Assembly: GCA_002256245.1 (NCBI GenBank)
Contig: NKIU01000003.1
Span: forward strand, 124,001-188,000
From: Pseudorhodobacter sp. PARRP1
Lineage (GTDB): Bacteria > Pseudomonadota > Alphaproteobacteria > Rhodobacterales > Rhodobacteraceae
Length of the DNA stretch: 64,000 bases
Direction of reading: 5' to 3'
The notes under the pieces are model-generated. The model did not search any database, was not told where the DNA came from, and was given only the letters and a program-made list of their open reading frames with translations. Position numbers and translations under genes: made by a program. How positions within the stretch are numbered: position 1 is the stretch's first letter; every line of letters starts with the position of its first letter. Below are positions 1 to 64,000 of the stretch, one piece after another.

Positions 1-1133
1 GCGATAAGGGCGCGAATACCTTGGGCCATATCGCGCAGGCTTGTGCTGCGGGGCGGGCGGATGTTGGGCGTGCGGGGCCGCTCAGGATGCCGAACTTGGA
101 TGGTTTGGGGCTGGGGGCTGCAATCCGGCTGGCGTCTGCGTCTGGGCTTGCGGCTCCGGGTTTTGACGCGGTGCCTGTCGGGCGGTGGGGGGCTGCGACG
201 GAAGTCAGTCGCGGCAAGGACACGCCTTCGGGGCATTGGGAACTGGCGGGCGTTCCGGTGCCGTGGGAGTGGACGTATTTTCCCGACACGGTGCCGGCGT
301 TTCCGCCTGATCTGGTGGCGCTGGTCTGTCGGTTGGCGGGGACCGAGGGGATTTTGGGCAACTGCCATGCCTCGGGCGTGCCGATCATCGAGCAGCATTG
401 CGCCGAACATCTGCGCACCGGCTGGCCGATTTGCTACACCTCGGCGGATTCCGTTTTCCAGATCGCCGCGCATGAAGAGGCGTTCGGCTTGGAACGGCTG
501 CTGAAACTGTGTCAGGATCTGGCGCCGCACCTACATGCGATGAAGGTGGGGCGGGTGATCGCGCGGCCCTTTACCGGGGTGCCGGGCGCGTTCAAGCGCA
601 CGGCAAACCGGCATGATTACGCGATGGACCCGCCGGGGCCGACCTTGCTGGAATGGGTGCAAAGCGCGGGCAGGGCGACGCATGCGATTGGCAAGATCGG
701 CGATATTTTCTCGATGAAGGGCATCGGCAAGCTGTGGAAGGGCAAGAGCGACCTTGACCTTTTCGAATATCTGGATGGGTTAGCGGACGGTGCCGAGGAT
801 GGTTCCTTGACCTTTGCCAACTTTGTCGAGTTTGACACGCTTTACGGCCATCCCCGCGATGTGGCGGGATATGCCCGCGCGCTGGAATGGTTTGATGGCC
901 GTGTCGGGCCGTTTCTGGCGCGGCTGCGCCCCGGCGATCTGGCGATTTTCACCGCTGATCATGGCAATGACCCGACTTGGACCGGGACAGAACACACGCG
1001 CGAGCGGGTGCCGGTGGTGTGCGCAGGTGTCGGTGTGGGCGGTTTGGGGTTGCGGGCTTTTGCGGATGTGGGGGCCAGCGTGGCTGCGCATCTGGGGGTG
1101 GCAGGTCAGGGCATCGGGCGGTCGTTTTTGTGA
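1..1133 (+). CDS. deoB: Phosphopentomutase, 5' end cut by window
   Basis: Interconverts ribose 1-phosphate/ribose 5-phosphate (and the deoxy forms) in nucleoside salvage; cytosolic, alkaline-phosphatase superfamily with two Mn ions. The frame is open from base 3 and begins with DKGANTLGHIAQAC, which is the early metal-site region of DeoB, so only about the first 10-15 residues are missing. Near the C-terminus the motif ADHGNDPTWTGTEHTRE carries the metal-binding Asp/His residues. About 376 residues are present, the expected size. It leads a salvage cluster with add and upp on the same strand. A TTG at 21 gives a possible start but lies inside the conserved N-terminal motif, so the gene continues upstream of the window. 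Confidence 0.95.
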   Translation, partial: DKGANTLGHIAQACAAGRADVGRAGPLRMPNLDGLGLGAAIRLASASGLAAPGFDAVPVGRWGAATEVSRGKDTPSGHWELAGVPVPWEWTYFPDTVPAFPPDLVALVCRLAGTEGILGNCHASGVPIIEQHCAEHLRTGWPICYTSADSVFQIAAHEEAFGLERLLKLCQDLAPHLHAMKVGRVIARPFTGVPGAFKRTANRHDYAMDPPGPTLLEWVQSAGRATHAIGKIGDIFSMKGIGKLWKGKSDLDLFEYLDGLADGAEDGSLTFANFVEFDTLYGHPRDVAGYARALEWFDGRVGPFLARLRPGDLAIFTADHGNDPTWTGTEHTRERVPVVCAGVGVGGLGLRAFADVGASVAAHLGVAGQGIGRSFL

Positions 1134-1248
1134 AGAAGCGAGGGGCTAGCCCCTCCCCAGCCCGGCCACGGGCCGGGCGTTCTTCGCGGAAATCCTCCAC
1201 TGGAGGATTTCTGATCGCTCATCACCCCAGGATATTTGAGCAGAGAGG

Positions 1249-2244
1249 ATGAACAATTTGAATCAAACGCCGAAGATCGAGTTGCATCTGCATCTGGAAG
1301 GTGGCGCGCCGCCCGCGTTCATCAAAGGGTTGGCGCGCGAGAAGCACATTGATATTGCGGGAATATTCAACGAGGACGGCAGCTATCGCTTTGCCGATTT
1401 CTGGGACTTCCTGAAGGTTTACGAGGCGGCCTGCACGACGCTAACCGGGCCGCAGGAGTTCTATCGGCTGACCCTCGCCGTGCTTGAAGAAAGCGCTGCA
1501 AGTGGCGTGATTTACAGCGAAACCTTCCTTTCCCCCGATTTCTGCGGCGGCGGCGATCTGGGCGCGTGGCGGGAATATCTGCACGCGATTGAGGAAGCGG
1601 CGGCGAAGGCCGAGGCCGATTTCGGCATCACGTTGCGCGGCATTGTCACGCCGATCCGGCATTTTGGCCCCGAAAAGGCGCGCGTGGTGGCGCGCTGTGC
1701 CGCCGAGACAGCGGGGCGGTTCATCACCGGGTTCGGCATTGGCGGCGATGAGAAATCCGGGGAGTTGAAGGATTTCCTGTGGTCGTTCGACATGGCGCGC
1801 GAGGCGGGGTTGCGCATCACCGCCCATGCGGGCGAGTGGAAAGGCCCCGATGAGGTGCGCGCAGCGATGAACGATCTGGGGGCCGAGCGGATCGGCCACG
1901 GCGTGCGCGCGATTGAGGATATGGCGCTGGTGGAGGAGATTGCCGAGCGTGGCGTGGTGCTGGAATTGTGTCCCGGCTCGAACGTGGCCTTGGGCATCTA
2001 CCCGAGTTTTCGGGCGCATCCGATTGGCGAGATGTATGACCGCGGCGTCAAGGTGACGATCAACACCGATGATCCGCCGTTTTTCCACACCACGATGGTG
2101 CGCGAATACGAGATGTTGCACCGCGCTTTTGACTGGGACGAGGGCGTTTTCGCCAAGATCGCCCGCACCTCGCTTGACGCGGCGTTTTGTGACGCCGATA
2201 CCAAAACCCGCATTCTGAAAACTTTGGAGCAGGCCCATGGCTGA
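1249..2244 (+). CDS. add: Adenosine deaminase
   Basis: Hydrolytic deamination of adenosine/deoxyadenosine to inosine in purine salvage; cytosolic Zn amidohydrolase. The 331-residue protein shows the zinc motif [10 protein letters not shown] near residue 10, TAHAGE near 193, RIGHGVRA near 212 and the catalytic TINTDDP near 270. It overlaps upp by 8 bases, so the two are probably translated from one message. The start is not fully settled: GAGAGG lies at 1242-1247, immediately before the ATG at 1249, and is better spaced for a TTG at 1258; both give a complete protein. The ATG also falls inside a degenerate copy of a short intergenic repeat (1222-1253). Confidence 0.93.
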
Positions 2245-2869
2245 ACATCTGACCGTCGTTTCCCACCCATTGGTGCAGCATAAGCTGACGCTTATGCGCG
2301 AAAAAGACACCTCGACCGCATCTTTCCGCAAGCTGCTGCGCGAGATCAGTTTGCTTTTGGCCTATGAGGTGACGCGGGAGTTGCCGATGACCACCAAGGC
2401 GATCGAGACTCCGATTGAAGCGATGGATGCGCCGACGATTGATGGCAAGAAGCTGGCGCTGATCTCGATCCTGCGGGCGGGCAATGGCTTGCTGGATGGT
2501 ATTCTGGAACTGATCCCGGCGGCGCGGGTGGGGTTTGTCGGACTATACCGCGACCCGGAAACACTGCAACCGGTGCAATACTACTGCAAACTGCCCGATC
2601 ATCTGGAAGAACGGGTGTCGATTGTGGTCGATCCGATGTTGGCGACGGGAAATTCATCCGTGGCAGCAATTACGCTTTTGAAACAATCGGGTGCGAAGAA
2701 TATCCGGTTTCTGTGCCTGCTTGCCGCCCCCGAAGGCATCGCCCGGATGAAAGAAGCGCACCCGGATGTGCCGATTGTCACAGCGGCTGTGGATCGGCAG
2801 TTGAACGACCATGGATATATTGTGCCGGGGCTAGGGGATGCGGGCGACCGGATGTTCGGCACTAAATAA
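2237..2869 (+). CDS. upp: Uracil phosphoribosyltransferase
   Basis: Converts uracil and PRPP to UMP in pyrimidine salvage. The 210-residue protein has the type I PRTase features of the family: [15 protein letters not shown] near residue 74, [17 protein letters not shown] near 107, the PRPP loop [11 protein letters not shown] near 131, and the C-terminal uracil-binding [13 protein letters not shown]. Length is normal for bacterial Upp. It overlaps the end of add by 8 bases, completing a deoB-add-upp salvage operon. Confidence 0.96.
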
Positions 2870-2936
2870 AGTTTAGCCCCCTTTACTCGGAAACAATCCT
2901 GACGCATTCTTGCCCCAAAGCTACTTGGGGGTAGTC

Positions 2937-4148
2937 ATGCTGTTGAAAATTGTATCGGTCGCGGTGTTCGCGGCTGTGATGGGTCCGATTGTTGCATCTG
3001 CGCAGACATTGGCGCAGATTGGCCAGCCTGCCGAGCGGCCGCCTGCGAGCTTCAAGGGCGCGCAATATGTGGATAGCCGGGGCTGTGTGTTCATGAACGC
3101 AAGCTATGCCGGTGCGCCGCGCTGGGTGGCGCGGGTGGACCGCGCGCACAAGGTGTTGTGTGGTTATCCGCCGACGTTTGGGCCGAAGCCTGCGATTGAG
3201 ATGGCCGAGGAGGTTGCACCCGCCAAGCCGGCGCCGGTTGTGGTGGCGGCGGCACCTGTCGTGGTGAAGCCTGCCAAGGCCAATGCTCCGATGGCGACGG
3301 TGGCGAGTGCGATGATGCCCGAGGCTGTGGTGGTTAACCCGGTGCCGCGCGAGCCTTTGAACCATGCGCCGCAGGGTGTGGTGGCGAACCTGCCGACGCC
3401 GGTGCAAAGCTATGAGCGGGCGGCGACGGTGGTGGGGCCAGCGCCCGGCAAGATCGGGTGTTATACCTCGGCTCCGGTGGCGGAAGTGGTGCGGTTGCGC
3501 AATGGCGGCACGGCGGTGGTGTGCACGCGGGGCGATGGATCGCTGACCGGATGGCGGCCGCCGATTTACCCGCGTAATGCGGGTGTGGGTGCGGCCTTGC
3601 GTGATCCGGTTCAGGTGACGCGGGCGGATAACGCTGGTGCGGGCCGGGTGGCTGCGGCTGCGCCGTCTTACGCCTCGGCGCAGGTGCCGGAGGTGGTGGT
3701 GCCGAAAGGCTACAAACTGGCGTGGACGGACGACCGTCTGAACCCGCTGCGCGGTGTGGGCACGGCAGAGGGGCAGGCGGCGCAGGATCAGTTGTGGACG
3801 CAGAAGGTTCCGGCGCAACTGATCACCGATGTGCAGAAAGCCAAAACCCGCAAGCACAAGCCGGTGGCTTCGGTGACGGTGTCGTCGATGGGGCAGGCCG
3901 AGGCTGCGCCGAAAGCCGCACGCGGTGGGGCTTGGGTGCAGATTGGCACCTTTGGCGTGCCCGCCAATGCCGCAGGGGCTGCGGCGCAGTTGCAGGCTTT
4001 GGGGTTGCCGGTGGCAAAATCGAAGCTGAACCGCGGCGGCAAGGCGTTGCAGATCGTGATGGCGGGGCCGTTCGGGTCGGGTGCTGATGCGCAGGCGGCG
4101 TTGCGGATGGTGCGCGGCGCGGGCTTTGGCGACGCCTATATCCGCTGA
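2937..4148 (+). CDS. SPOR-domain envelope protein
   Basis: A 403-residue secreted or envelope protein. The chosen ATG at 2937 follows TTGGGGGTAG and gives a clean signal peptide (MLLKIVSVAVFAAV...VASAQT); a TTG at 2910 would only add nine residues ahead of it. The middle (roughly residues 75-250) is low-complexity, rich in Ala/Pro/Val and likely a linker. The last ~75 residues (GGAWVQIGTFG...GFGDAYIR) form a SPOR domain, which in characterised proteins binds denuded septal peptidoglycan. Function is probably cell division or wall remodelling by inference from the domain; the paired cysteines near residues 45 and 70 may form a disulfide. Confidence 0.8.
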   Translation: MLLKIVSVAVFAAVMGPIVASAQTLAQIGQPAERPPASFKGAQYVDSRGCVFMNASYAGAPRWVARVDRAHKVLCGYPPTFGPKPAIEMAEEVAPAKPAPVVVAAAPVVVKPAKANAPMATVASAMMPEAVVVNPVPREPLNHAPQGVVANLPTPVQSYERAATVVGPAPGKIGCYTSAPVAEVVRLRNGGTAVVCTRGDGSLTGWRPPIYPRNAGVGAALRDPVQVTRADNAGAGRVAAAAPSYASAQVPEVVVPKGYKLAWTDDRLNPLRGVGTAEGQAAQDQLWTQKVPAQLITDVQKAKTRKHKPVASVTVSSMGQAEAAPKAARGGAWVQIGTFGVPANAAGAAAQLQALGLPVAKSKLNRGGKALQIVMAGPFGSGADAQAALRMVRGAGFGDAYIR

Positions 4149-4166
4149 GGATTTTGACTGAAAGTG

Positions 4167-4199
4167 AAGGCCCCCTGGCACGCGCCGGGGGGCCTTTTT
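4167..4199 (+). terminator. Intrinsic terminator after SPOR gene
   Basis: Nine-base stem AAGGCCCCC (4167-4175) pairs with GGGGGCCTT (4188-4196) and is followed by a T tract. It lies 19 bases after the SPOR gene stop. A 16-base perfect palindrome TGTCCCCGCGGGGACA follows at 4211-4226, before the convergent gene. Confidence 0.85.
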
Positions 4200-4210
4200 G
4201 CTGGCCAATC

Positions 4211-4226
4211 TGTCCCCGCGGGGACA
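4211..4226. repeat. 16-bp perfect palindrome
   Basis: TGTCCCCGCGGGGACA is self-complementary throughout. It sits between the SPOR-gene terminator and the 3' end of the convergent gene at 4288, so it may be a second hairpin protecting or ending the minus-strand transcript rather than an operator. Confidence 0.6.
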
Positions 4227-4287
4227 AACCTCTGTAGGTTGTGGATTGCGGATTTCTGCATACAGAATGTGGGGTGCGACGCGCGGG

Positions 4288-5304
4288 TTAGCCTTTACAG
4301 ATGTTTTGCAAGGATTGCCAGTGCAGGTCTGACAGCACCTCGGGCTGGCTTCCGGTGGGGAACGGATCGGCCTCGATCAGCGAGAGGGTGGTTTCGCCGG
4401 ATTTGTCTAAGCTATAGGCATAGGGTTGCGACGTGACCTTGGCCGCCTTGAAAGCGGCGAGTTTGGCATCATCGGATATGCTTAGGGCGGCGGGCGTCAG
4501 CAGGGCTTGGCCGTAGCCTTCCAGCGCATCGGCGGTGATGGTGCCACTGGCCAAAAGCCGCACGGTGGTCAGCAACCCGGCCCGTTCCAGCAGGGGCTGC
4601 ATCGGGTCTGTCGCCGCCGCTTGCGCGGTGGTGGTCAGGATATAGCCTGCGATGACATCGGGCGTGCTGGTTTGCAAAAGCTTTTCCGGCAGGATCAGCA
4701 GATCGCCGGGCAGCGCGAGCGGCGCTTGCAGCGCATCGCGCACCACCAGCACATGCGGCGGATGCGTGGGGTTGATGCGCAGGCCCAAGGCCACCGAGGC
4801 GGCGGTGCCGTCGCGGCCAGTGCAGGGCGAGCCGGTGACGCGGGTAAGGTCTTGCAGCGCCAGTTTGCCCAACTCGCTGCGGGTGGCGGGGGGCAGCATG
4901 GCGGCGGTGTAGTCGATCAGCTTGCCCGGCAACCAGAACACCGCAAGCGAGCCTATCACCGCGCCGAAACCGCCCAGCAGCACGCCGCGCAGGCGGCCCG
5001 GTTTGGGGCGGCGGCGTTCGAGTGCGGTGCGCACGGTATCCAGCGCCGCCATCATGTCGCGGTCGTCCACTTCCAGCGTTTCGGGATCATCCTCGCCGGG
5101 GCTGTAGAGGGCGGGCAGTTTGCCGGGGTTCAGCCGGGTGAGGGCGGGCAGCGACCATTGCGCCAGCGCCATTTCTGTCTTGGGGTCGGACAACACGATG
5201 GTGGCTTCGCGCAGGCCCACGACAACCTCGCGCAGCTGCGCGTCCGGGGTTTCGCGCCAGAGCCCGGGGCTTTCCAGCCGCAGGTATTTGCGAAGGGCCG
5301 TCAT
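4288..5304 (-). CDS. Conserved single-pass membrane protein, unknown function
   Basis: 338 residues, family not recognised. The N-terminal ~110 residues are soluble and charged; a single hydrophobic segment (GVLLGGFGAVIGSLAVFWLPG, around residues 106-126) is followed by a ~210-residue domain that would face the periplasm. The pattern in the second half (two Cys in CTGRDG absent a partner, 'HVLVVRDALQAPLALPGDLLILPEKLLQ', 'TPDVIAGYILTT') loosely recalls peptidase-like folds that retain the layout of M48 proteins, but no HExxH is present, so no enzyme activity is claimed. It is convergent with the SPOR gene and 64 bases downstream of the acyl-CoA synthetase on the same strand. Confidence 0.7.
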   Translation of the reverse strand: MTALRKYLRLESPGLWRETPDAQLREVVVGLREATIVLSDPKTEMALAQWSLPALTRLNPGKLPALYSPGEDDPETLEVDDRDMMAALDTVRTALERRRPKPGRLRGVLLGGFGAVIGSLAVFWLPGKLIDYTAAMLPPATRSELGKLALQDLTRVTGSPCTGRDGTAASVALGLRINPTHPPHVLVVRDALQAPLALPGDLLILPEKLLQTSTPDVIAGYILTTTAQAAATDPMQPLLERAGLLTTVRLLASGTITADALEGYGQALLTPAALSISDDAKLAAFKAAKVTSQPYAYSLDKSGETTLSLIEADPFPTGSQPEVLSDLHWQSLQNICKG

Positions 5305-5368
5305 GGCGCAGAGGTGTCTTTCGCTGATGTCATGGGCTGACGATAACCGCTTGTTTTGCAGGCCACAA

Positions 5369-6994
5369 TCACGCGTCCATCAGTTTCGCCACCGCGCGCA
5401 GCTCAAACTTCTGGATTTTGCCGGTTGAGGTCTTGGGAAGTTCGGTAAACACCACATGTTTCGGGGTTTTGAAGCCGGCAAGGCGGGCGCGGCAATGCGC
5501 GATCAATTCGGCCTCGGTGGTTTGCGCGCCGGGTTTCAACTCGACAAAGGCGCAAGGCACCTCGCCCCATTTGGCATCGGGCTTGGCGACAACGGCGCAA
5601 AGCGAGACGGCGGGGTGGTGCATCAGCGCGCCTTCGACCTCGACCGAGGAGACGTTTTCGCCGCCCGAGATGATGATGTCTTTGGCGCGGTCGGTGATTT
5701 TCAGATAGCCGTCGGGATGCTGGAAAGCGATGTCGCCCGAGCGGAACCAGCCGCCTTTGAAGGCCTCGGCGGTGGCTTCTGGGTTTTTGTAGTAGCCCTT
5801 CATCACCATATTGCCGCGCATGGCGATTTCGCCCAAGTGGGCCGCGTCGCGCGGCACCGGGTTGCCGTGGGTGTCGTGGACTTCGGCACCTTCCAGCATC
5901 GCCATGGCAACGCCGGTGCGGGCCTTGAGGGCGGCGCGGTCGTCTCCGGTGGCGGTGTTCCATTCGGTTTGCCACAGGCATTCGGTGGCGGGGCCGTAGG
6001 TTTCGGTGAGGCCGTAAACTTGGGTGACGTTGAAGCCGAGGGGTTCAAACGCGGCGAGGGTGGCTGCGGGGGGCGGTGCGCCTGCGGTGAACACCTCGAC
6101 CGTGTGGGAGAAGGTGCGGCGGTCGGTGGGGGCGCAGTTGATCACGGTGTTCAGCACGATGGGCGCGCCGCCGAAATGGGTGACGCCTTCATCCGCGATG
6201 GCGTCATAGATGGCGCGGGCGGTGATGTCGCGGCAGCAGACAATGGTGCCGCCGAGCATCGGGATCATCCAAGGATGGCACCAGGCGTTGCAGTGAAACA
6301 GCGGCACGATGGTGAGGTAGGTGGGGAACAGTTGCATCCGCCACGCCAGCGCGTTGCCGGTGGTGGCAAGGTAGGCGCCGCGATGGTGGTAAACCACGCC
6401 TTTGGGGCGGCCGGTGGTGCCAGAGGTGTAGTTGATCGCAAGGCTTTCCCATTCATCCTCGGGCATGATCCATGGGTGTTGCGGGTCGCCTGTTGTCAGG
6501 AAGTTTTCATAGGTGGGGTAGCGGTTTGAGGCGGTGAAGCCGTGGTCCACCACCTCGATGATCTGCGGCGGTGGCGTGGTCATCTGGGCGATGGCGGCCT
6601 CGGCCAAGGGCAGAAAGGCGGTGTCACACAGCAGCAGTTTCGCGCCCGCATGGCCGAAGATATAGGCGACGGTGTCGGCCTCCAGCCGCGTGTTGATGGC
6701 GTTCAGGATTGCGCCTGCGGCGGGGACGCCAAAATGCGCCTCAACCTGCGCGGGGATGTTGGGGAGCAGAGTCGCCACCACATCGCCGGGCTGGATCCCG
6801 GCTTGGGTCAGGGCGTGGGCGAGTTGGCTGACGCGGGCGGCATAGTCGGCATAGGTCAGGCGGGTGGATTTCCACACAAGGGCGGTGCGGTGGGCAAAGA
6901 CATCCGCTGCGCGGCGCAGATGCGACAGTGGCGTGAGCGGTGCGTAGTTCGCGCGCGTTTTGCCCAAGCCCGATTCGTCTGCCAGCCAGCCCAT
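5369..6994 (-). CDS. Acyl-CoA synthetase (AMP-binding, medium/short-chain type)
   Basis: Adenylate-forming ligase that activates a carboxylic acid with ATP and CoA. The 541 residues show the P-loop INYTSGTTGRPKGV near 188, the A5 motif YGLTETYGP near 309, the A7/A8 region RSGDIAFQHPDGYLKITDRAKDII near 410, and the catalytic-lysine motif KTSTGKIQKFELR at the C-terminus. The overall layout matches roseobacter acyl-CoA ligases of the group that includes the methylmercaptopropionyl-CoA ligase DmdB, but substrate cannot be read from sequence. It may be co-transcribed with the downstream membrane protein; divergent EamA transporter upstream. Confidence 0.88.
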   Translation of the reverse strand: MGWLADESGLGKTRANYAPLTPLSHLRRAADVFAHRTALVWKSTRLTYADYAARVSQLAHALTQAGIQPGDVVATLLPNIPAQVEAHFGVPAAGAILNAINTRLEADTVAYIFGHAGAKLLLCDTAFLPLAEAAIAQMTTPPPQIIEVVDHGFTASNRYPTYENFLTTGDPQHPWIMPEDEWESLAINYTSGTTGRPKGVVYHHRGAYLATTGNALAWRMQLFPTYLTIVPLFHCNAWCHPWMIPMLGGTIVCCRDITARAIYDAIADEGVTHFGGAPIVLNTVINCAPTDRRTFSHTVEVFTAGAPPPAATLAAFEPLGFNVTQVYGLTETYGPATECLWQTEWNTATGDDRAALKARTGVAMAMLEGAEVHDTHGNPVPRDAAHLGEIAMRGNMVMKGYYKNPEATAEAFKGGWFRSGDIAFQHPDGYLKITDRAKDIIISGGENVSSVEVEGALMHHPAVSLCAVVAKPDAKWGEVPCAFVELKPGAQTTEAELIAHCRARLAGFKTPKHVVFTELPKTSTGKIQKFELRAVAKLMDA

Positions 6995-7094
6995 CGTGTT
7001 CCCTCCCCGAAACCTTGTGCGAGATGTCGCTTTCTGACGTGCAGAGTGGAAGGCTTCGGGGCAGTTGGAAAGCTGGAAATCGAAGGATCATGCG

Positions 7095-8015
7095 ATGTCA
7101 GCGACGAAAGACCACACTTTGGCCGCGGCGGGTCTGATCTTTAGCTATGCGATGATCATCGGCTTTACCGACAATTATGTGAAGGTGATCGCGGCCGAGG
7201 CGGGGTTGTGGCAGTTTCACTTCACGCGCACTTGCATGGCGATGGTGTTGCTGGCGGTTCTGGCGGGCATGTTGGGGTTGCGTCTGCGCCCGGTCAATCT
7301 GCGCGCCGTGCTGGCGCGATCGAGCATTCACGGGCTGGCGATGGTGATCTACTTCGGGGCGCTGGCGTTTTTGCCGGTGGCACTGGTCGCCGCGGGGCTG
7401 TTCACCGCGCCGATTTTCGTGCTGCTGATCTCACGCTTTGCCTATGGCCATGTGATCGGGCCGGTGCGGATTGTGGCGGTGGCGGTGGGGTTTGTCGGCG
7501 TTATTCTGGTGCTGGGGCCAGAGGCGATGTCGGGCGCGTCTTTGGCTGCGCTGCTGCCGGTGATTGCGGGGGCGATGTATGCGATGGGCAATATCGCCAC
7601 GCGCGAGTGGTGCCCCGAGGAGAGTGCAGAGACCCTGCTGGCCGGGTTCTTTTGCGCCTTGGGGGTGATTGGTGCGGTGGGGATGATTGCGCTGGCGGTC
7701 TGGCCGATTGCGGTGCCTGCGGGCAGCGATGGGTTCTTGCAGCGCGGGGCGGTCTGGGCCTCGGGGGAGTTTTATTTCTGGACGTTTGTGCAGGCGGCGG
7801 GATCGCTTTTGGGCGTCGGCATGATGATCCGCGCTTATCAGATCACCGAGGCCAGCCGGGCATCGGTGCTGGAATACATCATCCTGCCTGCGTCGGCGTT
7901 CTGGTCTTACATGATCTGGGGCGAGACTTTGACCGCGCTTGCGGTGTTCGGCATGGTGCTGATCGTGGCGGCAGGGGCGATGATCGCGCTGCGGGCAAAG
8001 GTGCAAGAGGCTTAG
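7095..8015 (+). CDS. DMT-family transporter (EamA)
   Basis: A 306-residue inner-membrane protein with about ten hydrophobic helices and the two-fold repeated EamA architecture of drug/metabolite transporters. The start at ATG 7095 is preferred because AAGGA lies at 7083-7087 with seven-base spacing; an upstream ATG at 7065 lacks this. Substrate unknown; family members export amino acids, nucleotides or drugs. Stands alone, divergent from the acyl-CoA synthetase and followed by repeat element A. Confidence 0.85.
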   Translation: MSATKDHTLAAAGLIFSYAMIIGFTDNYVKVIAAEAGLWQFHFTRTCMAMVLLAVLAGMLGLRLRPVNLRAVLARSSIHGLAMVIYFGALAFLPVALVAAGLFTAPIFVLLISRFAYGHVIGPVRIVAVAVGFVGVILVLGPEAMSGASLAALLPVIAGAMYAMGNIATREWCPEESAETLLAGFFCALGVIGAVGMIALAVWPIAVPAGSDGFLQRGAVWASGEFYFWTFVQAAGSLLGVGMMIRAYQITEASRASVLEYIILPASAFWSYMIWGETLTALAVFGMVLIVAAGAMIALRAKVQEA

Positions 8016-8038
8016 GGTGGATCGGTATTCGGTTTAGG

Positions 8039-8340
8039 CAATCTGGCGAAGGCCATTGCCTGCGCCATGCGATGCGGGTGCCGCTGACACCGCCGGGCCT
8101 CAATGGCCCGGCCAGCGCCCGACCCTCGGGCGGAGGAAGGAAACGCATTGCGTTTCCCCGCCCGCGTGGGTGGTTTCAACCTGTAGTCGGTTCAACGAGA
8201 AACCCCCTGAGGCCAGCGCCCGACCCGGCGGGCGAGAAGCGCCCGCCATCGGCGGGTCGGGCGCTGGCCGGGCCAGTGAGGCCCGGCGGTTTCAGCGGCA
8301 CCGGCACCGCATGGCGAAGGCGATGGCCTTCGCCAGATTG
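8039..8340 (+). repeat. Structured intergenic repeat, copy A (with terminal inverted repeats)
   Basis: About 302 bases with ends CAATCTGGCG...CGCCAGATTG. The first ~60 bases are a near-perfect inverted copy of the last ~60 (few mismatches by eye). Inside is a palindromic block containing ACGCATTGCGT and a large hairpin: 17-base arms 8211-8227 and 8253-8269, enclosing a nested GGCGGGCG/CGCCCGCC stem. The same modules occur at 9880-10128 and, inverted, at 19583-19802. No ORF that looks real lies inside. MITE- or REP-like by structure; it fills the whole gap between the EamA gene and tdk. Confidence 0.85.
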
Positions 8341-8363
8341 CGCAGGGTTAACTTCAATCTGGC

Positions 8364-8942
8364 TTAATCGCCGACAGCCTCGCGCCAATGCCTGCGGCAG
8401 AGGCTGACATAGGTCTCATTGCCGCCGATCTGCACCTGCTCGCCGTCTTTCAGCGCCCGCCCATCGGGGCCGCGCCGGATCACCATGGTGGCCTTCTTGC
8501 CGCATTGGCAGATGGTGCGGACCTCGCGCATCTCGTCCGCCCAGGCCAGGAGGGCGGCCGAGCCGGGGAAAAGATTGCCTTGGAAATCAACGCGAAGCCC
8601 GTAGCACATCACCGGCACGCCCAGATCATCCACCGCACGCGCCAGTTGCCAGACCTGCGGCTTGGTCAGGAATTGTGATTCATCCACAAAAACACAGGCG
8701 ATTTTCGCCACCGCAAAACGGTTCTTCAGCTTTTCGAACATATCGTCGTCTGGGCCGAAGGTATCGGCAGGCTCGCCAATGCCAATGCGGCTGGCGATCC
8801 GCCCCATGCCCGCGCGGTTGTCGAATTGCGCGGTGATCAGATACGTCTGCATCCCGCCCTCGCGATAGTTGTGCGCGGCTTGCAGCAGCAGGGTGGATTT
8901 GCCTGCGTTCATCGTGGAGTAATTGAAGTAAAGCTTGGCCAT
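8364..8942 (-). CDS. tdk: Thymidine kinase
   Basis: Phosphorylates thymidine (deoxyuridine) with ATP in salvage; cytosolic type II TK. Starting at the ATG ending at 8942 gives 192 residues, the usual length (MAKLYFNYSTMNAGKS contains the P-loop region). Other family features: DNRAGMGRIASRIG, the catalytic CVFVDESQFL, and the lasso with zinc-binding cysteines (CQCGKK and the C-terminal SLCRRHW). The longer frame upstream of 8942 is not conserved-looking and runs through a small inverted repeat (CATGCGCT/AGCGCATG, 8940-8959), so it is excluded. Functionally matches the salvage theme at the window start. Confidence 0.94.
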   Translation of the reverse strand: MAKLYFNYSTMNAGKSTLLLQAAHNYREGGMQTYLITAQFDNRAGMGRIASRIGIGEPADTFGPDDDMFEKLKNRFAVAKIACVFVDESQFLTKPQVWQLARAVDDLGVPVMCYGLRVDFQGNLFPGSAALLAWADEMREVRTICQCGKKATMVIRRGPDGRALKDGEQVQIGGNETYVSLCRRHWREAVGD

Positions 8943-9343
8943 GCGCTGCTTTAGCGCATGGCCAAGGGCGCTGGCAAGCCCGCCGCAACAAGGTGCGGGA
9001 CGCCGCGAAACACCGATACCTGAACCAACCGAAACACTGACACCAACAACACAAACCTTGGGTGGGGCCAGCCAGGCCGCCCGCAATTTTTACGCTCGAT
9101 CAGCCAAAACTGACCGCAAACCATGTGTTAGGCCCGCCGTGCGACCGTGACACATGCCCCAGTTTGCCCTGATGGACCTATGCACGGCGGAACCCCACCC
9201 ACACCAACGCTGGGGGCGCTGGCCACTCACTACAGTTCCGGTTGCCCGGAACACCTTTATGAATGACAAAAGCTTAGGACGGGATTAATGGGAAAAGACA
9301 AAGTGAATTCCCCGGATACCTGTTCGGGGAGGTAGGGCGCATA
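8943..9343. other. 401-bp intergenic region between divergent genes
   Basis: Promoter region for tdk (minus) and the HTH-like gene (plus). It contains a hairpin at 8940-8959 next to the tdk start and a perfect seven-base stem GTTCCGG/CCGGAAC with a TTGC loop at 9235-9252, not followed by T residues. No gene, RNA family or clear -35/-10 pair that I can defend. Confidence 0.5.
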
Positions 9344-9796
9344 ATGAGTACAGAGAGCTATCTGAAAAAGCACACCGAGGCCTTGGTCAAGGATGTGGGC
9401 ATCGAGGCCGCCTGCGCGCTGACCGGAAAGTCGAAGGCGACGCTGGGGCGCTATTATTCGGACTCGGGCGAGCATGACGACCGCTTCATGCCGATTGACG
9501 TGGTGGCGCAACTGGAATCTGCGGCGCGGTTTCCGCATGTGACCGAGGCTTTGGCCGATCTGCGCGGCATCACGCTCAGCTATGACCCCGAAAAGCGCAA
9601 CACCGACAGCAAGGGCGTGAATGCCGACGTGGTGGCGCTGGCGCAGCGTTTTGCGATGCTGATGGCCGAGTATAACTCGGCGATCGGCGATGGGGTGATC
9701 TCGGTCAATGAGGCCAAGCGGATGCTGCGGGAAACCTTGGCAATTCAACAGGTTCTACTGGAGATGAAGCTTAATCTGGAAGAAGAAGTCAGCTGA
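9344..9796 (+). CDS. Conserved small protein with HTH-like N-terminus
   Basis: 150 residues, not assigned to a named family. Residues ~15-38 (VKDVGIEAACALTGKSKATL) read as a helix-turn-helix of the kind found in phage CII-like regulators and could bind DNA; the remainder is helical and charged, ending in a Leu/Glu-rich segment (residues ~118-150). GGGGAGG lies about ten bases before the ATG. It stands alone with its own terminator, consistent with a single-gene transcriptional unit. Possible role as a regulator is inference from the HTH-like segment only. Confidence 0.75.
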   Translation: MSTESYLKKHTEALVKDVGIEAACALTGKSKATLGRYYSDSGEHDDRFMPIDVVAQLESAARFPHVTEALADLRGITLSYDPEKRNTDSKGVNADVVALAQRFAMLMAEYNSAIGDGVISVNEAKRMLRETLAIQQVLLEMKLNLEEEVS

Positions 9797-9820
9797 GGTT
9801 TTCGGGCCTTGGCGAGATGA

Positions 9821-9858
9821 AAAAGCGCCCGGATGAACTCCGGGCGCTTTTCGTTTTG
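9821..9858 (+). terminator. Intrinsic terminator after HTH-like gene
   Basis: AAAAGCGCCCGGA (9821-9833) pairs with TCCGGGCGCTTTT (9839-9852 region) across a short TGAAC loop, followed by CGTTTTG. Strong GC stem with A and T tracts on both sides, so it could work in either direction. It ends the gene whose stop is at 9796. Confidence 0.9.
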
Positions 9859-9879
9859 TCGGTCGTTTGGGCTTAAGGT

Positions 9880-10128
9880 GGATCGACAGTCACGCGCTTG
9901 GGTGCAGCCCGATCCGGGCGGAGACAGGAAACGCATTGCGTTTCCCCGCCCGCGTGTGCGGCTTGCCCCCTGTAGTCATGGTCGTGTGACGCCCCGTGAG
10001 GCCAGCGCCTGACCCGGCGGGCGAGAAGCGCCCGCCGAGGGCGGGGCGGGCGCTGGCCGGGCCTTTGGGGCCCGGCGGTTCCAGTTTCACCTGCACCGCA
10101 TGGCGAAGGCGATGGCCCTCGCCAAATG
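9880..10128 (+). repeat. Structured intergenic repeat, copy B
   Basis: Second copy of the family described at 8039. It starts with GGTGGATCGACAGTCACGCG (9879-9898), then CCGGGCGGA and the palindromic AAACGCATTGCGTTT (9930-9944), CCCTGTAGTCA, the large hairpin at 10000-10058, and the right end CCGCATGGCGAAGGCGATGG ending near CGCCAAATGG (10128). It lacks the left terminal repeat present in copy A. Lies between the HTH-like gene and the 3' end of the DEAD-box helicase gene. Confidence 0.85.
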
Positions 10129-10150
10129 GTCCATGGTGAATGTCGGGCGT

Positions 10151-11518
10151 CTAGCGCGGGCTGCGGTTGCCGCCTGCAGCGCGCGGTTTGGCCGCGCCAT
10201 CGCTGCGACGCGGTGCAAAGCTGCCGCCTGCGGGCTTCGGTTTACCCTGCGGTTTGGCCGCACCGGGCTTGCCGGGGGCTGCGCGCTGGATCGGCTGCGA
10301 TCCGGCTTTCTGGCCGCCACGACCTTGCCCCGGGCGCTGACCACGGTTCTGGCCGGGTTTCGGGGCGGCTGCGACCGCATCGGCGGCCCAAGGCGCGCCA
10401 CCCAACACGGGGATGGTCTTTTTCAGCAGCTTTTCAATGGCTTGCAACTCGCCCATTTCGGCCGGCGCACAGAAGGAAATCGAGGTTCCCTCTTTGCCCG
10501 CCCGTGCTGTCCGCCCGATCCGGTGGACGTAGTTTTCCGGCACGTTCGGCATATCGAAGTTATAGACATAGCGCACGCCCGGAATGTCGATGCCGCGCGA
10601 GGCCACATCGGTGGCGACCAGCACATCCAATTCCGCCTTGCGGAATTCGGTCAAAGTGCGGTCGCGCTGGTTCTGGCTTTTGTTGCCGTGGATCGAGCCC
10701 GCCTTGAAGCCCCATGCCACCAACAGCTTCATCAGCTTTTCCGAACCATGCTTGGTGCGGCCAAACACCAAAGCCTGTTCGCCCGGATGTTTCAGCAGAT
10801 ATTCCTTCAACATCAAAGCCTTATCGCCATTCGGCAGATAATGCACGCCTTGGTCAATCCGCTCCACCGGCTTGCCCGGAGGGGCGACTTGCACCTTGAT
10901 CGGGTTTTGCAGATAGGTCTCGGCGAGTTCTTCGATATCCTTCGGCATGGTGGCCGAGAACAGCAGGGTCTGGCGCTTCAGCGGGATATGCTTGGCGATT
11001 TTGCGCAAGGAATGGATGAAGCCCATGTCGAGCATGTGGTCGGCCTCGTCCAGCACCAGATAGCCGGTGGCGTGCAAGGACACATCGCCACGCTCCAAGA
11101 GGTCAATCAGGCGGCCGGGGGTGGCGACAAGGATATCGGCGCCGCGCTTCAGCTTTTCGGCCTGCTTGAACAGGCTTGCGCCGCCCACCACCATGGCGAC
11201 CTTGACGGCGGTGCCTTTGGTGAAAATCTCAAGGTTATCAGCGATCTGGCTGACCAACTCGCGGGTCGGGGCCAAGATCAGCGCGCGCACGGTTTTCGGC
11301 GCGGGCGGGTGGCCGAGATCAAGGATGCGGTGCAGCAAGGGCAGGCCGAAGGCGGCGGTTTTGCCGGTGCCAGTCTGCGCCAGACCCATCAGGTCTTTGC
11401 CCGCCATGATATGCGGGATCGCCTGCACCTGAATCGGCGACGGCATTTTCAGAGTGGTTTTTTCCAGTGCTTTCAGGATGCTTTCCGAAAGCCCAAGGTC
11501 TGCGAAAGTGGTGGTCAT
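10151..11518 (-). CDS. rhlE: DEAD-box ATP-dependent RNA helicase (RhlE-like)
   Basis: RNA remodelling enzyme likely acting in ribosome assembly or mRNA turnover. Starting at [15 protein letters not shown] (start at 11518) gives 455 residues. Motifs in order: Q motif [22 protein letters not shown], Ia PTRELVSQI, Ib [47 protein letters not shown]. The last ~90 residues are a low-complexity, strongly basic tail (Gly/Arg/Lys/Pro/Ala), typical of RhlE-type helicases for RNA binding. The reported longer frame (to 11593) adds unconserved residues. Confidence 0.92.
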
Positions 11519-11895
11519 AACAGTCTTTCCGGCGGCCCAAAGCCGCCCGTCCACCCCAAAGGGGCGGCAGTGGGAAGCGACACCCCCTCGCATCAGGCCC
11601 GTGCCCGATACCGTGACTGCCGCGGAACCCCTGCGTGCGGTGGGAACCAGTCTCCATGGCCTTACACATGCTCACGCGGCACGGGCACTATGGGTGAGGG
11701 GGAGATGGGGGAATTGCGGGGATTTGTCAAGGGGGGGCGTGTTTGGCGGCAGTCGCGACGGGTTGGCTAGAATTCTTCCGATGTTGAGCCTTGCTTTGAT
11801 GGCCCGGCAAGGTAATGCTTACACTCAAAGCGATGCCTGTATGTATAACAAGATCATAATGATACGGGGCGCCGGGCAGAAGAAGGGGCAAGGGA
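11519..11895. other. 377-bp gap upstream of helicase gene
   Basis: Divergent upstream region. The part nearest the helicase is GC-rich and could hold a long 5' leader, which is common for cold- or autoregulated DEAD-box helicases; this is inference. The part near the orphan membrane gene (11780-11880) is visibly AT-richer, including TGTATGTATAACAAGATCAT. No gene or confident motif seen. Confidence 0.45.
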
Positions 11896-12339
11896 ATGCG
11901 TGCGGTTTTGGCGGTTTGTTTTGTGGCGTTATATTTCGCCGGTTGGTTTGCCATAATTGCGGCTAAATATGCGATATTGTCGGTTTCCAGCCAATTGACA
12001 TGGAGATATCTGGACATCGCCTGGTACTGGGAAATCGTTTTGTCGTTGGCGGCCGGCGTCTTCTTTTACTTTCTGTTCAGTTGGATCATCAAGAAAGTAT
12101 ATGGAGCGTCGTATTTGACCCATGTTGATAGCCAGTCGGATGAGAAATACATCTCGCATTACGAGGGCCGGGTCGAGTCCGGGCTGTTCAGCAATCGCGT
12201 CAACTTGAAGCCTCAGATGACCAGCGACCGCGACCAGGCGTTCAACTTGGTGATGATCGTGATGGTTTTCGACGGCTTTGCTTTCTACAGCGGCTTTATC
12301 GAAGACAAACTGGTGCATTTTCTGCGGCTAGGATATTAA
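11896..12339 (+). CDS. Orphan small membrane protein
   Basis: 147 residues, family not recognised. Two strong hydrophobic helices lie at residues ~1-26 and ~42-68 (WYWEIVLSLAAGVFFYFLFSWII), followed by a ~50-residue polar segment and a third, weaker hydrophobic stretch near 118-135. AGAAGGGG precedes the ATG with about seven-base spacing. Base composition, aromatic content and codon choice look less GC-biased than the neighbours, and the region just upstream is AT-richer, so recent acquisition is possible. It ends convergent with carB. Confidence 0.7.
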   Translation: MRAVLAVCFVALYFAGWFAIIAAKYAILSVSSQLTWRYLDIAWYWEIVLSLAAGVFFYFLFSWIIKKVYGASYLTHVDSQSDEKYISHYEGRVESGLFSNRVNLKPQMTSDRDQAFNLVMIVMVFDGFAFYSGFIEDKLVHFLRLGY

Positions 12340-12351
12340 CCGCACGAAAAT

Positions 12352-12373
12352 GGGCAAGGCAGAGCGCCTTGCC
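12352..12373 (-). terminator. Hairpin ending carB
   Basis: Directly after the carB stop, GGCAAGGC and GCCTTGCC (12353-12360 / 12366-12373) form an eight-base stem with a five-base loop; on the minus strand it is followed by CATTTTCG. Plausible intrinsic terminator in the 34-bp convergent gap. Confidence 0.65.
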
Positions 12374-15300
12374 TCACCCCTGCAACGTCCGCACCCCATA
12401 GCCCTCGCCCCGTGCCTGCATCGCCTGCACCACCGCAATCGCGGCGGCGGCGGTGGTGAAGTAGGGGATCTTGTCCATCAGCGCCACGCGGCGGATGTCG
12501 CGGCTGTCGGTGACGGCTTGGGCGCCTTCGGTGGTGTTCATCACCATCGCTATGTCGTTGTTTTTCAAGCGATCGACGATGTTCGGGCGGCCTTCATAGA
12601 CCTTGTTCACCAGCGTCGCCTTGATGCCTTGCGCATTCAGCCAACCGGCGGTGCCGCGGGTGGCGACGATCTCAAACCCAAGCGCCACAAGGTCGCGCAT
12701 CGCGGTGGCGAAGGCGGCGGTTTTGTCCATATCCTTGATCGACACAAAGGCGCGGCCTGCGTCGGGCAGCATCACGCCTGCGCCCATTTGGGCTTTCAGG
12801 AAGGCCAAGGCGAAGGTGCGATCCCAGCCCATGACTTCGCCGGTCGAGCGCATTTCTGGCCCCAGAACCGGATCGACGCCGGGGAAGCGGGCGAAGGGGA
12901 GGACGGCTTCTTTCACGCTAAACCAAGGGGTTATCGGATCGGCGAGGGTGAAGGGGTTGGCCAAGGGCAGGGGGGTATCGGGGCCGACACCCTGGGCATA
13001 AGCGGCGCGCATCGGGAAGTTTGACATCGGCTCGCCTGCCATCAGGCGGGCGGCGATGGCGGCAATCGCGCTGTCGGTGGCTTTGGCGACGAAGGGCACG
13101 GTGCGGGACGCGCGCGGGTTGACCTCGAGCACGAAAATCACGCCGTCTTTGATCGCAAATTGCACGTTCATCAAACCGACCACGTTCAGCGCAAGTGCCA
13201 TCTGCACGGTCTGGCGTTTCAACTCGGCGATGGTTTCGGCGGTCAGCGAATGGGGTGGCAGGCAGCAGGCCGAATCACCGGAGTGAACGCCGGCTTCCTC
13301 AATATGTTCCATGATTCCAGCGACATGCACCTCTTTACCGTCGCTTAACGCATCTACGTCAACCTCAATCGCACCAGATAGGTAGCTGTCGAGCAGCACC
13401 GGGCTGTCGCCGGACACCTGCACGGCGGTGGCAATGTAGCGTTCAAGCTGGGCGTCGTCGCGGATGATCTCCATCGCGCGGCCACCCAAAACGAAGGAGG
13501 GGCGGATGACCAAAGGATAACCTACGTCTTTCGCGACAGCGAAAGCTTCATCGCGCGAACGCGCGGTGCCGTTGTGCGGCTGTTTCAGGGCCAGCTTGTG
13601 CAGAAGCTGTTGGAAACGCTCGCGATCTTCGGCCAGATCAATCGCGTCTGGCGTGGTGCCCAGGATCGGGATGCCTTCGGCGTGCAGGGCGTTGGCGAGT
13701 TTCAGGGGCGTCTGGCCGCCGAATTGCACGATCACACCGTGCAGCGTGCCGTTTTCCTGCTCGACCCGCAGGATTTCAAGGACGTGTTCAAGGGTGAGCG
13801 GCTCGAAATACAGACGGTCCGAGGTGTCGTAGTCGGTGGACACGGTTTCGGGGTTGCAGTTGACCATGATCGTCTCGAAGCCCGCATCCGTCAGCGCATA
13901 GCAGGCATGGCAGCAGCAATAGTCAAACTCGATGCCCTGACCGATGCGGTTCGGGCCACCGCCGAGGATAACGACCTTTTTGGCGTTCGACGGGCGCGCT
14001 TCGCATTCCACATCGCCCATCGCGGGGGCCTCGTAGGTGGAATACATGTAGGGGGTCTGGGCCTCAAACTCGGCGGCGCAGGTGTCGATGCGTTTGAACA
14101 CGGCGTTCACGCCAAGGTTGCGGCGGGCGCGGCGGATTTGGGCCTCATCCCGGCCGGTCAGTTTGGCAAGGCGGGCGTCGGTGAAGCCCATCATCTTCAG
14201 CTTGCGGATGCCTGCGGCATCGAGCGGCAGGCCTTTGGCGCGGATGACTGCCTCGGCGTCGATGATTTCGCGGATGCGGGCGAGGAACCATGGGTCGAAG
14301 GACGTGATCGCGTTGATTTCGTCGTCGGTCAGGCCGTGGCGCATGGCTTGGGCGATGACGCGCAGGCGGTCGGGCGTGGCTTTCGACAGCGCCAGCGTGA
14401 TCGCGGCGCGGTCGGGGGTGCCGGTGGCGGCCACGCCGGGGATGGCTATTTCGTCAAAGCCCGACAGGCCGGTTTCAAGGCTTGCCAGCGCTTTTTGCAT
14501 GGATTCGTGGATGGTGCGGCCAATCGCCATGACCTCGCCCACCGATTTCATCGCGGTGGTGAGGTTGGGTTCCGAGCCGGGGAATTTCTCAAACGCGAAG
14601 CGCGGGATTTTGGTGACGACATAGTCGATGGAAGGCTCGAACGAGGCGGGCGTGACCTTGGTGATGTCGTTGTCCAACTCGTCCAGCGTGTAGCCGACGG
14701 CGAGTTTGGCGGCGACTTTGGCGATGGGGAAGCCGGTGGCTTTCGACGCGAGGGCAGAGGAGCGGGAGACGCGCGGGTTCATCTCGATCACCACCATGCG
14801 GCCATCGGCGGGGTTGATCGCCCATTGCACGTTGGAGCCGCCGGTTTCCACGCCGATTTCACGCAGCACGGCAATCGAGCCGTTACGCATGATCTGGTAT
14901 TCTTTGTCGGTTAGCGTCAGGGCGGGGGCGACGGTGATGCTGTCGCCGGTGTGCACGCCCATCGGGTCGATGTTCTCAATCGCGCAGATGATGATGGCGT
15001 TGTCGGCGGTGTCGCGCACCACCTCCATCTCAAATTCTTTCCAACCCAGCAGCGATTCGTCGATCAGGATCTGCGCCATCGGGCTGGCCTCTAAGCCCGA
15101 GCGGCAGATCGCTTCGTAGTCGTCGCGGTTGTAGGCGACGCCGCCGCCGGTGCCGCCGAGGGTGAAGGCGGGGCGGATGATGGCGGGGAGGCCGACATAT
15201 TCGATGGCGGTCATACATTCGGCCACGCCTGCGGCGATGTCATATTTGCCAGAGGCCAGTTTGGGCGCGGCGATGATGGTGGCTTTGGGGTTTTCAAGGC

Positions 15301-15718
15301 CGATGCGGTCCATCGCCTCGCGGAACAGTTTGCGATCTTCTGCCATTTCGATGGCCGGACGCTTGGCGCCGATCAGCTCGACATTGAACTTTTCCAACAC
15401 GCCGAGGTCTGCGAGCGCAAGGGCGGTGTTCAGGCCGGTTTGGCCGCCCATGGTGGGCAGCAGGGCATCGGGGCGCTCTTTTTCGATGATTTTGGCGACG
15501 ACCTCGGGGGTGATCGGCTCGATATACGTGGCATCGGCCAGGCCGGGGTCGGTCATGATGGTGGCGGGGTTCGAGTTGACGAGGATGACCCGGTAGCCCT
15601 CTTCGCGCAGGGCTTTGCAGGCTTGGGCACCCGAGTAGTCAAACTCGCACGCTTGGCCGATGACGATGGGGCCTGCGCCGATGATCATGATGGATTTGAT
15701 ATCGGTTCTTTTCGGCAT
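12374..15718 (-). CDS. carB: Carbamoyl-phosphate synthase large subunit
   Basis: Makes carbamoyl phosphate from bicarbonate, ATP and ammonia channelled from CarA; feeds arginine and pyrimidine synthesis. 1114 residues from the ATG at 15718 ([20 protein letters not shown]), preceded by GGGGG with short spacing. Two homologous ATP-grasp halves are visible: [19 protein letters not shown] near residue 10 and [20 protein letters not shown] near 590; each has an EVNPR/EMNPR metal-site motif. The final ~130 residues are the MGS-like allosteric domain ([22 protein letters not shown]). carA is about 37 kb away at 52841, so the subunits are not in one operon here. Confidence 0.97.
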
Positions 15719-15813
15719 GGCGGCCCCCATAAGCAAAACTTTGCGGGTTATAGCCAGCACGCGCCGGGGCGCAAGGGGCATTTGGCAGATGGTTGACGCT
15801 TGGGCCGGGGAGG

Positions 15814-15857
15814 CGGATTTTTCGAAAAATCCGTGCCGATTTCCGTAGCGGAAATCG
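15814..15857. repeat. Two adjacent palindromes upstream of carB
   Basis: A 20-base perfect palindrome CGGATTTTTCGAAAAATCCG (15814-15833) is followed by a nine-base stem with a three-base loop, CGATTTCCG/CGGAAATCG (15837-15857). Both lie 96-139 bases upstream of the carB start. They could be hairpins in the carB leader or protein-binding sites; the sequences resemble short shuffled palindromes such as AAATCC/GGATTT at 1190-1211. Confidence 0.65.
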
Positions 15858-15876
15858 TGGCCGTGGCAGAGGTGAC

Positions 15877-15906
15877 AACGGCGGCCCTTTGGTCTGGGCC
15901 GCCGTT
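15877..15906 (-). terminator. Strong hairpin after permease gene
   Basis: Perfect 11-base stem AACGGCGGCCC (15877-15887) with GGGCCGCCGTT (15896-15906), eight-base loop, 22 bases after the permease stop on the minus strand. It lacks a good T tract, so it may act as a 3' mRNA-stabilising hairpin or need Rho. Confidence 0.6.
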
Positions 15907-15928
15907 GGTTGCTTGGTGATGTCTGGTG

Positions 15929-17512
15929 TTACTTTTGACCGACAGCAGCCTCTGCCGCGGCGATGGCGGCTTTGCGGGCGGCGATTTTCTCGCCGGTGGG
16001 CGGGCCTTCAAAGCGGCGGTTTTCCACCGCGAACCACAACACCATCGCCAGCGCGATGAAGCCCGCAACGATATACAGCACACGACCGTTCGGCGGAGCC
16101 ACAGCGATGAACAGGATCACCCCCATACCGACCACGGACAATACGGTGACCAGCTTATAAAGGCCGCCAGACATCGCCCAAGGGCCGGGGGTCGGCCATT
16201 TCGAGGTGCCATAGGCAAACATGCCCGCAATCAGCGGCACCGTGAAGGATAGAAACAGGAAGACGAGTGTTGAGTTGACTACGATGAAGTAAATCGAGGT
16301 TCCCGCCAGCTTGATCGACATCGCTAGCACGACGTAAAGGATTGACAGAACCGTCGCCGTCCAGATGGCGTTGACAGGCGTGCGGTATTTCGGCGATACG
16401 GTTGCCAGCGCCTTGGACCCGACGGGCATGCCGTCGTCACGCGAGAAAGCGAACAGCATCCGGCTAGCGGATGTCACCGTGGCGAGGCCGCAGATCAGCT
16501 GCGCGATAAAGATGCCCAGATAGATCACCAGCATGAGGCTGCTGGGCATGATGGCTTCCACCGTTTTGAAGAACACGAGGCCGCCTTGCGCCGCGCCTGC
16601 CGCCATATCCGGCACTGCAAGCATGATTGCGCAGATCATCACCCAACCGACGAGCGAGGACCACAAGACTGCCGAGACGATGCCTTGTGGCACCGACATT
16701 GCAGCGTTTTTGGTTTCCTCAGAGGTGTGGGCTGAGGCGTCATAGCCGGTGATGGTGTAGACCGGAAGCAGCAGGCACAGCAGGAACAGATACCCCATGT
16801 TGTCCGACTGCGGGAAGATACCGCCACCCGCGTCGCCCGAGTAGTTGGTGAAGGTCCACAGCCGCGAGATGTCGATGGCGGGGGCGAACCACAGGCAGGC
16901 GATCACCAGAACGGCGGTGGTCGCAAAGATCAGATAGCCGGAAATGTCGGTCAGGAAGGTGGTGGCCTTGATGCCGACGTGGTTGAAAATCGCCTGTATG
17001 ATGGTGATCACGGCCACGAAGCCCACGATTTCCATATCCGAGTTGGGGAATGGTGTGATTGCACCGTCTGCACCGACTGTGCCGAACATCGCCCCGAACG
17101 CGCCTTGGAAGAAATAGGCGGTGCCGATGTTAATCGCCCCCAGCACGGTGATCAGACCGAGCAGGTTCAGCCAGGCGGTCAGCCAGCCGAGAAAACGCCC
17201 GCCGAGGATTGACGACCAGTGATAGAGCCCGCCCGCCGTCGGGAAGGCCGAGGCGATTTGTGCCATCGCAAGGGCGAACATGCCCGACAGCGCGCAGCCG
17301 ACGATCCAGCCGATGCCAGCACCCGCACCGCCGACCGAGGAAATCGCCTGCGCGAAAGAGTTGATCCCGCCCGACAGAATACAGATGATCGAGAAGGAAA
17401 TCGCAAAGTTAGAGAATTTGGACATCGAGCGCGAAAGCTCTTGGGCGTAGCCCATGCCGTGCAGGACTTTCATATCGTCATGCTGGGCCTTGTCATCGTA
17501 GTTTTCAGCCAT
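15929..17512 (-). CDS. APC-family amino-acid permease
   Basis: 527-residue inner-membrane transporter with about twelve hydrophobic helices. The start at MAENYDDKAQHDD is preferred because GGAGGG precedes it with good spacing. N-terminal features (SKFSNFAISFSIICILSGGI) are the conserved first helix of the amino acid-polyamine-organocation superfamily, closest in style to the ACT/GABA-permease-like (BAT1/UGA4) group, so an amino acid, GABA or choline-like substrate is possible. Single gene with a ~300-base region upstream shared with pabB. Confidence 0.85.
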   Translation of the reverse strand: MAENYDDKAQHDDMKVLHGMGYAQELSRSMSKFSNFAISFSIICILSGGINSFAQAISSVGGAGAGIGWIVGCALSGMFALAMAQIASAFPTAGGLYHWSSILGGRFLGWLTAWLNLLGLITVLGAINIGTAYFFQGAFGAMFGTVGADGAITPFPNSDMEIVGFVAVITIIQAIFNHVGIKATTFLTDISGYLIFATTAVLVIACLWFAPAIDISRLWTFTNYSGDAGGGIFPQSDNMGYLFLLCLLLPVYTITGYDASAHTSEETKNAAMSVPQGIVSAVLWSSLVGWVMICAIMLAVPDMAAGAAQGGLVFFKTVEAIMPSSLMLVIYLGIFIAQLICGLATVTSASRMLFAFSRDDGMPVGSKALATVSPKYRTPVNAIWTATVLSILYVVLAMSIKLAGTSIYFIVVNSTLVFLFLSFTVPLIAGMFAYGTSKWPTPGPWAMSGGLYKLVTVLSVVGMGVILFIAVAPPNGRVLYIVAGFIALAMVLWFAVENRRFEGPPTGEKIAARKAAIAAAEAAVGQK

Positions 17513-17810
17513 TGTTACCCTCCGAACCGTTGGTTGGTCGTTGTTATTGTTCTTGTTGGTGCGGCGTTGTGCCGTCCCTGCGTGCAGGGAAGCGTGTATT
17601 TTACAGTCTGGCAAGCACTGAATAGAAGTTTACAGAAATCAACGCTGTTGCGACGCGCATGGTGGGGGCGCGGGACATTTTCGCGTCGCAAATGCGCAAA
17701 AGACGGGCGGGCCAGCACTGGATTTGCGCGCGGGGCTGACCTAGGTGTTGGGGCTGACCCGGTGTCTTGAAACGCAGAACCGGGTTGGCAAAACGACAAG
17801 GGGCGCAGGC
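17513..17810. other. Divergent promoter region, permease / pabB
   Basis: About 300 bases. Contains a small palindrome CCCTGCGTGCAGGG (17577-17590) and an AT-richer stretch around 17598-17645 (GTATTTTACAGTCTGG...). No gene or confident site seen. An in-frame extension of pabB up to 17745 is possible but unconserved-looking. Confidence 0.4.
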
Positions 17811-18956
17811 GTGATCCTGATTGAGGACGGACCATTCGGGCAGCCCGTGCTGTTTGACGGCGCAGAGGCGCAGGTTGTGGCGTGGGATGCGCAGGACGTG
17901 GCCCCGGCTTTGGCCGCTTTGGATGCGGCGCGCGCGCAGGGCAAATGGGTGGCGGGCTATATCAGCTATGAGGCGGGCTATGCGCTGGAGCCGAAGCTTG
18001 CGGGCCTGACGCTTGCGCGCGACGCGGCGCGGCCCTTGCTGGTGTTTGGCATTTTCGCAGGCCCCGGCGATGCGGGTGTGGTGTTGGCTGAGGCGGCGGC
18101 GCAGGCGCGCGGGGTGGCGGTGGCGGCGCTGGAGCCGGCGATCAGCCGCGCCGACTATGGTGCGGCGATGGGCCGGGTGATGGCCTATATCGCGGCGGGC
18201 GATTGCTATCAGATCAACCTGACGTTTCCGCTCGGCACGCGGTTGCTGCAAGGCTCGGCGCTTGGGCTTTATGGCGCGTTGCGGGCGCGGCAGGCGGTGG
18301 GGCATGGCGCTTACTTGGATGTGGGCGTGGGGCCGGTTTTGGTGTCGCGCTCGCCTGAGTTGTTCATCCGCACCAATGCGGCGGGGCGGATCGAGGCGCG
18401 GCCGATGAAGGGGACGGCTCCGCGAGATGCCGATCCGGTGCGGGATGCGGAACTGGCCGAGGCTTTGCGGGCTTCGGCCAAGGATCAGGCGGAAAACCTG
18501 ATGATCGTGGATCTTTTGCGCAACGATATCAGCCGGGTGGCGAAGGTCGGCTCGGTCAAGGTGCCCGAGTTGTTCGCGGTGGAGCATTACGCCACCGTGC
18601 ATCAGATGGTCAGCCGCGTGGTCGGGCAACTGGTGGCGGCGCCGAGCATGGAAGGGTTGATGCCTGCGCTGTTTCCCTGCGGCTCGATCACCGGGGCGCC
18701 GAAAATTCGGGCGATGCAGATCATTCACGAGGTTGAGGCGTTTCCGCGCGGGATTTATTGCGGTGCGATTGGCTGGATGGCCCCGGATGGGGCTTCGGCG
18801 TTCAATGTGGCGATTCGCACGTTGTCGGTGTTTGACGAAGGCCGGATTGAGTTGAACGTCGGCGGCGGGGTGGTGCAGGACAGCACGGCGGATGGCGAGT
18901 GGGAGGAGGCACTGTGGAAAGCGCGTTACATGCAGGGGCTGGCGCGGCAGGGCTGA
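17811..18956 (+). CDS. pabB: Aminodeoxychorismate synthase component I
   Basis: Converts chorismate plus ammonia to 4-amino-4-deoxychorismate for p-aminobenzoate and folate. The GTG at 17811, preceded by AAGGGG, yields 381 residues. The C-terminal chorismate-binding domain is clear: YIAAGDCYQINLTFPL, RPMKGTAPRDADP, DLLRNDISRV, ALFPCGSITGAPKIRAM and the final GGGVVQDSTADGEWEE. It is followed by, and overlaps by 43 bases, a class IV aminotransferase-fold gene that completes the PABA pathway. The stand-alone amidotransferase PabA is not in the window. Confidence 0.92.
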   Translation: MILIEDGPFGQPVLFDGAEAQVVAWDAQDVAPALAALDAARAQGKWVAGYISYEAGYALEPKLAGLTLARDAARPLLVFGIFAGPGDAGVVLAEAAAQARGVAVAALEPAISRADYGAAMGRVMAYIAAGDCYQINLTFPLGTRLLQGSALGLYGALRARQAVGHGAYLDVGVGPVLVSRSPELFIRTNAAGRIEARPMKGTAPRDADPVRDAELAEALRASAKDQAENLMIVDLLRNDISRVAKVGSVKVPELFAVEHYATVHQMVSRVVGQLVAAPSMEGLMPALFPCGSITGAPKIRAMQIIHEVEAFPRGIYCGAIGWMAPDGASAFNVAIRTLSVFDEGRIELNVGGGVVQDSTADGEWEEALWKARYMQGLARQG

Positions 18957-19540
18957 AGCTGATCGAGACGCTGGCTTGGGATGGCGCGGCGCTGGTGCGG
19001 CTGCCGCTGCATCTGGCGCGGCTTTCGGCTTCGGCGTGGGCTTTGGGCTGGGGCTGTGATGTGGCGGCGGTTGAGGCTGCGCTGCGGGCGGCGGTGCCGG
19101 TTGGTGCTGCGCGGATGCGGTTGACGCTGGACGGCGCGGGTGTGGTGGACGTGCAGGCGGCGGCTTTGCCTGCGGGCAAGGCGGTTTGGCGGGTGGGGCT
19201 GGCGGCAGAGCGGCTGGATTCGGGCGATGTGTGGCTTTCGGTGAAATCAACGCGGCGGGCGGCTTATGATGCGGCGCGGGCGGATCTGGCTGCGGGGCTG
19301 GACGAGGTGATTTTGTGCAACGAGCGCGGCGAGGTCTGCGACGGCTCTATCACCACGGTATTCTTCGATCGCGGGCAGGGGATGCGCACGCCGCCGCTTT
19401 CGTGTGGTTTGTTACCGGGGGTGCTGCGGGCGGAAATGGCGGTCGCCGAGGAGGTGCTGTTGGCGCGCGATCTGCCCCATGTGAAGCTGTGGGTTGGCAA
19501 TTCCTTGCGCGGGCTTATCCCGGCTGTCTGGGTGATCTGA
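18914..19540 (+). CDS. pabC: Aminodeoxychorismate lyase-like class IV aminotransferase-fold protein
   Basis: Likely releases p-aminobenzoate and pyruvate from aminodeoxychorismate using PLP. GGAGGAGG (18902-18909) sits just ahead of GTG 18914, giving 208 residues. Family features: GLKLIETLAWDG at the N-terminus, catalytic-lysine region WLSVKSTRRAAYD near residue 108, CNERGEVCDGSITTVFF near 132 (the NExG..EG..SN-like PLP loop) and SCGLLPGVLR. It is short compared with the ~270-residue PabC of enterobacteria, as usual for this paired arrangement. Overlap with pabB implies translational coupling. Confidence 0.85.
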   Translation: MESALHAGAGAAGLKLIETLAWDGAALVRLPLHLARLSASAWALGWGCDVAAVEAALRAAVPVGAARMRLTLDGAGVVDVQAAALPAGKAVWRVGLAAERLDSGDVWLSVKSTRRAAYDAARADLAAGLDEVILCNERGEVCDGSITTVFFDRGQGMRTPPLSCGLLPGVLRAEMAVAEEVLLARDLPHVKLWVGNSLRGLIPAVWVI

Positions 19541-19582
19541 TCGCGCGCGCCGCGTTGAGGATGGATAGACATTGATCTTGGG

Positions 19583-19802
19583 CCATTTGGCGAAGGCCAT
19601 CGCCTTCGCCATGCGCGACGAGGGGCGCTGCAACTGCCGGGCCTGAATGGCACGGCCAGCGCCCGACCCGCCGATGGCGGGCGCTTCTCGCCCGCCGGGT
19701 CGGGCGCTGGCCTTGTGGCGTGATGGCTGAAATGACTACAGGGTGAAACCGCCCCCGCGGGCGGGAAAACGCGATGCGTTTTCTGCTTCCGCCCGGACTA
19801 AG
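19583..19802 (-). repeat. Structured intergenic repeat, copy C (inverted)
   Basis: Third copy, in the opposite orientation to A and B. Read on the plus strand it begins CCATTTGGCGAAGGCCATCG, then the large hairpin at 19654-19712 with the same nested CGCCCGCC core, then TGACTACAGGG, the palindromic AAAACGCGATGCGTTTT (19767-19783) and CCGCCCGGACTAAG. Fills the convergent gap between pabC and the M48 protease gene. Confidence 0.85.
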
Positions 19803-19833
19803 AGGCGCGCAACTGGGTGAACTTTGATCTGCC

Positions 19834-20577
19834 CTAGACGCCGCGCAGTTTGGCGACGACGGCGGCAACCAGCGCCTTGCGTTGCCGATTGGCGGGGTGG
19901 GTGCCGAGGAACTGATCACCGGGGTCGGGCAGGCGATCAAAAAAACCGGTGCCGCGGATGGGATCGTAGCCCGCGTGAAACGCGATTTCAGCGCCGACGG
20001 CATCGGCCTGCAATTCGTAATCCTTCGAGAACTGCCTTGTGGCAAGGCCTGCGCCAAGTTTCTGGGCCTGCTGCACCTCGTCCTGCCCGGCACCGGATGC
20101 GGCGGCAAGGATGCCGGCCATCATCGCGCCCGACAGCGCCGTTTGTTCCTGCTTAGGGATATGGCCCAGAATGTGATGTGCGGCCTCGTGGCCCAAGACG
20201 AAGGCGATCTCGTCGGCGTTGCGGGCGTCGGCGATCAGGGCGAGCGAGAAGGCGATGATCGGGCGGCCCGCCTTATCGACGGTCTGGAAGGCGTTCGGCG
20301 GCTGATTGGGGCGGTCGTCTATCACGATCTGAAAATCGCAGCGCTGGGCGATATGCTGGGCGCGGCAGTAAGCCTCGGCCACAGGTTCGACCCGCTGCAC
20401 CACGGTCAGAAAGTTGACGGCTGCGGCGCGCGATCCAAGCGCGCCCCCGGTGGCGGTGGGTTGGGTCAGCACCTGTGCGGCGCTGTCGGTCTGGCTGATG
20501 GGGGCGGCACCCGGCTGCACGCAGCCCGCGAGCAGCGCTGCCAGCACAATCCATCCTGCGTTCCGTATCATCGCCAT
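19834..20577 (-). CDS. M48-family metalloprotease lipoprotein
   Basis: Envelope zinc protease, probably in periplasmic protein quality control. 247 residues: signal peptide with lipobox LAALLAGC (Cys near residue 20), then a peptidase domain with the zinc motif GHEAAHHILGH near 129 and the downstream glutamate region YELQADAVGAEI near 187; C-terminal GTHPANRQR is also typical. Two in-frame ATGs (20577 and 20571) are equally usable. Similar small M48 lipoproteins (LoiP/YcaL type) act on outer-membrane assembly, which is the likely setting here. Confidence 0.88.
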   Translation of the reverse strand: MAMIRNAGWIVLAALLAGCVQPGAAPISQTDSAAQVLTQPTATGGALGSRAAAVNFLTVVQRVEPVAEAYCRAQHIAQRCDFQIVIDDRPNQPPNAFQTVDKAGRPIIAFSLALIADARNADEIAFVLGHEAAHHILGHIPKQEQTALSGAMMAGILAAASGAGQDEVQQAQKLGAGLATRQFSKDYELQADAVGAEIAFHAGYDPIRGTGFFDRLPDPGDQFLGTHPANRQRKALVAAVVAKLRGV

Positions 20578-20743
20578 CGCCTTCGCCGCTGCCCTATACT
20601 GCCCATATCAAACCAGCGGCGGTTTCATAGCCCCTGTCTGCGCGCGCGGTCTGCACTTTCACTTGAACGTGGCACGGATGCTTGACCCTGCCGGAAATGA
20701 AGGCTCATCTGGGCAGCAGTTGATCCGGCAGAGGAGCCTTGCA

Positions 20744-20989
20744 ATGTTCACCATCGAGCATGAATTCGACGCCACCGTGATCACCTTGGTGGATGAGGGC
20801 GAGCCCGAGAGCCCGCTGCAGGAGGACATCACGATTGAGGCTTATGCCGAATGTGTGGTGCTGCGGCAGTTGGACCCGATGACCGAAGAAGAGGTCGCGA
20901 TCACGCTGTCGATGGGGCAGTTGCGCGATCTGGCGGCGGCGCTGGATTTGCCCGAGGGCAGCTACCGGATCGAGCCCAAGCCGCGTTAA
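20744..20989 (+). CDS. Small conserved protein, unknown
   Basis: 81 residues starting at the ATG that follows GAGGAG (20731-20736). Acidic, soluble, ends LPEGSYRIEPKPR; no known domain recognised. A longer open frame from 20414 runs antisense through the M48 gene and is rejected. Its stop codon is shared antisense with the stop of the convergent DUF167 gene (TTAA at 20986-20989). Resembles small proteins conserved among Rhodobacterales, function unknown. Confidence 0.75.
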   Translation: MFTIEHEFDATVITLVDEGEPESPLQEDITIEAYAECVVLRQLDPMTEEEVAITLSMGQLRDLAAALDLPEGSYRIEPKPR

Positions 20990-21240
20990 TCCAGCCGGAA
21001 CACCTTGTCGCGCGAAATGGCACCGCGCAGCAGGGTCAGCCGGGATTTGGCGACGCCAAGCGCATGGGCAAGGGTTTCGGCGACAGCGGCGGTGGCGCGG
21101 CCATCTTCGGGCGCTGCGGTGACGCTGATCTTGATTACGTCGCCTTCGCGCGTGATGCTGTTGCGGCGGGCGCGGGGGGTGACTTTGCAGGCAAATTCTG
21201 CCCCCGGAACCGCTTGTGTTGACCATTCGCCTTTTTGCAT
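20986..21240 (-). CDS. DUF167 (YggU) family protein
   Basis: 84 residues from MQKGEWSTQAVPGAEF. The DUF167 signature is clear: CKVTPRARRNSI, VSVTAAPEDGRATAAV-like segment (KISVTAAPEDGRATAAV) and KSRLTLLRGAISRDK. Biochemical role unknown in the family. Convergent with the small gene at 20744, overlapping it by four bases at the stops. Confidence 0.88.
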   Translation of the reverse strand: MQKGEWSTQAVPGAEFACKVTPRARRNSITREGDVIKISVTAAPEDGRATAAVAETLAHALGVAKSRLTLLRGAISRDKVFRLD

Positions 21241-21329
21241 GGCGGCAGAGTGCAGAACGGCCAGCGAAAGGACAAGCCCACTTGACGCGGCGGGGCCAGA
21301 GCGCCACCTGTGACGCAAAGGAGCGCTTT

Positions 21330-21893
21330 ATGACCCAAGACGCATTCGGTTTTCTGCAATCGCGGCAATCGCAACCGGCCAAGCTGTTCAAGGGCCCGGT
21401 GCCAGAGCGTGCGGAACTGTTGGAGATTCTGACGGCGGCGGCGCGTGTGCCCGACCATGGCAAGCTGGAGCCTTGGCGGCTGGTGGTGCTGGACAAGCCT
21501 GCGATGCAGCGCTTGGCCGATCTGGCCGAGGCACGCGCGCGGGCGCTGGGCGGCGACGCCGAGAAGATCGCCAAGGGGCGCGGGCAGTTCGATCTGGGGC
21601 AGCTCGCGGTGGTGGTGATCTCATCCCCCAAGCCGTCCGAGAAAATCCCGGTGTGGGAACAGGTTCTGTCGGCAGGTGCGCTGTGTCTGGGTGTGGTTAA
21701 TGCGGCTTTGGCAAAGGGCTGGGGGGCAAATTGGCTGTCGGGTTGGCCCTCGCATGATCCGGTGTTCGCGGCAGAAGGTTTGGGCTGTGTGGGCGACGAG
21801 CGGGTGGCGGGGATTGTGCATATCGGCACGGTGGTGACGCCGGTCGCGGACCGTCCGCGCCCTGATCTGGCCAAGTTGATCACTTGGGCCTGA
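21330..21893 (+). CDS. Nitroreductase-family protein (YdjA-like)
   Basis: FMN-dependent NAD(P)H oxidoreductase fold, 187 residues. AAGGAG at 21318-21323 fixes the ATG at 21330 (MTQDAFGFLQSRQSQPAKLF). Typical motifs: SRQS at the FMN-phosphate site, AARVPDHGKLEPWRLVVL near 40, and GWGANWLSGWPSHDP near 130. Size fits the short YdjA-type nitroreductases. Natural substrate cannot be predicted. Confidence 0.9.
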   Translation: MTQDAFGFLQSRQSQPAKLFKGPVPERAELLEILTAAARVPDHGKLEPWRLVVLDKPAMQRLADLAEARARALGGDAEKIAKGRGQFDLGQLAVVVISSPKPSEKIPVWEQVLSAGALCLGVVNAALAKGWGANWLSGWPSHDPVFAAEGLGCVGDERVAGIVHIGTVVTPVADRPRPDLAKLITWA

Positions 21894-21951
21894 CCAGACA
21901 GGCTATATCAGATCGGCTTGAGGCGTTGTTGGGCAGACAAGGGGCGCGTGG

Positions 21952-22641
21952 ATGATTTTCGGTGATTTCGCCAAGGCGCTTGGCCAGCTTGGCGACGGGC
22001 GCTTTCTGCGGGTGATGCTGCTGGGGATTGCCCTTGCGGCGGCGCTGCTGACCGGGGCTTATGCAGGCTTGCTGTGGGTGATTGAGACCTTTACGCCCGG
22101 CAGTATCAACATCCCGTTCGTGGGGCCGGTGGGGGGCTTGGACACCTTGCTCAGTTGGGGTTCGGTTCTGTTGATGATCGTGCTGTCGATCTTTCTGATG
22201 ATACCGGTGGCTTCGGCGTTTTCGGGCTTGTTTCTGGAGGATGTGGCGCAGGCGGTGGAGGAGAGGCACTATCCCGGCCTGCCCCCGGTGGCGCGGCAGC
22301 GCTTTGGCGATGTGGTGATTGATACCGCCAATTTCATCGGGCTTCTGCTGGCGCTGAACACGGTGGCGCTGTTGGCATATCCGTTTGCCGGGCCGTTCAG
22401 CCCGCTGATTTTCTGGGGGATGAACGGCTATCTGCTGGGGCGCGAGTATTTCACGCTGGTGGCCACGCGCAGGCTTGGCCGTGACGGTGCGCGCGCGATG
22501 CGCAAGGCTTACGGCATGCGGATCTGGGCGGCAGGGGTGCTGATGGCGGCCCCCCTATCGATTCCGCTGATCAATCTGGCGGTGCCGGTGCTGGGTGTTG
22601 CGACCTTCACCCATATGTTTCACCGGCTGAGCCGTCAGTAA
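21952..22641 (+). CDS. EI24-domain (CysZ-like) membrane protein
   Basis: 229 residues with four to six hydrophobic segments and the EI24/CysZ pattern (ALLLGLFLEDVAQAVEERHYPG-type loop, GREYFTLVATRRLG). CysZ proteins take up sulfate, but many EI24-domain proteins have no proven role, so sulfate transport is only a possibility. Starts at ATG 21952 after GGGGCGCGTGG. Ends overlapping the convergent DUF1467 gene by seven bases. Confidence 0.82.
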   Translation: MIFGDFAKALGQLGDGRFLRVMLLGIALAAALLTGAYAGLLWVIETFTPGSINIPFVGPVGGLDTLLSWGSVLLMIVLSIFLMIPVASAFSGLFLEDVAQAVEERHYPGLPPVARQRFGDVVIDTANFIGLLLALNTVALLAYPFAGPFSPLIFWGMNGYLLGREYFTLVATRRLGRDGARAMRKAYGMRIWAAGVLMAAPLSIPLINLAVPVLGVATFTHMFHRLSRQ

Positions 22642-22910
22642 CGGTTGGCCCAAAGACCGAACACGTCCATATCGGCGATGCCCCAGCGGCCCGAGGTGAT
22701 CAGCAGGTAAAGCACCGCGAAAATCACCAGCGAGATGACGGTCGTCAGCTTGGCCTTCGGCTTGATCATGGCTTCGGTCGGGGCCGAGCGTGGCGTGCCG
22801 GGTTCGACCTGCCCGCTTTGAGCCTGGCTTTGGAAGCGCATCGGCAGCACGCAAAAGAACACCATGAACCAGGTGACAGAAAACAGCACCAAGGCGGCGG
22901 TGATGGTCAT
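22635..22910 (-). CDS. DUF1467 family membrane protein
   Basis: 91 residues, two transmembrane helices (residues ~4-24 and ~58-74) and the family-typical N-terminus MTITAALVLFSVTWFMVFFCVLP. Its ATG overlaps the TGA of the upstream epimerase gene as ATGA (22907-22910), indicating translational coupling. The mce-DUF1467 pairing is common in alphaproteobacteria; function of DUF1467 is unknown. Confidence 0.9.
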   Translation of the reverse strand: MTITAALVLFSVTWFMVFFCVLPMRFQSQAQSGQVEPGTPRSAPTEAMIKPKAKLTTVISLVIFAVLYLLITSGRWGIADMDVFGLWANRY

Positions 22911-23311
22911 GTTTGCTCCAATTCTACCAAACAGCCGTTGAAGTCTTTCGGGTGCAAAAACAGCACCGGTTTGCCATGCGCGCCGATCTTCGGCTCTCCC
23001 GAGCCAAGCACCCGCGCGCCGCTGGCCTGAAGATGATCACGCGCCGCCAGAATGTCATCCACCTCGTAGCAGATATGATGGATGCCGCCTGCGGGGTTTT
23101 TTTCCAGAAAGCCCCTGATCGGGCTGGCATCGCCCAAGGGATACAGCAGTTCGATCTTGGTGTTGGGCAATTCGATGAAAATCACGGTGACGCCGTGGTC
23201 AGGCTCGTCCTGAGGGGGGCCGACTTTGGCACCCAAGGTGTTGCGGTATTGATCTGCGGCGGCGGTCAGGTCCGGCACGGCTATTGCGACATGGTTCAGG
23301 CGGCCAATCAT
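22907..23311 (-). CDS. mce: Methylmalonyl-CoA epimerase
   Basis: Interconverts (R)- and (S)-methylmalonyl-CoA in propionyl-CoA degradation and the ethylmalonyl-CoA pathway. 134 residues of the VOC fold, beginning MIGRLNHVAIAVPDLTAA (metal His) with further ligands in GGIHHICYEVDDI and the C-terminal NGCLVELEQ (Glu). Length matches the family. The longer frame to 23584 is upstream sequence. Coupled to DUF1467. Confidence 0.92.
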   Translation of the reverse strand: MIGRLNHVAIAVPDLTAAADQYRNTLGAKVGPPQDEPDHGVTVIFIELPNTKIELLYPLGDASPIRGFLEKNPAGGIHHICYEVDDILAARDHLQASGARVLGSGEPKIGAHGKPVLFLHPKDFNGCLVELEQT

Positions 23312-23486
23312 CGGCAAGGCTCCTTCCTTGGGCTGTGCAGGGGTTATGGCGGCAGCGGGGCAGACGGGCAAGGGGAAGTGCTGTCGCAGGCAAGCGCGAA
23401 AAATTGACGCGGCGCGGGTGGCGTTTACGGTTTGTGAACCAAAGTCGTGGAAGACTGGTGCCCTAGCCATCAGCCACAGGTGCGCC

Positions 23487-24230
23487 ATGACCGATCCGCT
23501 TGCCCAAGACCCCCCGCTGCCGCCGGGTTTCGCGTTGCCCAGTCTGTCCGCGGCCGAGCATTTGCCGCTGCACGGCGTGACCATTCTGGTGGTGGAAGAC
23601 AGCCGCTATGCCTGCGAGGCCTTGCGTTTGATGAGCCAGCGCGCCGGTGCGCGGTTGCGCAGGGCCGATACGCTGGCGGCGGCGCGGGCGCATCTGCGGG
23701 TGTATCGCCCGGATGTGGTGATCATCGACCTTGGCCTGCCGGATGGCCGGGGTGAGTCGTTGATCCGCGAGCTTGCGATGGCACGCCAGCGCCCGCTTGC
23801 GGTGCTTGGCACATCGGGCAACCTTGAGGGGCGCGGATCGGCGCTTGCCGCCGGGGCGGAAGGGTTTCTTGAAAAGCCGTTGAACAGCTATGCGCGGTTT
23901 TGCACCCTGCTGCGGCAGTTCTTACCCGGCCTTGCGCCTGCGGTGGTCGAGGATTCGGTGATTTGCCCCGACCCGCTGGCGTTGCAGGATGATTTGACGC
24001 GCGCCGCCGCCGCCCTGTCGGCAGAGCCGGATGCACAGGACCGCCGCTATCTGACCGGGTTTGTCATCGGCGTGGCGCATCATGCGCATGACGCGGCACT
24101 GGAACGGGCGGCAAATGCGGCCGTGCTGCCAAATGGCGGCGGGCTGGAGCAGTTGCGTGGCTTGCTCGATAAGCGGCTGGCGGTGACAAGTATGACCACG
24201 GCCTTTGCCGCCAAGCCCGAGGCGGTCTGA
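23487..24230 (+). CDS. Response regulator with receiver domain
   Basis: 247 residues. The receiver domain spans residues ~30-150: ILVVEDSRYA supplies the acidic pair, VVIIDLGLPDGRGE the phosphoacceptor Asp (near 77), LGTSGN the Ser/Thr and FLEKPLN the Lys. The C-terminal ~95 residues are helical (DPLALQDDLTRAAAALS, FVIGVAHHAHDAALE) and match no DNA-binding output domain, so it may act through protein contacts. The ATG at 23487 gives the natural start; the longer frame from 23328 overlaps the promoter region of mce. Confidence 0.85.
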   Translation: MTDPLAQDPPLPPGFALPSLSAAEHLPLHGVTILVVEDSRYACEALRLMSQRAGARLRRADTLAAARAHLRVYRPDVVIIDLGLPDGRGESLIRELAMARQRPLAVLGTSGNLEGRGSALAAGAEGFLEKPLNSYARFCTLLRQFLPGLAPAVVEDSVICPDPLALQDDLTRAAAALSAEPDAQDRRYLTGFVIGVAHHAHDAALERAANAAVLPNGGGLEQLRGLLDKRLAVTSMTTAFAAKPEAV

Positions 24231-24338
24231 CCCGGCATGGCCCCGCAATCACCACGCCTTTGGCCGAACTGCAGCACGGTTTCGCCCCAATCGGCAGGCA
24301 AAACCCCGGCATCATCCAAGGCACGAAAGGCCCACACC

Positions 24339-24506
24339 ATGACAGCCAAACAGCGGTTTCTGCGCGACGAATCGGGTGCGGTTTTTGCCGAATGGGTGGT
24401 GATGACAGCCGTTGTGGTCACGATTGGTCTGGTGGCGCTGACGGCTTGGCGGGGCGATGCGGTGCGCGCCGACAATGACGCGGCGGTGCTGACGACCGGC
24501 GTTTGA
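24339..24506 (+). CDS. Small Flp/TadE-like pilin-type protein
   Basis: 55 residues with the form of a type IVb (Flp) prepilin: a short charged leader ending in DESG, then AVFAEWVVMTAVVVTIGLVAL, with Glu at position +5 after the presumed cleavage glycine and one hydrophobic helix. GAAAGG precedes the ATG. No tad/cpa assembly genes are in the window, so a separate locus would have to export it. It follows the response regulator by 108 bases on the same strand. Confidence 0.7.
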   Translation: MTAKQRFLRDESGAVFAEWVVMTAVVVTIGLVALTAWRGDAVRADNDAAVLTTGV

Positions 24507-24532
24507 ACTCCTCGGTAGCCTAAATTGGTGCC

Positions 24533-25768
24533 CTAAAGCAGAATGCGGGGGTCTTTGCCCATCTGAAGGCCGGGGAACACCGTGTTTTCCAGCAGGCTTT
24601 GGTCGATCCCGTAAAGGCCACGGATGGTGTGCGCAGCCCAGGCCCGCACATCGGTTGTGGGCATAAGATCGCGGCGTTCGTAAAGATTGGCCTCGGACAG
24701 CCCCGGCCAATCGCCGTAGATCTTGCCGCCGTTCAGCGCACCGCCCGCCATGACCATCACACCACCCGTGCCATGATCTGTGCCAGCCGTGCCATTCTCA
24801 CGCGCGGTGCGGCCAAATTCCGTCATCGCCAGCAGCACGGTTTTGCCCCAGACCTGCGCGCCCAATCCGGTTTGCAGCCGCAGAATCGCATATTGCAGGC
24901 GGGCCAAAGATTTCGACAAACCTCCGGCCTGACCGCGATGGGTGTCCCATCCGCTCATCGAAAAAGCCGCAATCCGGGCGTCTTGCCGCAGCTTTCCGGC
25001 GGCGTAATCCACCAGTTGCTCGACATCCTGCACCTTCAGGCCCGCCATTTGCGACGGGTCTGCCGCCATCATCTCCATATCGCCATTGCCCGCATCGGCC
25101 AGTTCCATCGCCTCTTGCGAGGCGGCGTGGAACAACGGGTCGGACTCATACACGCGATCAAACAGCAAACGGGCTTGGGGTGTCAGCAAAAGCGTGGTTT
25201 CGGGCGACCAGTTGCGCACCTCGGCCGGGCCTTCCAGCAGCGGCATCGCGACCTGACCGATGGAATAGGCGGTTTCCGAGGTCAGGCCGTCCTGGGTTTG
25301 CAACAGGCGGTTCAGCCAGCCATCCTTGACCTGATTAAGCGGCACATCCATGCCGGTGCCGGCCTCGAGCATGTCCTGGCCTACGAAATGGCTGCGCTTG
25401 TCGCGGTAGGGCGTCGAGGTGGCATGGACAAAGCCCAACTGGCCCTTGTTCCACAGCGGCATCAGATCGCCCATCGCCGGGTGCAGCCTGAAAAAGCCAT
25501 CCAGATCAGTGGCCTGCGGGTTCAACAGCGTCGGGCGCAGGGCTGCATAATCGGCGTCGCCCTGCGGCTGGACCACGTCCAGACCATCCATCGCGCCGCG
25601 CAGGATGATCACCACCAGACGGTGATCGCCCAAGGGCCGCCCGCCGTTTGCCCCAGCCATTGTCACGGTGGTCAGCATCGGATGCGCTGCAACCGAACAT
25701 CCCAGCACACCGCCCAATCCGCGCAGAAAACCCCGTCTGTCCAAAGACCCTGCCATGGCGCCCCTCAT
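24533..25768 (-). CDS. DUF1501 protein, Tat-exported
   Basis: 411 residues in the DUF1501 family (alkaline-phosphatase-like sulfatase relatives). The N-terminus MRGAMAGSLDRRGFLRGLGG carries a twin-arginine motif (DRRGFLRG) and an Ala-rich hydrophobic segment, so export folded by Tat is likely. Other family features: LVVIILRGAMDGLDVVQP, SGWDTHRGQ, TEFGRTARENGTAGTDHG. Starts with ATGA overlap on the end of the DUF1800 gene, the usual tandem pair. The role in the envelope is unknown. Confidence 0.88.
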   Translation of the reverse strand: MRGAMAGSLDRRGFLRGLGGVLGCSVAAHPMLTTVTMAGANGGRPLGDHRLVVIILRGAMDGLDVVQPQGDADYAALRPTLLNPQATDLDGFFRLHPAMGDLMPLWNKGQLGFVHATSTPYRDKRSHFVGQDMLEAGTGMDVPLNQVKDGWLNRLLQTQDGLTSETAYSIGQVAMPLLEGPAEVRNWSPETTLLLTPQARLLFDRVYESDPLFHAASQEAMELADAGNGDMEMMAADPSQMAGLKVQDVEQLVDYAAGKLRQDARIAAFSMSGWDTHRGQAGGLSKSLARLQYAILRLQTGLGAQVWGKTVLLAMTEFGRTARENGTAGTDHGTGGVMVMAGGALNGGKIYGDWPGLSEANLYERRDLMPTTDVRAWAAHTIRGLYGIDQSLLENTVFPGLQMGKDPRILL

Positions 25769-27120
25769 CTGCGGTTGAATTCGGCGGAGGCCAGCACAAG
25801 CCCTACGCCTTGCGTGATATCTTCGGCCCGTGCGGCACCCCAAAGCAGCGCCTCACTGGCGCGGTCGGCAAGGCAGGATTGGGCCAAGGCAACCGGATCG
25901 GGCAGCGGTTCGACCAACCGGGGCGGCACGCGCATCGCCCAAGTGATGCGGCGCGCAAGGCCTTGCGGTGTGATCCATTCCTCGGCAGCTTCCTCAAAGC
26001 CGTTGGGGCCCGAGGGCCGCTTGAACGGCTGGCCCATGCCCGCCATTGCAGCCAGGATTTGGCCGCGAAATTCCTTGTAGGGCATTTGTTGAAGCTGCGC
26101 GCCGGTAACCCCCAAGGCGCGCAGAGAAGCGACCAGAAAATCAAAGGGTTGGCGCGCCTTTTCGGTCGTCTGCGTCCATGCTGCCGGGTGGTTCAGCAGG
26201 GCTGTGTAGGTTGCCATCAGATCGCCGCCCGAGCCGTTGTAGGCGGCAGCCACGGCTTGCACGAGATCGGGGCTGGGGGTGTCAGAGACGAAATGCACAG
26301 CCAGTTTGCGCGCCAGATGCTGGCCCGTCGCAGGTTGAAGGGCAAGATCGCGCAGGGCTGCGCGGATATTCTCGATCCCGCCAGCATCATAGGTTTTGCC
26401 CAGCAAGACGCGCGGCCCCGGTTCGGCCCGGCGCGGCTGAAATTCCATCACCAGATCAGGATTGAGCGTCAGACCGGCAAGGATTTTCGCCATTTCGGTC
26501 ACATCCGACTGCGTGTAATCGGCGCCCACCCCCAAACTGTGCAACTCAATCACCTCGCGCGCGAGGTTCTCATTCAAACCTTTGCCCTGGTTTTTCCCCA
26601 GACGCGAATTGGGCCCGATGGAACTTGACTGATCGAGATAGCTGAGCATGGCCGGATGCAGCGTGGCTGCGGTCAGCAGATCGGCGAAGGTGCCGGTCAG
26701 GTGCGGGCGAATTGCCTCGTCCACGATGCTGTAGGGGAACAGTGATTCAAGCTGACGCTTGGCGATGACCGAAAAATGATCGGCCCAGAAGGTTGTCAGG
26801 CGCTCGCGAAAGCCGTCGGCACTGTCGAGCGCGCGGGCAAATGTGATTTTCACGGCCTCTTGTGCGGCATCGTTGAAGCCTTGCAGCAGCGCGTCGCGTC
26901 GTGGGATTTTGGCGATGTCTTTTTTGCCTGTTTTCTGAATCTCGCGCAATTCTTGCAGGTTGGGGATCAGATCGGCAGAGGCCACAGTGGGCGATGACTG
27001 CGCGGCAAGGTCGGGCCCCGCCAACAGCGCCAGAATGGTTTCGGGAGAGTCCGGAGCGCCCATCGGCAGCGGCAGGCCGTAGCCGAAACGGATCGCTGCA
27101 AGGGTCGTTCGCTTTGACAT
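25765..27120 (-). CDS. DUF1800 protein
   Basis: 451 residues, DUF1800 family. Recognisable segments: AAIRFGYGLP at the N-terminus, FWADHFSVIAKRQ, NENLAREVIELHSLGVG near 195, TEMAKILAGLT, and HPAAWTQTTEKARQPFDFLVASLRALG. No strong signal peptide is visible. Overlaps DUF1501 by four bases (ATGA), so the pair is translationally coupled; the family pair is widespread in bacteria, with no settled biochemical function. Confidence 0.88.
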   Translation of the reverse strand: MSKRTTLAAIRFGYGLPLPMGAPDSPETILALLAGPDLAAQSSPTVASADLIPNLQELREIQKTGKKDIAKIPRRDALLQGFNDAAQEAVKITFARALDSADGFRERLTTFWADHFSVIAKRQLESLFPYSIVDEAIRPHLTGTFADLLTAATLHPAMLSYLDQSSSIGPNSRLGKNQGKGLNENLAREVIELHSLGVGADYTQSDVTEMAKILAGLTLNPDLVMEFQPRRAEPGPRVLLGKTYDAGGIENIRAALRDLALQPATGQHLARKLAVHFVSDTPSPDLVQAVAAAYNGSGGDLMATYTALLNHPAAWTQTTEKARQPFDFLVASLRALGVTGAQLQQMPYKEFRGQILAAMAGMGQPFKRPSGPNGFEEAAEEWITPQGLARRITWAMRVPPRLVEPLPDPVALAQSCLADRASEALLWGAARAEDITQGVGLVLASAEFNRR

Positions 27121-27317
27121 TGCCTTAAGGCTCCAGATTTATGCGGCCGCGATCTGCCTGCGCACAGACATAAGCAAGCCATGCCGGATTACCACCGTCT
27201 GGATATCAAAAAGGCGGGATGCGCAGCCAGATTGCTGCGGCGCGGGCAGATCAAAGCGGAAACTTGCCAGTCGGGCCGTGGAAATGGCCCGCAGCGGCGG
27301 GCCATCCGCTTTCGCGA

Positions 27318-29096
27318 TCAGTCTTTTGCCGCGACGCGCAGCGACAATTCGCGCATCTGGGCGTTTGTGGGTTCGGACGGCGCACCCATCAGCATGTCTT
27401 CGGCGCGCTGGTTCATCGGGAACATGATGACCTCGCGGATGTTCGGCTCATCCGCCAGCAGCATCACGATGCGGTCGATGCCCGCAGCGCAACCGCCGTG
27501 GGGCGGGGCGCCGTATTTGAAGGCTTTGACCATGCCGCCGAAGCGTTTCTCGACTTCGCTGTTCGGGTAGCCTGCCAGTTCAAACGCCTTGAACATGATT
27601 TCAGGTTTGTGGTTGCGGATGCCGCCCGAGATCAACTCGTAGCCGTTGCAGGCCAGATCGTATTGATAGGCATAGACGGCCAACGGATCGCCGTTCAACG
27701 CCTCAAGCCCGCCCTGCGGCATCGAGAACGGGTTGTGGCTGAAATCAATCTTGCCGTCGTCGGTTTTCTCATACATCGGGAAATCGACGATCCATGCGAA
27801 TTTGAAGCAGTTTTGTTCAGTCAGCCCCAGTTCGCGGCCGATTTCATTGCGGGCACGTCCTGCGATGGATTCGAAGTTTTCAGCCTTGCCGCCAAGGAAG
27901 AACGCGGCGTCGCCCTTGTTCAGGCCAAGCTGCACCCGGATGGCTTCGGTGCGCTCGGGGCCGATGTTTTTCGCCAAGGGGCCAGCGGCTTCCATGCCCG
28001 AGCCGTCTTCGGCCTCGCGCCAGAAGATGTAACCCATGCCCGGCAGGCCCTCTTTCTGCGCAAACGCGTTCATGCGGTCGCAGAATTTGCGGCTGCCGCC
28101 GGTCGGGGCGGGAATGGCGCGCACTTCGTTGCCGTCCTGCTCCAGCAGTTTGGCGAAGATCGCAAAGCCCGAGCCTGCGAAATGCGCGGACACGTCTTGC
28201 ATTTTTATCGGGTTGCGCAGGTCGGGTTTATCGCTGCCATACCATTTCAGGCTGTCGCGGTAGGCGATCTTGGTCCAGTCGGAATAGGTCTTTTTGTTCG
28301 GGGCGAATTCCTCGAAAATGCCCTGCACCACCGGTTGGACGGCGGCGAACACGTCTTCCTGCTCGACAAAAGACATCTCGATATCAAGCTGATAGAAGTC
28401 GGTGGGCGAACGGTCGGCGCGCGGGTCTTCGTCGCGGAAGCAGGGCGCGATCTGGAAATAACGGTCGAACCCCGCCACCATGATCAACTGTTTGAACTGC
28501 TGCGGGGCTTGCGGCAGGGCGTAGAATTTGCCCGGATGCAGGCGCGACGGCACCAGAAAATCGCGCGCGCCTTCGGGGCTGCTGGCGGTGATGATCGGGG
28601 TTTGGAATTCGTTAAAACCTTGATCCCACATCCGTTTGCGCATGGAGCGCACCACGTTCGAGCGCAGCATCATGTTGCGGTGCAGCTTTTCGCGGCGCAG
28701 GTCAAGGAAGCGGTAGGTCAGGCGGGTTTCCTCGGGGTATTCGACATCACCGAACACCGGCAGCGGCAGTTCTTCGGCGGCCCCCAACACGGTCAGAGCG
28801 GTGGCATAGACCTCAACCTCGCCCGTGGGCAGCTTGGGGTTGACCAAAGCGGCGTCGCGGCCCTTCACCCAGCCGTCAATCTGCACCACCCATTCGGCGC
28901 GCACCTTGTCCATATCGGCGAAGGCCGGGCTGTCGCTGTCGGCGATGACTTGGGTGATGCCGTAATGGTCGCGCAGGTCGATGAACAACACCCCGCCATG
29001 ATCGCGCACCCGATGCACCCAGCCCGAAAGGCGGACCTGATTGCCGACGTGGGCCGCTTTAAGATCGTTGCAAGTGTGGCTGCGATAGGCGTGCAT
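27318..29096 (-). CDS. aspS: Aspartyl-tRNA synthetase
   Basis: Charges tRNA-Asp (and perhaps tRNA-Asn, if non-discriminating). From [18 protein letters not shown] the protein is 592 residues, the bacterial type with the inserted GAD domain. N-terminal OB fold: [26 protein letters not shown]; class II motif 2 [19 protein letters not shown] near 215; motif 3 [19 protein letters not shown] near 530. The upstream ORF extension to 29168 is not family sequence. A 645-residue antisense frame over this gene is a GC artefact. Confidence 0.96.
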
Positions 29097-29182
29097 GAAA
29101 TTCCCCTTCACGGAGGCTGGATCGGTTTGGCCCGATACACCCCGCCCAATGGATGAAGTCAAGCCCAAGCCATTGCGCTTTG

Positions 29183-29220
29183 CATTTCATCTTGGCTCAA
29201 ATACTCCCGCCGGAGGCTTC
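29183..29220 (+). repeat. Short conserved intergenic repeat (CTCCCGCCGGAGG type), copy 1
   Basis: TTCATCTTGGCTCAAATACT followed by CCCGCCGGAGGCTTCC. The CCTCCGGCGGGAG core and flanking AAATACT/TTCATCTTGG are shared with two inverted copies at 31943-32031 and a degenerate one at 1222-1253. It lies just before the ribosome binding site of the IMPACT-domain gene. Confidence 0.75.
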
Positions 29221-29241
29221 CACAGAGGAGAAGAGGACCGC

Positions 29242-29598
29242 ATGTTGCAGATCGTGGACGTTTTGCGGGATCGCGGCTCGCGCTATGCGGTGTCGGGCGG
29301 GGCGGTGCAGGGCCGCGCCGGGATTGAGGCGTTTCTGGCCGAGTTGAAGCGCGCCAAGAAATTCGCCAAGGCCACGCATAACACCTGGGCTTGCGTGTTG
29401 CCCGAAGGCGGGTTGAAGGGCGATGATGGTGAGGCCGGGGCGGGCGCGGTGATCCTGAAGATGCTGGAGCGCGCCGAATTGCAGGGTCACATCGTGGTGG
29501 TGACGCGTTGGTATGGCGGCGTGCATCTGGGCGGGGATCGGTTTGCGCATGTGGTGACTTCGGTGCGCGCCTATCTGGACGCGCTTGCCAAGGCGTGA
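29242..29598 (+). CDS. YigZ/IMPACT N-terminal-domain protein, short form
   Basis: 118 residues starting after the strong site GAGGAGAAGAGGA. It matches the UPF0029/IMPACT N-terminal domain: DRGSRYAVSGGAVQGRAGIEAFL, THNTWACVLPEGG, DDGEAGAGAVILKML and VVVTRWYGGVHLGGDRF. Full-length YigZ proteins are about 200 residues and have a second domain; this one has only the first, so it is a short variant. Role unknown, possibly linked to translation or redox stress by family. Confidence 0.85.
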   Translation: MLQIVDVLRDRGSRYAVSGGAVQGRAGIEAFLAELKRAKKFAKATHNTWACVLPEGGLKGDDGEAGAGAVILKMLERAELQGHIVVVTRWYGGVHLGGDRFAHVVTSVRAYLDALAKA

Positions 29599-29636
29599 GG
29601 TTTGGATTTGGATGGCCGCCTTGAATGGGGGGAGCC

Positions 29637-29999
29637 ATGCGGGAGATTTTGCGCAGCGAGGGGCGGCGGTTTGCCAATACGGTGATCTGGTCATGGCAGG
29701 GCTGGCGGGCGGCATGGGCCAGCGAGAAGTCGCTGCGTCAGTGGAGCGTGGTCAATGTGCTGTCTGCCGCTTTGGCGTTTTCACTTGAGATGACGGCGGC
29801 CGAGCGCGGCTTGATTCTGGCGTTGGGGGTGTTGGTGCTGGCGGCCGAGTTGATGAACACCGGGCTGGAGGAGGCGATTGACTACATCTCGAAGGCCGAT
29901 GATCCGCGCGCCAAGAAGGCGAAGGATTGCGGATCGGCGGCTGTGGCGCTGAGCGCGCTTGCCGGCGGGGTGGCTTGGGTGGTTATCCTGATCGGATAG
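29637..29999 (+). CDS. dgkA: Diacylglycerol/undecaprenol kinase
   Basis: Small integral-membrane kinase that phosphorylates diacylglycerol or undecaprenol. 120 residues with three hydrophobic helices; MREILRSEGRRFANTVIWSWQGWRAAW holds the N-terminal amphipathic segment, and AELMNTGLEEAIDYI the catalytic Glu/Asn cluster near residue 75. GGGGGGAG (29626-29634) points to ATG 29637. Sits 38 bases after the IMPACT-domain gene, probably in the same transcript. Confidence 0.9.
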   Translation: MREILRSEGRRFANTVIWSWQGWRAAWASEKSLRQWSVVNVLSAALAFSLEMTAAERGLILALGVLVLAAELMNTGLEEAIDYISKADDPRAKKAKDCGSAAVALSALAGGVAWVVILIG

Positions 30000-30004
30000 G
30001 GCGA

Positions 30005-30382
30005 TCAGCCGTTGCGGTTGGATTTGGCGGCGGCGCGTCGTTTGTGGGCGCTGTAAAGCAGGGGCGCCATGACGTGATCGTAAAGCGCGCAGGCGATGGG
30101 ATGGATCAGCGGCAGAGCGGTCAGTTTGCCAAACCAGCGCCAACGCGGCAGGCTGGCCCAGATCACTTGAAACGCCGGGATGCCTGAAAGGATTTCGCCC
30201 TTGTGCTGCACATGCAGGCGTTTGGCAGCAGCGTCGGGCGCGATGCCCCAAGCCTCGGCCTGCGACAGATCGTCGAACCGCAGGGGCAGATCCTGCGCGA
30301 TCGCGGTCTTGCGGTAGCTGTTGATTTCAAACCGGCAGACCGGGCAGGTGTCGTTGTAAAGAATGCGTGTCTCATCGCTCAT
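30005..30382 (-). CDS. DCC-family thiol-disulfide oxidoreductase-like protein (DUF393)
   Basis: 125 residues with the family start ILYNDTCPVCRFEINSYRK, containing the CPVC redox-type motif, then LRFDDLSQAEAWG and the helical segment WRWFGKLTALPLIHPIACALYDHV. The C-terminal basic stretch may contact the membrane. Activity is inferred from the Cys pair; the family is little studied. Confidence 0.85.
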   Translation of the reverse strand: MSDETRILYNDTCPVCRFEINSYRKTAIAQDLPLRFDDLSQAEAWGIAPDAAAKRLHVQHKGEILSGIPAFQVIWASLPRWRWFGKLTALPLIHPIACALYDHVMAPLLYSAHKRRAAAKSNRNG

Positions 30383-30591
30383 GCGTGCACTTTAGCGCAT
30401 CGTTGGCTGGGGCGGTATGTGGCGTGGCGTCACAGGCCTGCAAGGCTGGCTGCGCGCCTTTGCACGGGATGTTGCCCCTTGGCATGTCATCGGGGGGTTG
30501 CGCCGAGGATCAACATCCGCCCGGCGCTGCTGCTGCGCTGCGGCGGAAGCGGTATCTTGTGGCGGTGATCTTGCGCTTGTAGGACTGCGAT

Positions 30592-31938
30592 ATGATCAAA
30601 AGAATGTCCTACATCTCACATGCCCGCGCGACGCTGGCTTTGGGCCTGCCGCTGGTGGGCAGCCATCTGGCGCAGATGGCGCTGCATGTCACCGATACCG
30701 TGCTGCTGGGCTGGTATGGCGTGAATGAACTGGCCGCAGTTGTGCTGGCCACCTCGATGTTTTTCGTGGTGTTCATTCTTGGCGCGGGCTTTGCGCAGGC
30801 GGTGCTGCCGATGGTGGCAACGGCGGTGGGGCGTGGGGACGAGGCGCAGGTGCGGCGTGACACGCGGATGGGGATGTGGCTGTCGATTGGCTTCGGGCTG
30901 ATGAGCTATCCGATTTTCTGGTGGTCCGAGGCGTTGCTGCTGGCCTTGGGGCAGAGGCCCGAGGTTTCTGCGCTGGGGCAGGATTTCTTGCGCATCGCGG
31001 GTTGGGGGATGATCCCGGCGCTTCTGGTGATGGTGCTGAAGAACTATCTGGCGGCGTTGGAGCGCACGCAAGTGGTGTTGTGGGTGACGCTGGCGGCCGT
31101 GGGGGTGAACCTTGGGCTGGCCTATGCGTTGATCTTTGGCCACTGGGGAGCGCCCGAGTTGGGGGTGCGCGGGGCCGCGATTGCTTCGGTGGCGGTGCAG
31201 GTGCTGACCTGTGTCTTGCTGGCGATTTACGCGGCATGGTTGCCGGCCTTGCGACATTTCCGGCTGTTTCAGCGGTTCTGGCGGCCAGATTGGCCCGCGC
31301 TGCATCAGGTGTTTCGCCTTGGCTGGCCGATTGGCGTGACCTCGCTTGCGGAAAGCGGCTTGTTTCAGGCCACCGCGCTGATGATGGGATGGATCGGCAC
31401 GATAGAACTGGCCGCGCATGGCATCACGATGGAGGTGGCGGCGCTGTCGTTCATGGTGCATCTGGGGCTGTCGAACGCGGCCACGGTGCGCGCCGGGCGC
31501 GCGGATGGTGCGCAAGACCGCCAAGGCGTGCGCGATGCGGCGGTGACGGCGATTGCGCTGTCCGTGGCGTTCGGGGCTGCGATGGTGGTGCTGTTTCTCA
31601 GCCTGCCGGTGCCAATCATCTCGGTATTTCTGGATGAGAGCAAACCGCAAAGCGCCGAGATCATCGCCTTCGGGGTCAGCCTGCTTGCGATGGCGGCGCT
31701 GTTCCAGATGGCCGATGCGATGCAGGTGATGGCGCTGGGCTTGCTGCGCGCGATCAAGGACACCCGCGTGCCGATGATTGCAGCGGCCATCAGCTATTGG
31801 GGCATTGGTATCCCCTCGGGGTATTTTCTGGCGTTCCATGCGGGCATGGGCGGGATCGGGCTGTGGCTGGGGTTGGTGATTGGGCTGGTGTTTGCCGCCG
31901 TGACGATGATGTGGCGGTTCTGGCATCGGGTGCGCTAA
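30592..31938 (+). CDS. MATE-family efflux transporter
   Basis: 448-residue membrane protein with about twelve helices in two halves. N-terminal motif ATLALGLPLVGSHLAQMALHVTDTVLLGWYG is characteristic of NorM-type multidrug and toxin extrusion proteins. Two possible starts: ATG 30592 or ATG 30604 (MSYISHARATL), the latter with AAAGA close upstream; neither has a strong ribosome binding site. Uses Na+ or H+ gradients in known members. Followed by the inverted pair of short repeats that may end its transcript. Confidence 0.9.
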   Translation: MIKRMSYISHARATLALGLPLVGSHLAQMALHVTDTVLLGWYGVNELAAVVLATSMFFVVFILGAGFAQAVLPMVATAVGRGDEAQVRRDTRMGMWLSIGFGLMSYPIFWWSEALLLALGQRPEVSALGQDFLRIAGWGMIPALLVMVLKNYLAALERTQVVLWVTLAAVGVNLGLAYALIFGHWGAPELGVRGAAIASVAVQVLTCVLLAIYAAWLPALRHFRLFQRFWRPDWPALHQVFRLGWPIGVTSLAESGLFQATALMMGWIGTIELAAHGITMEVAALSFMVHLGLSNAATVRAGRADGAQDRQGVRDAAVTAIALSVAFGAAMVVLFLSLPVPIISVFLDESKPQSAEIIAFGVSLLAMAALFQMADAMQVMALGLLRAIKDTRVPMIAAAISYWGIGIPSGYFLAFHAGMGGIGLWLGLVIGLVFAAVTMMWRFWHRVR

Positions 31939-31942
31939 GCTG

Positions 31943-32031
31943 GCTTCACATTGGCACAAATACTCCCGCCGGAGGCATCCGGCATTGGCCGCAGAAGCCT
32001 CCGGCGGGGATATTTAAGAACGGATGAAACG
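31943..32031. repeat. Inverted pair of short intergenic repeats, copies 2 and 3
   Basis: Copy 2 (TTCACATTGGCACAAATACT, then CCCGCCGGAGGC, 31946-31977) faces copy 3 (GCCTCCGGCGGGGATATTTA, then GAACGGATGAA, 31999-32029). The GCCTCCGGCGGG/CCCGCCGGAGGC arms can pair into a 12-base stem across a ~21-base loop. Placed between the MATE gene and a convergent gene, so it may end both transcripts. Confidence 0.75.
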
Positions 32032-32116
32032 CTTTGCGCGGCCAAGACCCGAAGGGGCGAGGCCGCGGGGGCGGGACGCAAATTTTAGTCTTGTTTGAGC
32101 TAATGCACCGGCGCGG

Positions 32117-32530
32117 TTACTCCGCTGCCTCGCCTTTCATCAAACGCTCGGCCTTTTTGCGCACCAGAACGCTGCGCAGGTCGTGCATCGCCAACAGCAA
32201 CAGGTCGGTGACTTCCTCAAGCTGAGCATCGGTGGCCTTGGATTGCGCCCATTGCGTCGTCAGGTTCATATGATCGACCGCGCGCAGGATGTCATCGACA
32301 TCGCGGGCGGCCAGAGTGGCTTGCCGTTTGGCCACCCATTGACCGATCACCTTGATTTCTTCCTGCGTCAGCTTGTGATCGCCATGCGGCTTGATGTTGC
32401 CGTTCTTGACGTTCACCAGCGCGATCTCTTCCATATCAATGCGGCGCTGGCGGTTTTCGGTATCAACGCGGAAGACGGCGGCGCCGTTGTCGCGGATGCG
32501 GAAATAGAACTCTGGCAATTCGGCTGACAT
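32117..32530 (-). CDS. Conserved protein, unknown function
   Basis: 137 residues; not a family I can name. The N-terminal half (PEFYFRIRDNGAAVFRVDTENRQRRIDMEEIALVNVKNG) looks like a small beta domain; the second half is helical and charged. Starts exactly where the upstream VOC gene ends (no gap), so it belongs to the aspartate aminotransferase-VOC transcript. Looks conserved in Rhodobacterales from its composition, but this is inference. Confidence 0.72.
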   Translation of the reverse strand: MSAELPEFYFRIRDNGAAVFRVDTENRQRRIDMEEIALVNVKNGNIKPHGDHKLTQEEIKVIGQWVAKRQATLAARDVDDILRAVDHMNLTTQWAQSKATDAQLEEVTDLLLLAMHDLRSVLVRKKAERLMKGEAAE

Positions 32531-32911
32531 TCAAACCGCCTCGCCTGCGTCAATATTGTCGATCACGCGCAAGAGTGAGCCATCCTCGTCGATCAGCGCG
32601 AACATGCGCGGGGCTTGTGCGGGCCTGAAGACGCCGGTCAGGCGCGGGATGGATGTTTCATCGCGGGGCAAGCCCACCGGCTGCCATGCGGCCAGCAACC
32701 CCGCCATATCATCCACCCGCGCGCAAGCCGAGAAGCTGCTTGTGCGTTTGTCAATCTCGGGATGTGGGAAGAACTCCAGCACCAGATCGCCGCGCCGCAG
32801 GATCATCCAGCCGTCGCCGCGAAACGCAGGCGCAAAGCCGAGGCGGGCATAAAACGCCTCGGTTGCTGCGAAATCACGGCTGGGCAGGTTGGCGGTGATC
32901 CGGTCGGCCAT
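32531..32911 (-). CDS. VOC-fold (bleomycin-resistance/glyoxalase-like) protein
   Basis: 126 residues of the vicinal-oxygen-chelate fold: ITANLPSRDFAATEAFYARLGF at the start, GWMILRRGDLVLEFFPHPEID, and APRMFALIDEDGSLLRVID at the end. The layout is that of bleomycin-binding proteins, which bind a ligand rather than catalyse, so resistance is possible but unproven. Eight bases downstream of the aminotransferase gene and flush with the next gene. Confidence 0.82.
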   Translation of the reverse strand: MADRITANLPSRDFAATEAFYARLGFAPAFRGDGWMILRRGDLVLEFFPHPEIDKRTSSFSACARVDDMAGLLAAWQPVGLPRDETSIPRLTGVFRPAQAPRMFALIDEDGSLLRVIDNIDAGEAV

Positions 32912-32919
32912 GGTGTCCT

Positions 32920-34471
<1,552 letters not shown>

Positions 34472-34558
34472 TTTACGCCAAAATCGTGGCGAGTTTACGA
34501 TATGTTTTTGTTTTGTGTCGATTCTAGCCGCAGTTGCCATCGCTCGCGGAGTTAAGAG

Positions 34559-35056
34559 ATGACATTACATGACCCCCTGCTTGACGGCTCGCAAAAGCTG
34601 TTGATGGCAGGATATCTGGACAATCTGGCCCTGCTGGAACGGCTGCACCGCCTGCTTCTGGATGTGATCAAGGATGAGTTTGAACGTGTGGCGATCCTTG
34701 AGATCAACTCGGTGCAGGCGCTGTTGCTGTTCAACATCGGCGAGAACGAGGTGACGGCGGGCGAGTTGAAATCGCGCGGCTATTATCAGGGCTCGAACGT
34801 GTCGTATAACCTGAAAAAGCTGGTGGAATTGGGCTATATGCACCATCAGCGCTCAGAAATCGACCGCCGTTCGGTGCGGGTGCGGCTGACCGAAAAGGGC
34901 CGCAAGGTGCGCGGGATGCTGACCGATCTGTTCCAGCGCCACGCCGAAGGATTGGCAAAGCGCGGCATGGTGGATGCCAGCAACATGGAAAACATGAACC
35001 AGTCGCTGAAGCGGATGGAGCGGTATTGGACCGAACAGATCCGCTACATTTACTGA
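34559..35056 (+). CDS. MarR-type regulator, LdtR-like
   Basis: 165-residue winged-helix regulator. INSVQALLLFNIGENEVTAGELKSR and the recognition helix SNVSYNLKKLVELGYMHHQR, followed by the wing EIDRRSVRVRLTEKG, fit the MarR fold. Sequence style matches the LdtR group of alphaproteobacteria (known in Liberibacter to control an L,D-transpeptidase and stress tolerance). Its targets here are unknown; no L,D-transpeptidase gene is in the window. Confidence 0.85.
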   Translation: MTLHDPLLDGSQKLLMAGYLDNLALLERLHRLLLDVIKDEFERVAILEINSVQALLLFNIGENEVTAGELKSRGYYQGSNVSYNLKKLVELGYMHHQRSEIDRRSVRVRLTEKGRKVRGMLTDLFQRHAEGLAKRGMVDASNMENMNQSLKRMERYWTEQIRYIY

Positions 35057-35107
35057 GGTTTGTGGTTAACGCATCGGCAGCGTCGATGTGGCCGAGCGGA
35101 GCCGCCT

Positions 35108-37171
35108 TTAGCGCCAGAAGCGGGCATAGGTGGCAAACCGGCCCTGCACCTTGGCCAGAAGGCGCAACGCCAAGCCTGTTGGTGCGTCGGTTGCTGTGGC
35201 CAAGCGGTGCAGCACGGTTTCGGGCGGGCATGGCTTGCGGCTGATCGGGTCATAGTAGCGCGGATAGGCGATCAGCGCGGCATGCGCCAAGGCCATAAGC
35301 GAAGGGCGCGGCAGCGGGTGCCCGTCTGGGGCATGTTTGCGGCGCGCAGGGATCGGGCCGATGTCTTGTGTCAGCCCCCAACCCGCGTAAAATGGCGCAC
35401 CAAGGCACACAACCCGCCTGCCGCGCAAAAGCGCCTCAAACCCTAACAGCGAGGTCATGGTGACGACGGTGTCGCAGGCCTCGATCAACTGGATGGGGTC
35501 GCCGTGATGCGCGATGACATCGGCCAATCCGCGCAAATCGATGTCCGCGATCGCGCCGGGGCGCAAGCCGGCCTCTACATCGGGGTGGGGTTTGTAAATC
35601 AGGGTCGCCGTGGGATAGGCAGAGCGTGCCGCTTGCAGCAGCGCCATGTTGGTGCAGATCGGCCCCGCGCCCAATCGGATCGACGCATCATCCTCGACCT
35701 GCCCCGGAACAAGAACACGGGGGCCGTCCGGCAGAACCGGCAGATTTCCCGCAAGATTGTATTTTGACAATCGGGCGGCGATCAGGCCTGCGACAAGCTT
35801 TTCGGCGCGGCGCTGGCCATCGGGGGGAAGGGGCGTCTGGATCAACCGCTCCAACCGGCTTTCGCGGGTCGGGTCGTAGTAGATGCCCAGATCGTCGGTC
35901 ACCAATGACAGCGGCGGCACCAGTTCGGCGCCAAGGCCGCGCGAGCGCAAAAAGCCGTCCTCCACCCGCCATGTCGGCAGGTCTTGTGGCAGATTGTCGG
36001 GGGCTTTGCCCGCCCACACCAGCAATCCGCGCCGCTTTGCGCGCGCGGTGCTGATGGCGCGGTCTGCATTATTCTGAAATATCAGTGGTTTGTGGCGGCC
36101 AAACACCGCCTGAAGCCGCGACCTTTTCCACACCCGCATGCCACAGGCCACATGGCCGAACCGATCTTCACGAAAGGCACGGGTTTCGGCCTCGAGCTGA
36201 TCGACGGCCTCTTCAAAGCTGCACAGTTGATTGCGGCAGGGATCAACCCAAGTCGGCGCAAGGATCATGGCTGCGGCGAAAAGCTGGGTTTTGGTCAGCT
36301 TGCGCCGCCTGCGGTCAACCGGAAAGGCATCCAAAGTCAGCCCCCAACCGGCATAAAACGGCTGGCCGAAGGTGCGGGGGCGGTGGCCGGCAAGAATGGC
36401 CTCAAACCCAAGTTGCGATGACACGGTATAGACCGCAATCGCGCCTTGCAGCAGCGCCCAAGGCGACACCGGCGTGGTCAGCAGGCTGATGCGGTCGGTT
36501 TGATCGGCGGCTGAAAAATGGCCGCGCCGCAAGCCAAGTTGCGTCTCGGGGTGGGTCTTGATCACGATGCGGGCGTTGGGATGCTCGGCTTGCGCGGTTG
36601 CCAGCATTTCGGTGAACCGCGCGGCACTGGCACCAGAATGGCGGATCGAGGCATCGCCTGCGGTCTGATCGACCACCAACACATATCCGGGGGCGGGCAG
36701 CGGGGTTGTATCCAGGTGAAGGTTGTATTTCGACAAATCAAGCGCCCGAATACGCGCAATCCCATCCCTGGCGCGGGTCAAAAGGTTCGAATCGTCCAAG
36801 GGATGCGTGGACAGTATCCGCTCGAGTGTTGACGGAGTGGCGCTGTCGAAATGCACCCCAAGCCGGTCAATCAGCAGGCCGAGGGGGGCGTCACCCAACC
36901 GGCCGGGGCGCACCGAGCGCAGGAAGGCGTCCTCGACGCGCACCAGCGGCACCTTGTAGCGCGCCGCAACCGCCTCACCGCGCCGCGCGAATGGTGAGCG
37001 GCCCCAGACCACCACACCGTCTTGCGGGCCGGGCAGGCCCAGGTGCAGCTCGTGGCCCGCGAGCGCCAGCATCCGGCGCAGATGCGGTTGGCGCAAAAAG
37101 CCGGCGTTATAGTAAAAAAGCCGCCGGGGAATCGTCCCGGCGGCTTGGCTATCAGGTGTGGTGCCGCTCAA
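35108..37171 (-). CDS. kpsC: Capsular polysaccharide beta-Kdo glycosyltransferase KpsC (tandem)
   Basis: In group 2 capsule systems KpsC adds beta-Kdo residues to the lipid carrier. 687 residues from a proposed TTG at 37171, with two KpsC modules: the first has FYYNAGFLRQPHLRRMLALAG, VRVEDAFLRSVRPG, VVDQTAGDASIRHSG and PFYAGWGLT; the second repeats them (WRVEDGFLRSRGLGAELVPP, VPGQVEDDASIRLGAG, YKPHPDVEAGLRPG, APFYAGWGLTQD). The start is uncertain: the wza-type gene ends eight bases upstream, and a perfect intrinsic terminator (37111-37146) lies in the first ~20 codons. ATG starts further up fall inside that neighbouring gene. Confidence 0.85.
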   Translation of the reverse strand: MSGTTPDSQAAGTIPRRLFYYNAGFLRQPHLRRMLALAGHELHLGLPGPQDGVVVWGRSPFARRGEAVAARYKVPLVRVEDAFLRSVRPGRLGDAPLGLLIDRLGVHFDSATPSTLERILSTHPLDDSNLLTRARDGIARIRALDLSKYNLHLDTTPLPAPGYVLVVDQTAGDASIRHSGASAARFTEMLATAQAEHPNARIVIKTHPETQLGLRRGHFSAADQTDRISLLTTPVSPWALLQGAIAVYTVSSQLGFEAILAGHRPRTFGQPFYAGWGLTLDAFPVDRRRRKLTKTQLFAAAMILAPTWVDPCRNQLCSFEEAVDQLEAETRAFREDRFGHVACGMRVWKRSRLQAVFGRHKPLIFQNNADRAISTARAKRRGLLVWAGKAPDNLPQDLPTWRVEDGFLRSRGLGAELVPPLSLVTDDLGIYYDPTRESRLERLIQTPLPPDGQRRAEKLVAGLIAARLSKYNLAGNLPVLPDGPRVLVPGQVEDDASIRLGAGPICTNMALLQAARSAYPTATLIYKPHPDVEAGLRPGAIADIDLRGLADVIAHHGDPIQLIEACDTVVTMTSLLGFEALLRGRRVVCLGAPFYAGWGLTQDIGPIPARRKHAPDGHPLPRPSLMALAHAALIAYPRYYDPISRKPCPPETVLHRLATATDAPTGLALRLLAKVQGRFATYARFWR
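37111..37146 (-). terminator. Intrinsic terminator inside the start of kpsC
   Basis: On the minus strand, AAGCCGCCGGG (37146-37136) pairs perfectly with CCCGGCGGCTT (37128-37118), seven-base loop, and continues TTTTACT. It lies 33 bases after the stop of the Wza/KpsD-type gene, the normal place for its terminator, yet the kpsC reading frame runs straight through it. Confidence 0.85.
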
Positions 37172-37178
37172 TTCCGCC

Positions 37179-38312
37179 TCATTGCCCCGTGGTGGCAATG
37201 TTGTTGGCGGCGTTGGTCGAGCCAGAGATTGCCGAGAGCGTCTTCGACCACTGCACGAACGGCGCTTCGGTGACATAGACGGTGTCGCCATCGCGGATCA
37301 GGAAATCGCGGGCCTCAAACATGCCGGTTGGCTGTGTGAGATCAAGCACATAGACCATGCGCTGATCGCCCTTCAGATCGCGGCGGCCCAACACGGCGTT
37401 GGCGACTTCGGCAGGCTCGTTGCGGAACACGAAGACACCGGTCGGATCAGCGGTGCCGGTGTTCAGACCGCCAACCGTGGCCAAAGCCTCGATCGCGGAC
37501 AGAGTTTGGGTTTCAAACGGGATCTTGCTTTGCGTGCCGGTGGCCCCCAAGGCGACGAAAGAGCGGGTGTCTTTCTCGACGGTGATTTTGTCGCCGGGCC
37601 GCAGCGCGATATCAAGGCTGGGGTTGGAATAGAGGTCCTCAAGCCAGATCGAGCCGGTTTTGCTGCCACGCGTCACGCGCACGATGGCAACCGCCGGTTC
37701 AATCGTCACGCCGCCAGCCTTTGACAGCATGGCGGAAAGCGTGCGGGTGGGCCGTTCGATCGGGAACACGCCGCTGGCCCCGGCAAAGCCCGATACCGAC
37801 ACGGTCGAGCCATCGCCTGCCAGACGCTGCACCGAGATTTGCGGGTCTGGCGTCTGGGTGTCGAGTTTTTTGGTGATGATGTTGCGCAAACCGTCCGGCG
37901 ATTGGCCCGCCGCTTTGATCCGGCCAGCATAGGGCACAAATATGTAGCCCGCGCCATCGACCTGAATCTCGGTCAGGGCGGAAACGCGTTGCCCGGTATT
38001 GCCCAGCAGCGGATCGTCCTTGACGTTTTCATAGATCGTCAGCCCCAGCACATCGCCGGGTGAGATCACATCCGAGCCGACAACCCCCGCATTGCGGAAG
38101 GCCGAGCTGAACCCCAGCGCAGGCGTCACCGCGGTGGCGCGGGTGACGCGCGCGTTCACCGTCACGATAAAAGCGTCGCCCTGTTTAAGGACCGAGCCCT
38201 TGAAGATTTCTGCCTTGTTGGGGCCAGAGCGCGGCAGGCCACAGGCCGCAACCGCACTGACAAGCGCCACAAGGGCAAGGGCCTTCGCCCCCCTTGATCC
38301 GGTAATTTTCAC
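37179..38312 (-). CDS. Polysaccharide export outer-membrane lipoprotein (Wza/KpsD type)
   Basis: Forms the outer-membrane export channel for capsule or exopolysaccharide. GTG 38312 with AAAGGAG eight bases ahead gives 377 residues; the first ~25 are a signal peptide ending in the lipobox VSAVAAC. Domains: polysaccharide export sugar-binding region around residues 75-165 (VISPGDVLGLTIYENVKDDP, DGAGYIFVPYAGRIKAAG), then SLBB-type repeats. Directly upstream of kpsC and downstream of kpsS, forming a kpsS-kpsD-kpsC capsule module. Confidence 0.88.
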   Translation of the reverse strand: MKITGSRGAKALALVALVSAVAACGLPRSGPNKAEIFKGSVLKQGDAFIVTVNARVTRATAVTPALGFSSAFRNAGVVGSDVISPGDVLGLTIYENVKDDPLLGNTGQRVSALTEIQVDGAGYIFVPYAGRIKAAGQSPDGLRNIITKKLDTQTPDPQISVQRLAGDGSTVSVSGFAGASGVFPIERPTRTLSAMLSKAGGVTIEPAVAIVRVTRGSKTGSIWLEDLYSNPSLDIALRPGDKITVEKDTRSFVALGATGTQSKIPFETQTLSAIEALATVGGLNTGTADPTGVFVFRNEPAEVANAVLGRRDLKGDQRMVYVLDLTQPTGMFEARDFLIRDGDTVYVTEAPFVQWSKTLSAISGSTNAANNIATTGQ

Positions 38313-38401
38313 TGCCCGGGCTCCTTTAACTGGATTTGCCTCAAGTTTTGCCTGTAAACCTACAGAAAGACGAAACAAAATGCCAGTCTTGGTTTTATTG
38401 T

Positions 38402-39691
38402 TCACTTAACGACGTGCAACTGTTGCCGTGGTGCCGCTTTCCCCGAGGTGAGCGCGTCGTAAGGATCTTCGGCTTGTAGCATCATATCTACCACCTGTCG
38501 TAGCAACTCGCGCCGACCACGCGAACTGTAGAAGCCGCCGGGAACCTGGCTGGTTTCCAGCAGATAGTGGCGATAGTCGCGGTAGGCGCGGCTGTCGGGG
38601 CGGGTGGGCAGGGTGAAGAAGTCTTTCAGGCTTTGGGTTGAGACAAATTCGGGCTTGGCATAGACCGCCGCCCCGAAGGTTTTCAGCGGCAGACCCCGCC
38701 AAAGCACCTGCTGCGCTGCGGTGGAGTTCACAGTCACGGCAGAGCGCGCGTGGTTCAGCAAAGCCGCCAGCTTGCCGCCGCGCACGAAATGCACCCGCGA
38801 CGATACGCCATGCAGATCAGCCAGGCGCTTGATCTCGCGCGCGACAGGCACGCGGCCATCTTCCAGCGGGTGGGCTTTGAACACGATGTGATGATGCGGG
38901 GCGGCACCCTTGGCAAAGCCTTCCAGCACGACGGCGAGAAACTCTGTCATGGTCTTGAAGGGCGAGTGCATCTGGAAACTGGCATCATGTTCCAGTTGCA
39001 GCAGCACCAGATGATACGGAAATCCGCCATGCTTGATGCGCAGGGTGGCGGCAATACGCTCCCATCGGTGCACGGGAAGCAGGACAAGGCGTTTGACATA
39101 AAGCCAGAATTCCTGCCCCACACTTAGGGCGCGATGCGGGCGAAAGTTGCGATAATCCCAGAATCCGCTCATCACGAACCAATGATACAGCGCACCCCAG
39201 AACATGTGCTGGCGCATGTCGCCCCAACGCGCCGGGGCATCGGGAAGCTGCATGTCCAAAGCCTCGAGCGCCTTTTGCATTTGCGGCACCGACATCTGCA
39301 TCAGCCGCGAATTGCCGTTTGAGCCGCCACGCTCGTAGCTGATCCAGTAGGGGCGCAGATAGCCTTCTTCAAACACGTGCACGGTCAGCCCGGCTGCGCG
39401 CGCGGCGGCCACGGCGGTGGCATGGATCGGGCGGGTGTCACCGTAAAGTACGATATCGGTGATCTGCTTTTGCTCTATCACCGTCCGAAACGCCAAAGGC
39501 CAGTCTTGCAGGGTGCCTTTGTAGGGGATGTAGCTGGCCTCGGTCGGCCAGAAGGCGCGATCCCCACGGTTGAAGCCCACGCGCCAGACTTGCGCGCCTG
39601 CGGCCGACAGCATCTTGCCCAAACGATGGAAAAACGGGCCGTGCGGACCCTGCAAAAACAAAAACCGGCGATCTTGACTTGAACCTGACAT
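38402..39691 (-). CDS. kpsS: Capsule polysaccharide modification/export protein KpsS
   Basis: Kdo transferase-like partner of KpsC; starts the lipid-linked Kdo linker. 429 residues from ATG 39691 (MSGSSQDRRFLFLQGPHGPF), the family start with the LQGPxxxFF motif. Other conserved pieces: VFEEGYLRPYWISYERGG near 120, HHHIVFKAHPLEDG near 285, VHFVRGGKLAALLNHA and VTVNSTAAQQVLWRGLPLKTFG. The long upstream frame to 40480 is antisense to ribE. No kpsM/kpsT/kpsE genes are nearby. Confidence 0.88.
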   Translation of the reverse strand: MSGSSQDRRFLFLQGPHGPFFHRLGKMLSAAGAQVWRVGFNRGDRAFWPTEASYIPYKGTLQDWPLAFRTVIEQKQITDIVLYGDTRPIHATAVAAARAAGLTVHVFEEGYLRPYWISYERGGSNGNSRLMQMSVPQMQKALEALDMQLPDAPARWGDMRQHMFWGALYHWFVMSGFWDYRNFRPHRALSVGQEFWLYVKRLVLLPVHRWERIAATLRIKHGGFPYHLVLLQLEHDASFQMHSPFKTMTEFLAVVLEGFAKGAAPHHHIVFKAHPLEDGRVPVAREIKRLADLHGVSSRVHFVRGGKLAALLNHARSAVTVNSTAAQQVLWRGLPLKTFGAAVYAKPEFVSTQSLKDFFTLPTRPDSRAYRDYRHYLLETSQVPGGFYSSRGRRELLRQVVDMMLQAEDPYDALTSGKAAPRQQLHVVK

Positions 39692-39850
39692 GTTACTCGC
39701 ATTTTTCGGTCTGACTGCGCCAGCAATGCCCTGCCATAAAGCGGAAACACCGGCTTGTGCAGCATAATACCACAACAGCGGCGAATTTGAGGCGATTGCA
39801 CAAGCCCTTTGCAGCAAGTAGCCTTGCGGCAAAACACAGGGGCTTAAGCG

Positions 39851-40447
39851 ATGTTTACCGGAATTGTCACCGACATGGGCGAAGTGCTGGAGTTGGAGCA
39901 GCGCGGCGATCTGCGCGCGCGCATTGGCACCGCCTATGACGTGGCCCGCGTGGATATTGGCGCGTCGATTGCCTGCGAGGGGGTTTGCCTGACCGTCATC
40001 GCGCTGGGCACCAGCCCGCGCAACTGGTTTGACGTGCAGATTTCGGCGGAATCGGTGTCGAAAACCAATCTCTCGGGCTGGCGGGTTGGCAAGCGGCTGA
40101 ACTTGGAGCGGGCGCTGAAGGTGGGCGACGAATTGGGCGGGCATATCGTCTCGGGCCATATTGATGGCGTGGCCGAGGTTGTGCGGGTGGCGCCCGAGGG
40201 CGAGTCTGTGCGGGTGACGTTTCGTGCGCCCGAGGCTTTGGCCAAGTTTATCGCCCCCAAAGGCTCGGTCGCGCTGAATGGCACTTCTTTGACGGTGAAC
40301 GAGGTTGAGGGCTGCGATTTTGGCATCAATTTCATCCCGCATACCCAAGCTGTGACGACCTGGGGCGAGGTGAAGCTGGGCGACCGCGTCAACCTGGAGG
40401 TCGATACGATGGCGCGCTATGTGGCGCGTCTGCGCGAGTGGGAATAG
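39851..40447 (+). CDS. ribE: Riboflavin synthase, alpha chain
   Basis: Dismutates two 6,7-dimethyl-8-ribityllumazine molecules to riboflavin. 198 residues with duplicated lumazine-binding domains: first MFTGIVTDMGEVLELEQ...IACEGVCLTV, second HIVSGHIDGVAEVVRV...SVALNGTSLTVNEVE. First gene of the riboflavin operon ribE-ribBX-ribH-nusB. I see no FMN riboswitch in the 159 bases upstream. Confidence 0.95.
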   Translation: MFTGIVTDMGEVLELEQRGDLRARIGTAYDVARVDIGASIACEGVCLTVIALGTSPRNWFDVQISAESVSKTNLSGWRVGKRLNLERALKVGDELGGHIVSGHIDGVAEVVRVAPEGESVRVTFRAPEALAKFIAPKGSVALNGTSLTVNEVEGCDFGINFIPHTQAVTTWGEVKLGDRVNLEVDTMARYVARLREWE

Positions 40448-40539
40448 CCGCGGCCGCACAGGTTCTGTTCGCTTAAGCAAGCTGGCTTTTGCGGCCCTTT
40501 GGCGGTATGCGGAACCAGAGAGTTGCAGGAAGCCAGATC

Positions 40540-41634
40540 ATGACCACACGCACCGAATATTCAGACGCGATTTCTTCGGTTGAAGAGATTATTGACGACG
40601 CCCGCAATGGCCGGATGTTCATTCTGGTGGACCATGAGGACCGCGAAAACGAAGGCGATCTGGTGATCCCGGCGGAAATGGCTACGCCCGAGGCGGTGAA
40701 TTTCATGGCCACGCATGGGCGCGGGCTGATTTGCCTGACGCTGACCGGCGCGCGGATTGATGCGCTGGGGCTGCCGCTGATGGCCTCGCGCAATTCCAGC
40801 CGGCATGAGACCGCGTTTACCGTGTCGATCGAGGCGCGCGAAGGTGTGGAAACCGGGATTTCCGCCAAAGACCGCGCGATCACCATTGCGGCGGCGATTG
40901 ATCCCAAAACCGTGCCAACCGATCTGGCGACGCCGGGGCATGTGTTTCCGCTGCGGGCGCGCGATGGTGGCGTGTTGGTGCGCGCGGGGCATACCGAGGC
41001 TGCGACGGATATCTCGCGGCTTGCCGGGCTGAACCCGTCGGGCGTGATCTGCGAGATTATGAAGGACGACGGCACGATGGCGCGGCTGCCTGACCTCGTG
41101 GCCTTTGCGCAAAAGCACAACCTGAAGATCGGCACGATTTCCGATCTGATCGCTTACCGTCGTCGGCATGACAATCTGATCAAGGAACGCTCGGTCAAGC
41201 GGGTGCAATCTGTGCATGGCGGCGATTGGCTGATGCGGATTTTTGCCGATGAAACCCATGGTGACGAGCATATCGTGCTGACCAAGGGCGATTTGTCGGG
41301 CGACGCGCCGGTGCTGGCGCGGGTGCACACGCTGAACGCTTTGGAGGATGTGCTGGGCATCGGCGACGACCATGTCGGCGATTTGCAAGGTGCTATGCGG
41401 GTGATTGCCGCCGAAGGCCGCGGTGCGATTGTGCTGTTGCGCGACACGTCGATGAAGGTGGAACCCGGCGAGGCATCGCCGCAAACCCTGCGCCAGTATG
41501 GTTTGGGTGCGCAGATCCTGTCAGCGCTGGGCCTGAGTGCGATTACGCTGGTGACAAATTCCAAGGCCCCGAAAGTGGTGGGTCTGGAGGCTTATGGGCT
41601 GTCGATTGTCGGCACCCGCGCGATTGCGGAGTAG
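40540..41634 (+). CDS. ribB: 3,4-dihydroxy-2-butanone 4-phosphate synthase with inactive GCHII-like domain (RibBX type)
   Basis: 364 residues. The N-terminal ~200 are RibB: FILVDHEDRENEGDLVIPAE (acidic active site), THGRGLICLTLTG, RAGHTEAATDISRLAG and the final ICEIMKDDG. The C-terminal part follows the RibA (GTP cyclohydrolase II) fold (RVHTLNALEDVLG..., GRGAIVLLRD, YGLGAQILSALGL) but lacks the three zinc cysteines normally in the SLRCDCG-like segment, where GIGDDHVGD stands. So GCHII activity is not expected; a separate RibA is needed elsewhere. AGGA upstream supports ATG 40540. Confidence 0.93.
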   Translation: MTTRTEYSDAISSVEEIIDDARNGRMFILVDHEDRENEGDLVIPAEMATPEAVNFMATHGRGLICLTLTGARIDALGLPLMASRNSSRHETAFTVSIEAREGVETGISAKDRAITIAAAIDPKTVPTDLATPGHVFPLRARDGGVLVRAGHTEAATDISRLAGLNPSGVICEIMKDDGTMARLPDLVAFAQKHNLKIGTISDLIAYRRRHDNLIKERSVKRVQSVHGGDWLMRIFADETHGDEHIVLTKGDLSGDAPVLARVHTLNALEDVLGIGDDHVGDLQGAMRVIAAEGRGAIVLLRDTSMKVEPGEASPQTLRQYGLGAQILSALGLSAITLVTNSKAPKVVGLEAYGLSIVGTRAIAE

Positions 41635-41637
41635 ATC

Positions 41638-42138
41638 ATGGCTGCCAATGAAACCCATTACACTCTGCCGCTGCCCAGCTTTAAGGCTCCGGTCAAGCTG
41701 CTGATCGTGGTGGCACCCTACTACAAGGACATCACCGATCAGCTGGTGGCGGGCGCGCAGGGCGTGGCTGCGGCTTGTGGTGCTACTGCCGAGATCATCG
41801 AAGTGCCGGGTGCGCTGGAAGTGCCGACGGCGATTGCTTTGGCCGAACGGATGGCAAAGTTTGACGGCTATGTGGCACTCGGCTGTGTGATCCGGGGCGA
41901 GACGACGCATTACGATACGGTCTGCAACGACAGCAGCCGCGCGATCACCATGCTGGGTTTGCAGGGGGCCGCGATTGGTAACGGCATCCTGACGGTGGAA
42001 AACCGGGGCCAAGCCGAGGTGCGTGCCGAGGTGGCTGGGCAAAACAAAGGTGGCGGCGCTGCCGCTGCGGCCTTGCACCTGATCGCCTTATCGCGCAAAT
42101 GGGCGACCGACACCAAGGGGATCGGTTTTCGACCATGA
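41638..42138 (+). CDS. ribH: 6,7-dimethyl-8-ribityllumazine synthase
   Basis: Condenses 5-amino-6-ribitylaminouracil with dihydroxybutanone phosphate. 166 residues with VVAPYYKDITDQLVAGAQG, VPGALEVPTAIALA, VALGCVIRGETTHYD and NGILTVENRGQAEVRA (catalytic His in the loop), all as in the family. Four bases after ribBX; its TGA overlaps the nusB ATG (ATGA). Confidence 0.95.
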   Translation: MAANETHYTLPLPSFKAPVKLLIVVAPYYKDITDQLVAGAQGVAAACGATAEIIEVPGALEVPTAIALAERMAKFDGYVALGCVIRGETTHYDTVCNDSSRAITMLGLQGAAIGNGILTVENRGQAEVRAEVAGQNKGGGAAAAALHLIALSRKWATDTKGIGFRP

Positions 42139-42596
42139 CTAAGCCTGACAAGAAGCAGATGAAATCAGCCGCCCGGCTTTATGCCGTGCAGGCGTTGTTT
42201 CAGATGGAGGCCTCGGGGCAGACCGTGGAGCAGATCCGGCGCGAGTTTGAAACCCATCGCTTCGGTGCGATCTATGACGGCGACGAGATGGCCGAGGGTG
42301 ACGTGGATCACTTCCGCGCCGTGGTTGATCACGCGGTGAACTTTCAGGCGATGATCGACCAGATGACCGACCGCGCTTTGGTGGCGAAATGGCCGATTGA
42401 CCGGATTGATCCGGTGATCCGCGCGCTGTTTCGGGCTGCGGGGGCTGAATTGACGCAGATGGTGACGCCACCCAAAGTGTCGATCAACGAATATGTCGAT
42501 GTCGCCAAGGCGTTCTTCCCCGAGGGCAAGGAATCCAAATTCGTCAACGCGGTGCTGGACCACATGGCGCGCGAGGCCAAGCCCGAGGCGTTCTAG
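42135..42596 (+). CDS. nusB: Transcription antitermination factor NusB
   Basis: Binds boxA RNA with NusE in rRNA antitermination. 153 residues, all-helical: KSAARLYAVQALFQMEASGQ at the N-terminus, WPIDRIDPVIRALFRAAGAEL near 98, and PKVSINEYVDVAKAFFPEGKESKFVNAVLD, the family hallmark. Overlaps ribH by four bases, the common ribH-nusB coupling. Confidence 0.95.
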   Translation: MTKPDKKQMKSAARLYAVQALFQMEASGQTVEQIRREFETHRFGAIYDGDEMAEGDVDHFRAVVDHAVNFQAMIDQMTDRALVAKWPIDRIDPVIRALFRAAGAELTQMVTPPKVSINEYVDVAKAFFPEGKESKFVNAVLDHMAREAKPEAF

Positions 42597-42684
42597 ACGC
42601 TCGGCATTGAAAATTTGTCGCCTGCCGCCAAGGAATCCGTCGCTCCATCCGTCACAAAGATATGGTCGGTGAAAGGACGGAATT

Positions 42685-43062
42685 ATGAAACATGTGTGGA
42701 TGGCGGCGTTGATGTTGGCGGCTTGCGTCGAGACGGGCAAGGCGAACACCGAATGGGTGCTGGCATCGGTGGACGGGGCGGCGGTGGATTACACCGCAAC
42801 GCTGAGCTTTGCCGAAACCGGCCGCATAACCGGGCAGGCGCCCTGCAACCGCTACTTTGCCGACGTGACGCGGCAGGGCGACAGCTTCAAGTTGGGCATG
42901 ATCGGGGCGACGCGCATGGCCTGCTTGCAGATCAAGGGTGAAGCCGGGTATTTTCAGACCTTACAAGGCGTCGATACGCTGATTGAAAGCCCGGCCCGGC
43001 TGACGCTTTCGGGGGCAGGGCATCAGATGGTCTTCGTGCCGGCAGCGCAATCCACCCTTTAA
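42685..43062 (+). CDS. META-domain (HslJ-like) lipoprotein
   Basis: 125 residues. Signal peptide with a lipobox (MAALMLAAC, Cys at about residue 15) then a META domain: TEWVLASVDGAAVDYTATLSF, GQAPCNRYFADVTRQ, ATRMACLQIKGEAGYFQTL. GAAAGGACGG precedes the ATG. HslJ-type proteins are linked to envelope stress or novobiocin resistance, but no role is proven for this one. Confidence 0.85.
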   Translation: MKHVWMAALMLAACVETGKANTEWVLASVDGAAVDYTATLSFAETGRITGQAPCNRYFADVTRQGDSFKLGMIGATRMACLQIKGEAGYFQTLQGVDTLIESPARLTLSGAGHQMVFVPAAQSTL

Positions 43063-43494
43063 GTGCGTTTTCCGCACCGATGCTGCCGATTTCAGGGGTC
43101 GGCAGCACCTGATGGCGGCAAGGGCGCAAATCCGCTCGATTGCCCGAAAATTTGCCAAGTTCACGCGTATTGAGGGGCGCTCCGCAGCAATATCGTGTTT
43201 CCCGCGCAACAGTGGCGCAAGCCCGCCGCACAGTGCGTGAGGTAAAAATCCCCGGATTTTGGGTGCTTGGCTTGGTTCGATCACGAACTAAATCCGGTTC
43301 CTTCACATTTTTGCCAGATCGGCTTTGTTACAGGATTTGCGCAAAAATCTGCCGGGATTTTCACAGTTTCGGCGGAAATATGGTGTGATTTCATTTGGTT
43401 GGCATCCGCCCTTGATCGTCGCGGCCCGATGCAACATTTGCCACTCAGACGCCGGAAACCTTCGGCGCAGGGATAGATGTTGAAAGGACGGATC
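43063..43494. other. 432-bp promoter region upstream of DUF481 gene
   Basis: Begins with a perfect nine-base stem TGCTGCCGA/TCGGCAGCA with a nine-base loop (43081-43107), likely the 3' structure of the META gene message. The 43290-43400 part is AT-richer (TTTGTTACAGGATTTGCGCA, GATTTTCACAGTTTCGGCGG) and probably holds the DUF481 promoter; no consensus boxes I can defend. Confidence 0.5.
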
Positions 43495-44349
43495 ATGAAG
43501 AACGTAACTCGTATCGCGGCAGTATCCGCATTCGCTCTGGCTGTGGGGTCGCTGCCTGCTGTGGCACAGACCACGCTGCTGGGGTCGTCTGCGGTGGACG
43601 ATCAAATTGATGACCTGACCATCAAAGCCAACCGCGATATGGCGCGTGGCAATGATGAGCTGCGTTTTGGCAACCCGGACGCACGTCAGGGCATGTCGGG
43701 CTCGGCCTCGTTGGGCTACAGCGGCAAAACCGGTAACAACGAGTCGCAAGATTTCTCGGCCGGTGCGCGTCTGCGTTATGCCCAAGGCCCGATGGTTCAA
43801 ACTTTGAGCTTCCTGGTGGACTATTCGGAAGCCGACAACGTGAAGTCGAAAGAGGACATTTCGGCAGTTTACGACGCCAACTATTACTTCAATGACCGGT
43901 TCTATGGCTTCGTGTTGGGCCGTGTGAACACCGACGGTCTGGCTTCGGTCGCAACGGCAGACAATGATCCGGCAACTGCGCTGTCGAAAGATGCGTTCCT
44001 GGGCTTTGGTCCGGGTTACCGCGTGGTGAACACCGACAGCGTTGCTTGGCGTGTGCAGGCCGGTGTGGGTGTAAGCTACCTTGAGTTCGGCGATGAAGAA
44101 AGCACCACCGAAACCGCCGGCATCGTGTCGTCGCGCTTCTTCTACAAGATCAACGACAACGTGTTCGCCAGCATGGACACCGATATCATCAAATCGGACA
44201 CGGCTTTGCGTATCGGCAACGATCTGGGCGTGAACTTCAAGGTGACCGATGCGTTCTCGACCCGCGTCAGCTACCTGACCGAGTATAACGACAGCCGCGC
44301 GATCCGTGCCGACAACAAACTGGGCGTTTCGCTGGTTTACGGCTTCTGA
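43495..44349 (+). CDS. DUF481 outer-membrane protein
   Basis: 284 residues from ATG 43495, with GAAAGGA eight bases upstream and a signal peptide (MKNVTRIAAVSAFALAVGSLPAVAQ). The mature part has the alternating aromatic/polar pattern of a beta-barrel and ends in YGF, a typical outer-membrane insertion signal. DUF481 (YdiY-like) proteins are salt- or stress-induced in other bacteria. Codon use looks optimised (many GGC, CTG, AAC, GTG), suggesting strong expression; it has its own terminator. Confidence 0.88.
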   Translation: MKNVTRIAAVSAFALAVGSLPAVAQTTLLGSSAVDDQIDDLTIKANRDMARGNDELRFGNPDARQGMSGSASLGYSGKTGNNESQDFSAGARLRYAQGPMVQTLSFLVDYSEADNVKSKEDISAVYDANYYFNDRFYGFVLGRVNTDGLASVATADNDPATALSKDAFLGFGPGYRVVNTDSVAWRVQAGVGVSYLEFGDEESTTETAGIVSSRFFYKINDNVFASMDTDIIKSDTALRIGNDLGVNFKVTDAFSTRVSYLTEYNDSRAIRADNKLGVSLVYGF

Positions 44350-44372
44350 TCTGATCGGCGCCTGAAATGCGG

Positions 44373-44401
44373 AAAAGGGGACAGCGTGCTGTCCCCTTTT
44401 T
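44373..44401 (+). terminator. Intrinsic terminator after DUF481 gene
   Basis: Perfect 12-base stem AAAAGGGGACAG / CTGTCCCCTTTT with a four-base CGTG loop, then an extra T. Strong in the plus direction; it could also end a minus-strand transcript from 44.5 kb. Confidence 0.93.
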
Positions 44402-44417
44402 CATGCGCTGGGGTAGG

Positions 44418-44579
44418 TGGCGGGCCCGCAGCGGCCGTGACGGCGTGAATTTCCCGAGAGCCTGAGTGTTCAGGTTGGTCGCCAGGTAGCAAGACCAGGA
44501 TCTTGCCAGAGCCAGCTCCCTCGGAGATGCTTATCGGCCACTGGAAAAGGGCCATACACGCGAAGAGCAGAACCCGCCA
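44418..44579. ncRNA. Candidate structured RNA, ~160 nt
   Basis: Intergenic segment between the DUF481 terminator and mmcB that folds by eye into a rod: closing stem TGGCGGG (44418-44424)/CCCGCCA (44573-44579), GCGTG (44443-44447)/CACGC (44557-44561), CGAGAGC (44455-44461)/GCTCCCTCG (44515-44523), with local hairpins CCTGA-GTGT-TCAGG (44461-44474), GCAAGA/TCTTGC (44489-44506) and GGCC/GGCC (44536-44553). Size and shape recall 6S RNA (closing stem, open centre, terminal stem), but I cannot confirm family or strand. A minus-strand 82-residue frame over it has no recognisable domain. Confidence 0.4.
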
Positions 44580-44673
44580 AGGCACAATGTAGGCGCAGGG
44601 TGGGGCGATAGCAAGGGGCGCGGGGCAGGACGCGGGGCTTGCCGATTGTTCACCTTTGGTTCATATTCTTGCG

Positions 44674-45135
44674 ATGGAAACGGAAGCCCCCTTACCCCCG
44701 ATGCCGGGGCAACGTCTGGCGCGCGGTGTCTGCCGTGCCCTGCGTCAGTTTGATTTTGTGACGGTGGAAGAACTGGTGCCGACGCCGGGCCTGCGTGTCG
44801 ATGTTATGGCATTGGGGCCGAAGGGCGAAATCTGGATCATCGAGTGTAAATCCAGCCGCGCCGATTACATGACCGATCAGAAATGGCGCGGTTATCTGGA
44901 ATGGTGTGATCGGTTTTTCTGGGCCGTCGATGGCGATTTTCCGGTGCAGGTGCTGCCCGAAGCCTCTGGCGTGATCATCGCCGATGCCTACGATGCGGCG
45001 ATTCTGCGGATGGCGCCAGACACGCCTCTGGCTGCTGCGCGACGCAAGGTCATGCTGCAAAAGTTCGCGCGCCACGCCGCCTTGCGTCTGCAAGGCCTGC
45101 GTGATCCAAATTTCAGCGCTTTTTCTTTGGCTTAG
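44674..45135 (+). CDS. mmcB: MmcB-family DNA repair protein
   Basis: 153 residues, DUF2799-like PD-(D/E)xK nuclease-fold pattern: RLARGVCRALRQFDFVTVEEL at the start, LRVDVMALGPKGEIWIIECKSSRADYMTDQKWRGYL (VDxxxL...IECKSS active-site style) and CDRFFWAVDGDFP. This is the MmcB group, required for some DNA damage survival in Caulobacter. Start chosen at ATG 44674. Overlaps the convergent DUF6324 gene by 23 bases. Confidence 0.82.
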   Translation: METEAPLPPMPGQRLARGVCRALRQFDFVTVEELVPTPGLRVDVMALGPKGEIWIIECKSSRADYMTDQKWRGYLEWCDRFFWAVDGDFPVQVLPEASGVIIADAYDAAILRMAPDTPLAAARRKVMLQKFARHAALRLQGLRDPNFSAFSLA

Positions 45136-45328
45136 TGCCGCCGGCAATCGCCCGCGCCGCCTCGGCAGCCGCCAGCAACTCCTCGGCGATTTCCTCGGCT
45201 TCATCCGCGTCGAAATCCAGCGGCAACTCGATGCCGCCATCGGCCTCGATGTAGATCCGCACCATACCCAACTCGGTCGGTCCGATCTGGATATTGGCGG
45301 CGATGTCGCTTTGCTTGTCGATCCCCAT
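45113..45328 (-). CDS. DUF6324 family small protein
   Basis: 71 residues, acidic middle and a basic tail ending KPKKKR. The pattern DIAANIQIGPTELGMVRIYIEADGGIELPLDFDADEAEEIAEEL fits the small DUF6324 family of Rhodobacterales; function unknown. Convergent with mmcB and overlapping its last 23 bases. Confidence 0.8.
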   Translation of the reverse strand: MGIDKQSDIAANIQIGPTELGMVRIYIEADGGIELPLDFDADEAEEIAEELLAAAEAARAIAGGTKPKKKR

Positions 45329-45429
45329 GGTCGGCTCCTATTTCTTTGCCATGGCGTAACAACAGGCGTAATCTTTGGCAATCCTGCCCTTGCAATCCCA
45401 CGAACTGGGCGTTAAATCCCCGCTTGCGT

Positions 45430-45506
45430 GCCGCGTTAGCTCAGTTGGTTAGAGCACTAGATTGTGGATCTAGGGGTCCCCCGTTCGAGCCGGGGACGTG
45501 GTACCA
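45430..45506 (+). tRNA. tRNA-His (GTG)
   Basis: Cloverleaf is complete: acceptor GCCGCGT/ACGTGGT, D arm with GCTC...GAGC, anticodon loop TTGTGGA with GTG at 45464-45466, T arm CCCCG-TTCGAGC-CGGGG, A73 and encoded CCA. The base before position 1 is T, so no G-1 is encoded, and the first pair is G1-U72. This is the alphaproteobacterial form of tRNA-His that lacks the usual G-1:C73 pair. Confidence 0.95.
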
Positions 45507-45613
45507 TCCCTTCCTTTTTCGTCAGTGTTCGAACCGTTGCCATCGCGCGCAGCGGGCCTTGGCCTTGGTGTCATGGGGTTGTATGGTCGGCCTTCCAAGT
45601 GAAGGATCATGCC

Positions 45614-47932
45614 ATGACCACCGATGCAAACCGCCGTATCCCTATTGTAATTGCAGCAGAAATTGGGGCGAGTGCGGCGCAGGTGACCTCGGCGATCGCA
45701 CTTCTGGACGAAGGTGCGACGGTGCCCTTCATCGCGCGGTATCGCAAAGAGGTGACGGGGGGCTTGGACGACACCCAGTTGCGCAATCTGGCCGAACGTC
45801 TGGTCTATCTGCGCGAGTTTGAGGCCCGCCGGGTGGCGATTCTGGGCTCGATTTCCGATCAGGGCAAGCTGACCGATGCGTTGTCTGCGGCCTTGGGCAA
45901 GGCCACAACCAAGGCCGAGTTGGAAGACATCTACCTGCCCTACAAGCCGAAACGCCGCACCCGGGCGATGATTGCACGCGAAAACGGTTTGGCACCGCTG
46001 AGCGAAGCGATTCTTGCAGATCGCGCCGCAGACCCGGCGCTGCTGGCCCAAAGCTACATCACCGAGGCCGTGCCCGATGCCAAAGCCGCCCTTGAAGGCG
46101 CGCGTGACATTATCGCCGAGGGTCTGTCCGAGGATGCCACCCTGCTGGGCCGCTTGCGTGGGCATATGAAGCAGGTGGGGCGGCTTTGCGCCAAGGCAGT
46201 GCCGGGCAAAGAGGCCGAGGGCGCAAAGTTCTCGGATTATTTCGCGCATGACGAGCCTTGGCACAGCGCGCCAAGCCACCGAGTGCTGGCGATGCTGCGC
46301 GGCCAGAACGAAGGCTTCCTAACCGTTGACCTTGCGATTGACGCCGACGCGCCCAAGGGCGACAGCCCGGCTGAACGGGCTTGTGCGGCATCGCTGAACG
46401 TCTCGGGTCGCGGTTTGGGCGATATCTGGTTGCGCGAAGCCGCCGCCTGGGCGTGGCGCGTCAAGCTGAAAACTTCGCTGACGCTGGATCTGATGTCCGA
46501 GGTGCGAGAGCGCGCCGAGGCCGAAGCTATTGCGGTTTTTGCGCGCAATCTCAAGGATTTGCTGCTGGCAGCCCCCGCAGGTGGCAAGGCCACGATGGGG
46601 CTTGATCCGGGCATCCGAACCGGCGTGAAGGTGGCCGTGGTGGACGGCACCGGCAAGGTTCTGGCCACCGACACGGTGTATCCGTTCCAACCAAAGAACG
46701 ATCTGCGCGGCGCGCAGGTGGTGCTGGCGCAACTGATCGCCAAGCACGGCGTCAAATTGATCTCGATCGGCAACGGCACCGCCAGCCGCGAGACTGAAAA
46801 GATGGTCGCGGATATTCTGGCGCTGTTGCCGGGCACGGAAAAGCCGGTGAAAGTGATCGTCTCCGAGGCGGGCGCTTCGGTGTATTCGGCCAGTGAACTG
46901 GCGTCAAAAGAGTTTCCGGGGCTGGATGTGTCGCTGCGCGGCGCGGTTTCCATTGCGCGGCGTCTGCAAGACCCGTTGGCAGAACTGGTGAAGATCGAGC
47001 CCAAGGCGATTGGCGTCGGCCAGTATCAGCATGATGTCGATCAGCACCGCTTGGGTCGCAGCCTTGAAGCCGTGGTGGAAGATGCCGTGAACGCGGTGGG
47101 TGTTGATCTGAACACCGCCTCCGCGCCGCTGCTGGCGCGGGTTTCGGGCGTGGGGCCGGGATTGGCCGAAGCGATTGTCAGCCACCGCGATACCAACGGA
47201 CCGTTTGCCACCCGGCGCGAGTTGCTGAAAGTCGCCCGTCTGGGGCCGAAAGCGTTTGAACAGGCGGCGGGTTTCTTGCGGATTTCGGGGGGCAAGGAGC
47301 CACTCGATGCCAGCTCGGTGCACCCGGAAGCCTATGACGTGGCGCGCAAAATCATCGCCGCCTGCGGGCGCGACATCCGTGCCTTGATGACCGACGGCGC
47401 GGTGTTGAAAACGCTCGATCCGCGCAGCTTTGTGGATGCCAAATTCGGCCTGCCCACCGTGAAGGATATTCTGGCCGAGTTGGAAAAGCCCGGACGTGAC
47501 CCGCGCCCCAGCTTCAAGACCGCGACATTCGCCGACGGTGTCGAGGATATCAAAGACCTGAAACCCGGCATGATGCTCGAAGGCACCGTCACCAACGTGG
47601 CGGCCTTTGGCGCTTTTGTGGATATCGGGGTGCATCAGGATGGTCTGGTGCATGTCAGCCAACTTGCCGACAAATTCGTCAAAGACCCGCACGAGGTGGT
47701 CAAGGCCGGCGATGTGGTAAAGGTGCGGGTGGTCGAGGTTGACGTCGCGCGCAAACGCATTGGCCTCACGATGAAGTCTGACAGCAGCGAAGCGCGCGCG
47801 CAGGTGCGCAGCCGTCAGGACGAGCGCGCGCCGCAGCCCACGCGCGGCAAACCGTTGCCCACTTCCGCAGGCTCAGCCACCAGCACCAGCGCGTTTGCCG
47901 ATGCGTTGAAGGGCAAGTTCAACAGCCGTTAA
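45614..47932 (+). CDS. tex: Tex family RNA-binding transcription accessory protein
   Basis: 772 residues from [24 protein letters not shown], with GAAGGA upstream. Domains in order: helical N-terminus with [21 protein letters not shown], YqgF-like RNase H fold ([18 protein letters not shown] near 355), helix-hairpin-helix ([20 protein letters not shown] near 505), and C-terminal S1 domain ([29 protein letters not shown] near 655). Tex proteins bind RNA and the transcription machinery; essential in some bacteria. Its stop overlaps the stop of the convergent gene in TTAA. Confidence 0.95.
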
Positions 47933-49128
47933 CGCAGGCCAAGACCGGCCTTCATCAGCGTTTTTCGCACAGGGGTCACTGAATAAAACGCATTCAGTGC
48001 TCCAGCGCGCAGATCGCGCAGCAACTGACCCTCTACCATCGAGGCGCGGTTCAGCGCATTGATGCCCGCCACCCGTGCCTGCACATCAAAATGCCTGCGC
48101 CGGTTGTAGGTATCAAGCATCGCGACGCTGCCGATGTTGGCCCGATCAGCCTCGGCCACCTCCAACAGCGCTGCAAGGTCGGCAAGGCTCATGTTCAGGC
48201 CCTGCGCGCCAATCGGCGGCACCACATGCGCGGCTTCGGCAATCAGGGCGACCCGCTCGGCCGACATCTGAGCGGCTATCTGACTGATGATCGGCCAGAC
48301 CAAGCGGCGCGACGACAGCGTAAGCGGCCCAAGGATATGACATGACCGTGCGTTGATCGCGGCTTCAAATTCCGCGTCCGTCAGCGCGGCCAGACGCTGC
48401 ACCTCTGGCCCGGTCTCCATCCACACCACCGCCGAGCAGGGCAGACCGTCGCGGTCGGGCAGGGGCACAAGTGTAAAAGGCCCACCGCTGCGGTGGATTT
48501 CGGTTGAGACGTTGTCGTGCGGGATCGGATGCGTGACGCTGAACGTCAAGGCCTTCTGCCCGTAGCGCGTGGTTTTGACTGGGATTCCAACGGCTTGACG
48601 AATGGTCGATCCGCGCCCATCGGCTGCAATCACCAGCTTTGCCGCCGCTTTACGCCCATCCGACAGCGTCACCAATGCCTCGGACTCGCGCGTGAAAACA
48701 CTGCGGGCCGCAATGCCGGGCAGAAAGGTGACGTTGGGCAATTCGGACAGCCGGTCCATCATCTCGCGCCGCAGCAGCCAGTTGGGCAGGTTCCAGCCAA
48801 AGGGCGCATCCGAAAGGTCAGCCGCGTTGAAGTCCTTGATAATGCGTGGTTGTTCGACTTCACCGCCGGCATCAATGATCCGCATGATCTGCAACGGTGC
48901 GGCGAAGGCGCGCAGACGGTCCCACAGACCTGCGGCAGCCAGCACCGGGATCGAGGGCTGCAAGAAGGCGGTGGTGCGCAGATCGGCGCCGTCATCCTCG
49001 GCCTTGGTGACGGGCGGCGCGGGATCGGCGCAGATCACCGAAAACCCAGCAGATCCGAAAGCGGCGGCGGCGGTGAGACCCGCGACACCCCCGCCAGAGA
49101 TGAAGATATCACTTGAAATGCGTGTCAT
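47929..49128 (-). CDS. UbiH/UbiF/COQ6-type FAD-dependent hydroxylase
   Basis: 399 residues. FAD fold: [23 protein letters not shown] near residue 5, second motif [16 protein letters not shown] near 150, and DxxH-type [31 protein letters not shown] near 285. This is the ubiquinone-biosynthesis hydroxylase family (UbiH, UbiF, UbiL), so a ring hydroxylation step in ubiquinone is likely; the exact position cannot be assigned. The usual GDAAH is EAAH here. Convergent with tex, sharing the TTAA stop. Confidence 0.88.
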
Positions 49129-49195
49129 ACCGCCCTCGATTTTGTTCAGTTTATCCCGCGCGGGCGGGGAAAGCGAAGCGGCAAAGCGTCTCAAT

Positions 49196-49402
49196 TTACG
49201 GAATGGTGATCCAGATCAGCAGCGCGAATATCACCGGCACCATGGCGACATAGCTGACAACCAGCGCCGCAATGCCCCATGCCTTGATCGCCACCACCAT
49301 CAGCGTGACAAGAATAGTCAGGATGTAAAACACGATATTGATATCGTGGCCAATATCGCGCGCCACGTGGCCGATAACGGGAATACGCACTTTTGCGGTC
49401 AT
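49196..49402 (-). CDS. Small two-helix membrane protein
   Basis: 68 residues with two hydrophobic helices (residues ~24-42 and ~45-66) and a short N-terminus RIPVIGHVARDIGHDINI. GAGGAAAATCAG lies just before the ATG. No family recognised. 67 bases upstream of the hydroxylase gene on the same strand, so possibly co-transcribed with it. Confidence 0.7.
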   Translation of the reverse strand: MTAKVRIPVIGHVARDIGHDINIVFYILTILVTLMVVAIKAWGIAALVVSYVAMVPVIFALLIWITIP

Positions 49403-49507
49403 CTGATTTTCCTCAAAACCTGAGTTTCAGATATCGCTATTTGCGCATTCGCGCGACGCGGTGAGATGCCGCAGCTTTTCCGAGCGCCCGGGGGCCACGC
49501 ATCTGCG

Positions 49508-50152
49508 CTACGACAGTTGCGCCAGAAAAGCCGAAAGATCGTCAGTGTGGTGCTGAATATGACGCGCTTTCAAGGGTTTGGGTGCCACATACACCGTTTT
49601 CATTCCCATGGCATGCGGCGCCATCAGGTTGCGGGCATCATCCTCAAACATCGCGGCTGTTTTCGGGTTCAGGTTGTCTTGCGCAAAAATCGTCTCGAAC
49701 GCCTCCTGCTCGGGCTTGGGCCGAAATCCAGCGTGCTCGACCCCGTAAACCGCATCGAACAACCCAACCAATCCGCGCGCTTCAAGCACGCGGTGGGCGT
49801 AAGGGGCGCAAGCGTTGGTGTAAACGATGCGACGACCCGGCAGGGCACGGATGCGCGCGGCAAGTTCGGCGTCAGCGGGAAGCACCGTGAAATCAATGTC
49901 ATGCACGTCTTCGAGGTAGGGTGCCGGGTCGATGTCATGCTCGCGCATCAGGCCGGCGAGCGTGGTGCCATAGCTGTCCCAATAGTGCTGGCGCAAACGA
50001 TCGGCTTCGGTTTTACCGACCCCAAGTTTGTTCATAACCCAAGCCGTCATCCGCACTTCGATCTGGTCAAACAGACGAAATTGCGGCGGATAGAGCGTGT
50101 TATCCAGATCAAAGACCCAGGATGTGACGTGTTCGAACTGTTGCTTTACCAT
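49508..50152 (-). CDS. Pyrimidine 5'-nucleotidase-like HAD hydrolase
   Basis: 214 residues, HAD superfamily subfamily IA with the SDT1/Phm8-like pattern: motif I VFDLDNTLYPP near residue 13, motif II VYTNACAPYA near 108, motif III lysine in GFRPKPEQEAF near 145 and motif IV MFEDDARNL near 170. Yeast Sdt1 relatives dephosphorylate UMP/CMP, so nucleotide dephosphorylation is the best guess. The start may be 50173 or 50152; the latter gives MVKQQFEHVTSWVFDLDN. Confidence 0.88.
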   Translation of the reverse strand: MVKQQFEHVTSWVFDLDNTLYPPQFRLFDQIEVRMTAWVMNKLGVGKTEADRLRQHYWDSYGTTLAGLMREHDIDPAPYLEDVHDIDFTVLPADAELAARIRALPGRRIVYTNACAPYAHRVLEARGLVGLFDAVYGVEHAGFRPKPEQEAFETIFAQDNLNPKTAAMFEDDARNLMAPHAMGMKTVYVAPKPLKARHIQHHTDDLSAFLAQLS

Positions 50153-50244
50153 ATGCCCAGGATATCGCGGCATTTAGCCCGCAGCAATCGCTTGATCCTG
50201 CCGCAGCGACGTTTAGTGTCGCACGACATGGAGGAGCTTGCGAC

Positions 50245-50880
50245 GTGCAGAAGGACGCTTACACATTAATTCTGGAATCGATTGAGGCGGGCGTTCACAA
50301 ACCGGGTGATCGTCTGGTCGAATCCGAGCTGGCCGAGCGGATGGGTGTGTCGCGGACCCCCGTGCGCGAGGCGTTGCAACGTCTTGAAACGCAAGGAATG
50401 TTGACGCGCGATGGGCGCAGCCTGATCGTCGCCTCGCTGGATCACAACCAACTGGCCGAGCTTTACACCGTCCGAACCGAGTTGGAGGGGCTGGCTGCGC
50501 GACTGGCCGCGCGCCACGCCTCGGATGAGGAAATCCGGGTGTTGCGCGGCATGGTCGAGGATGATCGCGCCCTGCTTGGCGGCGATCCGCGCGCCCTTAG
50601 CCGCGCAAACAAGCGCTTTCACCGGCTTATTCATCTGGCCAGCCACAACCGGTTTCTCGTGCAGCAACTGGATCTGGTGCACCGCTCGATGGCGTTGATG
50701 GCGACGACAACCTTTGCCGCTGCCGGGCGGGACGAGGTGGCACTGGCCGAGCACGAGCAGATCGTGCGCGCGATCGAGGCGCATGACGGCGAGGCTGCTT
50801 ACATGGCTTTGAAATCGCATATCTCGAAAGCCTTCGAAACCCGCCTGCGTGTGGACTCGGGCGAGTTGAAAACCCGTTGA
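50245..50880 (+). CDS. GntR-family transcriptional regulator (FadR/FCD subgroup)
   Basis: 211 residues, GTG start with GAGGAG 8 bases upstream. N-terminal winged helix: AGVHKPGDRLVESELAERMGVSRTPVREALQRLETQGMLTRDG; C-terminal FCD ligand domain around residues 75-200 with the metal-site histidines in LHRSMALM, FHRLIHLASHNR-like segments and LAEHEQIVRAIEAHDGEAAY. Regulates a carbohydrate or organic-acid gene set; targets not visible in the neighbourhood. Confidence 0.9.
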   Translation: MQKDAYTLILESIEAGVHKPGDRLVESELAERMGVSRTPVREALQRLETQGMLTRDGRSLIVASLDHNQLAELYTVRTELEGLAARLAARHASDEEIRVLRGMVEDDRALLGGDPRALSRANKRFHRLIHLASHNRFLVQQLDLVHRSMALMATTTFAAAGRDEVALAEHEQIVRAIEAHDGEAAYMALKSHISKAFETRLRVDSGELKTR

Positions 50881-50889
50881 TTTTTCACA

Positions 50890-52764
50890 CTAATGGTCGA
50901 AATGGCCATGGCTGGTTTTGTCCCAATAGAAGGGCTTGGTCAGCAATTCCCACAGCGCCTTATAGGCGGCCAAGGTCGCCAACGGATGATACAGCGTCAG
51001 GGTCAGCGCCCAGAGCGGGTTGAGCCGGTGTTTTGTGCGGCGCATTCCGGCGACATCAAAGATGAACGACAACGCCGCCGTCGCCGTCATCAGCACAAAA
51101 AGCCCCGTGAAGGCGACTGCCCCCAATGCTTCGGGCAAGGGGTGGCGAAACCCCAGTGGAATCAGCCACAACGACCAGATCAAGGGGGCCAGCAGCGTTT
51201 GCAGGATCGAGCCCAGAAACTGCACTTGAAATCCGACAAAGCAGCGTGGGCCAAGTTGCCGCCACAACAGACGGGGCTGACGCATATGGGTGATCCACGT
51301 CATCATATAGCCCTTGATCCAGCGTGACCTTTGCTTGACCCAAGGAAAAGACCGGCAGTTGGCTTCCTCAAACGTGGTGGTGTCGATCAATTCGGTGCGA
51401 TAGCCGTGCCGGAACAGCCGCAGCCCCAGATCGGCATCTTCGGTCACGTTCTGCGCGTCCCAGCCGCCCAGTTCCTCTAACGCCTTGCGACGAAAGAACA
51501 ATGTGGTGCCACCCAGTGGAATCGCCATGCCCATGCGTTCGATCCCCGGCAGGAACATCCGAAACCACGATGCGTATTCGATGGTAAAACAGCGTGCCAG
51601 CCAGTTGCTGCGTGGATTGTAATAATCAAGCTGGCCTTGCAGGCAGACAACCTCGGGCCCGCGCTGGTGAAAACGCGCGACGATTTTGCGGATCTGATCC
51701 GGCTCGGGTGCGTCTTCGGCGTCATAGATGCCGACAATCGACCCGCGACAGTGATCAAGCGCATAGTTCAGCGCGCGCGGCTTGGTCTTGACCGTGCCAT
51801 CAGGCACCACCACCACCCGCATCCAACCTGGCAAATTGGCGGTGCTTAGCGCGCGGCGGGTCATCTGATCATCTTCCTCGACCACCAACAGAATGTCGAG
51901 CAGCGCGCGCGGATAGTCCAGTTGATCCAGCCGCGCCGTCAGTTTGGCTGCAATGTTGCTTTCGCGGTAAAGCGCCACCATGACCGAAACCACTGGCAGG
52001 TGCGCAATCACGGGCGGAGCCTGTGGTGCGGGCCGTGATCTGGCCATCAGGACAAGGGCGATCAACTTCATGATATTGTTGCAAAACATCGCCAGCAGCG
52101 CGATGCCGAACACCGCAATCAAGGTCGCCACCGGTTGCAGCAGTGCCAGAACCGCAACGATGGCTGTCAGTATGGCTGCGGGCCGCTGCAATGTGGTGCT
52201 GTGATAGGCGCGGCAGCTTTCAGCGGCTGGCACGCGGGTTTCAGACGCATGGGCAAGGGCGGTTCCATGCGTGGCCAGCAGCGCGGTTTCGATTTGCGCA
52301 AGCGGTGCGACCGCCATCGCGACGGCGCCGAAACGTTCTTCCAACCAGCCCCGGTGGCGGTGAAACAAATCGGGATAGGCGGTGACAATCACCGTCGCCT
52401 GCCCGATTGTGCGCCACGGCAGCAGGCCATCCTGCAAAGCCGTCACGTGGCTGAGAGCCGCGGTCAGCCGCGGGTCTGGCGGCGCTTCTGACAGATCAAC
52501 ATGCCCCACGCCCCAATGCTTGCCAATCGCATCATAGAGATCGTCGGGAGAGGCCGCGCCGCGCGCCAGCAACAAATCCACCAGATGGCGACGACGGTCG
52601 TTCTGCTGTGCCACCGCTGCCAGCATGACATGCGGCTTTACCACGCCATCTTGCATCAACTTGGCTGACAAGGTCTGAATCGACGGCTTCGGCGCAACCA
52701 CAAGGCGCGGTGCAAAGGCACCGGGCGGGAAGCGATGGATCGGGCGAAGCGGGCTTGCAGACAT
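50890..52764 (-). CDS. Membrane glycosyltransferase family 2 with N-terminal GspE/MshEN-like domain
   Basis: 624 residues from the ATG at 52764. N-terminal ~150 residues resemble the MshEN/GspE-N cytosolic domain (HVMLAAVAQQNDRRRHLVDLLLARGAASPDDLYDAIGKHWGV); then TM helices, a GT-A catalytic domain with VVSVMVALYRESNI, the substrate DxD region IVGIYDAEDAPEPDQI, base motif NVTEDADLGLRLF and QQxxRW-type KQRSRWIKGYMMTW, and C-terminal membrane helices. This processive-type synthase layout resembles XagB/PgaC-like polysaccharide synthases. No c-di-GMP PilZ domain is seen; the N-domain may bind a nucleotide instead. Confidence 0.85.
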   Translation of the reverse strand: MSASPLRPIHRFPPGAFAPRLVVAPKPSIQTLSAKLMQDGVVKPHVMLAAVAQQNDRRRHLVDLLLARGAASPDDLYDAIGKHWGVGHVDLSEAPPDPRLTAALSHVTALQDGLLPWRTIGQATVIVTAYPDLFHRHRGWLEERFGAVAMAVAPLAQIETALLATHGTALAHASETRVPAAESCRAYHSTTLQRPAAILTAIVAVLALLQPVATLIAVFGIALLAMFCNNIMKLIALVLMARSRPAPQAPPVIAHLPVVSVMVALYRESNIAAKLTARLDQLDYPRALLDILLVVEEDDQMTRRALSTANLPGWMRVVVVPDGTVKTKPRALNYALDHCRGSIVGIYDAEDAPEPDQIRKIVARFHQRGPEVVCLQGQLDYYNPRSNWLARCFTIEYASWFRMFLPGIERMGMAIPLGGTTLFFRRKALEELGGWDAQNVTEDADLGLRLFRHGYRTELIDTTTFEEANCRSFPWVKQRSRWIKGYMMTWITHMRQPRLLWRQLGPRCFVGFQVQFLGSILQTLLAPLIWSLWLIPLGFRHPLPEALGAVAFTGLFVLMTATAALSFIFDVAGMRRTKHRLNPLWALTLTLYHPLATLAAYKALWELLTKPFYWDKTSHGHFDH

Positions 52765-52840
52765 CATATCTCCGGGCAACCTGCAAAGATTGCACCGGAA
52801 GAGTTAATGCCCGATTAACAAAAGCTTTATTCTGCCGCGT

Positions 52841-54013
52841 TCAGGCAGCCCTGCGCGCCCGGATCGCTTCGGCAAACCGCTCAAACAGGTAATAGCTGTC
52901 TTGCGGGCCGGGCGAGGCTTCGGGGTGATACTGCACCGAGAAGATCGGCTTGCCGTCCACCGCGATCCCGCAATTCGAGCCATCAAACAGCGACACGTGG
53001 GTTTCCGACACACCCTTGGGCAAAGTCTGGCTGTCCACGGTGAAGCCGTGGTTCATCGAGGTGATCTCGACCTTGCCGGTGGTCAGATCCTTTACCGGAT
53101 GGTTGGCACCATGGTGGCCGTGGTTCATCTTGACGGTGGTGGCCCCCAAAGCCAGTGCAAGCATCTGGTGGCCAAGGCAAATCCCGAACAGCGGCAGGTC
53201 TTTGGCCAGCACGCCCTGAATCATCGGCACGGCATACTTGCCCGTCGCCGCCGGGTCGCCGGGGCCGTTCGAGAGGAACACACCCTCGGGGTTCAGCGCC
53301 AGCACATCCTCGGCAGTTGCGGTGGCGGGCAGAACGGTGACTTCGCAGCCAGCCGAAGCCAGACAGCGCAGGATGTTGCGCTTGGCACCATAGTCGATGG
53401 CAACCACGCGCAGACCGGCACCGGCGCGCTTGGTGTAGCCTTCCGGCCAAGCCCAAAGCTGTTCGTCCCAACGATAAGATTGCGCGCAAGAGACGTCTTT
53501 CGCCAGATCAAGGCCGACAAGCCCCTTCCACGCCCGGGCTTTGGCAACCAGCGCGCCGACGTCAAACTTGCCTTCCGGGTCATGCGCAAGGGCCACATGC
53601 GGTGCACCTTGCTGGCGGATCGCGCGGGTCAGGCGGCGGGTGTCGATGCCACCGATGCCGATGCGGCCCTTTTGTGCCAGCCATACCTGCAAATCAGACG
53701 TCGCGCGCCAGTTCGACGGCTCGGTCGGGTCCCATTTCACCACCATGCCAGCAGCAACCGGGGTCGCGGTTTCGTCATCTTCCACATTCACGCCGGTGTT
53801 GCCGATATGCGGGAAGGTGAAGGTCACGACCTGACCCGCATAGGACGGGTCGGTCATGATCTCTTGATAGCCGGTCATCGCGGTGTTGAACACCAGTTCC
53901 GCCACCGTCTCGCCCACCGCGCCAAAGCCGTGGCCGTAGAACACCGAACCGTCAGAAAGCGCGATGCAGGCTGTCGGCCGAGATGCTTGGAGAGATTCGG
54001 AGGAGGTGGACAT
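52841..54013 (-). CDS. carA: Carbamoyl-phosphate synthase small subunit
   Basis: Glutamine amidotransferase subunit of CPSase, delivering ammonia to CarB. 390 residues from MSTSSESLQASRPT (start at 54013, GGGAG upstream): N-terminal structural domain FYGHGFGAVGETVAELVFNTAMTGYQEIMTDPSYAGQ, then the class I GATase with the catalytic Cys in PLFGICLGHQMLALALG near 268 and His/Glu in VQYHPEASPGPQDS near 358. Separated from carB by about 37 kb, so expression of the two is not operon-coupled here. Confidence 0.96.
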   Translation of the reverse strand: MSTSSESLQASRPTACIALSDGSVFYGHGFGAVGETVAELVFNTAMTGYQEIMTDPSYAGQVVTFTFPHIGNTGVNVEDDETATPVAAGMVVKWDPTEPSNWRATSDLQVWLAQKGRIGIGGIDTRRLTRAIRQQGAPHVALAHDPEGKFDVGALVAKARAWKGLVGLDLAKDVSCAQSYRWDEQLWAWPEGYTKRAGAGLRVVAIDYGAKRNILRCLASAGCEVTVLPATATAEDVLALNPEGVFLSNGPGDPAATGKYAVPMIQGVLAKDLPLFGICLGHQMLALALGATTVKMNHGHHGANHPVKDLTTGKVEITSMNHGFTVDSQTLPKGVSETHVSLFDGSNCGIAVDGKPIFSVQYHPEASPGPQDSYYLFERFAEAIRARRAA

Positions 54014-54187
54014 GGCGGCGGCTCCCAGCGGCAAAATCCGGGCGACACTAGTGGCAGGGGCCGTCAGGGTCAAGGGTTTGGCGCAAAAGGAATTCGCCCA
54101 AAAATCGACGGTTTGCGCTTGGATGGCAGAGTTGCGCCAAATGCGGTGGGGGTGTATGGTCGCGCAGAGTTCAAAGGAGTGCGGAAG

Positions 54188-54640
54188 ATGGCGTTGCGCG
54201 AGCGGGTGCAGGCGGCGGTGAAAGAGGCAATGAAGGCCAAGCAGGCCGATCGGCTTTCGACGCTGCGGATGATCTCTTCTGCCATCAAGGATCGCGAAAT
54301 CGCAGCGCGTGGCGAGGGTGGCGAGGTCGGTGAGAATGATATTCTGGCGCTGCTGGGCAAGATGGTGAAGCAACGTCAGGAATCCGCCAAGGCCTATGCC
54401 GCAGGCGCGCGACCCGAGCTTGAGGCCAAAGAGATGGCCGAAATCGGGGTGATCAACGAATTCCTGCCGCAACAGGTGACGGGCGCCGAGCTTGACGCCG
54501 CGATCGCGTCGGCGGTGGCCGAGGCGGGGGCCACCAGCATCAAGGATATGGGCCGGGTGATGGCGGTGCTGAAGGCCAAATACACCGGCATGATGGATTT
54601 CGGGGCCGTTGGCGCGCTGATCAAGCAGCAGCTGGGCTAA
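54188..54640 (+). CDS. GatB/YqeY-domain protein
   Basis: 150 residues: MALRERVQAAVKEAMKAKQADRLSTLRMISSAIKDREIAARG with the YqeY helical signature, then IGVINEFLPQQVTGAELDAAI and MGRVMAVLKAKYTGMMDFGAVGALIKQQL. The YqeY domain is related to the tail of GatB in amidotransferase systems; a role in tRNA-dependent amidation quality is inferred. Its stop shares CTAA (54637-54640) with the convergent protease gene. Confidence 0.9.
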   Translation: MALRERVQAAVKEAMKAKQADRLSTLRMISSAIKDREIAARGEGGEVGENDILALLGKMVKQRQESAKAYAAGARPELEAKEMAEIGVINEFLPQQVTGAELDAAIASAVAEAGATSIKDMGRVMAVLKAKYTGMMDFGAVGALIKQQLG

Positions 54641-55458
54641 CGCGGCATCCTTTCCATCGCGACGCGCAGACGGGTGCGTTGGCCGATGTCGGTCAGGCGG
54701 ATCGGGTCGATGCGCGCGCGGATGTTGCGGGCTTCAATCCCGTTGTTGACGCCGCCCAACAGCCCCTCCATCGCGCGCAGATCGTCGCCGCTGACCCAAC
54801 CGTTCATCAAAATCTCAAGCCCGCGCAGCCGCACGGCGGGGTCCAGCGCCTGTATCTGCAAGGCATTGTGATTGCTGACCCAAGCGCGCACCTCGTCATC
54901 GTCGTCCATGCTCCATTCCGAAGGCTGGGTCTCATTGGCAAGGTCAAGCGCGTTTTGCAGGGTAAGCGTGCCGCCGACCGCGCCCATCAGGTTGGTTTCA
55001 TAGCCCGGATTCGCCGGGGTAGAGCGGGCACCGCCGTTCTGGCCCGCCGCTCGGCTTTCGGCGGTTTCGGCGTAGCGGTCGTTCAGGCCAAGCACATGGC
55101 CGAATTCATGCGCGGCGGTCCATGTGTAGGCCCCGGCCTCTCGGTTGTTCAACTGCATCGGGCGGCCGGGATCGCCCATCTTGACGTTCGACGGCGCGGG
55201 CATGTTCAAAATCTCGATCTGCAAGACCCGACCGGGATCGCCCGAAGCGCGGTGCGTCACGACGATGTTGCAGGAAAAATCCACCGCACCAATGCGCAGG
55301 GTCCAGGCGTTGTTGATGGTGTTCTGAATTTGCGTTGCGCGCTGCACGTTGGCTTCTGCGCCCCAAGCCTCGGCGCGGCCGACGATGCTGAGGGTGGAGC
55401 CTGCCAGATCAACGGTGATGCCGGGGGCGGGCTGAAAGCGACGGGGGGGCTGTGCCAT
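54637..55458 (-). CDS. Signal-less metzincin-like zinc protease
   Basis: 273 residues. TWTAAHEFGHVLGLNDRYAE (near residue 117) is a full HExxHxxGxxD-type metzincin zinc motif with Glu as base, followed at about +50 by an ETNLMG segment that could supply the Met-turn. The N-terminus MAQPPRRFQPAPGITVDLAGS has no signal peptide or Tat motif, so it is cytosolic or exported by a non-classical route. The C-terminal ~90 residues (VRAWVSNHNALQIQALDPAVR...IDPIRLTDIGQRTRLRVAMER) form an unassigned helical domain. The upstream region is AT-rich and carries a palindrome. Confidence 0.8.
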   Translation of the reverse strand: MAQPPRRFQPAPGITVDLAGSTLSIVGRAEAWGAEANVQRATQIQNTINNAWTLRIGAVDFSCNIVVTHRASGDPGRVLQIEILNMPAPSNVKMGDPGRPMQLNNREAGAYTWTAAHEFGHVLGLNDRYAETAESRAAGQNGGARSTPANPGYETNLMGAVGGTLTLQNALDLANETQPSEWSMDDDDEVRAWVSNHNALQIQALDPAVRLRGLEILMNGWVSGDDLRAMEGLLGGVNNGIEARNIRARIDPIRLTDIGQRTRLRVAMERMPR

Positions 55459-55608
55459 GGGAAATCCTTGCTGGTGCTAAAGATGTGGTTGAATTTGGTG
55501 GGGTGGCAAAATGCGGTCTTTTGGCGGTCTTGAAGGGGTGTGTCGCGGGTGAAAATTTCTTCCCAGCGGGATGGAATTGTGTCTGAGTGTCAAATTCTTA
55601 GTGGTTCA

Positions 55609-55622
55609 CACAACATGTTGTG
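55609..55622. promoter_or_regulatory. Perfect 14-bp palindrome, operator candidate
   Basis: CACAACATGTTGTG is fully self-complementary and lies about 150 bases upstream of the protease start and just upstream of the minus-strand TTGACA. Could bind a dimeric regulator controlling that gene; regulator unknown. Confidence 0.5.
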
Positions 55623-55736
55623 GTTTTACTGGAAATTGTCTTGCTTTTGCGTGAGGCGATAATTCAGCCATGCTAGCCGCGCCGCGCGAGCGCGCAATGA
55701 TTCTTGCGCGGGCCTTTCGTCAACACTTCGGCGTGT

Positions 55737-55770
55737 TTGGCGCACCCAGGCGCGTGAAGGTTGATCCACC
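55737..55770 (-). repeat. Remnant of the long intergenic repeat (copy D)
   Basis: Read on the minus strand: GGTGGATCAACCTTCACGCG then CCTGGGTGCGCC. This matches the left end of copy B at 9879-9912 (GGTGGATCGACAGTCACGCG, CTTGGGTGCAGCC) with few differences, directly after the stop of the VOC gene, as copy A follows the EamA stop. The internal hairpin modules are missing. Confidence 0.6.
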
Positions 55771-56151
55771 CTAGCCGACCGGCGTGCAGATCTCGATCAG
55801 GGTGCCTTCGGGCGCGCGGACATAGGCCAGCGTCTGCCCCCACGGCATTTCGGTGATGGGCTTGACCAGTTCTGCCCCTGCCGCAACCGCCCGCGCCAGT
55901 GCTGCGCTGACATCATCCGTCTCAAACGCCAACTCGTAGGACGGCTTGGCGGGGGGCGTGGTGGCGACATCTTTGCCAATGGTGGCCATCAGGGCATGCG
56001 AGGAAAACGCAAGCTTGGTATTTCCCGTCAGCAACTCGCCATAGTCGCCGGCTTCGTGTAGAAATCCCGTCTCAAAGCCGAAGGCGGCTTGATAGAATTT
56101 CAACGTAGCGGGCACCGAGGCGACATAAAGAATGGTGTAGCGGTAGATCAT
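55771..56151 (-). CDS. VOC-fold protein (glyoxalase-like)
   Basis: 126 residues: MIYRYTILYVASVPATLKFYQAAFGFETGF at the start, SYELAFETDDVSAALARAVAAGAELVKPITEMPWGQTLAYVRAPEGTLIEICTP at the end. Two VOC half-modules with plausible metal ligands (His absent at the first position, Glu at the last), so enzymatic activity is uncertain. 39 bases downstream of DUF2244 on the same strand. Confidence 0.8.
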   Translation of the reverse strand: MIYRYTILYVASVPATLKFYQAAFGFETGFLHEAGDYGELLTGNTKLAFSSHALMATIGKDVATTPPAKPSYELAFETDDVSAALARAVAAGAELVKPITEMPWGQTLAYVRAPEGTLIEICTPVG

Positions 56152-56190
56152 GGCCGACCCCTTCGGTTTAGCGGGCCAAGGTTGCAGCGC

Positions 56191-56679
56191 TTAGCGCAGG
56201 GCTGCAAGCCGCTTTCGCAGATCAACCTCAAGTGCCACGCGGTCTTCGGGCGGCAGGAAAGCGCCCAGTTCCACCTCGCGGCTGTTTCCGGTCAGTGTCA
56301 GATAGTTTGGCACCGGGCCCTTGGTTTTATGCAGGGTGACGCGCACCCAATGCGGGTTGGCTTGCCAACTTTGCTGACGGCCACGCGGGCCGTGGCGGGT
56401 GAGGCTGATCTGCGTCTCGGTCAGGATAAGGTCTTCAAGGATTTCACCATCGGTATAGCTGCGGTTCAGCGCCCACCAGATGCCCGCTATGGCGGCCAGC
56501 AGAAACGGCAGCAAACCCCACAGCACGGGCGAGCCGATCAGCACCAGCAAAGGCAGCGCGATCAAGGCCGCGGTGCCGCCGATAAACCACACCATGCCGC
56601 GTCGGGGCAGCGAGCGGTAGGGCCACAGGTGCAGGCGCTGGGTGTCATCGCCGGAAGGGGGGAGCCATTCGTAGGGCAT
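56191..56679 (-). CDS. DUF2244 family membrane protein
   Basis: 162 residues: short cytosolic start, two adjacent TM helices (LIALPLLVLIGSPVLWGLLPFLLAAIAGIWWAL, residues ~36-68), then a soluble DUF2244 domain (EDLILTETQISLTRHGPRGRQQSW, VPNYLTLTGNSREVELGAFLPPEDRVALEVDLRKRL). Function unknown. Three bases after the unrecognised gene, so co-transcribed. Confidence 0.85.
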   Translation of the reverse strand: MPYEWLPPSGDDTQRLHLWPYRSLPRRGMVWFIGGTAALIALPLLVLIGSPVLWGLLPFLLAAIAGIWWALNRSYTDGEILEDLILTETQISLTRHGPRGRQQSWQANPHWVRVTLHKTKGPVPNYLTLTGNSREVELGAFLPPEDRVALEVDLRKRLAALR

Positions 56680-56682
56680 GTT

Positions 56683-57033
56683 TCAGGTGTTTGCCGCTTG
56701 TATTTCGCAGGCCGGGGCGTCGAACACAAAATTTTGGCCGATGTCCAGATACTGCGGGAGATGAGTTTTCCACCAGATAGCAGCGGATTCATTATGTTCA
56801 AGCAATAGGGAGATCGCGATTGAAGAATTGACGATATAGCCCTTCATCGCAACAGGACGCAGAAGACCGAGCCGATAGCCAAGACGCCGCAGCGCACTTC
56901 GGGCTGCGAATACCCCCAAGCCTTGCACATCGTGCAAACCCGGACGTTGTAACGGAAGTTCCAATCCGATCCAGGCTTGGCGCACCCAAAGTGGCGCTTC
57001 ACCTGATGGGGTTGCAATGATCTTGATCTGCAT
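56683..57033 (-). CDS. Unrecognised small protein
   Basis: 116 residues, MQIKIIATPSGEAPLWVRQAWIGLELPLQRPGLHDVQG at the start; contains a possible helical segment (NSSIAISLLLEHNESAAIWW) and a single Cys near the end. I cannot assign a family. AAGG precedes the ATG. First gene of a short operon with DUF2244 and the VOC gene. Confidence 0.6.
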   Translation of the reverse strand: MQIKIIATPSGEAPLWVRQAWIGLELPLQRPGLHDVQGLGVFAARSALRRLGYRLGLLRPVAMKGYIVNSSIAISLLLEHNESAAIWWKTHLPQYLDIGQNFVFDAPACEIQAANT

Positions 57034-57050
57034 TCGGCGACCTTCTCAGC

Positions 57051-57083
57051 AAAAAGCCCCGCATCGCTGCGGGGCTTTTTTTA
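57051..57083 (-). terminator. Bidirectional terminator after ctaD
   Basis: AAAAAGCCCCGCA (57051-57063) pairs with TGCGGGGCTTTTT (57068-57080), four-base loop TCGC, with T tracts on both strands. It lies 14 bases after the ctaD stop and upstream of the unrecognised gene. Confidence 0.93.
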
Positions 57084-57097
57084 TCTTTCACCAAAGC

Positions 57098-58768
57098 TTA
57101 GTGGCCGTGGCTGTGATCCCAATCGCTTTGCTTGGGAAGCTGCTCGAACGTGTGTTCGGGCGGCGGGCAGGGCAGGGTCCATTCCAGCGTGTCGGCGTAT
57201 TCGTTCCAGTAGTTGTTCTGGGTGATGCGTTTGCCCCAGAGCAGGCTGTAGAACACGATGCCGATGAAGAACACGAACGAGGCGAAGGACAAGAATGCGC
57301 CCATCGACGAGACGTAGTTCCAGTAGGCATAGGCCTCGGGATAGTCGATGTAGCGGCGCGGCATGCCTTGACGGCCCAGGAAGTGCTGCGGGAAGAAGGT
57401 GACGTTCGCGCCGATGAACATCATCCAGAAGTGCAGCTTGCCCGCCCATTCGGGATACTGACGGCCCGACATCTTGCCGAACCAGAAGTAGATGCCGGCG
57501 AAGATCCCGAACACAGCGCCCAAGGACATCACGTAGTGGAAGTGCGCGATGACGTAATAGGTGTCGTGATAGGCGCGGTCGACCGGAGCCTGGCTGAGAA
57601 CGATCCCGGTCACGCCACCGACGGTGAACAGGAACAGGAAGCCGAACGCCCAGAGCATCGGGGTTTTCATCTCGATCGAGCCGCCCCACATGGTGGCGAT
57701 CCATGAGAAGATCTTGATGCCGGTCGGCACCGCGATGACCATGGTGGCCAGCATGAAGTAGCTTTGCTGGCTCAGCGACATGCCGACGGTGTACATGTGG
57801 TGCGCCCACACGACAAAGCCCAGCACGCCGATGGCGACCATCGCATAGACCATCGGCAGATAGCCGAAGATCGGTTTGCGCGAGAAGGTCGAGATCACCT
57901 GGCTGATGATACCGAAGGCCGGGATCACGATGATATACACTTCCGGGTGGCCGAAGAACCACAGGATGTGCTGATACAAGATCGGGTCGCCGCCGCCTGC
58001 AGGATCAAAGAACGTGGTCCCGAAGTTACGGTCCGTCAGCAGCATGGTGATCGCACCCGCCAGAACCGGCAAAGACAGCAGGATCAACCACGAGGTCACG
58101 AAAATCGACCAGCCAAACAGCGGCACTTTGTGCAGGGTCATGCCCGGCGTGCGCATGTTCAGGAAGGTGGTGATCATGTTGATCGCGCCAAGGATCGACG
58201 AGGCACCCGACAAGTGGACCGCGAAAATCGCGAGGTCCATCGAATAGCCGCTCTCACGCGTGGAGAGCGGCGGGTAAAGCACCCAACCCACGCCCGCGCC
58301 CAACTGATCCTCACCACCCGGTGCAAACAGCGATGCCACAGCCAGCGAGGTGCCGGCCACATACATCCAATAGGACAGGTTGTTCATCCGCGGGAACGCC
58401 ATATCCGGCGCACCGATTTGCAGCGGCATGAAGTAGTTGCCGAAACCGCCGAACAGCGCCGGGATCACCACGAAGAACATCATCAGGATGCCGTGCGCGG
58501 TGACGGTCGCGTTCCAGACGTGGCCGTTTGGCGTGCACTCACGGGAGGCATCGGCGACAAAGCGCATGCCCTCCATGCACATATACTGCACACCCGGCTC
58601 CATCAGTTCGAGCCGCATGTAAACCGTGAAAATCACCGAAATCAGGCCAACAAGGCCCGAGGTGAACAGATAGAGGATACCGATATCCTTATGGTTCGTT
58701 GACATGAACCAGCGCGTGAAAAAGCTGCGTTGCTCATGGTCGTGGCCATGGATGGCTGCGTCGGCCAT
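57098..58768 (-). CDS. ctaD: Cytochrome c oxidase subunit I (aa3 type)
   Basis: Catalytic heme-copper subunit of the aerobic aa3 oxidase. 556 residues from [30 protein letters not shown], with GGGAG upstream. Conserved features: [36 protein letters not shown], CuB/Tyr helix [38 protein letters not shown] and the heme ligands in [15 protein letters not shown]. The longer frame above 58768 is upstream DNA. A perfect FnrL-type box lies ~104 bases upstream. ctaC/ctaE are not adjacent. Confidence 0.96.
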
Positions 58769-58871
58769 TGGCGTCTCCCGTTGTCGTTGCATTCTTGTCC
58801 GCGCATGGGAGGCCCACACCGGATTACAAGACGTATCTAGATTGAGGTCGGGGGCAGGGCAATGTCAGAGT

Positions 58872-58885
58872 TTGATCTGCATCAA
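58872..58885. promoter_or_regulatory. FNR/FnrL-type box upstream of ctaD
   Basis: TTGATCTGCATCAA matches the FNR consensus TTGAT-N4-ATCAA at every position and is a near-perfect palindrome. Centred about 110 bases upstream of the ctaD start. In Rhodobacter, FnrL regulates respiratory genes with oxygen; here it likely adjusts aa3 oxidase expression, sign unknown. Confidence 0.8.
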
Positions 58886-58993
58886 GAAAATCTTGCAGTT
58901 GCGTGGATTTCGACGCTGCGGTGATCAGGCTTCTGCCAGACCGCCGCTGTGCGGGGCGCAATGCTTTGCCCGACTGCGGCTCAGCACCGCTGC

Positions 58994-59047
58994 GGCCCCG
59001 CACAGACTTTAGCCGCGAACAGACTTTGGCCCCGCACAGACTTTGGT
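58994..59047 (+). repeat. 18-bp tandem repeat, three units
   Basis: Three consecutive 18-base units (58994-59011, 59012-59029, 59030-59047) sharing CCGC...ACAGACTTTGG. Upstream of the small secreted gene and ctaD. May contain binding sites or be a simple replication-slippage repeat. Confidence 0.75.
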
Positions 59048-59167
59048 CCAACCTTGCGTGCCAAGATGGCCAGACTTCCGGCCCTGTGTTGTCAATGCGT
59101 TACATGGCTAGCTGTGGTCATGGAAGCTTACGTGCCGTGGCTTCGTAACCCTTGGAAAGGATATTCC

Positions 59168-59356
59168 GTGAAAACCCTGTTTCTGGCCGCCGCCGCCATG
59201 ATCCTCAGCCTGTCCGTCACGCCGCTGACTGGTGTCGCGCAGGCCAAAGCCATCGCCGCCCCAGTCGATATGTCGCAGCCTGAAACTGGCCGCAAAAGCG
59301 GGCGTTGCCCGGGCGGTGAGATTCGCTTCTTTGTGCCGGGATGCAGCGGCGTCTAA
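59168..59356 (+). CDS. Small secreted protein
   Basis: 62 residues from GTG 59168 (AAAGGA upstream): signal peptide MKTLFLAAAAMILSLSVTPLTGVAQA, then AIAAPVDMSQPETGRKSGRCPGGEIRFFVPGCSGV with two cysteines that may form a disulfide. No family recognised; small secreted Cys-containing proteins like this are common and uncharacterised. Confidence 0.6.
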   Translation: MKTLFLAAAAMILSLSVTPLTGVAQAKAIAAPVDMSQPETGRKSGRCPGGEIRFFVPGCSGV

Positions 59357-59435
59357 GGCCGATCTAACTGGAAGGCGTGAGAGAGGGGGGGGCGCGGGGG
59401 GGCGGATGCCTCCCCGCCGTTGCGCACCGATGGCG

Positions 59436-60089
59436 CTAGTCGAAAGCGCGCGCAAAGCAGCGGATCAGCGCCGCATCCAGATCGGCCATTGTGACCGGCA
59501 GCCCCAGATCGACCAGACTTGTCACGCCGTGATCGGCGATGCCGCAAGGCACGATGCCGGAAAAATGCGACAGGTCCGGCTCTACATTGATCGAGATGCC
59601 GTGAAACGACACCCAGCGACGCAATTTCACCCCGATCGCGGCGATCTTGTCTTCGCGCGGGGTGCCGTCGGGGTTGGCGGGCAGATCAGGCCGCACCACC
59701 CACACCCCAACCCGGCCCGCGCGACGTTCGCCCTTGACGTTGAACTCGGCCAGTGTCGCGATCACCCAGTTTTCCAGCGCGCATACGAATTTGCGCACGT
59801 CGCGGCCACGCTGGTTCAGATCAAGCATGGTGTATGCGACGCGCTGACCGGGGCCATGATAGGTATATTGCCCACCGCGCCCGGCATCAAACACGGGGAA
59901 TCGGTTCGGGTCCGTCAGATCGTCGATCTTGGCCGAGGTGCCAGCGGTATAAAGGGGCGGATGCTCCAGCAGCCAAATCGCCTCGGGCGCTTGGCCTGCG
60001 GCGATTGCGCCCGCGCGGGCTTCCATCGCGGTCAACGTCTCGGCATAGGGCGCAAGTCCTGCGATATGCTGCCAGTCCACCTTGGTCAT
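59436..60089 (-). CDS. lipB: Octanoyltransferase (lipoyl(octanoyl) transferase)
   Basis: Transfers octanoyl from ACP to lipoyl-dependent enzymes, first step of protein lipoylation. 217 residues: [21 protein letters not shown] near 65 (substrate Gly/His loop), [23 protein letters not shown] near 140 with the active-site Lys, and [16 protein letters not shown] near 170 with the catalytic Cys. Start at [12 protein letters not shown] (60089). lipA is not in the window. Confidence 0.94.
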
Positions 60090-60247
60090 CGCCGCGCGCT
60101 CCTGTGTGTCGTTCCGCCAACCTTGCGCAGAAATGGCCCGTGTGCCGTGCGATTGCAACGGTCAACGGGGGAATGGCGCGCCAAGCGCGGCATCCGTGCA
60201 GAATCCCCCTTTTCATCCTGTCGCCTTGCCGCTAAACAGCCGCCATC

Positions 60248-60360
60248 CCGAGGCCCAGTCGTGCGGATGTGGCGGAATTGGTAGACGCGCAGCGTTGAGG
60301 TCGCTGTTCTTTAATCGGAGTGAAAGTTCGAGTCTTTTCATCCGCACCACTGGGCCTCGG
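60248..60360. repeat. Inverted repeat enclosing tRNA-Leu
   Basis: CCGAGGCCCAGT (60248-60259) before the tRNA pairs with ACTGGGCCTCGG (60349-60360) after it, 12 bases perfect, extending the acceptor stem outward in the precursor. Could shape 5'/3' processing or act as the terminator stem. Confidence 0.75.
60263..60349 (+). tRNA. tRNA-Leu (GAG)
   Basis: Acceptor GCGGATG/CATCCGC, anticodon loop TTGAGGT with GAG at 60297-60299, long class II variable arm (TTCTTTAATCGGAGT), T arm GAAAG-TTCGAGT-CTTTT and encoded CCA. Reads CUC/CUU codons. Confidence 0.95.
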
Positions 60361-60724
60361 GTTGGTTAGAGCAACGCTCGCCAACCCGTTTTCATTTTCA
60401 ACTTAGCCCAAATAATCGGCAAGCTGTCGCATTTGTCCGCAAAGGGGCGATTCCGCGCAAGCAGGGCAGAATCAGTTAGCGCCTGACAATGCCGCGATTC
60501 CTGTGCTGAAAATCTGTTTCCTCGCACCCGCGCCAGCCGATCCGACTGCCACAAGCTTCATCAACTGCCGTTCTAAGCAGCAAACAGGGCGCAAAATGCC
60601 CGATTGAACCGGTTTGCCCATGCAACCTTTCGCTATCGCAATCGGGAATTGCCTTCTGCTAGGCCCTTGCCGTAAGCGTATAGCACAAGCGCAGGAAAAC
60701 TGCCGGACACATGGGGAGATTGGC
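60361..60724. other. 364-bp gap between tRNA-Leu and the ABC transporter
   Basis: No RNA gene or ORF I would defend; the ATPase frame is open from 60614 but the N-terminal extension is not family sequence. Probably the promoter of the polyamine transporter operon; no boxes identified. Confidence 0.4.
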
Positions 60725-61828
60725 GTGGTTGCAACCAGCCCGAACGACGCTTTCGTCGCTTTTGAGCACGTTCAGAAAAGCTATGACGGCGTGTCATTGG
60801 TCGTCAAAGACCTGAACCTGTCGATTGGCAAAGGTGAGTTTCTGACGATGTTGGGGCCATCCGGCTCGGGCAAGACCACCTGCCTGATGATGCTGGCGGG
60901 GTTTGAAACTGCAACGCATGGCCGGATCATGCTGGACGGCACCAACATCAACGAAGTGCCGCCGCACAAGCGCGGCATTGGCATGGTGTTTCAGAACTAC
61001 GCGCTGTTCCCGCATATGACGGTGGGGGAAAACCTGTCCTTCCCGTTGGAAGTGCGCGGCATGAGCAAGTCTGACCGCGAGGCCAAGGTCAAACGCGCGC
61101 TGGACATGGTGCAGATGTATAGCTTCATCAACCGCCGCCCCGCGCAGCTTTCGGGCGGCCAGCAGCAGCGCATCGCCTTGGCGCGGGCTTTGGTGTTTGA
61201 TCCCAGCCTTGTGCTGATGGACGAACCCTTGGGCGCGTTGGACAAGCAGTTGCGCGAGCATATGCAGTTTGAAATCAAGCACCTGCACGAAAGCCTTGGC
61301 ATCACGGTTGTCTATGTGACCCATGATCAGGGCGAGGCCTTGACGATGAGCGACCGTGTCGCCGTGTTCAACGATGGCCGCATCCAGCAGCTTGCCACCC
61401 CGTCCGACCTTTATGAACGCCCCGACAACAGCTTTGTCGCCCAGTTTATCGGCGAGAACAACAAGCTGCCCGGCACGATTGAGGAGTTGAACGGCGACAA
61501 GGCCTTGGTGCGATTGGCCACGGGCGAGTTGATTGATGCCACCGCCGTCAACATCAAGGAAAAGGGCCAGCAAACCCTGGTCTCGATCCGCCCCGAGCGG
61601 GTGGAGTTCAAGCCCGAGATGATGCCCGCCGGTGCCCATACCATCGACGCCGAGGTGATCGAGGTGATTTACATGGGCGATATCCTGCGCGCAGTATTGC
61701 GTGTTGCGGGATCGAATGATTTCGTGATGAAAATGCGAAACACCCTGTCGCAGACTCGTCTGACGGCTGGGCAAAAGATCAAGGTTGGCTGGCATCCGCA
61801 GGATGCCCGTGCGCTTGATCCAATGTGA
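60725..61828 (+). CDS. ABC transporter ATPase (PotA-like, spermidine/putrescine type)
   Basis: 367 residues from GTG 60725, with GGGGAGA upstream. Walker A GPSGSGKTT near 40, Q-loop GMVFQNYALFPHMTVGENL, signature LSGGQQQRIALARAL near 134, Walker B LVLMDEPLGALDKQ, H-loop VTHDQGEALTMSD; C-terminal TOBE-like domain from ~240. Energises import by the binding protein and permease that follow. Confidence 0.92.
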   Translation: MVATSPNDAFVAFEHVQKSYDGVSLVVKDLNLSIGKGEFLTMLGPSGSGKTTCLMMLAGFETATHGRIMLDGTNINEVPPHKRGIGMVFQNYALFPHMTVGENLSFPLEVRGMSKSDREAKVKRALDMVQMYSFINRRPAQLSGGQQQRIALARALVFDPSLVLMDEPLGALDKQLREHMQFEIKHLHESLGITVVYVTHDQGEALTMSDRVAVFNDGRIQQLATPSDLYERPDNSFVAQFIGENNKLPGTIEELNGDKALVRLATGELIDATAVNIKEKGQQTLVSIRPERVEFKPEMMPAGAHTIDAEVIEVIYMGDILRAVLRVAGSNDFVMKMRNTLSQTRLTAGQKIKVGWHPQDARALDPM

Positions 61829-61829
61829 T

Positions 61830-61863
61830 CCCCCGCAAAGGGGGCGGCCGCAGGGACGCGGCC
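61830..61863 (+). repeat. Hairpins between ABC ATPase and binding-protein genes
   Basis: CCCCC-GCAAA-GGGGG (61830-61844) and GGCCGC/GCGGCC (61846-61863). Not followed by a clear T tract; likely message-stabilising hairpins rather than a full terminator. Confidence 0.55.
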
Positions 61864-61900
61864 TCTTAACAAACGTCCTTATCCAACCTGGGAGACCTCG

Positions 61901-62971
61901 ATGAAGAAACTTCTCGTTCTGTCCACCGCCTTGACCACCATCGCATTTGCCGCGCAGGCCGATGTGACCGTGATGTCGTGGGGTGGCGCTTACGGTGCTG
62001 CGCAAACCGAAGCACACGTAAAGCCTTTCGCTGAGAAAACCGGCATCAAGACCACGATGACCGACAGCGACAACCCCGCCACCCCGATCAAAGCGATGGT
62101 CGAGGCGGGCAACGTCACCGTGGACGTGGCTTCGGTGGAATATGCCGATGCGATCCGTCTGTGCGACGAAGGCGTGCTGGAGCCGATTGATCCGGCAAGC
62201 CTGCCCGCGGGCGCTGACGGCGTTCCCGCCGTTGACGATTTCCTGCCCGGTGCCATCACCGATTGCGGTGTATCGACCGACATCTGGGCCACGGTTTTCG
62301 CCTATGACACCACCAAGTTCCCCGAAGGCCCGAAAACCGCCGCTGACTTCTTCGATCTGACCAAGTTCCCCGGCAAGCGCGGTCTGCACAAGGGTGCAAA
62401 AGCGGTTCTGGAATTTGCGCTGATGGCGGATGGCGTGGCTCCGGCTGACGTTTATGCCACTTTGGGCACCCCGGAAGGCGTGGACAAGGCTTTTGCCAAA
62501 CTCGACACCATCAAAAAAGACGTGGTGTGGTGGGAAGCAGGCGCACAGCCGCCGCAACTGCTGGCTGACGGCGAAGTCGCGATGACCTCGGCCTATAACG
62601 GCCGGATTTTCAACGCCGCCATCGGTGAGGGCAAGCCGTTCCAGATCGTCTGGGATGCACAGACGTTCGAGAACGAAATGTATGTGATCCCGAAGGGCGC
62701 ACCGAACAAGGACGAGGCGTTGCAGTTCATCGCCTACGCCACCTCGACCGAAGGCATGCAGGCGCAAGCAACCCAGATCTCTTACGGTCCGGCGCGCAAA
62801 TCGGCCAACGCCACCCCGATCATGTATAAAGACGGGAAGACCCTGATGGGTCCGAACGTTCCGACCGCACCCGAGAACATGGCCAATGCACTGGGTTCGT
62901 CGTTTGAATTCTGGGTCGATCACGACGCAGAACTGAACGACCGCTTCAACGCATGGCTTGCGGCAAACTGA
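61901..62971 (+). CDS. ABC transporter periplasmic binding protein (PotD-like)
   Basis: 356 residues. Signal peptide MKKLLVLSTALTTIAFAAQA, then the binding-protein fold: TVMSWGGAYGAAQTEAHVKPFAEKTGI, NPATPIKAMVEAGNVTVDVASVEYADAI, and hinge/ligand region VVWWEAGAQPPQLLADGEVAMTSAYNGRIF. The family binds spermidine/putrescine or other small cations. Good GGGAG site upstream. Followed by a strong terminator before the permease gene. Confidence 0.92.
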   Translation: MKKLLVLSTALTTIAFAAQADVTVMSWGGAYGAAQTEAHVKPFAEKTGIKTTMTDSDNPATPIKAMVEAGNVTVDVASVEYADAIRLCDEGVLEPIDPASLPAGADGVPAVDDFLPGAITDCGVSTDIWATVFAYDTTKFPEGPKTAADFFDLTKFPGKRGLHKGAKAVLEFALMADGVAPADVYATLGTPEGVDKAFAKLDTIKKDVVWWEAGAQPPQLLADGEVAMTSAYNGRIFNAAIGEGKPFQIVWDAQTFENEMYVIPKGAPNKDEALQFIAYATSTEGMQAQATQISYGPARKSANATPIMYKDGKTLMGPNVPTAPENMANALGSSFEFWVDHDAELNDRFNAWLAAN

Positions 62972-62979
62972 TCTGACCT

Positions 62980-63010
62980 CCGGGCGCGGTGTAGCGCCGC
63001 GCCCGGTTTT
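62980..63010 (+). terminator. Terminator between binding-protein and permease genes
   Basis: CCGGGCGCGG (62980-62989) pairs with CCGCGCCCGG (62997-63006), seven-base loop, followed by TTTT. Placed 9 bases after the binding-protein stop and 66 bases before the permease start, so only readthrough message would reach the permease gene. Confidence 0.85.
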
Positions 63011-63075
63011 CTCCCGATTTTCCCTTCCCGCTTGGTCCTGACAGCCCGACGGCTGCGCGACTGCAAGGATGCCCC

Positions 63076-64000
63076 ATGGTTGATGTGACCTCCTCTGCCC
63101 CTGATCTGCTGCGCACCGCAGACGGTCGGCCCCTGAAAGCAGCGCTGGCCGCAGCGCAACGCAAAGCCAAATGGCGCGCGTTCTTTCTGGTGCTGCCGCT
63201 GCTGGCGTTCGTGGTGCTGACCTTCATCGTGCCGATCCTGAAAATGCTGGAACGATCGGTCAACCATGATGGTTTTTCATCGAATGCGCCGGCAATGGTG
63301 GCTTGGTTCAACGCCAACCCCGCAACCGCCGACATCCCCGAGGAGGCTTATGCAGCCTTGGTCACGGACCTCAAGCAGATGCAAAAGGACAAGACCGCAG
63401 GCGCGGCCGGCACCCGGATCAACTACACCGTGCCCGGCACGATTTCGGTGTTCAAATCTGCAGCGCGGGCGGCGGAAAAGATGACGCCGCCCTACAAGGA
63501 TGCGCTGATCGCCAGCAACAAGATGTGGGCCGATCCCTTGGTCTGGGTTGCGATGCGCAATGCGTCCTCGGCCTATACCTCGGATTTCTATATGGTTTCT
63601 GCCGATCTGAAGCGGGATGCGGCGGATAATCTGGTGCGGGTCGAGGATAACCAGCGCATCTACGTCTATCTGTTCGCCAAGACCTTTGTGCTGTCGATCG
63701 TGATCACCGTGGCTTGCCTGCTGCTGGCGTTTCCGATTGCCCATCTGCTGGCCGTGCTGCCGATGGCAAAGTCGAACCTGCTGATGATTCTTGTGCTGCT
63801 GCCGTTCTGGACATCGCTGTTGGTGCGGACAAGTTCGTGGATCGCAATTCTGCAAGAGCAGGGCATCATCAACGATCTGATGGTGTGGATCGGGGCTTAT
63901 GGCGAGGATGGCCGCATCCGCATGATCTACAACCAGACCGGCACCATCATCGTGATGCCGCATATCCTGCTGCCGTTCATGGTGCTGCCGTTGTATTCGG
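63076..64000 (+). CDS. ABC transporter permease (PotB-like), 3' end beyond window
   Basis: First 308 codons present. N-terminal region MVDVTSSAPDLLRTADGRPLKAALAAAQRKAKWRAFF, TM1 (FLVLPLLAFVVLTFIVPILKML, ~36-57), then a long ~135-residue periplasmic loop (APAMVAWFNANPATADIPEEAY...YMVSADLKRDAADNLVRVEDNQ), then TM helices from ~196 with the permease domain (FAKTFVLSIVITVACLLLAFPIAHLLAVLP...LLPFWTSLLVRTSSWIAILQEQG). AAGGA precedes ATG 63076. The second permease (PotC) would lie past the window end. Confidence 0.9.
   Translation, partial: MVDVTSSAPDLLRTADGRPLKAALAAAQRKAKWRAFFLVLPLLAFVVLTFIVPILKMLERSVNHDGFSSNAPAMVAWFNANPATADIPEEAYAALVTDLKQMQKDKTAGAAGTRINYTVPGTISVFKSAARAAEKMTPPYKDALIASNKMWADPLVWVAMRNASSAYTSDFYMVSADLKRDAADNLVRVEDNQRIYVYLFAKTFVLSIVITVACLLLAFPIAHLLAVLPMAKSNLLMILVLLPFWTSLLVRTSSWIAILQEQGIINDLMVWIGAYGEDGRIRMIYNQTGTIIVMPHILLPFMVLPLYS

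Follow-up and report, generated by a model that had tools for sequence, protein, structure and literature searches.

A family of multi-hairpin intergenic repeats beside stop codons in Pseudorhodobacter sp. PARRP1, perhaps a MITE-like mobile element

The window, a stretch of 64,000 nucleotides from the Pseudorhodobacter sp. PARRP1 genome, contains three copies and one remnant of a repeat family that occupies 77 strong places in the genome, a sizeable share of its non-coding DNA. The element is about 195 to 290 bp long, with no transposase gene inside. On balance, we favor its interpretation as a small, non-autonomous, MITE-like mobile element whose body is a row of hairpins, flanked in the window's subfamily by terminal inverted repeats (TIRs) that are short and degenerate, and that is served by a TA-targeting transposase from elsewhere. 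This unseen transposase is probably the mover, with insertions tolerated at the tails of genes.

The sequence-only reading had described three copies sharing the same modules, and a covariance model recovered each of them far beyond chance (E values of 1.7e-40 to 5e-37). The copies, their parts and their flanks are listed here, with genes named by Pfam.

8015..8364, plus strand: copy A including its ends
8013-8014: TA at the left flank of copy A, inside the TAG stop of an EamA-family gene
8365-8366: TA at the right flank of copy A, inside the thymidine kinase stop codon
8127..8335, plus strand: H1-H4 core of copy A, 195.6 bits
about 8038..8125, minus strand: inverted partial second copy within copy A, 72.1 bits (match 8044-8164, minus)
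9821..9851, plus strand: hairpin resembling an intrinsic terminator, outside the element and belonging to the gene that precedes copy B
9876..10151, plus strand: copy B (L001) including its ends
9874-9875: TA at the left flank of copy B
10152-10153: TA at the right flank of copy B, in CTA (the TAG stop) of the right-hand gene, a DEAD-box helicase
9915..10124, plus strand: H1-H4 core of copy B, 179.3 bits
9915..9952, plus strand: H1 of copy B (an outer and an inner stem separated on the 5' side by a bulge of 5 nt, with a loop of 3 nt)
10000..10058, plus strand: H2 of copy B (outer stem with 14/16 pairs, inner 8-bp hairpin, AGAAG loop, 6-nt 3' bulge)
10059..10073, plus strand: H3 of copy B
10101..10124, plus strand: H4 of copy B (GATG loop), previously taken for the right end
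19558..19834, minus strand: copy C, whose first base doubles as the final base of the TAG stop that ends the neighboring minus-strand gene (peptidase M48 family); its far end lacks TA and reads CCTCA
19588..19795, minus strand: H1-H4 core of copy C, 182.8 bits
55738..55773, minus strand: remnant consisting of a left end alone, which begins at the TAG stop of a glyoxalase-family gene on the minus strand

The family extends well beyond these copies and, as had been proposed, has recurring ends. With copy B as the sole query, blastn found 46 places in the genome. The covariance model, trained on 22 rows that included copy B but not copies A and C, matched the 4.35-Mb genome 66 times, with 56 matches scoring ≥90 bits. 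A further 21 places, at E ≤ 1e-30, belong to subfamily 3, which has a different sequence and a related fold, with an extra hairpin and no H4; together with the 56 they make up the 77 strong places. A pattern for the subfamily-3 H1 missed it in 5 of the 21 loci, and a profile was used instead. L263 and L317 are the same copy and were counted once, and the inverted partial copy in A (L043) was excluded from later counts.

Subfamilies 1 and 2 have the four-hairpin series H1-H4 in common, with loops, bulge positions and hairpin order that appear similar by eye. Across 22 sequences, both sides had changed in 17 of 54 pairs, so the stems covary, as expected of the hairpins noticed earlier. Pairing stood at 93% and dropped to 44-49% when the partner was shifted by one column; stems were 98.0% conserved versus 81.0% for linkers. 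On strand-neutral pairs, those common to both strands, we counted 32 G-T and 33 A-C wobbles. Since G-T does not exceed A-C, we see no selection on a single RNA strand. A first count had suggested such selection (G-T 110 versus A-C 36, p 7e-10); this excess vanished at 32 versus 33 and was an artifact, because the pairs had been chosen by RNA energies on one strand. Among Watson-Crick cells, 148 were double-changed versus 65 single intermediates.

The ends lie further out than the sequence-only reading had placed them. What it gave as the right end, CGCATGGCGAAGGCGATGG, is hairpin H4, and the element continues for about 32 nt to ...GTGAATGTCGATCCRCCC beside a TA, mirroring the left end TAGGGYGGATCGACATTCAC. 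The TIRs of the window's subfamily, which often adjoin TA, are degenerate; the consensus ends pair across 21 nt, and the best-conserved fold is internal. For the end alignment, 43 places were fetched, of which L038-L042 gave none. Of the 37 copies in this subfamily, 18 had a left repeat above the 99% shuffle level, 19 a right one and 10 both; in subfamily 3, no TIRs stand out by eye. The terminal inverted repeats of about 60 bases attributed to copy A are not the family's own ends. The inverted repeat there measures 99 nt (arms 8038-8136 and 8243-8341, 89% complementary) and is explained by the inverted partial second copy. The remnant reported at 55737-55770 does exist, redefined as a minus-strand left end at 55753-55773 that departs from the 21-nt end pattern at 2 positions.

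A position beside stop codons had also been noted, and it is real. Among the 37 copies of the window's subfamily, 19 have a neighboring stop codon right at their edge and the other 18 have none there; copies A-C are all between convergent genes. The 21 edge stops comprise 15 TAG, 6 TAA and 0 TGA, while TGA accounts for 29 of 62 stops in the window (p 1.8e-6). In subfamily 3, 9 of the 31 nearby stops are TGA and the edge does not coincide exactly with a stop codon; the exact edge is limited to the window's own subfamily. Copies A and B each have a TA at either flank, and site A in the relatives has one TA, a pattern that may reflect a 2-bp target duplication, though the relatives are too diverged to prove it. 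Similarly, a subfamily-3 element in G006 sits between two TAs where the diverged relatives G008 and G013 read CTAG.

Context was classed for 56 places, L001-L042 plus L146-L159, a set not identical with the 56 matches at ≥90 bits: it includes L159 (50.8 bits), and a second piece at C7:484631 was not counted apart. Of these, 34 lie between convergent genes and 2 between divergent genes, and the majority of places are behind genes. With shared gaps collapsed, 31 of 53 were convergent (p 4e-5 even against the availability of YTAR sites), an excess over site availability that becomes weak (p 0.019) if selection bars divergent gaps. Copies A-C fill the three widest of the 15 convergent gaps that the gene caller delimits in the window. 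Apparently, the insertions leave the adjoining genes unharmed.

Comparison with relatives revealed empty sites. Copy A was missing in 10 of 10 anchored relatives, and in at least four (G004, G011, G005 and G013) the two stops overlap with nothing between them. Copy B was missing in 8 of 8 anchored relatives, two others lacking the anchor, and L009 in 8 of 8. L152 was missing in 6 of 6 anchored genomes (four others were not anchored), of which G011 alone gives a clean empty site, with 2 bp between the genes; the other relatives carry 78-95 bp of other sequence there and are thus not clean empty alleles. The L024 junction, where our genome is about 940 bp longer, and the L006 junction were not usable as empty sites. 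Given the empty sites in related genomes, we conclude that the element inserts. Its distribution across relatives is patchy. The L041 junction holds subfamily 2 in PARRP1 and subfamily 3 in G003 and, truncated, in G004. Among 80 named loci around the thymidine kinase gene, one strong and one weak match adjoin the gene; the junction is filled in PARRP1 and in Rhodobacter sp. SGA-6-6.

Under the MITE-like reading, a cut-and-paste (DDE) transposase targeting TA and supplied from elsewhere would have moved the element, as proposed for RUP repeats, which are flanked by TA. Where a YTAR site falls within a stop codon, its TA would be duplicated, and the G or A with which the element starts would rebuild TAG or TAA. 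This edge offers a simple, testable route to harmless insertion. An insertion at overlapping convergent stops would leave both genes whole and neither cut off from its promoter, so such insertions would survive. The stems may be kept because the mobilizing machinery needs folded DNA or because the palindromes are re-copied on themselves.

Consistent with the earlier remark that no transposase is visible, a search by end pattern for a parent insertion sequence found none in 15 genomes: on our reading of the hits, in draft assemblies, no close inverted GGATCGACATTCAC pair lay at IS distance with ≤1 mismatch. At the Rfam gathering score, the window gave two tRNAs only and 14 loci with their relatives gave no match; a permissive scan of 8000-10200 returned 7 matches, every one under its gathering score. 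No intrinsic terminator (GC-rich hairpin plus U tract) was called inside copies A-C. Phage records contained no match to copy B, and an exact IMG/VR scan for the H2 inner hairpin gave none; a plasmid search yielded one record, from Leisingera, matching H2-H3 between the genes for a TAXI TRAP binding protein and a TRAP permease. All three queries would miss subfamily 3. Among the papers listed by literature searches, no description of the repeat was seen, and an exact text search of papers for the H2 hairpin gave 0.

Several observations sit uneasily with the MITE-like reading. The parent element was not found, the TIRs are degenerate, and subfamily 3 is without evident TIRs or an exact stop edge. 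Two relatives hold another subfamily at L041, which chance insertion does not predict. Eighteen of 37 copies have no edge stop, and most L152 empty sites are not clean. To our knowledge, MITEs do not usually retain a complex internal fold, which also counts against it. We entertain, tentatively and as a rather unlikely case, a class of mobile DNA whose identity lies in its fold and not in its sequence. An enzyme would recognize the row of hairpins in folded DNA and insert it at YTAR in tail-to-tail stop codons, the broken stops being rebuilt, and the same or related machinery would read several subfamilies of largely different sequence.

It is also possible, though we do not think it likely, that the repeat is a domesticated two-way gene-end device, with hairpins that end or protect the transcripts entering from either convergent gene and with copies retained for their usefulness. 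The convergent places in excess of YTAR availability speak for this, as do stems preserved equally for both strands, which a two-way function would need; the filling of the L041 junction by two subfamilies, the thymidine kinase junction filled in two genomes and the Leisingera match between the two TRAP genes point the same way. However, copies A-C lack a called terminator, site A has overlapping stops with nothing between them in at least four relatives, the distribution is patchy, and the convergent excess is weak if selection bars divergent gaps. Copy B, moreover, lies behind a terminator-like hairpin, one resembling which (AAAAGCGCCCGGATGA..) is present in G003, G012, G004 and G011, all without copy B; this suggests that the gene before copy B needed no element to terminate, because it has its own hairpin at 9821..9851. 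A terminator or 3'-end role for the element is nevertheless possible. The suggested role as a 3' mRNA structure meets the same lack of called terminators in copies A-C, together with the absence of one-strand RNA selection in the wobble test.

The conserved multi-hairpin fold, its compensatory changes and the loops shared by eye between subfamilies 1 and 2 would also suit a structured non-coding RNA spreading by RNA-mediated self-copying, like a SINE or retron; with no single RNA strand favored and no Rfam family matched, we consider this very unlikely. A REP/BIME-like element, with single-stranded hairpins on which a Y1 (HUH, RAYT) transposase acts to move it, is highly improbable too. REP/BIME sequences are associated with the RAYT transposase, and hairpins near both ends and extragenic, GC-rich palindromes fit this picture, but Y1/RAYT genes do not track the element: Y1_Tnp is at most borderline, in G000, G004 and G007, and G003, G005 and G010 carry the element without it. 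The best-resolved sites also have TA on both sides, unlike HUH insertions. Of the proposal of a MITE- or REP-like element, the repeated family is supported, with empty sites in relatives, and the REP-like part is not supported. We give least credence to stem pairing maintained through self-templated palindrome correction without function. The surplus of double-changed cells over single intermediates, the lack of a favored strand and the inverted partial duplication in copy A agree with it, but loops, bulge positions and hairpin order are alike by eye in subfamilies 1 and 2, and correction alone would not slow change in stems relative to linkers. The strand-neutral fold kept across subfamilies raises the question of whether it serves as a folded-DNA transposition substrate or as a recruited two-way gene-end signal.

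Among known repeats, REP/BIME sequences are likewise extragenic GC-rich palindromes. Those described in PMC3733652 are palindromes of 20-40 bp tagged at one end; the present element, at about 195-290 bp, differs in size and ends and has no RAYT association. The Caulobacter CcrM-associated intergenic repeats (CIR) are also alphaproteobacterial, with two arms, a linker and TA termini; the account in PMC2229807 gives them about 110 bp, unclear mobility and GANTC at a loop, whereas the present element has four hairpins and GANTC occurs at 0.14-0.54 per kb. YPAL/RU-2 of Yersinia resembles it in size (about 168 bp), internal inverted repeats and the existence of empty and filled sites, with a possible effect on upstream mRNA (PMC2229807); YPAL differs in being without TA termini and in having target duplications of 3-26 bp, at or beside dyad symmetry. 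ERIC/IRU, Correia/NEMIS and RUP are, according to PMC2229807, similarly short, foldable and without a transposase, with inverted ends, a target duplication and TA termini. These fold by end-to-end pairing, whereas here the internal hairpins are conserved, and the present element is distinguished from them by its GC richness, its weak TIRs and its clustering at stop codons and convergent genes.

The family covariance model (R1) called for by the sequence-only reading was built from 22 training rows, with copy B among these and copies A and C outside. All three hairpin repeats reported in the window are real, and the model's matches recover them.

R1 matches in the window
8127-8335, plus strand: core of copy A, 195.6 bits
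9915-10124, plus strand: core of copy B, 179.3 bits
19588-19795, minus strand: core of copy C, 182.8 bits
8044-8164, minus strand: inverted partial copy inside copy A, 72.1 bits, next-best window match

Copy A does have a long inverted repeat, with arms of 99 nt that are 89% complementary; however, this arises from the inverted partial copy inside it and not, as first read, as terminal inverted repeats of the element. The reported remnant is present and was identified as a minus-strand left end. With copy B as the sole query, plain blastn found 46 places in the own genome. Places turned to one strand and aligned gave a consensus of ~290 nt, the ends of which form a perfect 21-nt inverted repeat, TTAGGGCGGATCGACATTCAC ... 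GTGAATGTCGATCCGCCCTAA. The ends of single copies are degenerate: of 37 copies, 18 had a left end above the 99% level of shuffled flanks, 19 a right end, and 10 both, with end-to-core distance mostly constant where ends are present. In the core, the bulged H1 comes first; a linker then leads to H2, a long hairpin that contains an inner hairpin and a 3' bulge, followed by H3 and H4.

Across 34 copies of the window's subfamily, identity was 98.0% in paired and 81.0% in unpaired columns. Subfamily 2 (5 own-genome blastn places) and copies in four same-genus genomes share this hairpin series with different stems. On 22 sequences the named structure was 92.8% paired, with both-side changes in 17 of 54 pairs (shuffled mean, 12.0) and in 89 cells (28.7 shuffled); none of 500 shuffles reached the pair or cell count, and the number of further pair types was reached in 7 of 500. 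When the partner was slid by one column, pairing fell to 44-49%, a control tilted toward the named structure because that structure was drawn from one of the sequences tested. Subfamily 3 (~195 nt), first met as a repeat within a locus flank, combines H1 and H2 of the same kind with an extra hairpin, lacks H4, and is present in at least 7 of 15 genomes. It is abundant, with related H1 and H2, as at L263:5459-5650 (own-genome contig C5, ~121350-121550), and also occurs at places in relatives G003, G004, G006, G011, G012, and G014.

R1 matched 66 times in the own genome (56 at ≥90 bits) and, at E ≤ 0.001, in 8 of 15 same-genus genomes, own counted. G011 and G012 have a single weak match apiece, and several weak matches in G003 coincide with subfamily 3. 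In a survey of one genome per genus across the family, own counted, at least 16 of 198 had a match at E ≤ 1e-8; this is a minimum, as scoring was limited to 12 candidates per genome and the filters were stricter. Neither phage records searched with copy B nor viral contigs scanned with the exact hairpin gave a match. An H2-H3 match lies between two TRAP transporter genes on a Leisingera plasmid. Single intergenic gaps hold clusters of three copies (L004/L013/L025; own-genome C20:44482-45333) and two (L028/L029; C24:61190-61895).

The syntenic junction of copy A, flanked by convergent EamA family and thymidine kinase genes, is without the element in 10 of 10 anchored relatives. In G004, G011, G005, and G013 the two convergent stops overlap there in TTAA, TTAG, or CTAA; the window reads ...GCTTAG/GGTGGATC...CTGGC/TTAATC... 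The copy B junction lacks the element in 8 of 8 anchored relatives (2 further relatives have no anchor), as does that of L009 in 8 of 8 relatives. L152, of subfamily 2, is missing from all 6 anchored genomes (4 further have no anchor); the empty site is clean in G011 only, with 2 bp between genes, and 78-95 bp of other sequence fill the junction in the other anchored relatives. At a subfamily 3 site, the G006 element lies between two TAs and G008 and G013 read CTAG, with stops overlapping; G005 and G007 carry other short sequence, and 5 more genomes have no left-side match. Among 80 named thymidine kinase loci, a model match of 163.9 bits adjoins the gene in Rhodobacter sp. SGA-6-6 and a weak one of 32.2 bits in R. 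amnigenus; 3 other weak matches lie elsewhere, and 75 loci have no R1 match. R1 would miss any subfamily 3 copies in these loci.

Other hairpins and repeats were also seen. An A/T-rich hairpin (CAAATTTCTTCGAAGAAATTTG and similar) resembling a two-way intrinsic terminator is frequent after the thymidine kinase gene, at the same junction (named loci L193, L196, L201, L206, L210, L212, L214, L225, L228, and L231). A shorter repeat (~80-90 bp) of GGCCCCGGATCAAGTCCGGGGC-like palindromes occurs at L261 ~8324-8419 (query 6825-6920), in G003, G004, and G011, and, by eye, in junctions of relatives without the element. Another, TTCATCTTGGCTCAAATACTCCCGCCGGAGGC, lies at window positions 29186-29221, 31945-31980, and 31994-32039, one copy inverted; judged by eye, several relatives have a similar sequence behind stop codons at the L009 junction.

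Of the 37 copies in the window's subfamily, 19 have an inbound gene ending at the element edge, judged by distance alone: 10 on the left and 11 on the right, with 2 copies counted on both sides. The resulting 21 edge stops comprise 15 TAG, 6 TAA, and no TGA (p 1.8e-6), versus 29 TGA, 19 TAA, and 14 TAG among the window's genes. TAG was somewhat favoured over TAA (15/21 versus 14/33; Fisher p 0.035), as expected if the element supplies the G. Subfamily 3 elements are also close to stops, in many cases by 25 nt or less; since distances vary and TGA accounts for 9 of the 31 nearby stops, the exact rule fails there.

The own-genome set for subfamilies 1, 2, and kin, excluding the inverted partial copy, was convergent in 34 of 56 cases, co-directional in 20, and divergent in 2 (31/53 convergent with the three-copy and two-copy gaps collapsed); single gene calls may be wrong because the caller was a codon-usage script trained on the window. 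As a base rate, 12 of the window's 59 gene pairs were convergent, as were 442 of its 7,665 intergenic bp, with the copies' gaps removed. TA-containing YTAR sites lying in stop codons or outside genes were counted in 121 kb of the own genome, about half selected for holding copies: 43 of 137 were convergent and 42 divergent. The convergent excess over this availability (p 4e-5, weakening to 0.019 if selection bars divergent gaps) makes site choice alone insufficient to explain the pattern. R1-type copies in relatives were less one-sided (12/37 convergent, 19 co-directional, 2 divergent, 4 unclassifiable); subfamily 3 was convergent in 12 of 21 own-genome places (8 co-directional, 1 divergent; one duplicate removed) and in 9 of 17 in relatives.

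When pairs were selected with RNA energies computed for the H1-to-H4 strand, G-T outnumbered A-C (110 versus 36). Pairs predicted from both strands gave 32 versus 33, and unpaired transitions were balanced (330 versus 361); thus, there is no sign of selection on a single RNA strand. Double-changed cells (148) outnumbered intermediates (65), these cells counting copies rather than events. The pattern is compatible with folded DNA, RNA of both strands, or palindrome self-correction. No intrinsic terminators were called inside copies A-C, and a terminator-like hairpin belongs to the gene preceding copy B. A 29-nt inverted repeat (93%) at 9782-9810 covers that gene's end and recurs at 62325-62353. 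The L041 junction holds subfamily 2 in the own genome, subfamily 3 in G003, truncated subfamily 3 in G004, and short or other sequence in 5 relatives, hinting at a hot spot or a use.

A transposase with matching terminal repeats was sought, as first suggested, and no inverted pair of the end pattern at close distance was found in the 15 genomes. Y1 transposases, the HUH enzymes of REP-type elements, were borderline in 3 of 15 genomes, with a distribution unlike the element's. From the TA flanks and the precedent of RUP, a TA-flanked MITE-like repeat thought to be mobilised by IS630-Spn1 (PMC2229807), we infer that the mover would be an IS630-type DDE enzyme that targets TA. The hairpin repeat is ordinary in kind, a MITE-like repeat; its unusual features are a conserved body of several hairpins, a stop-codon edge, and a convergent-gene location.
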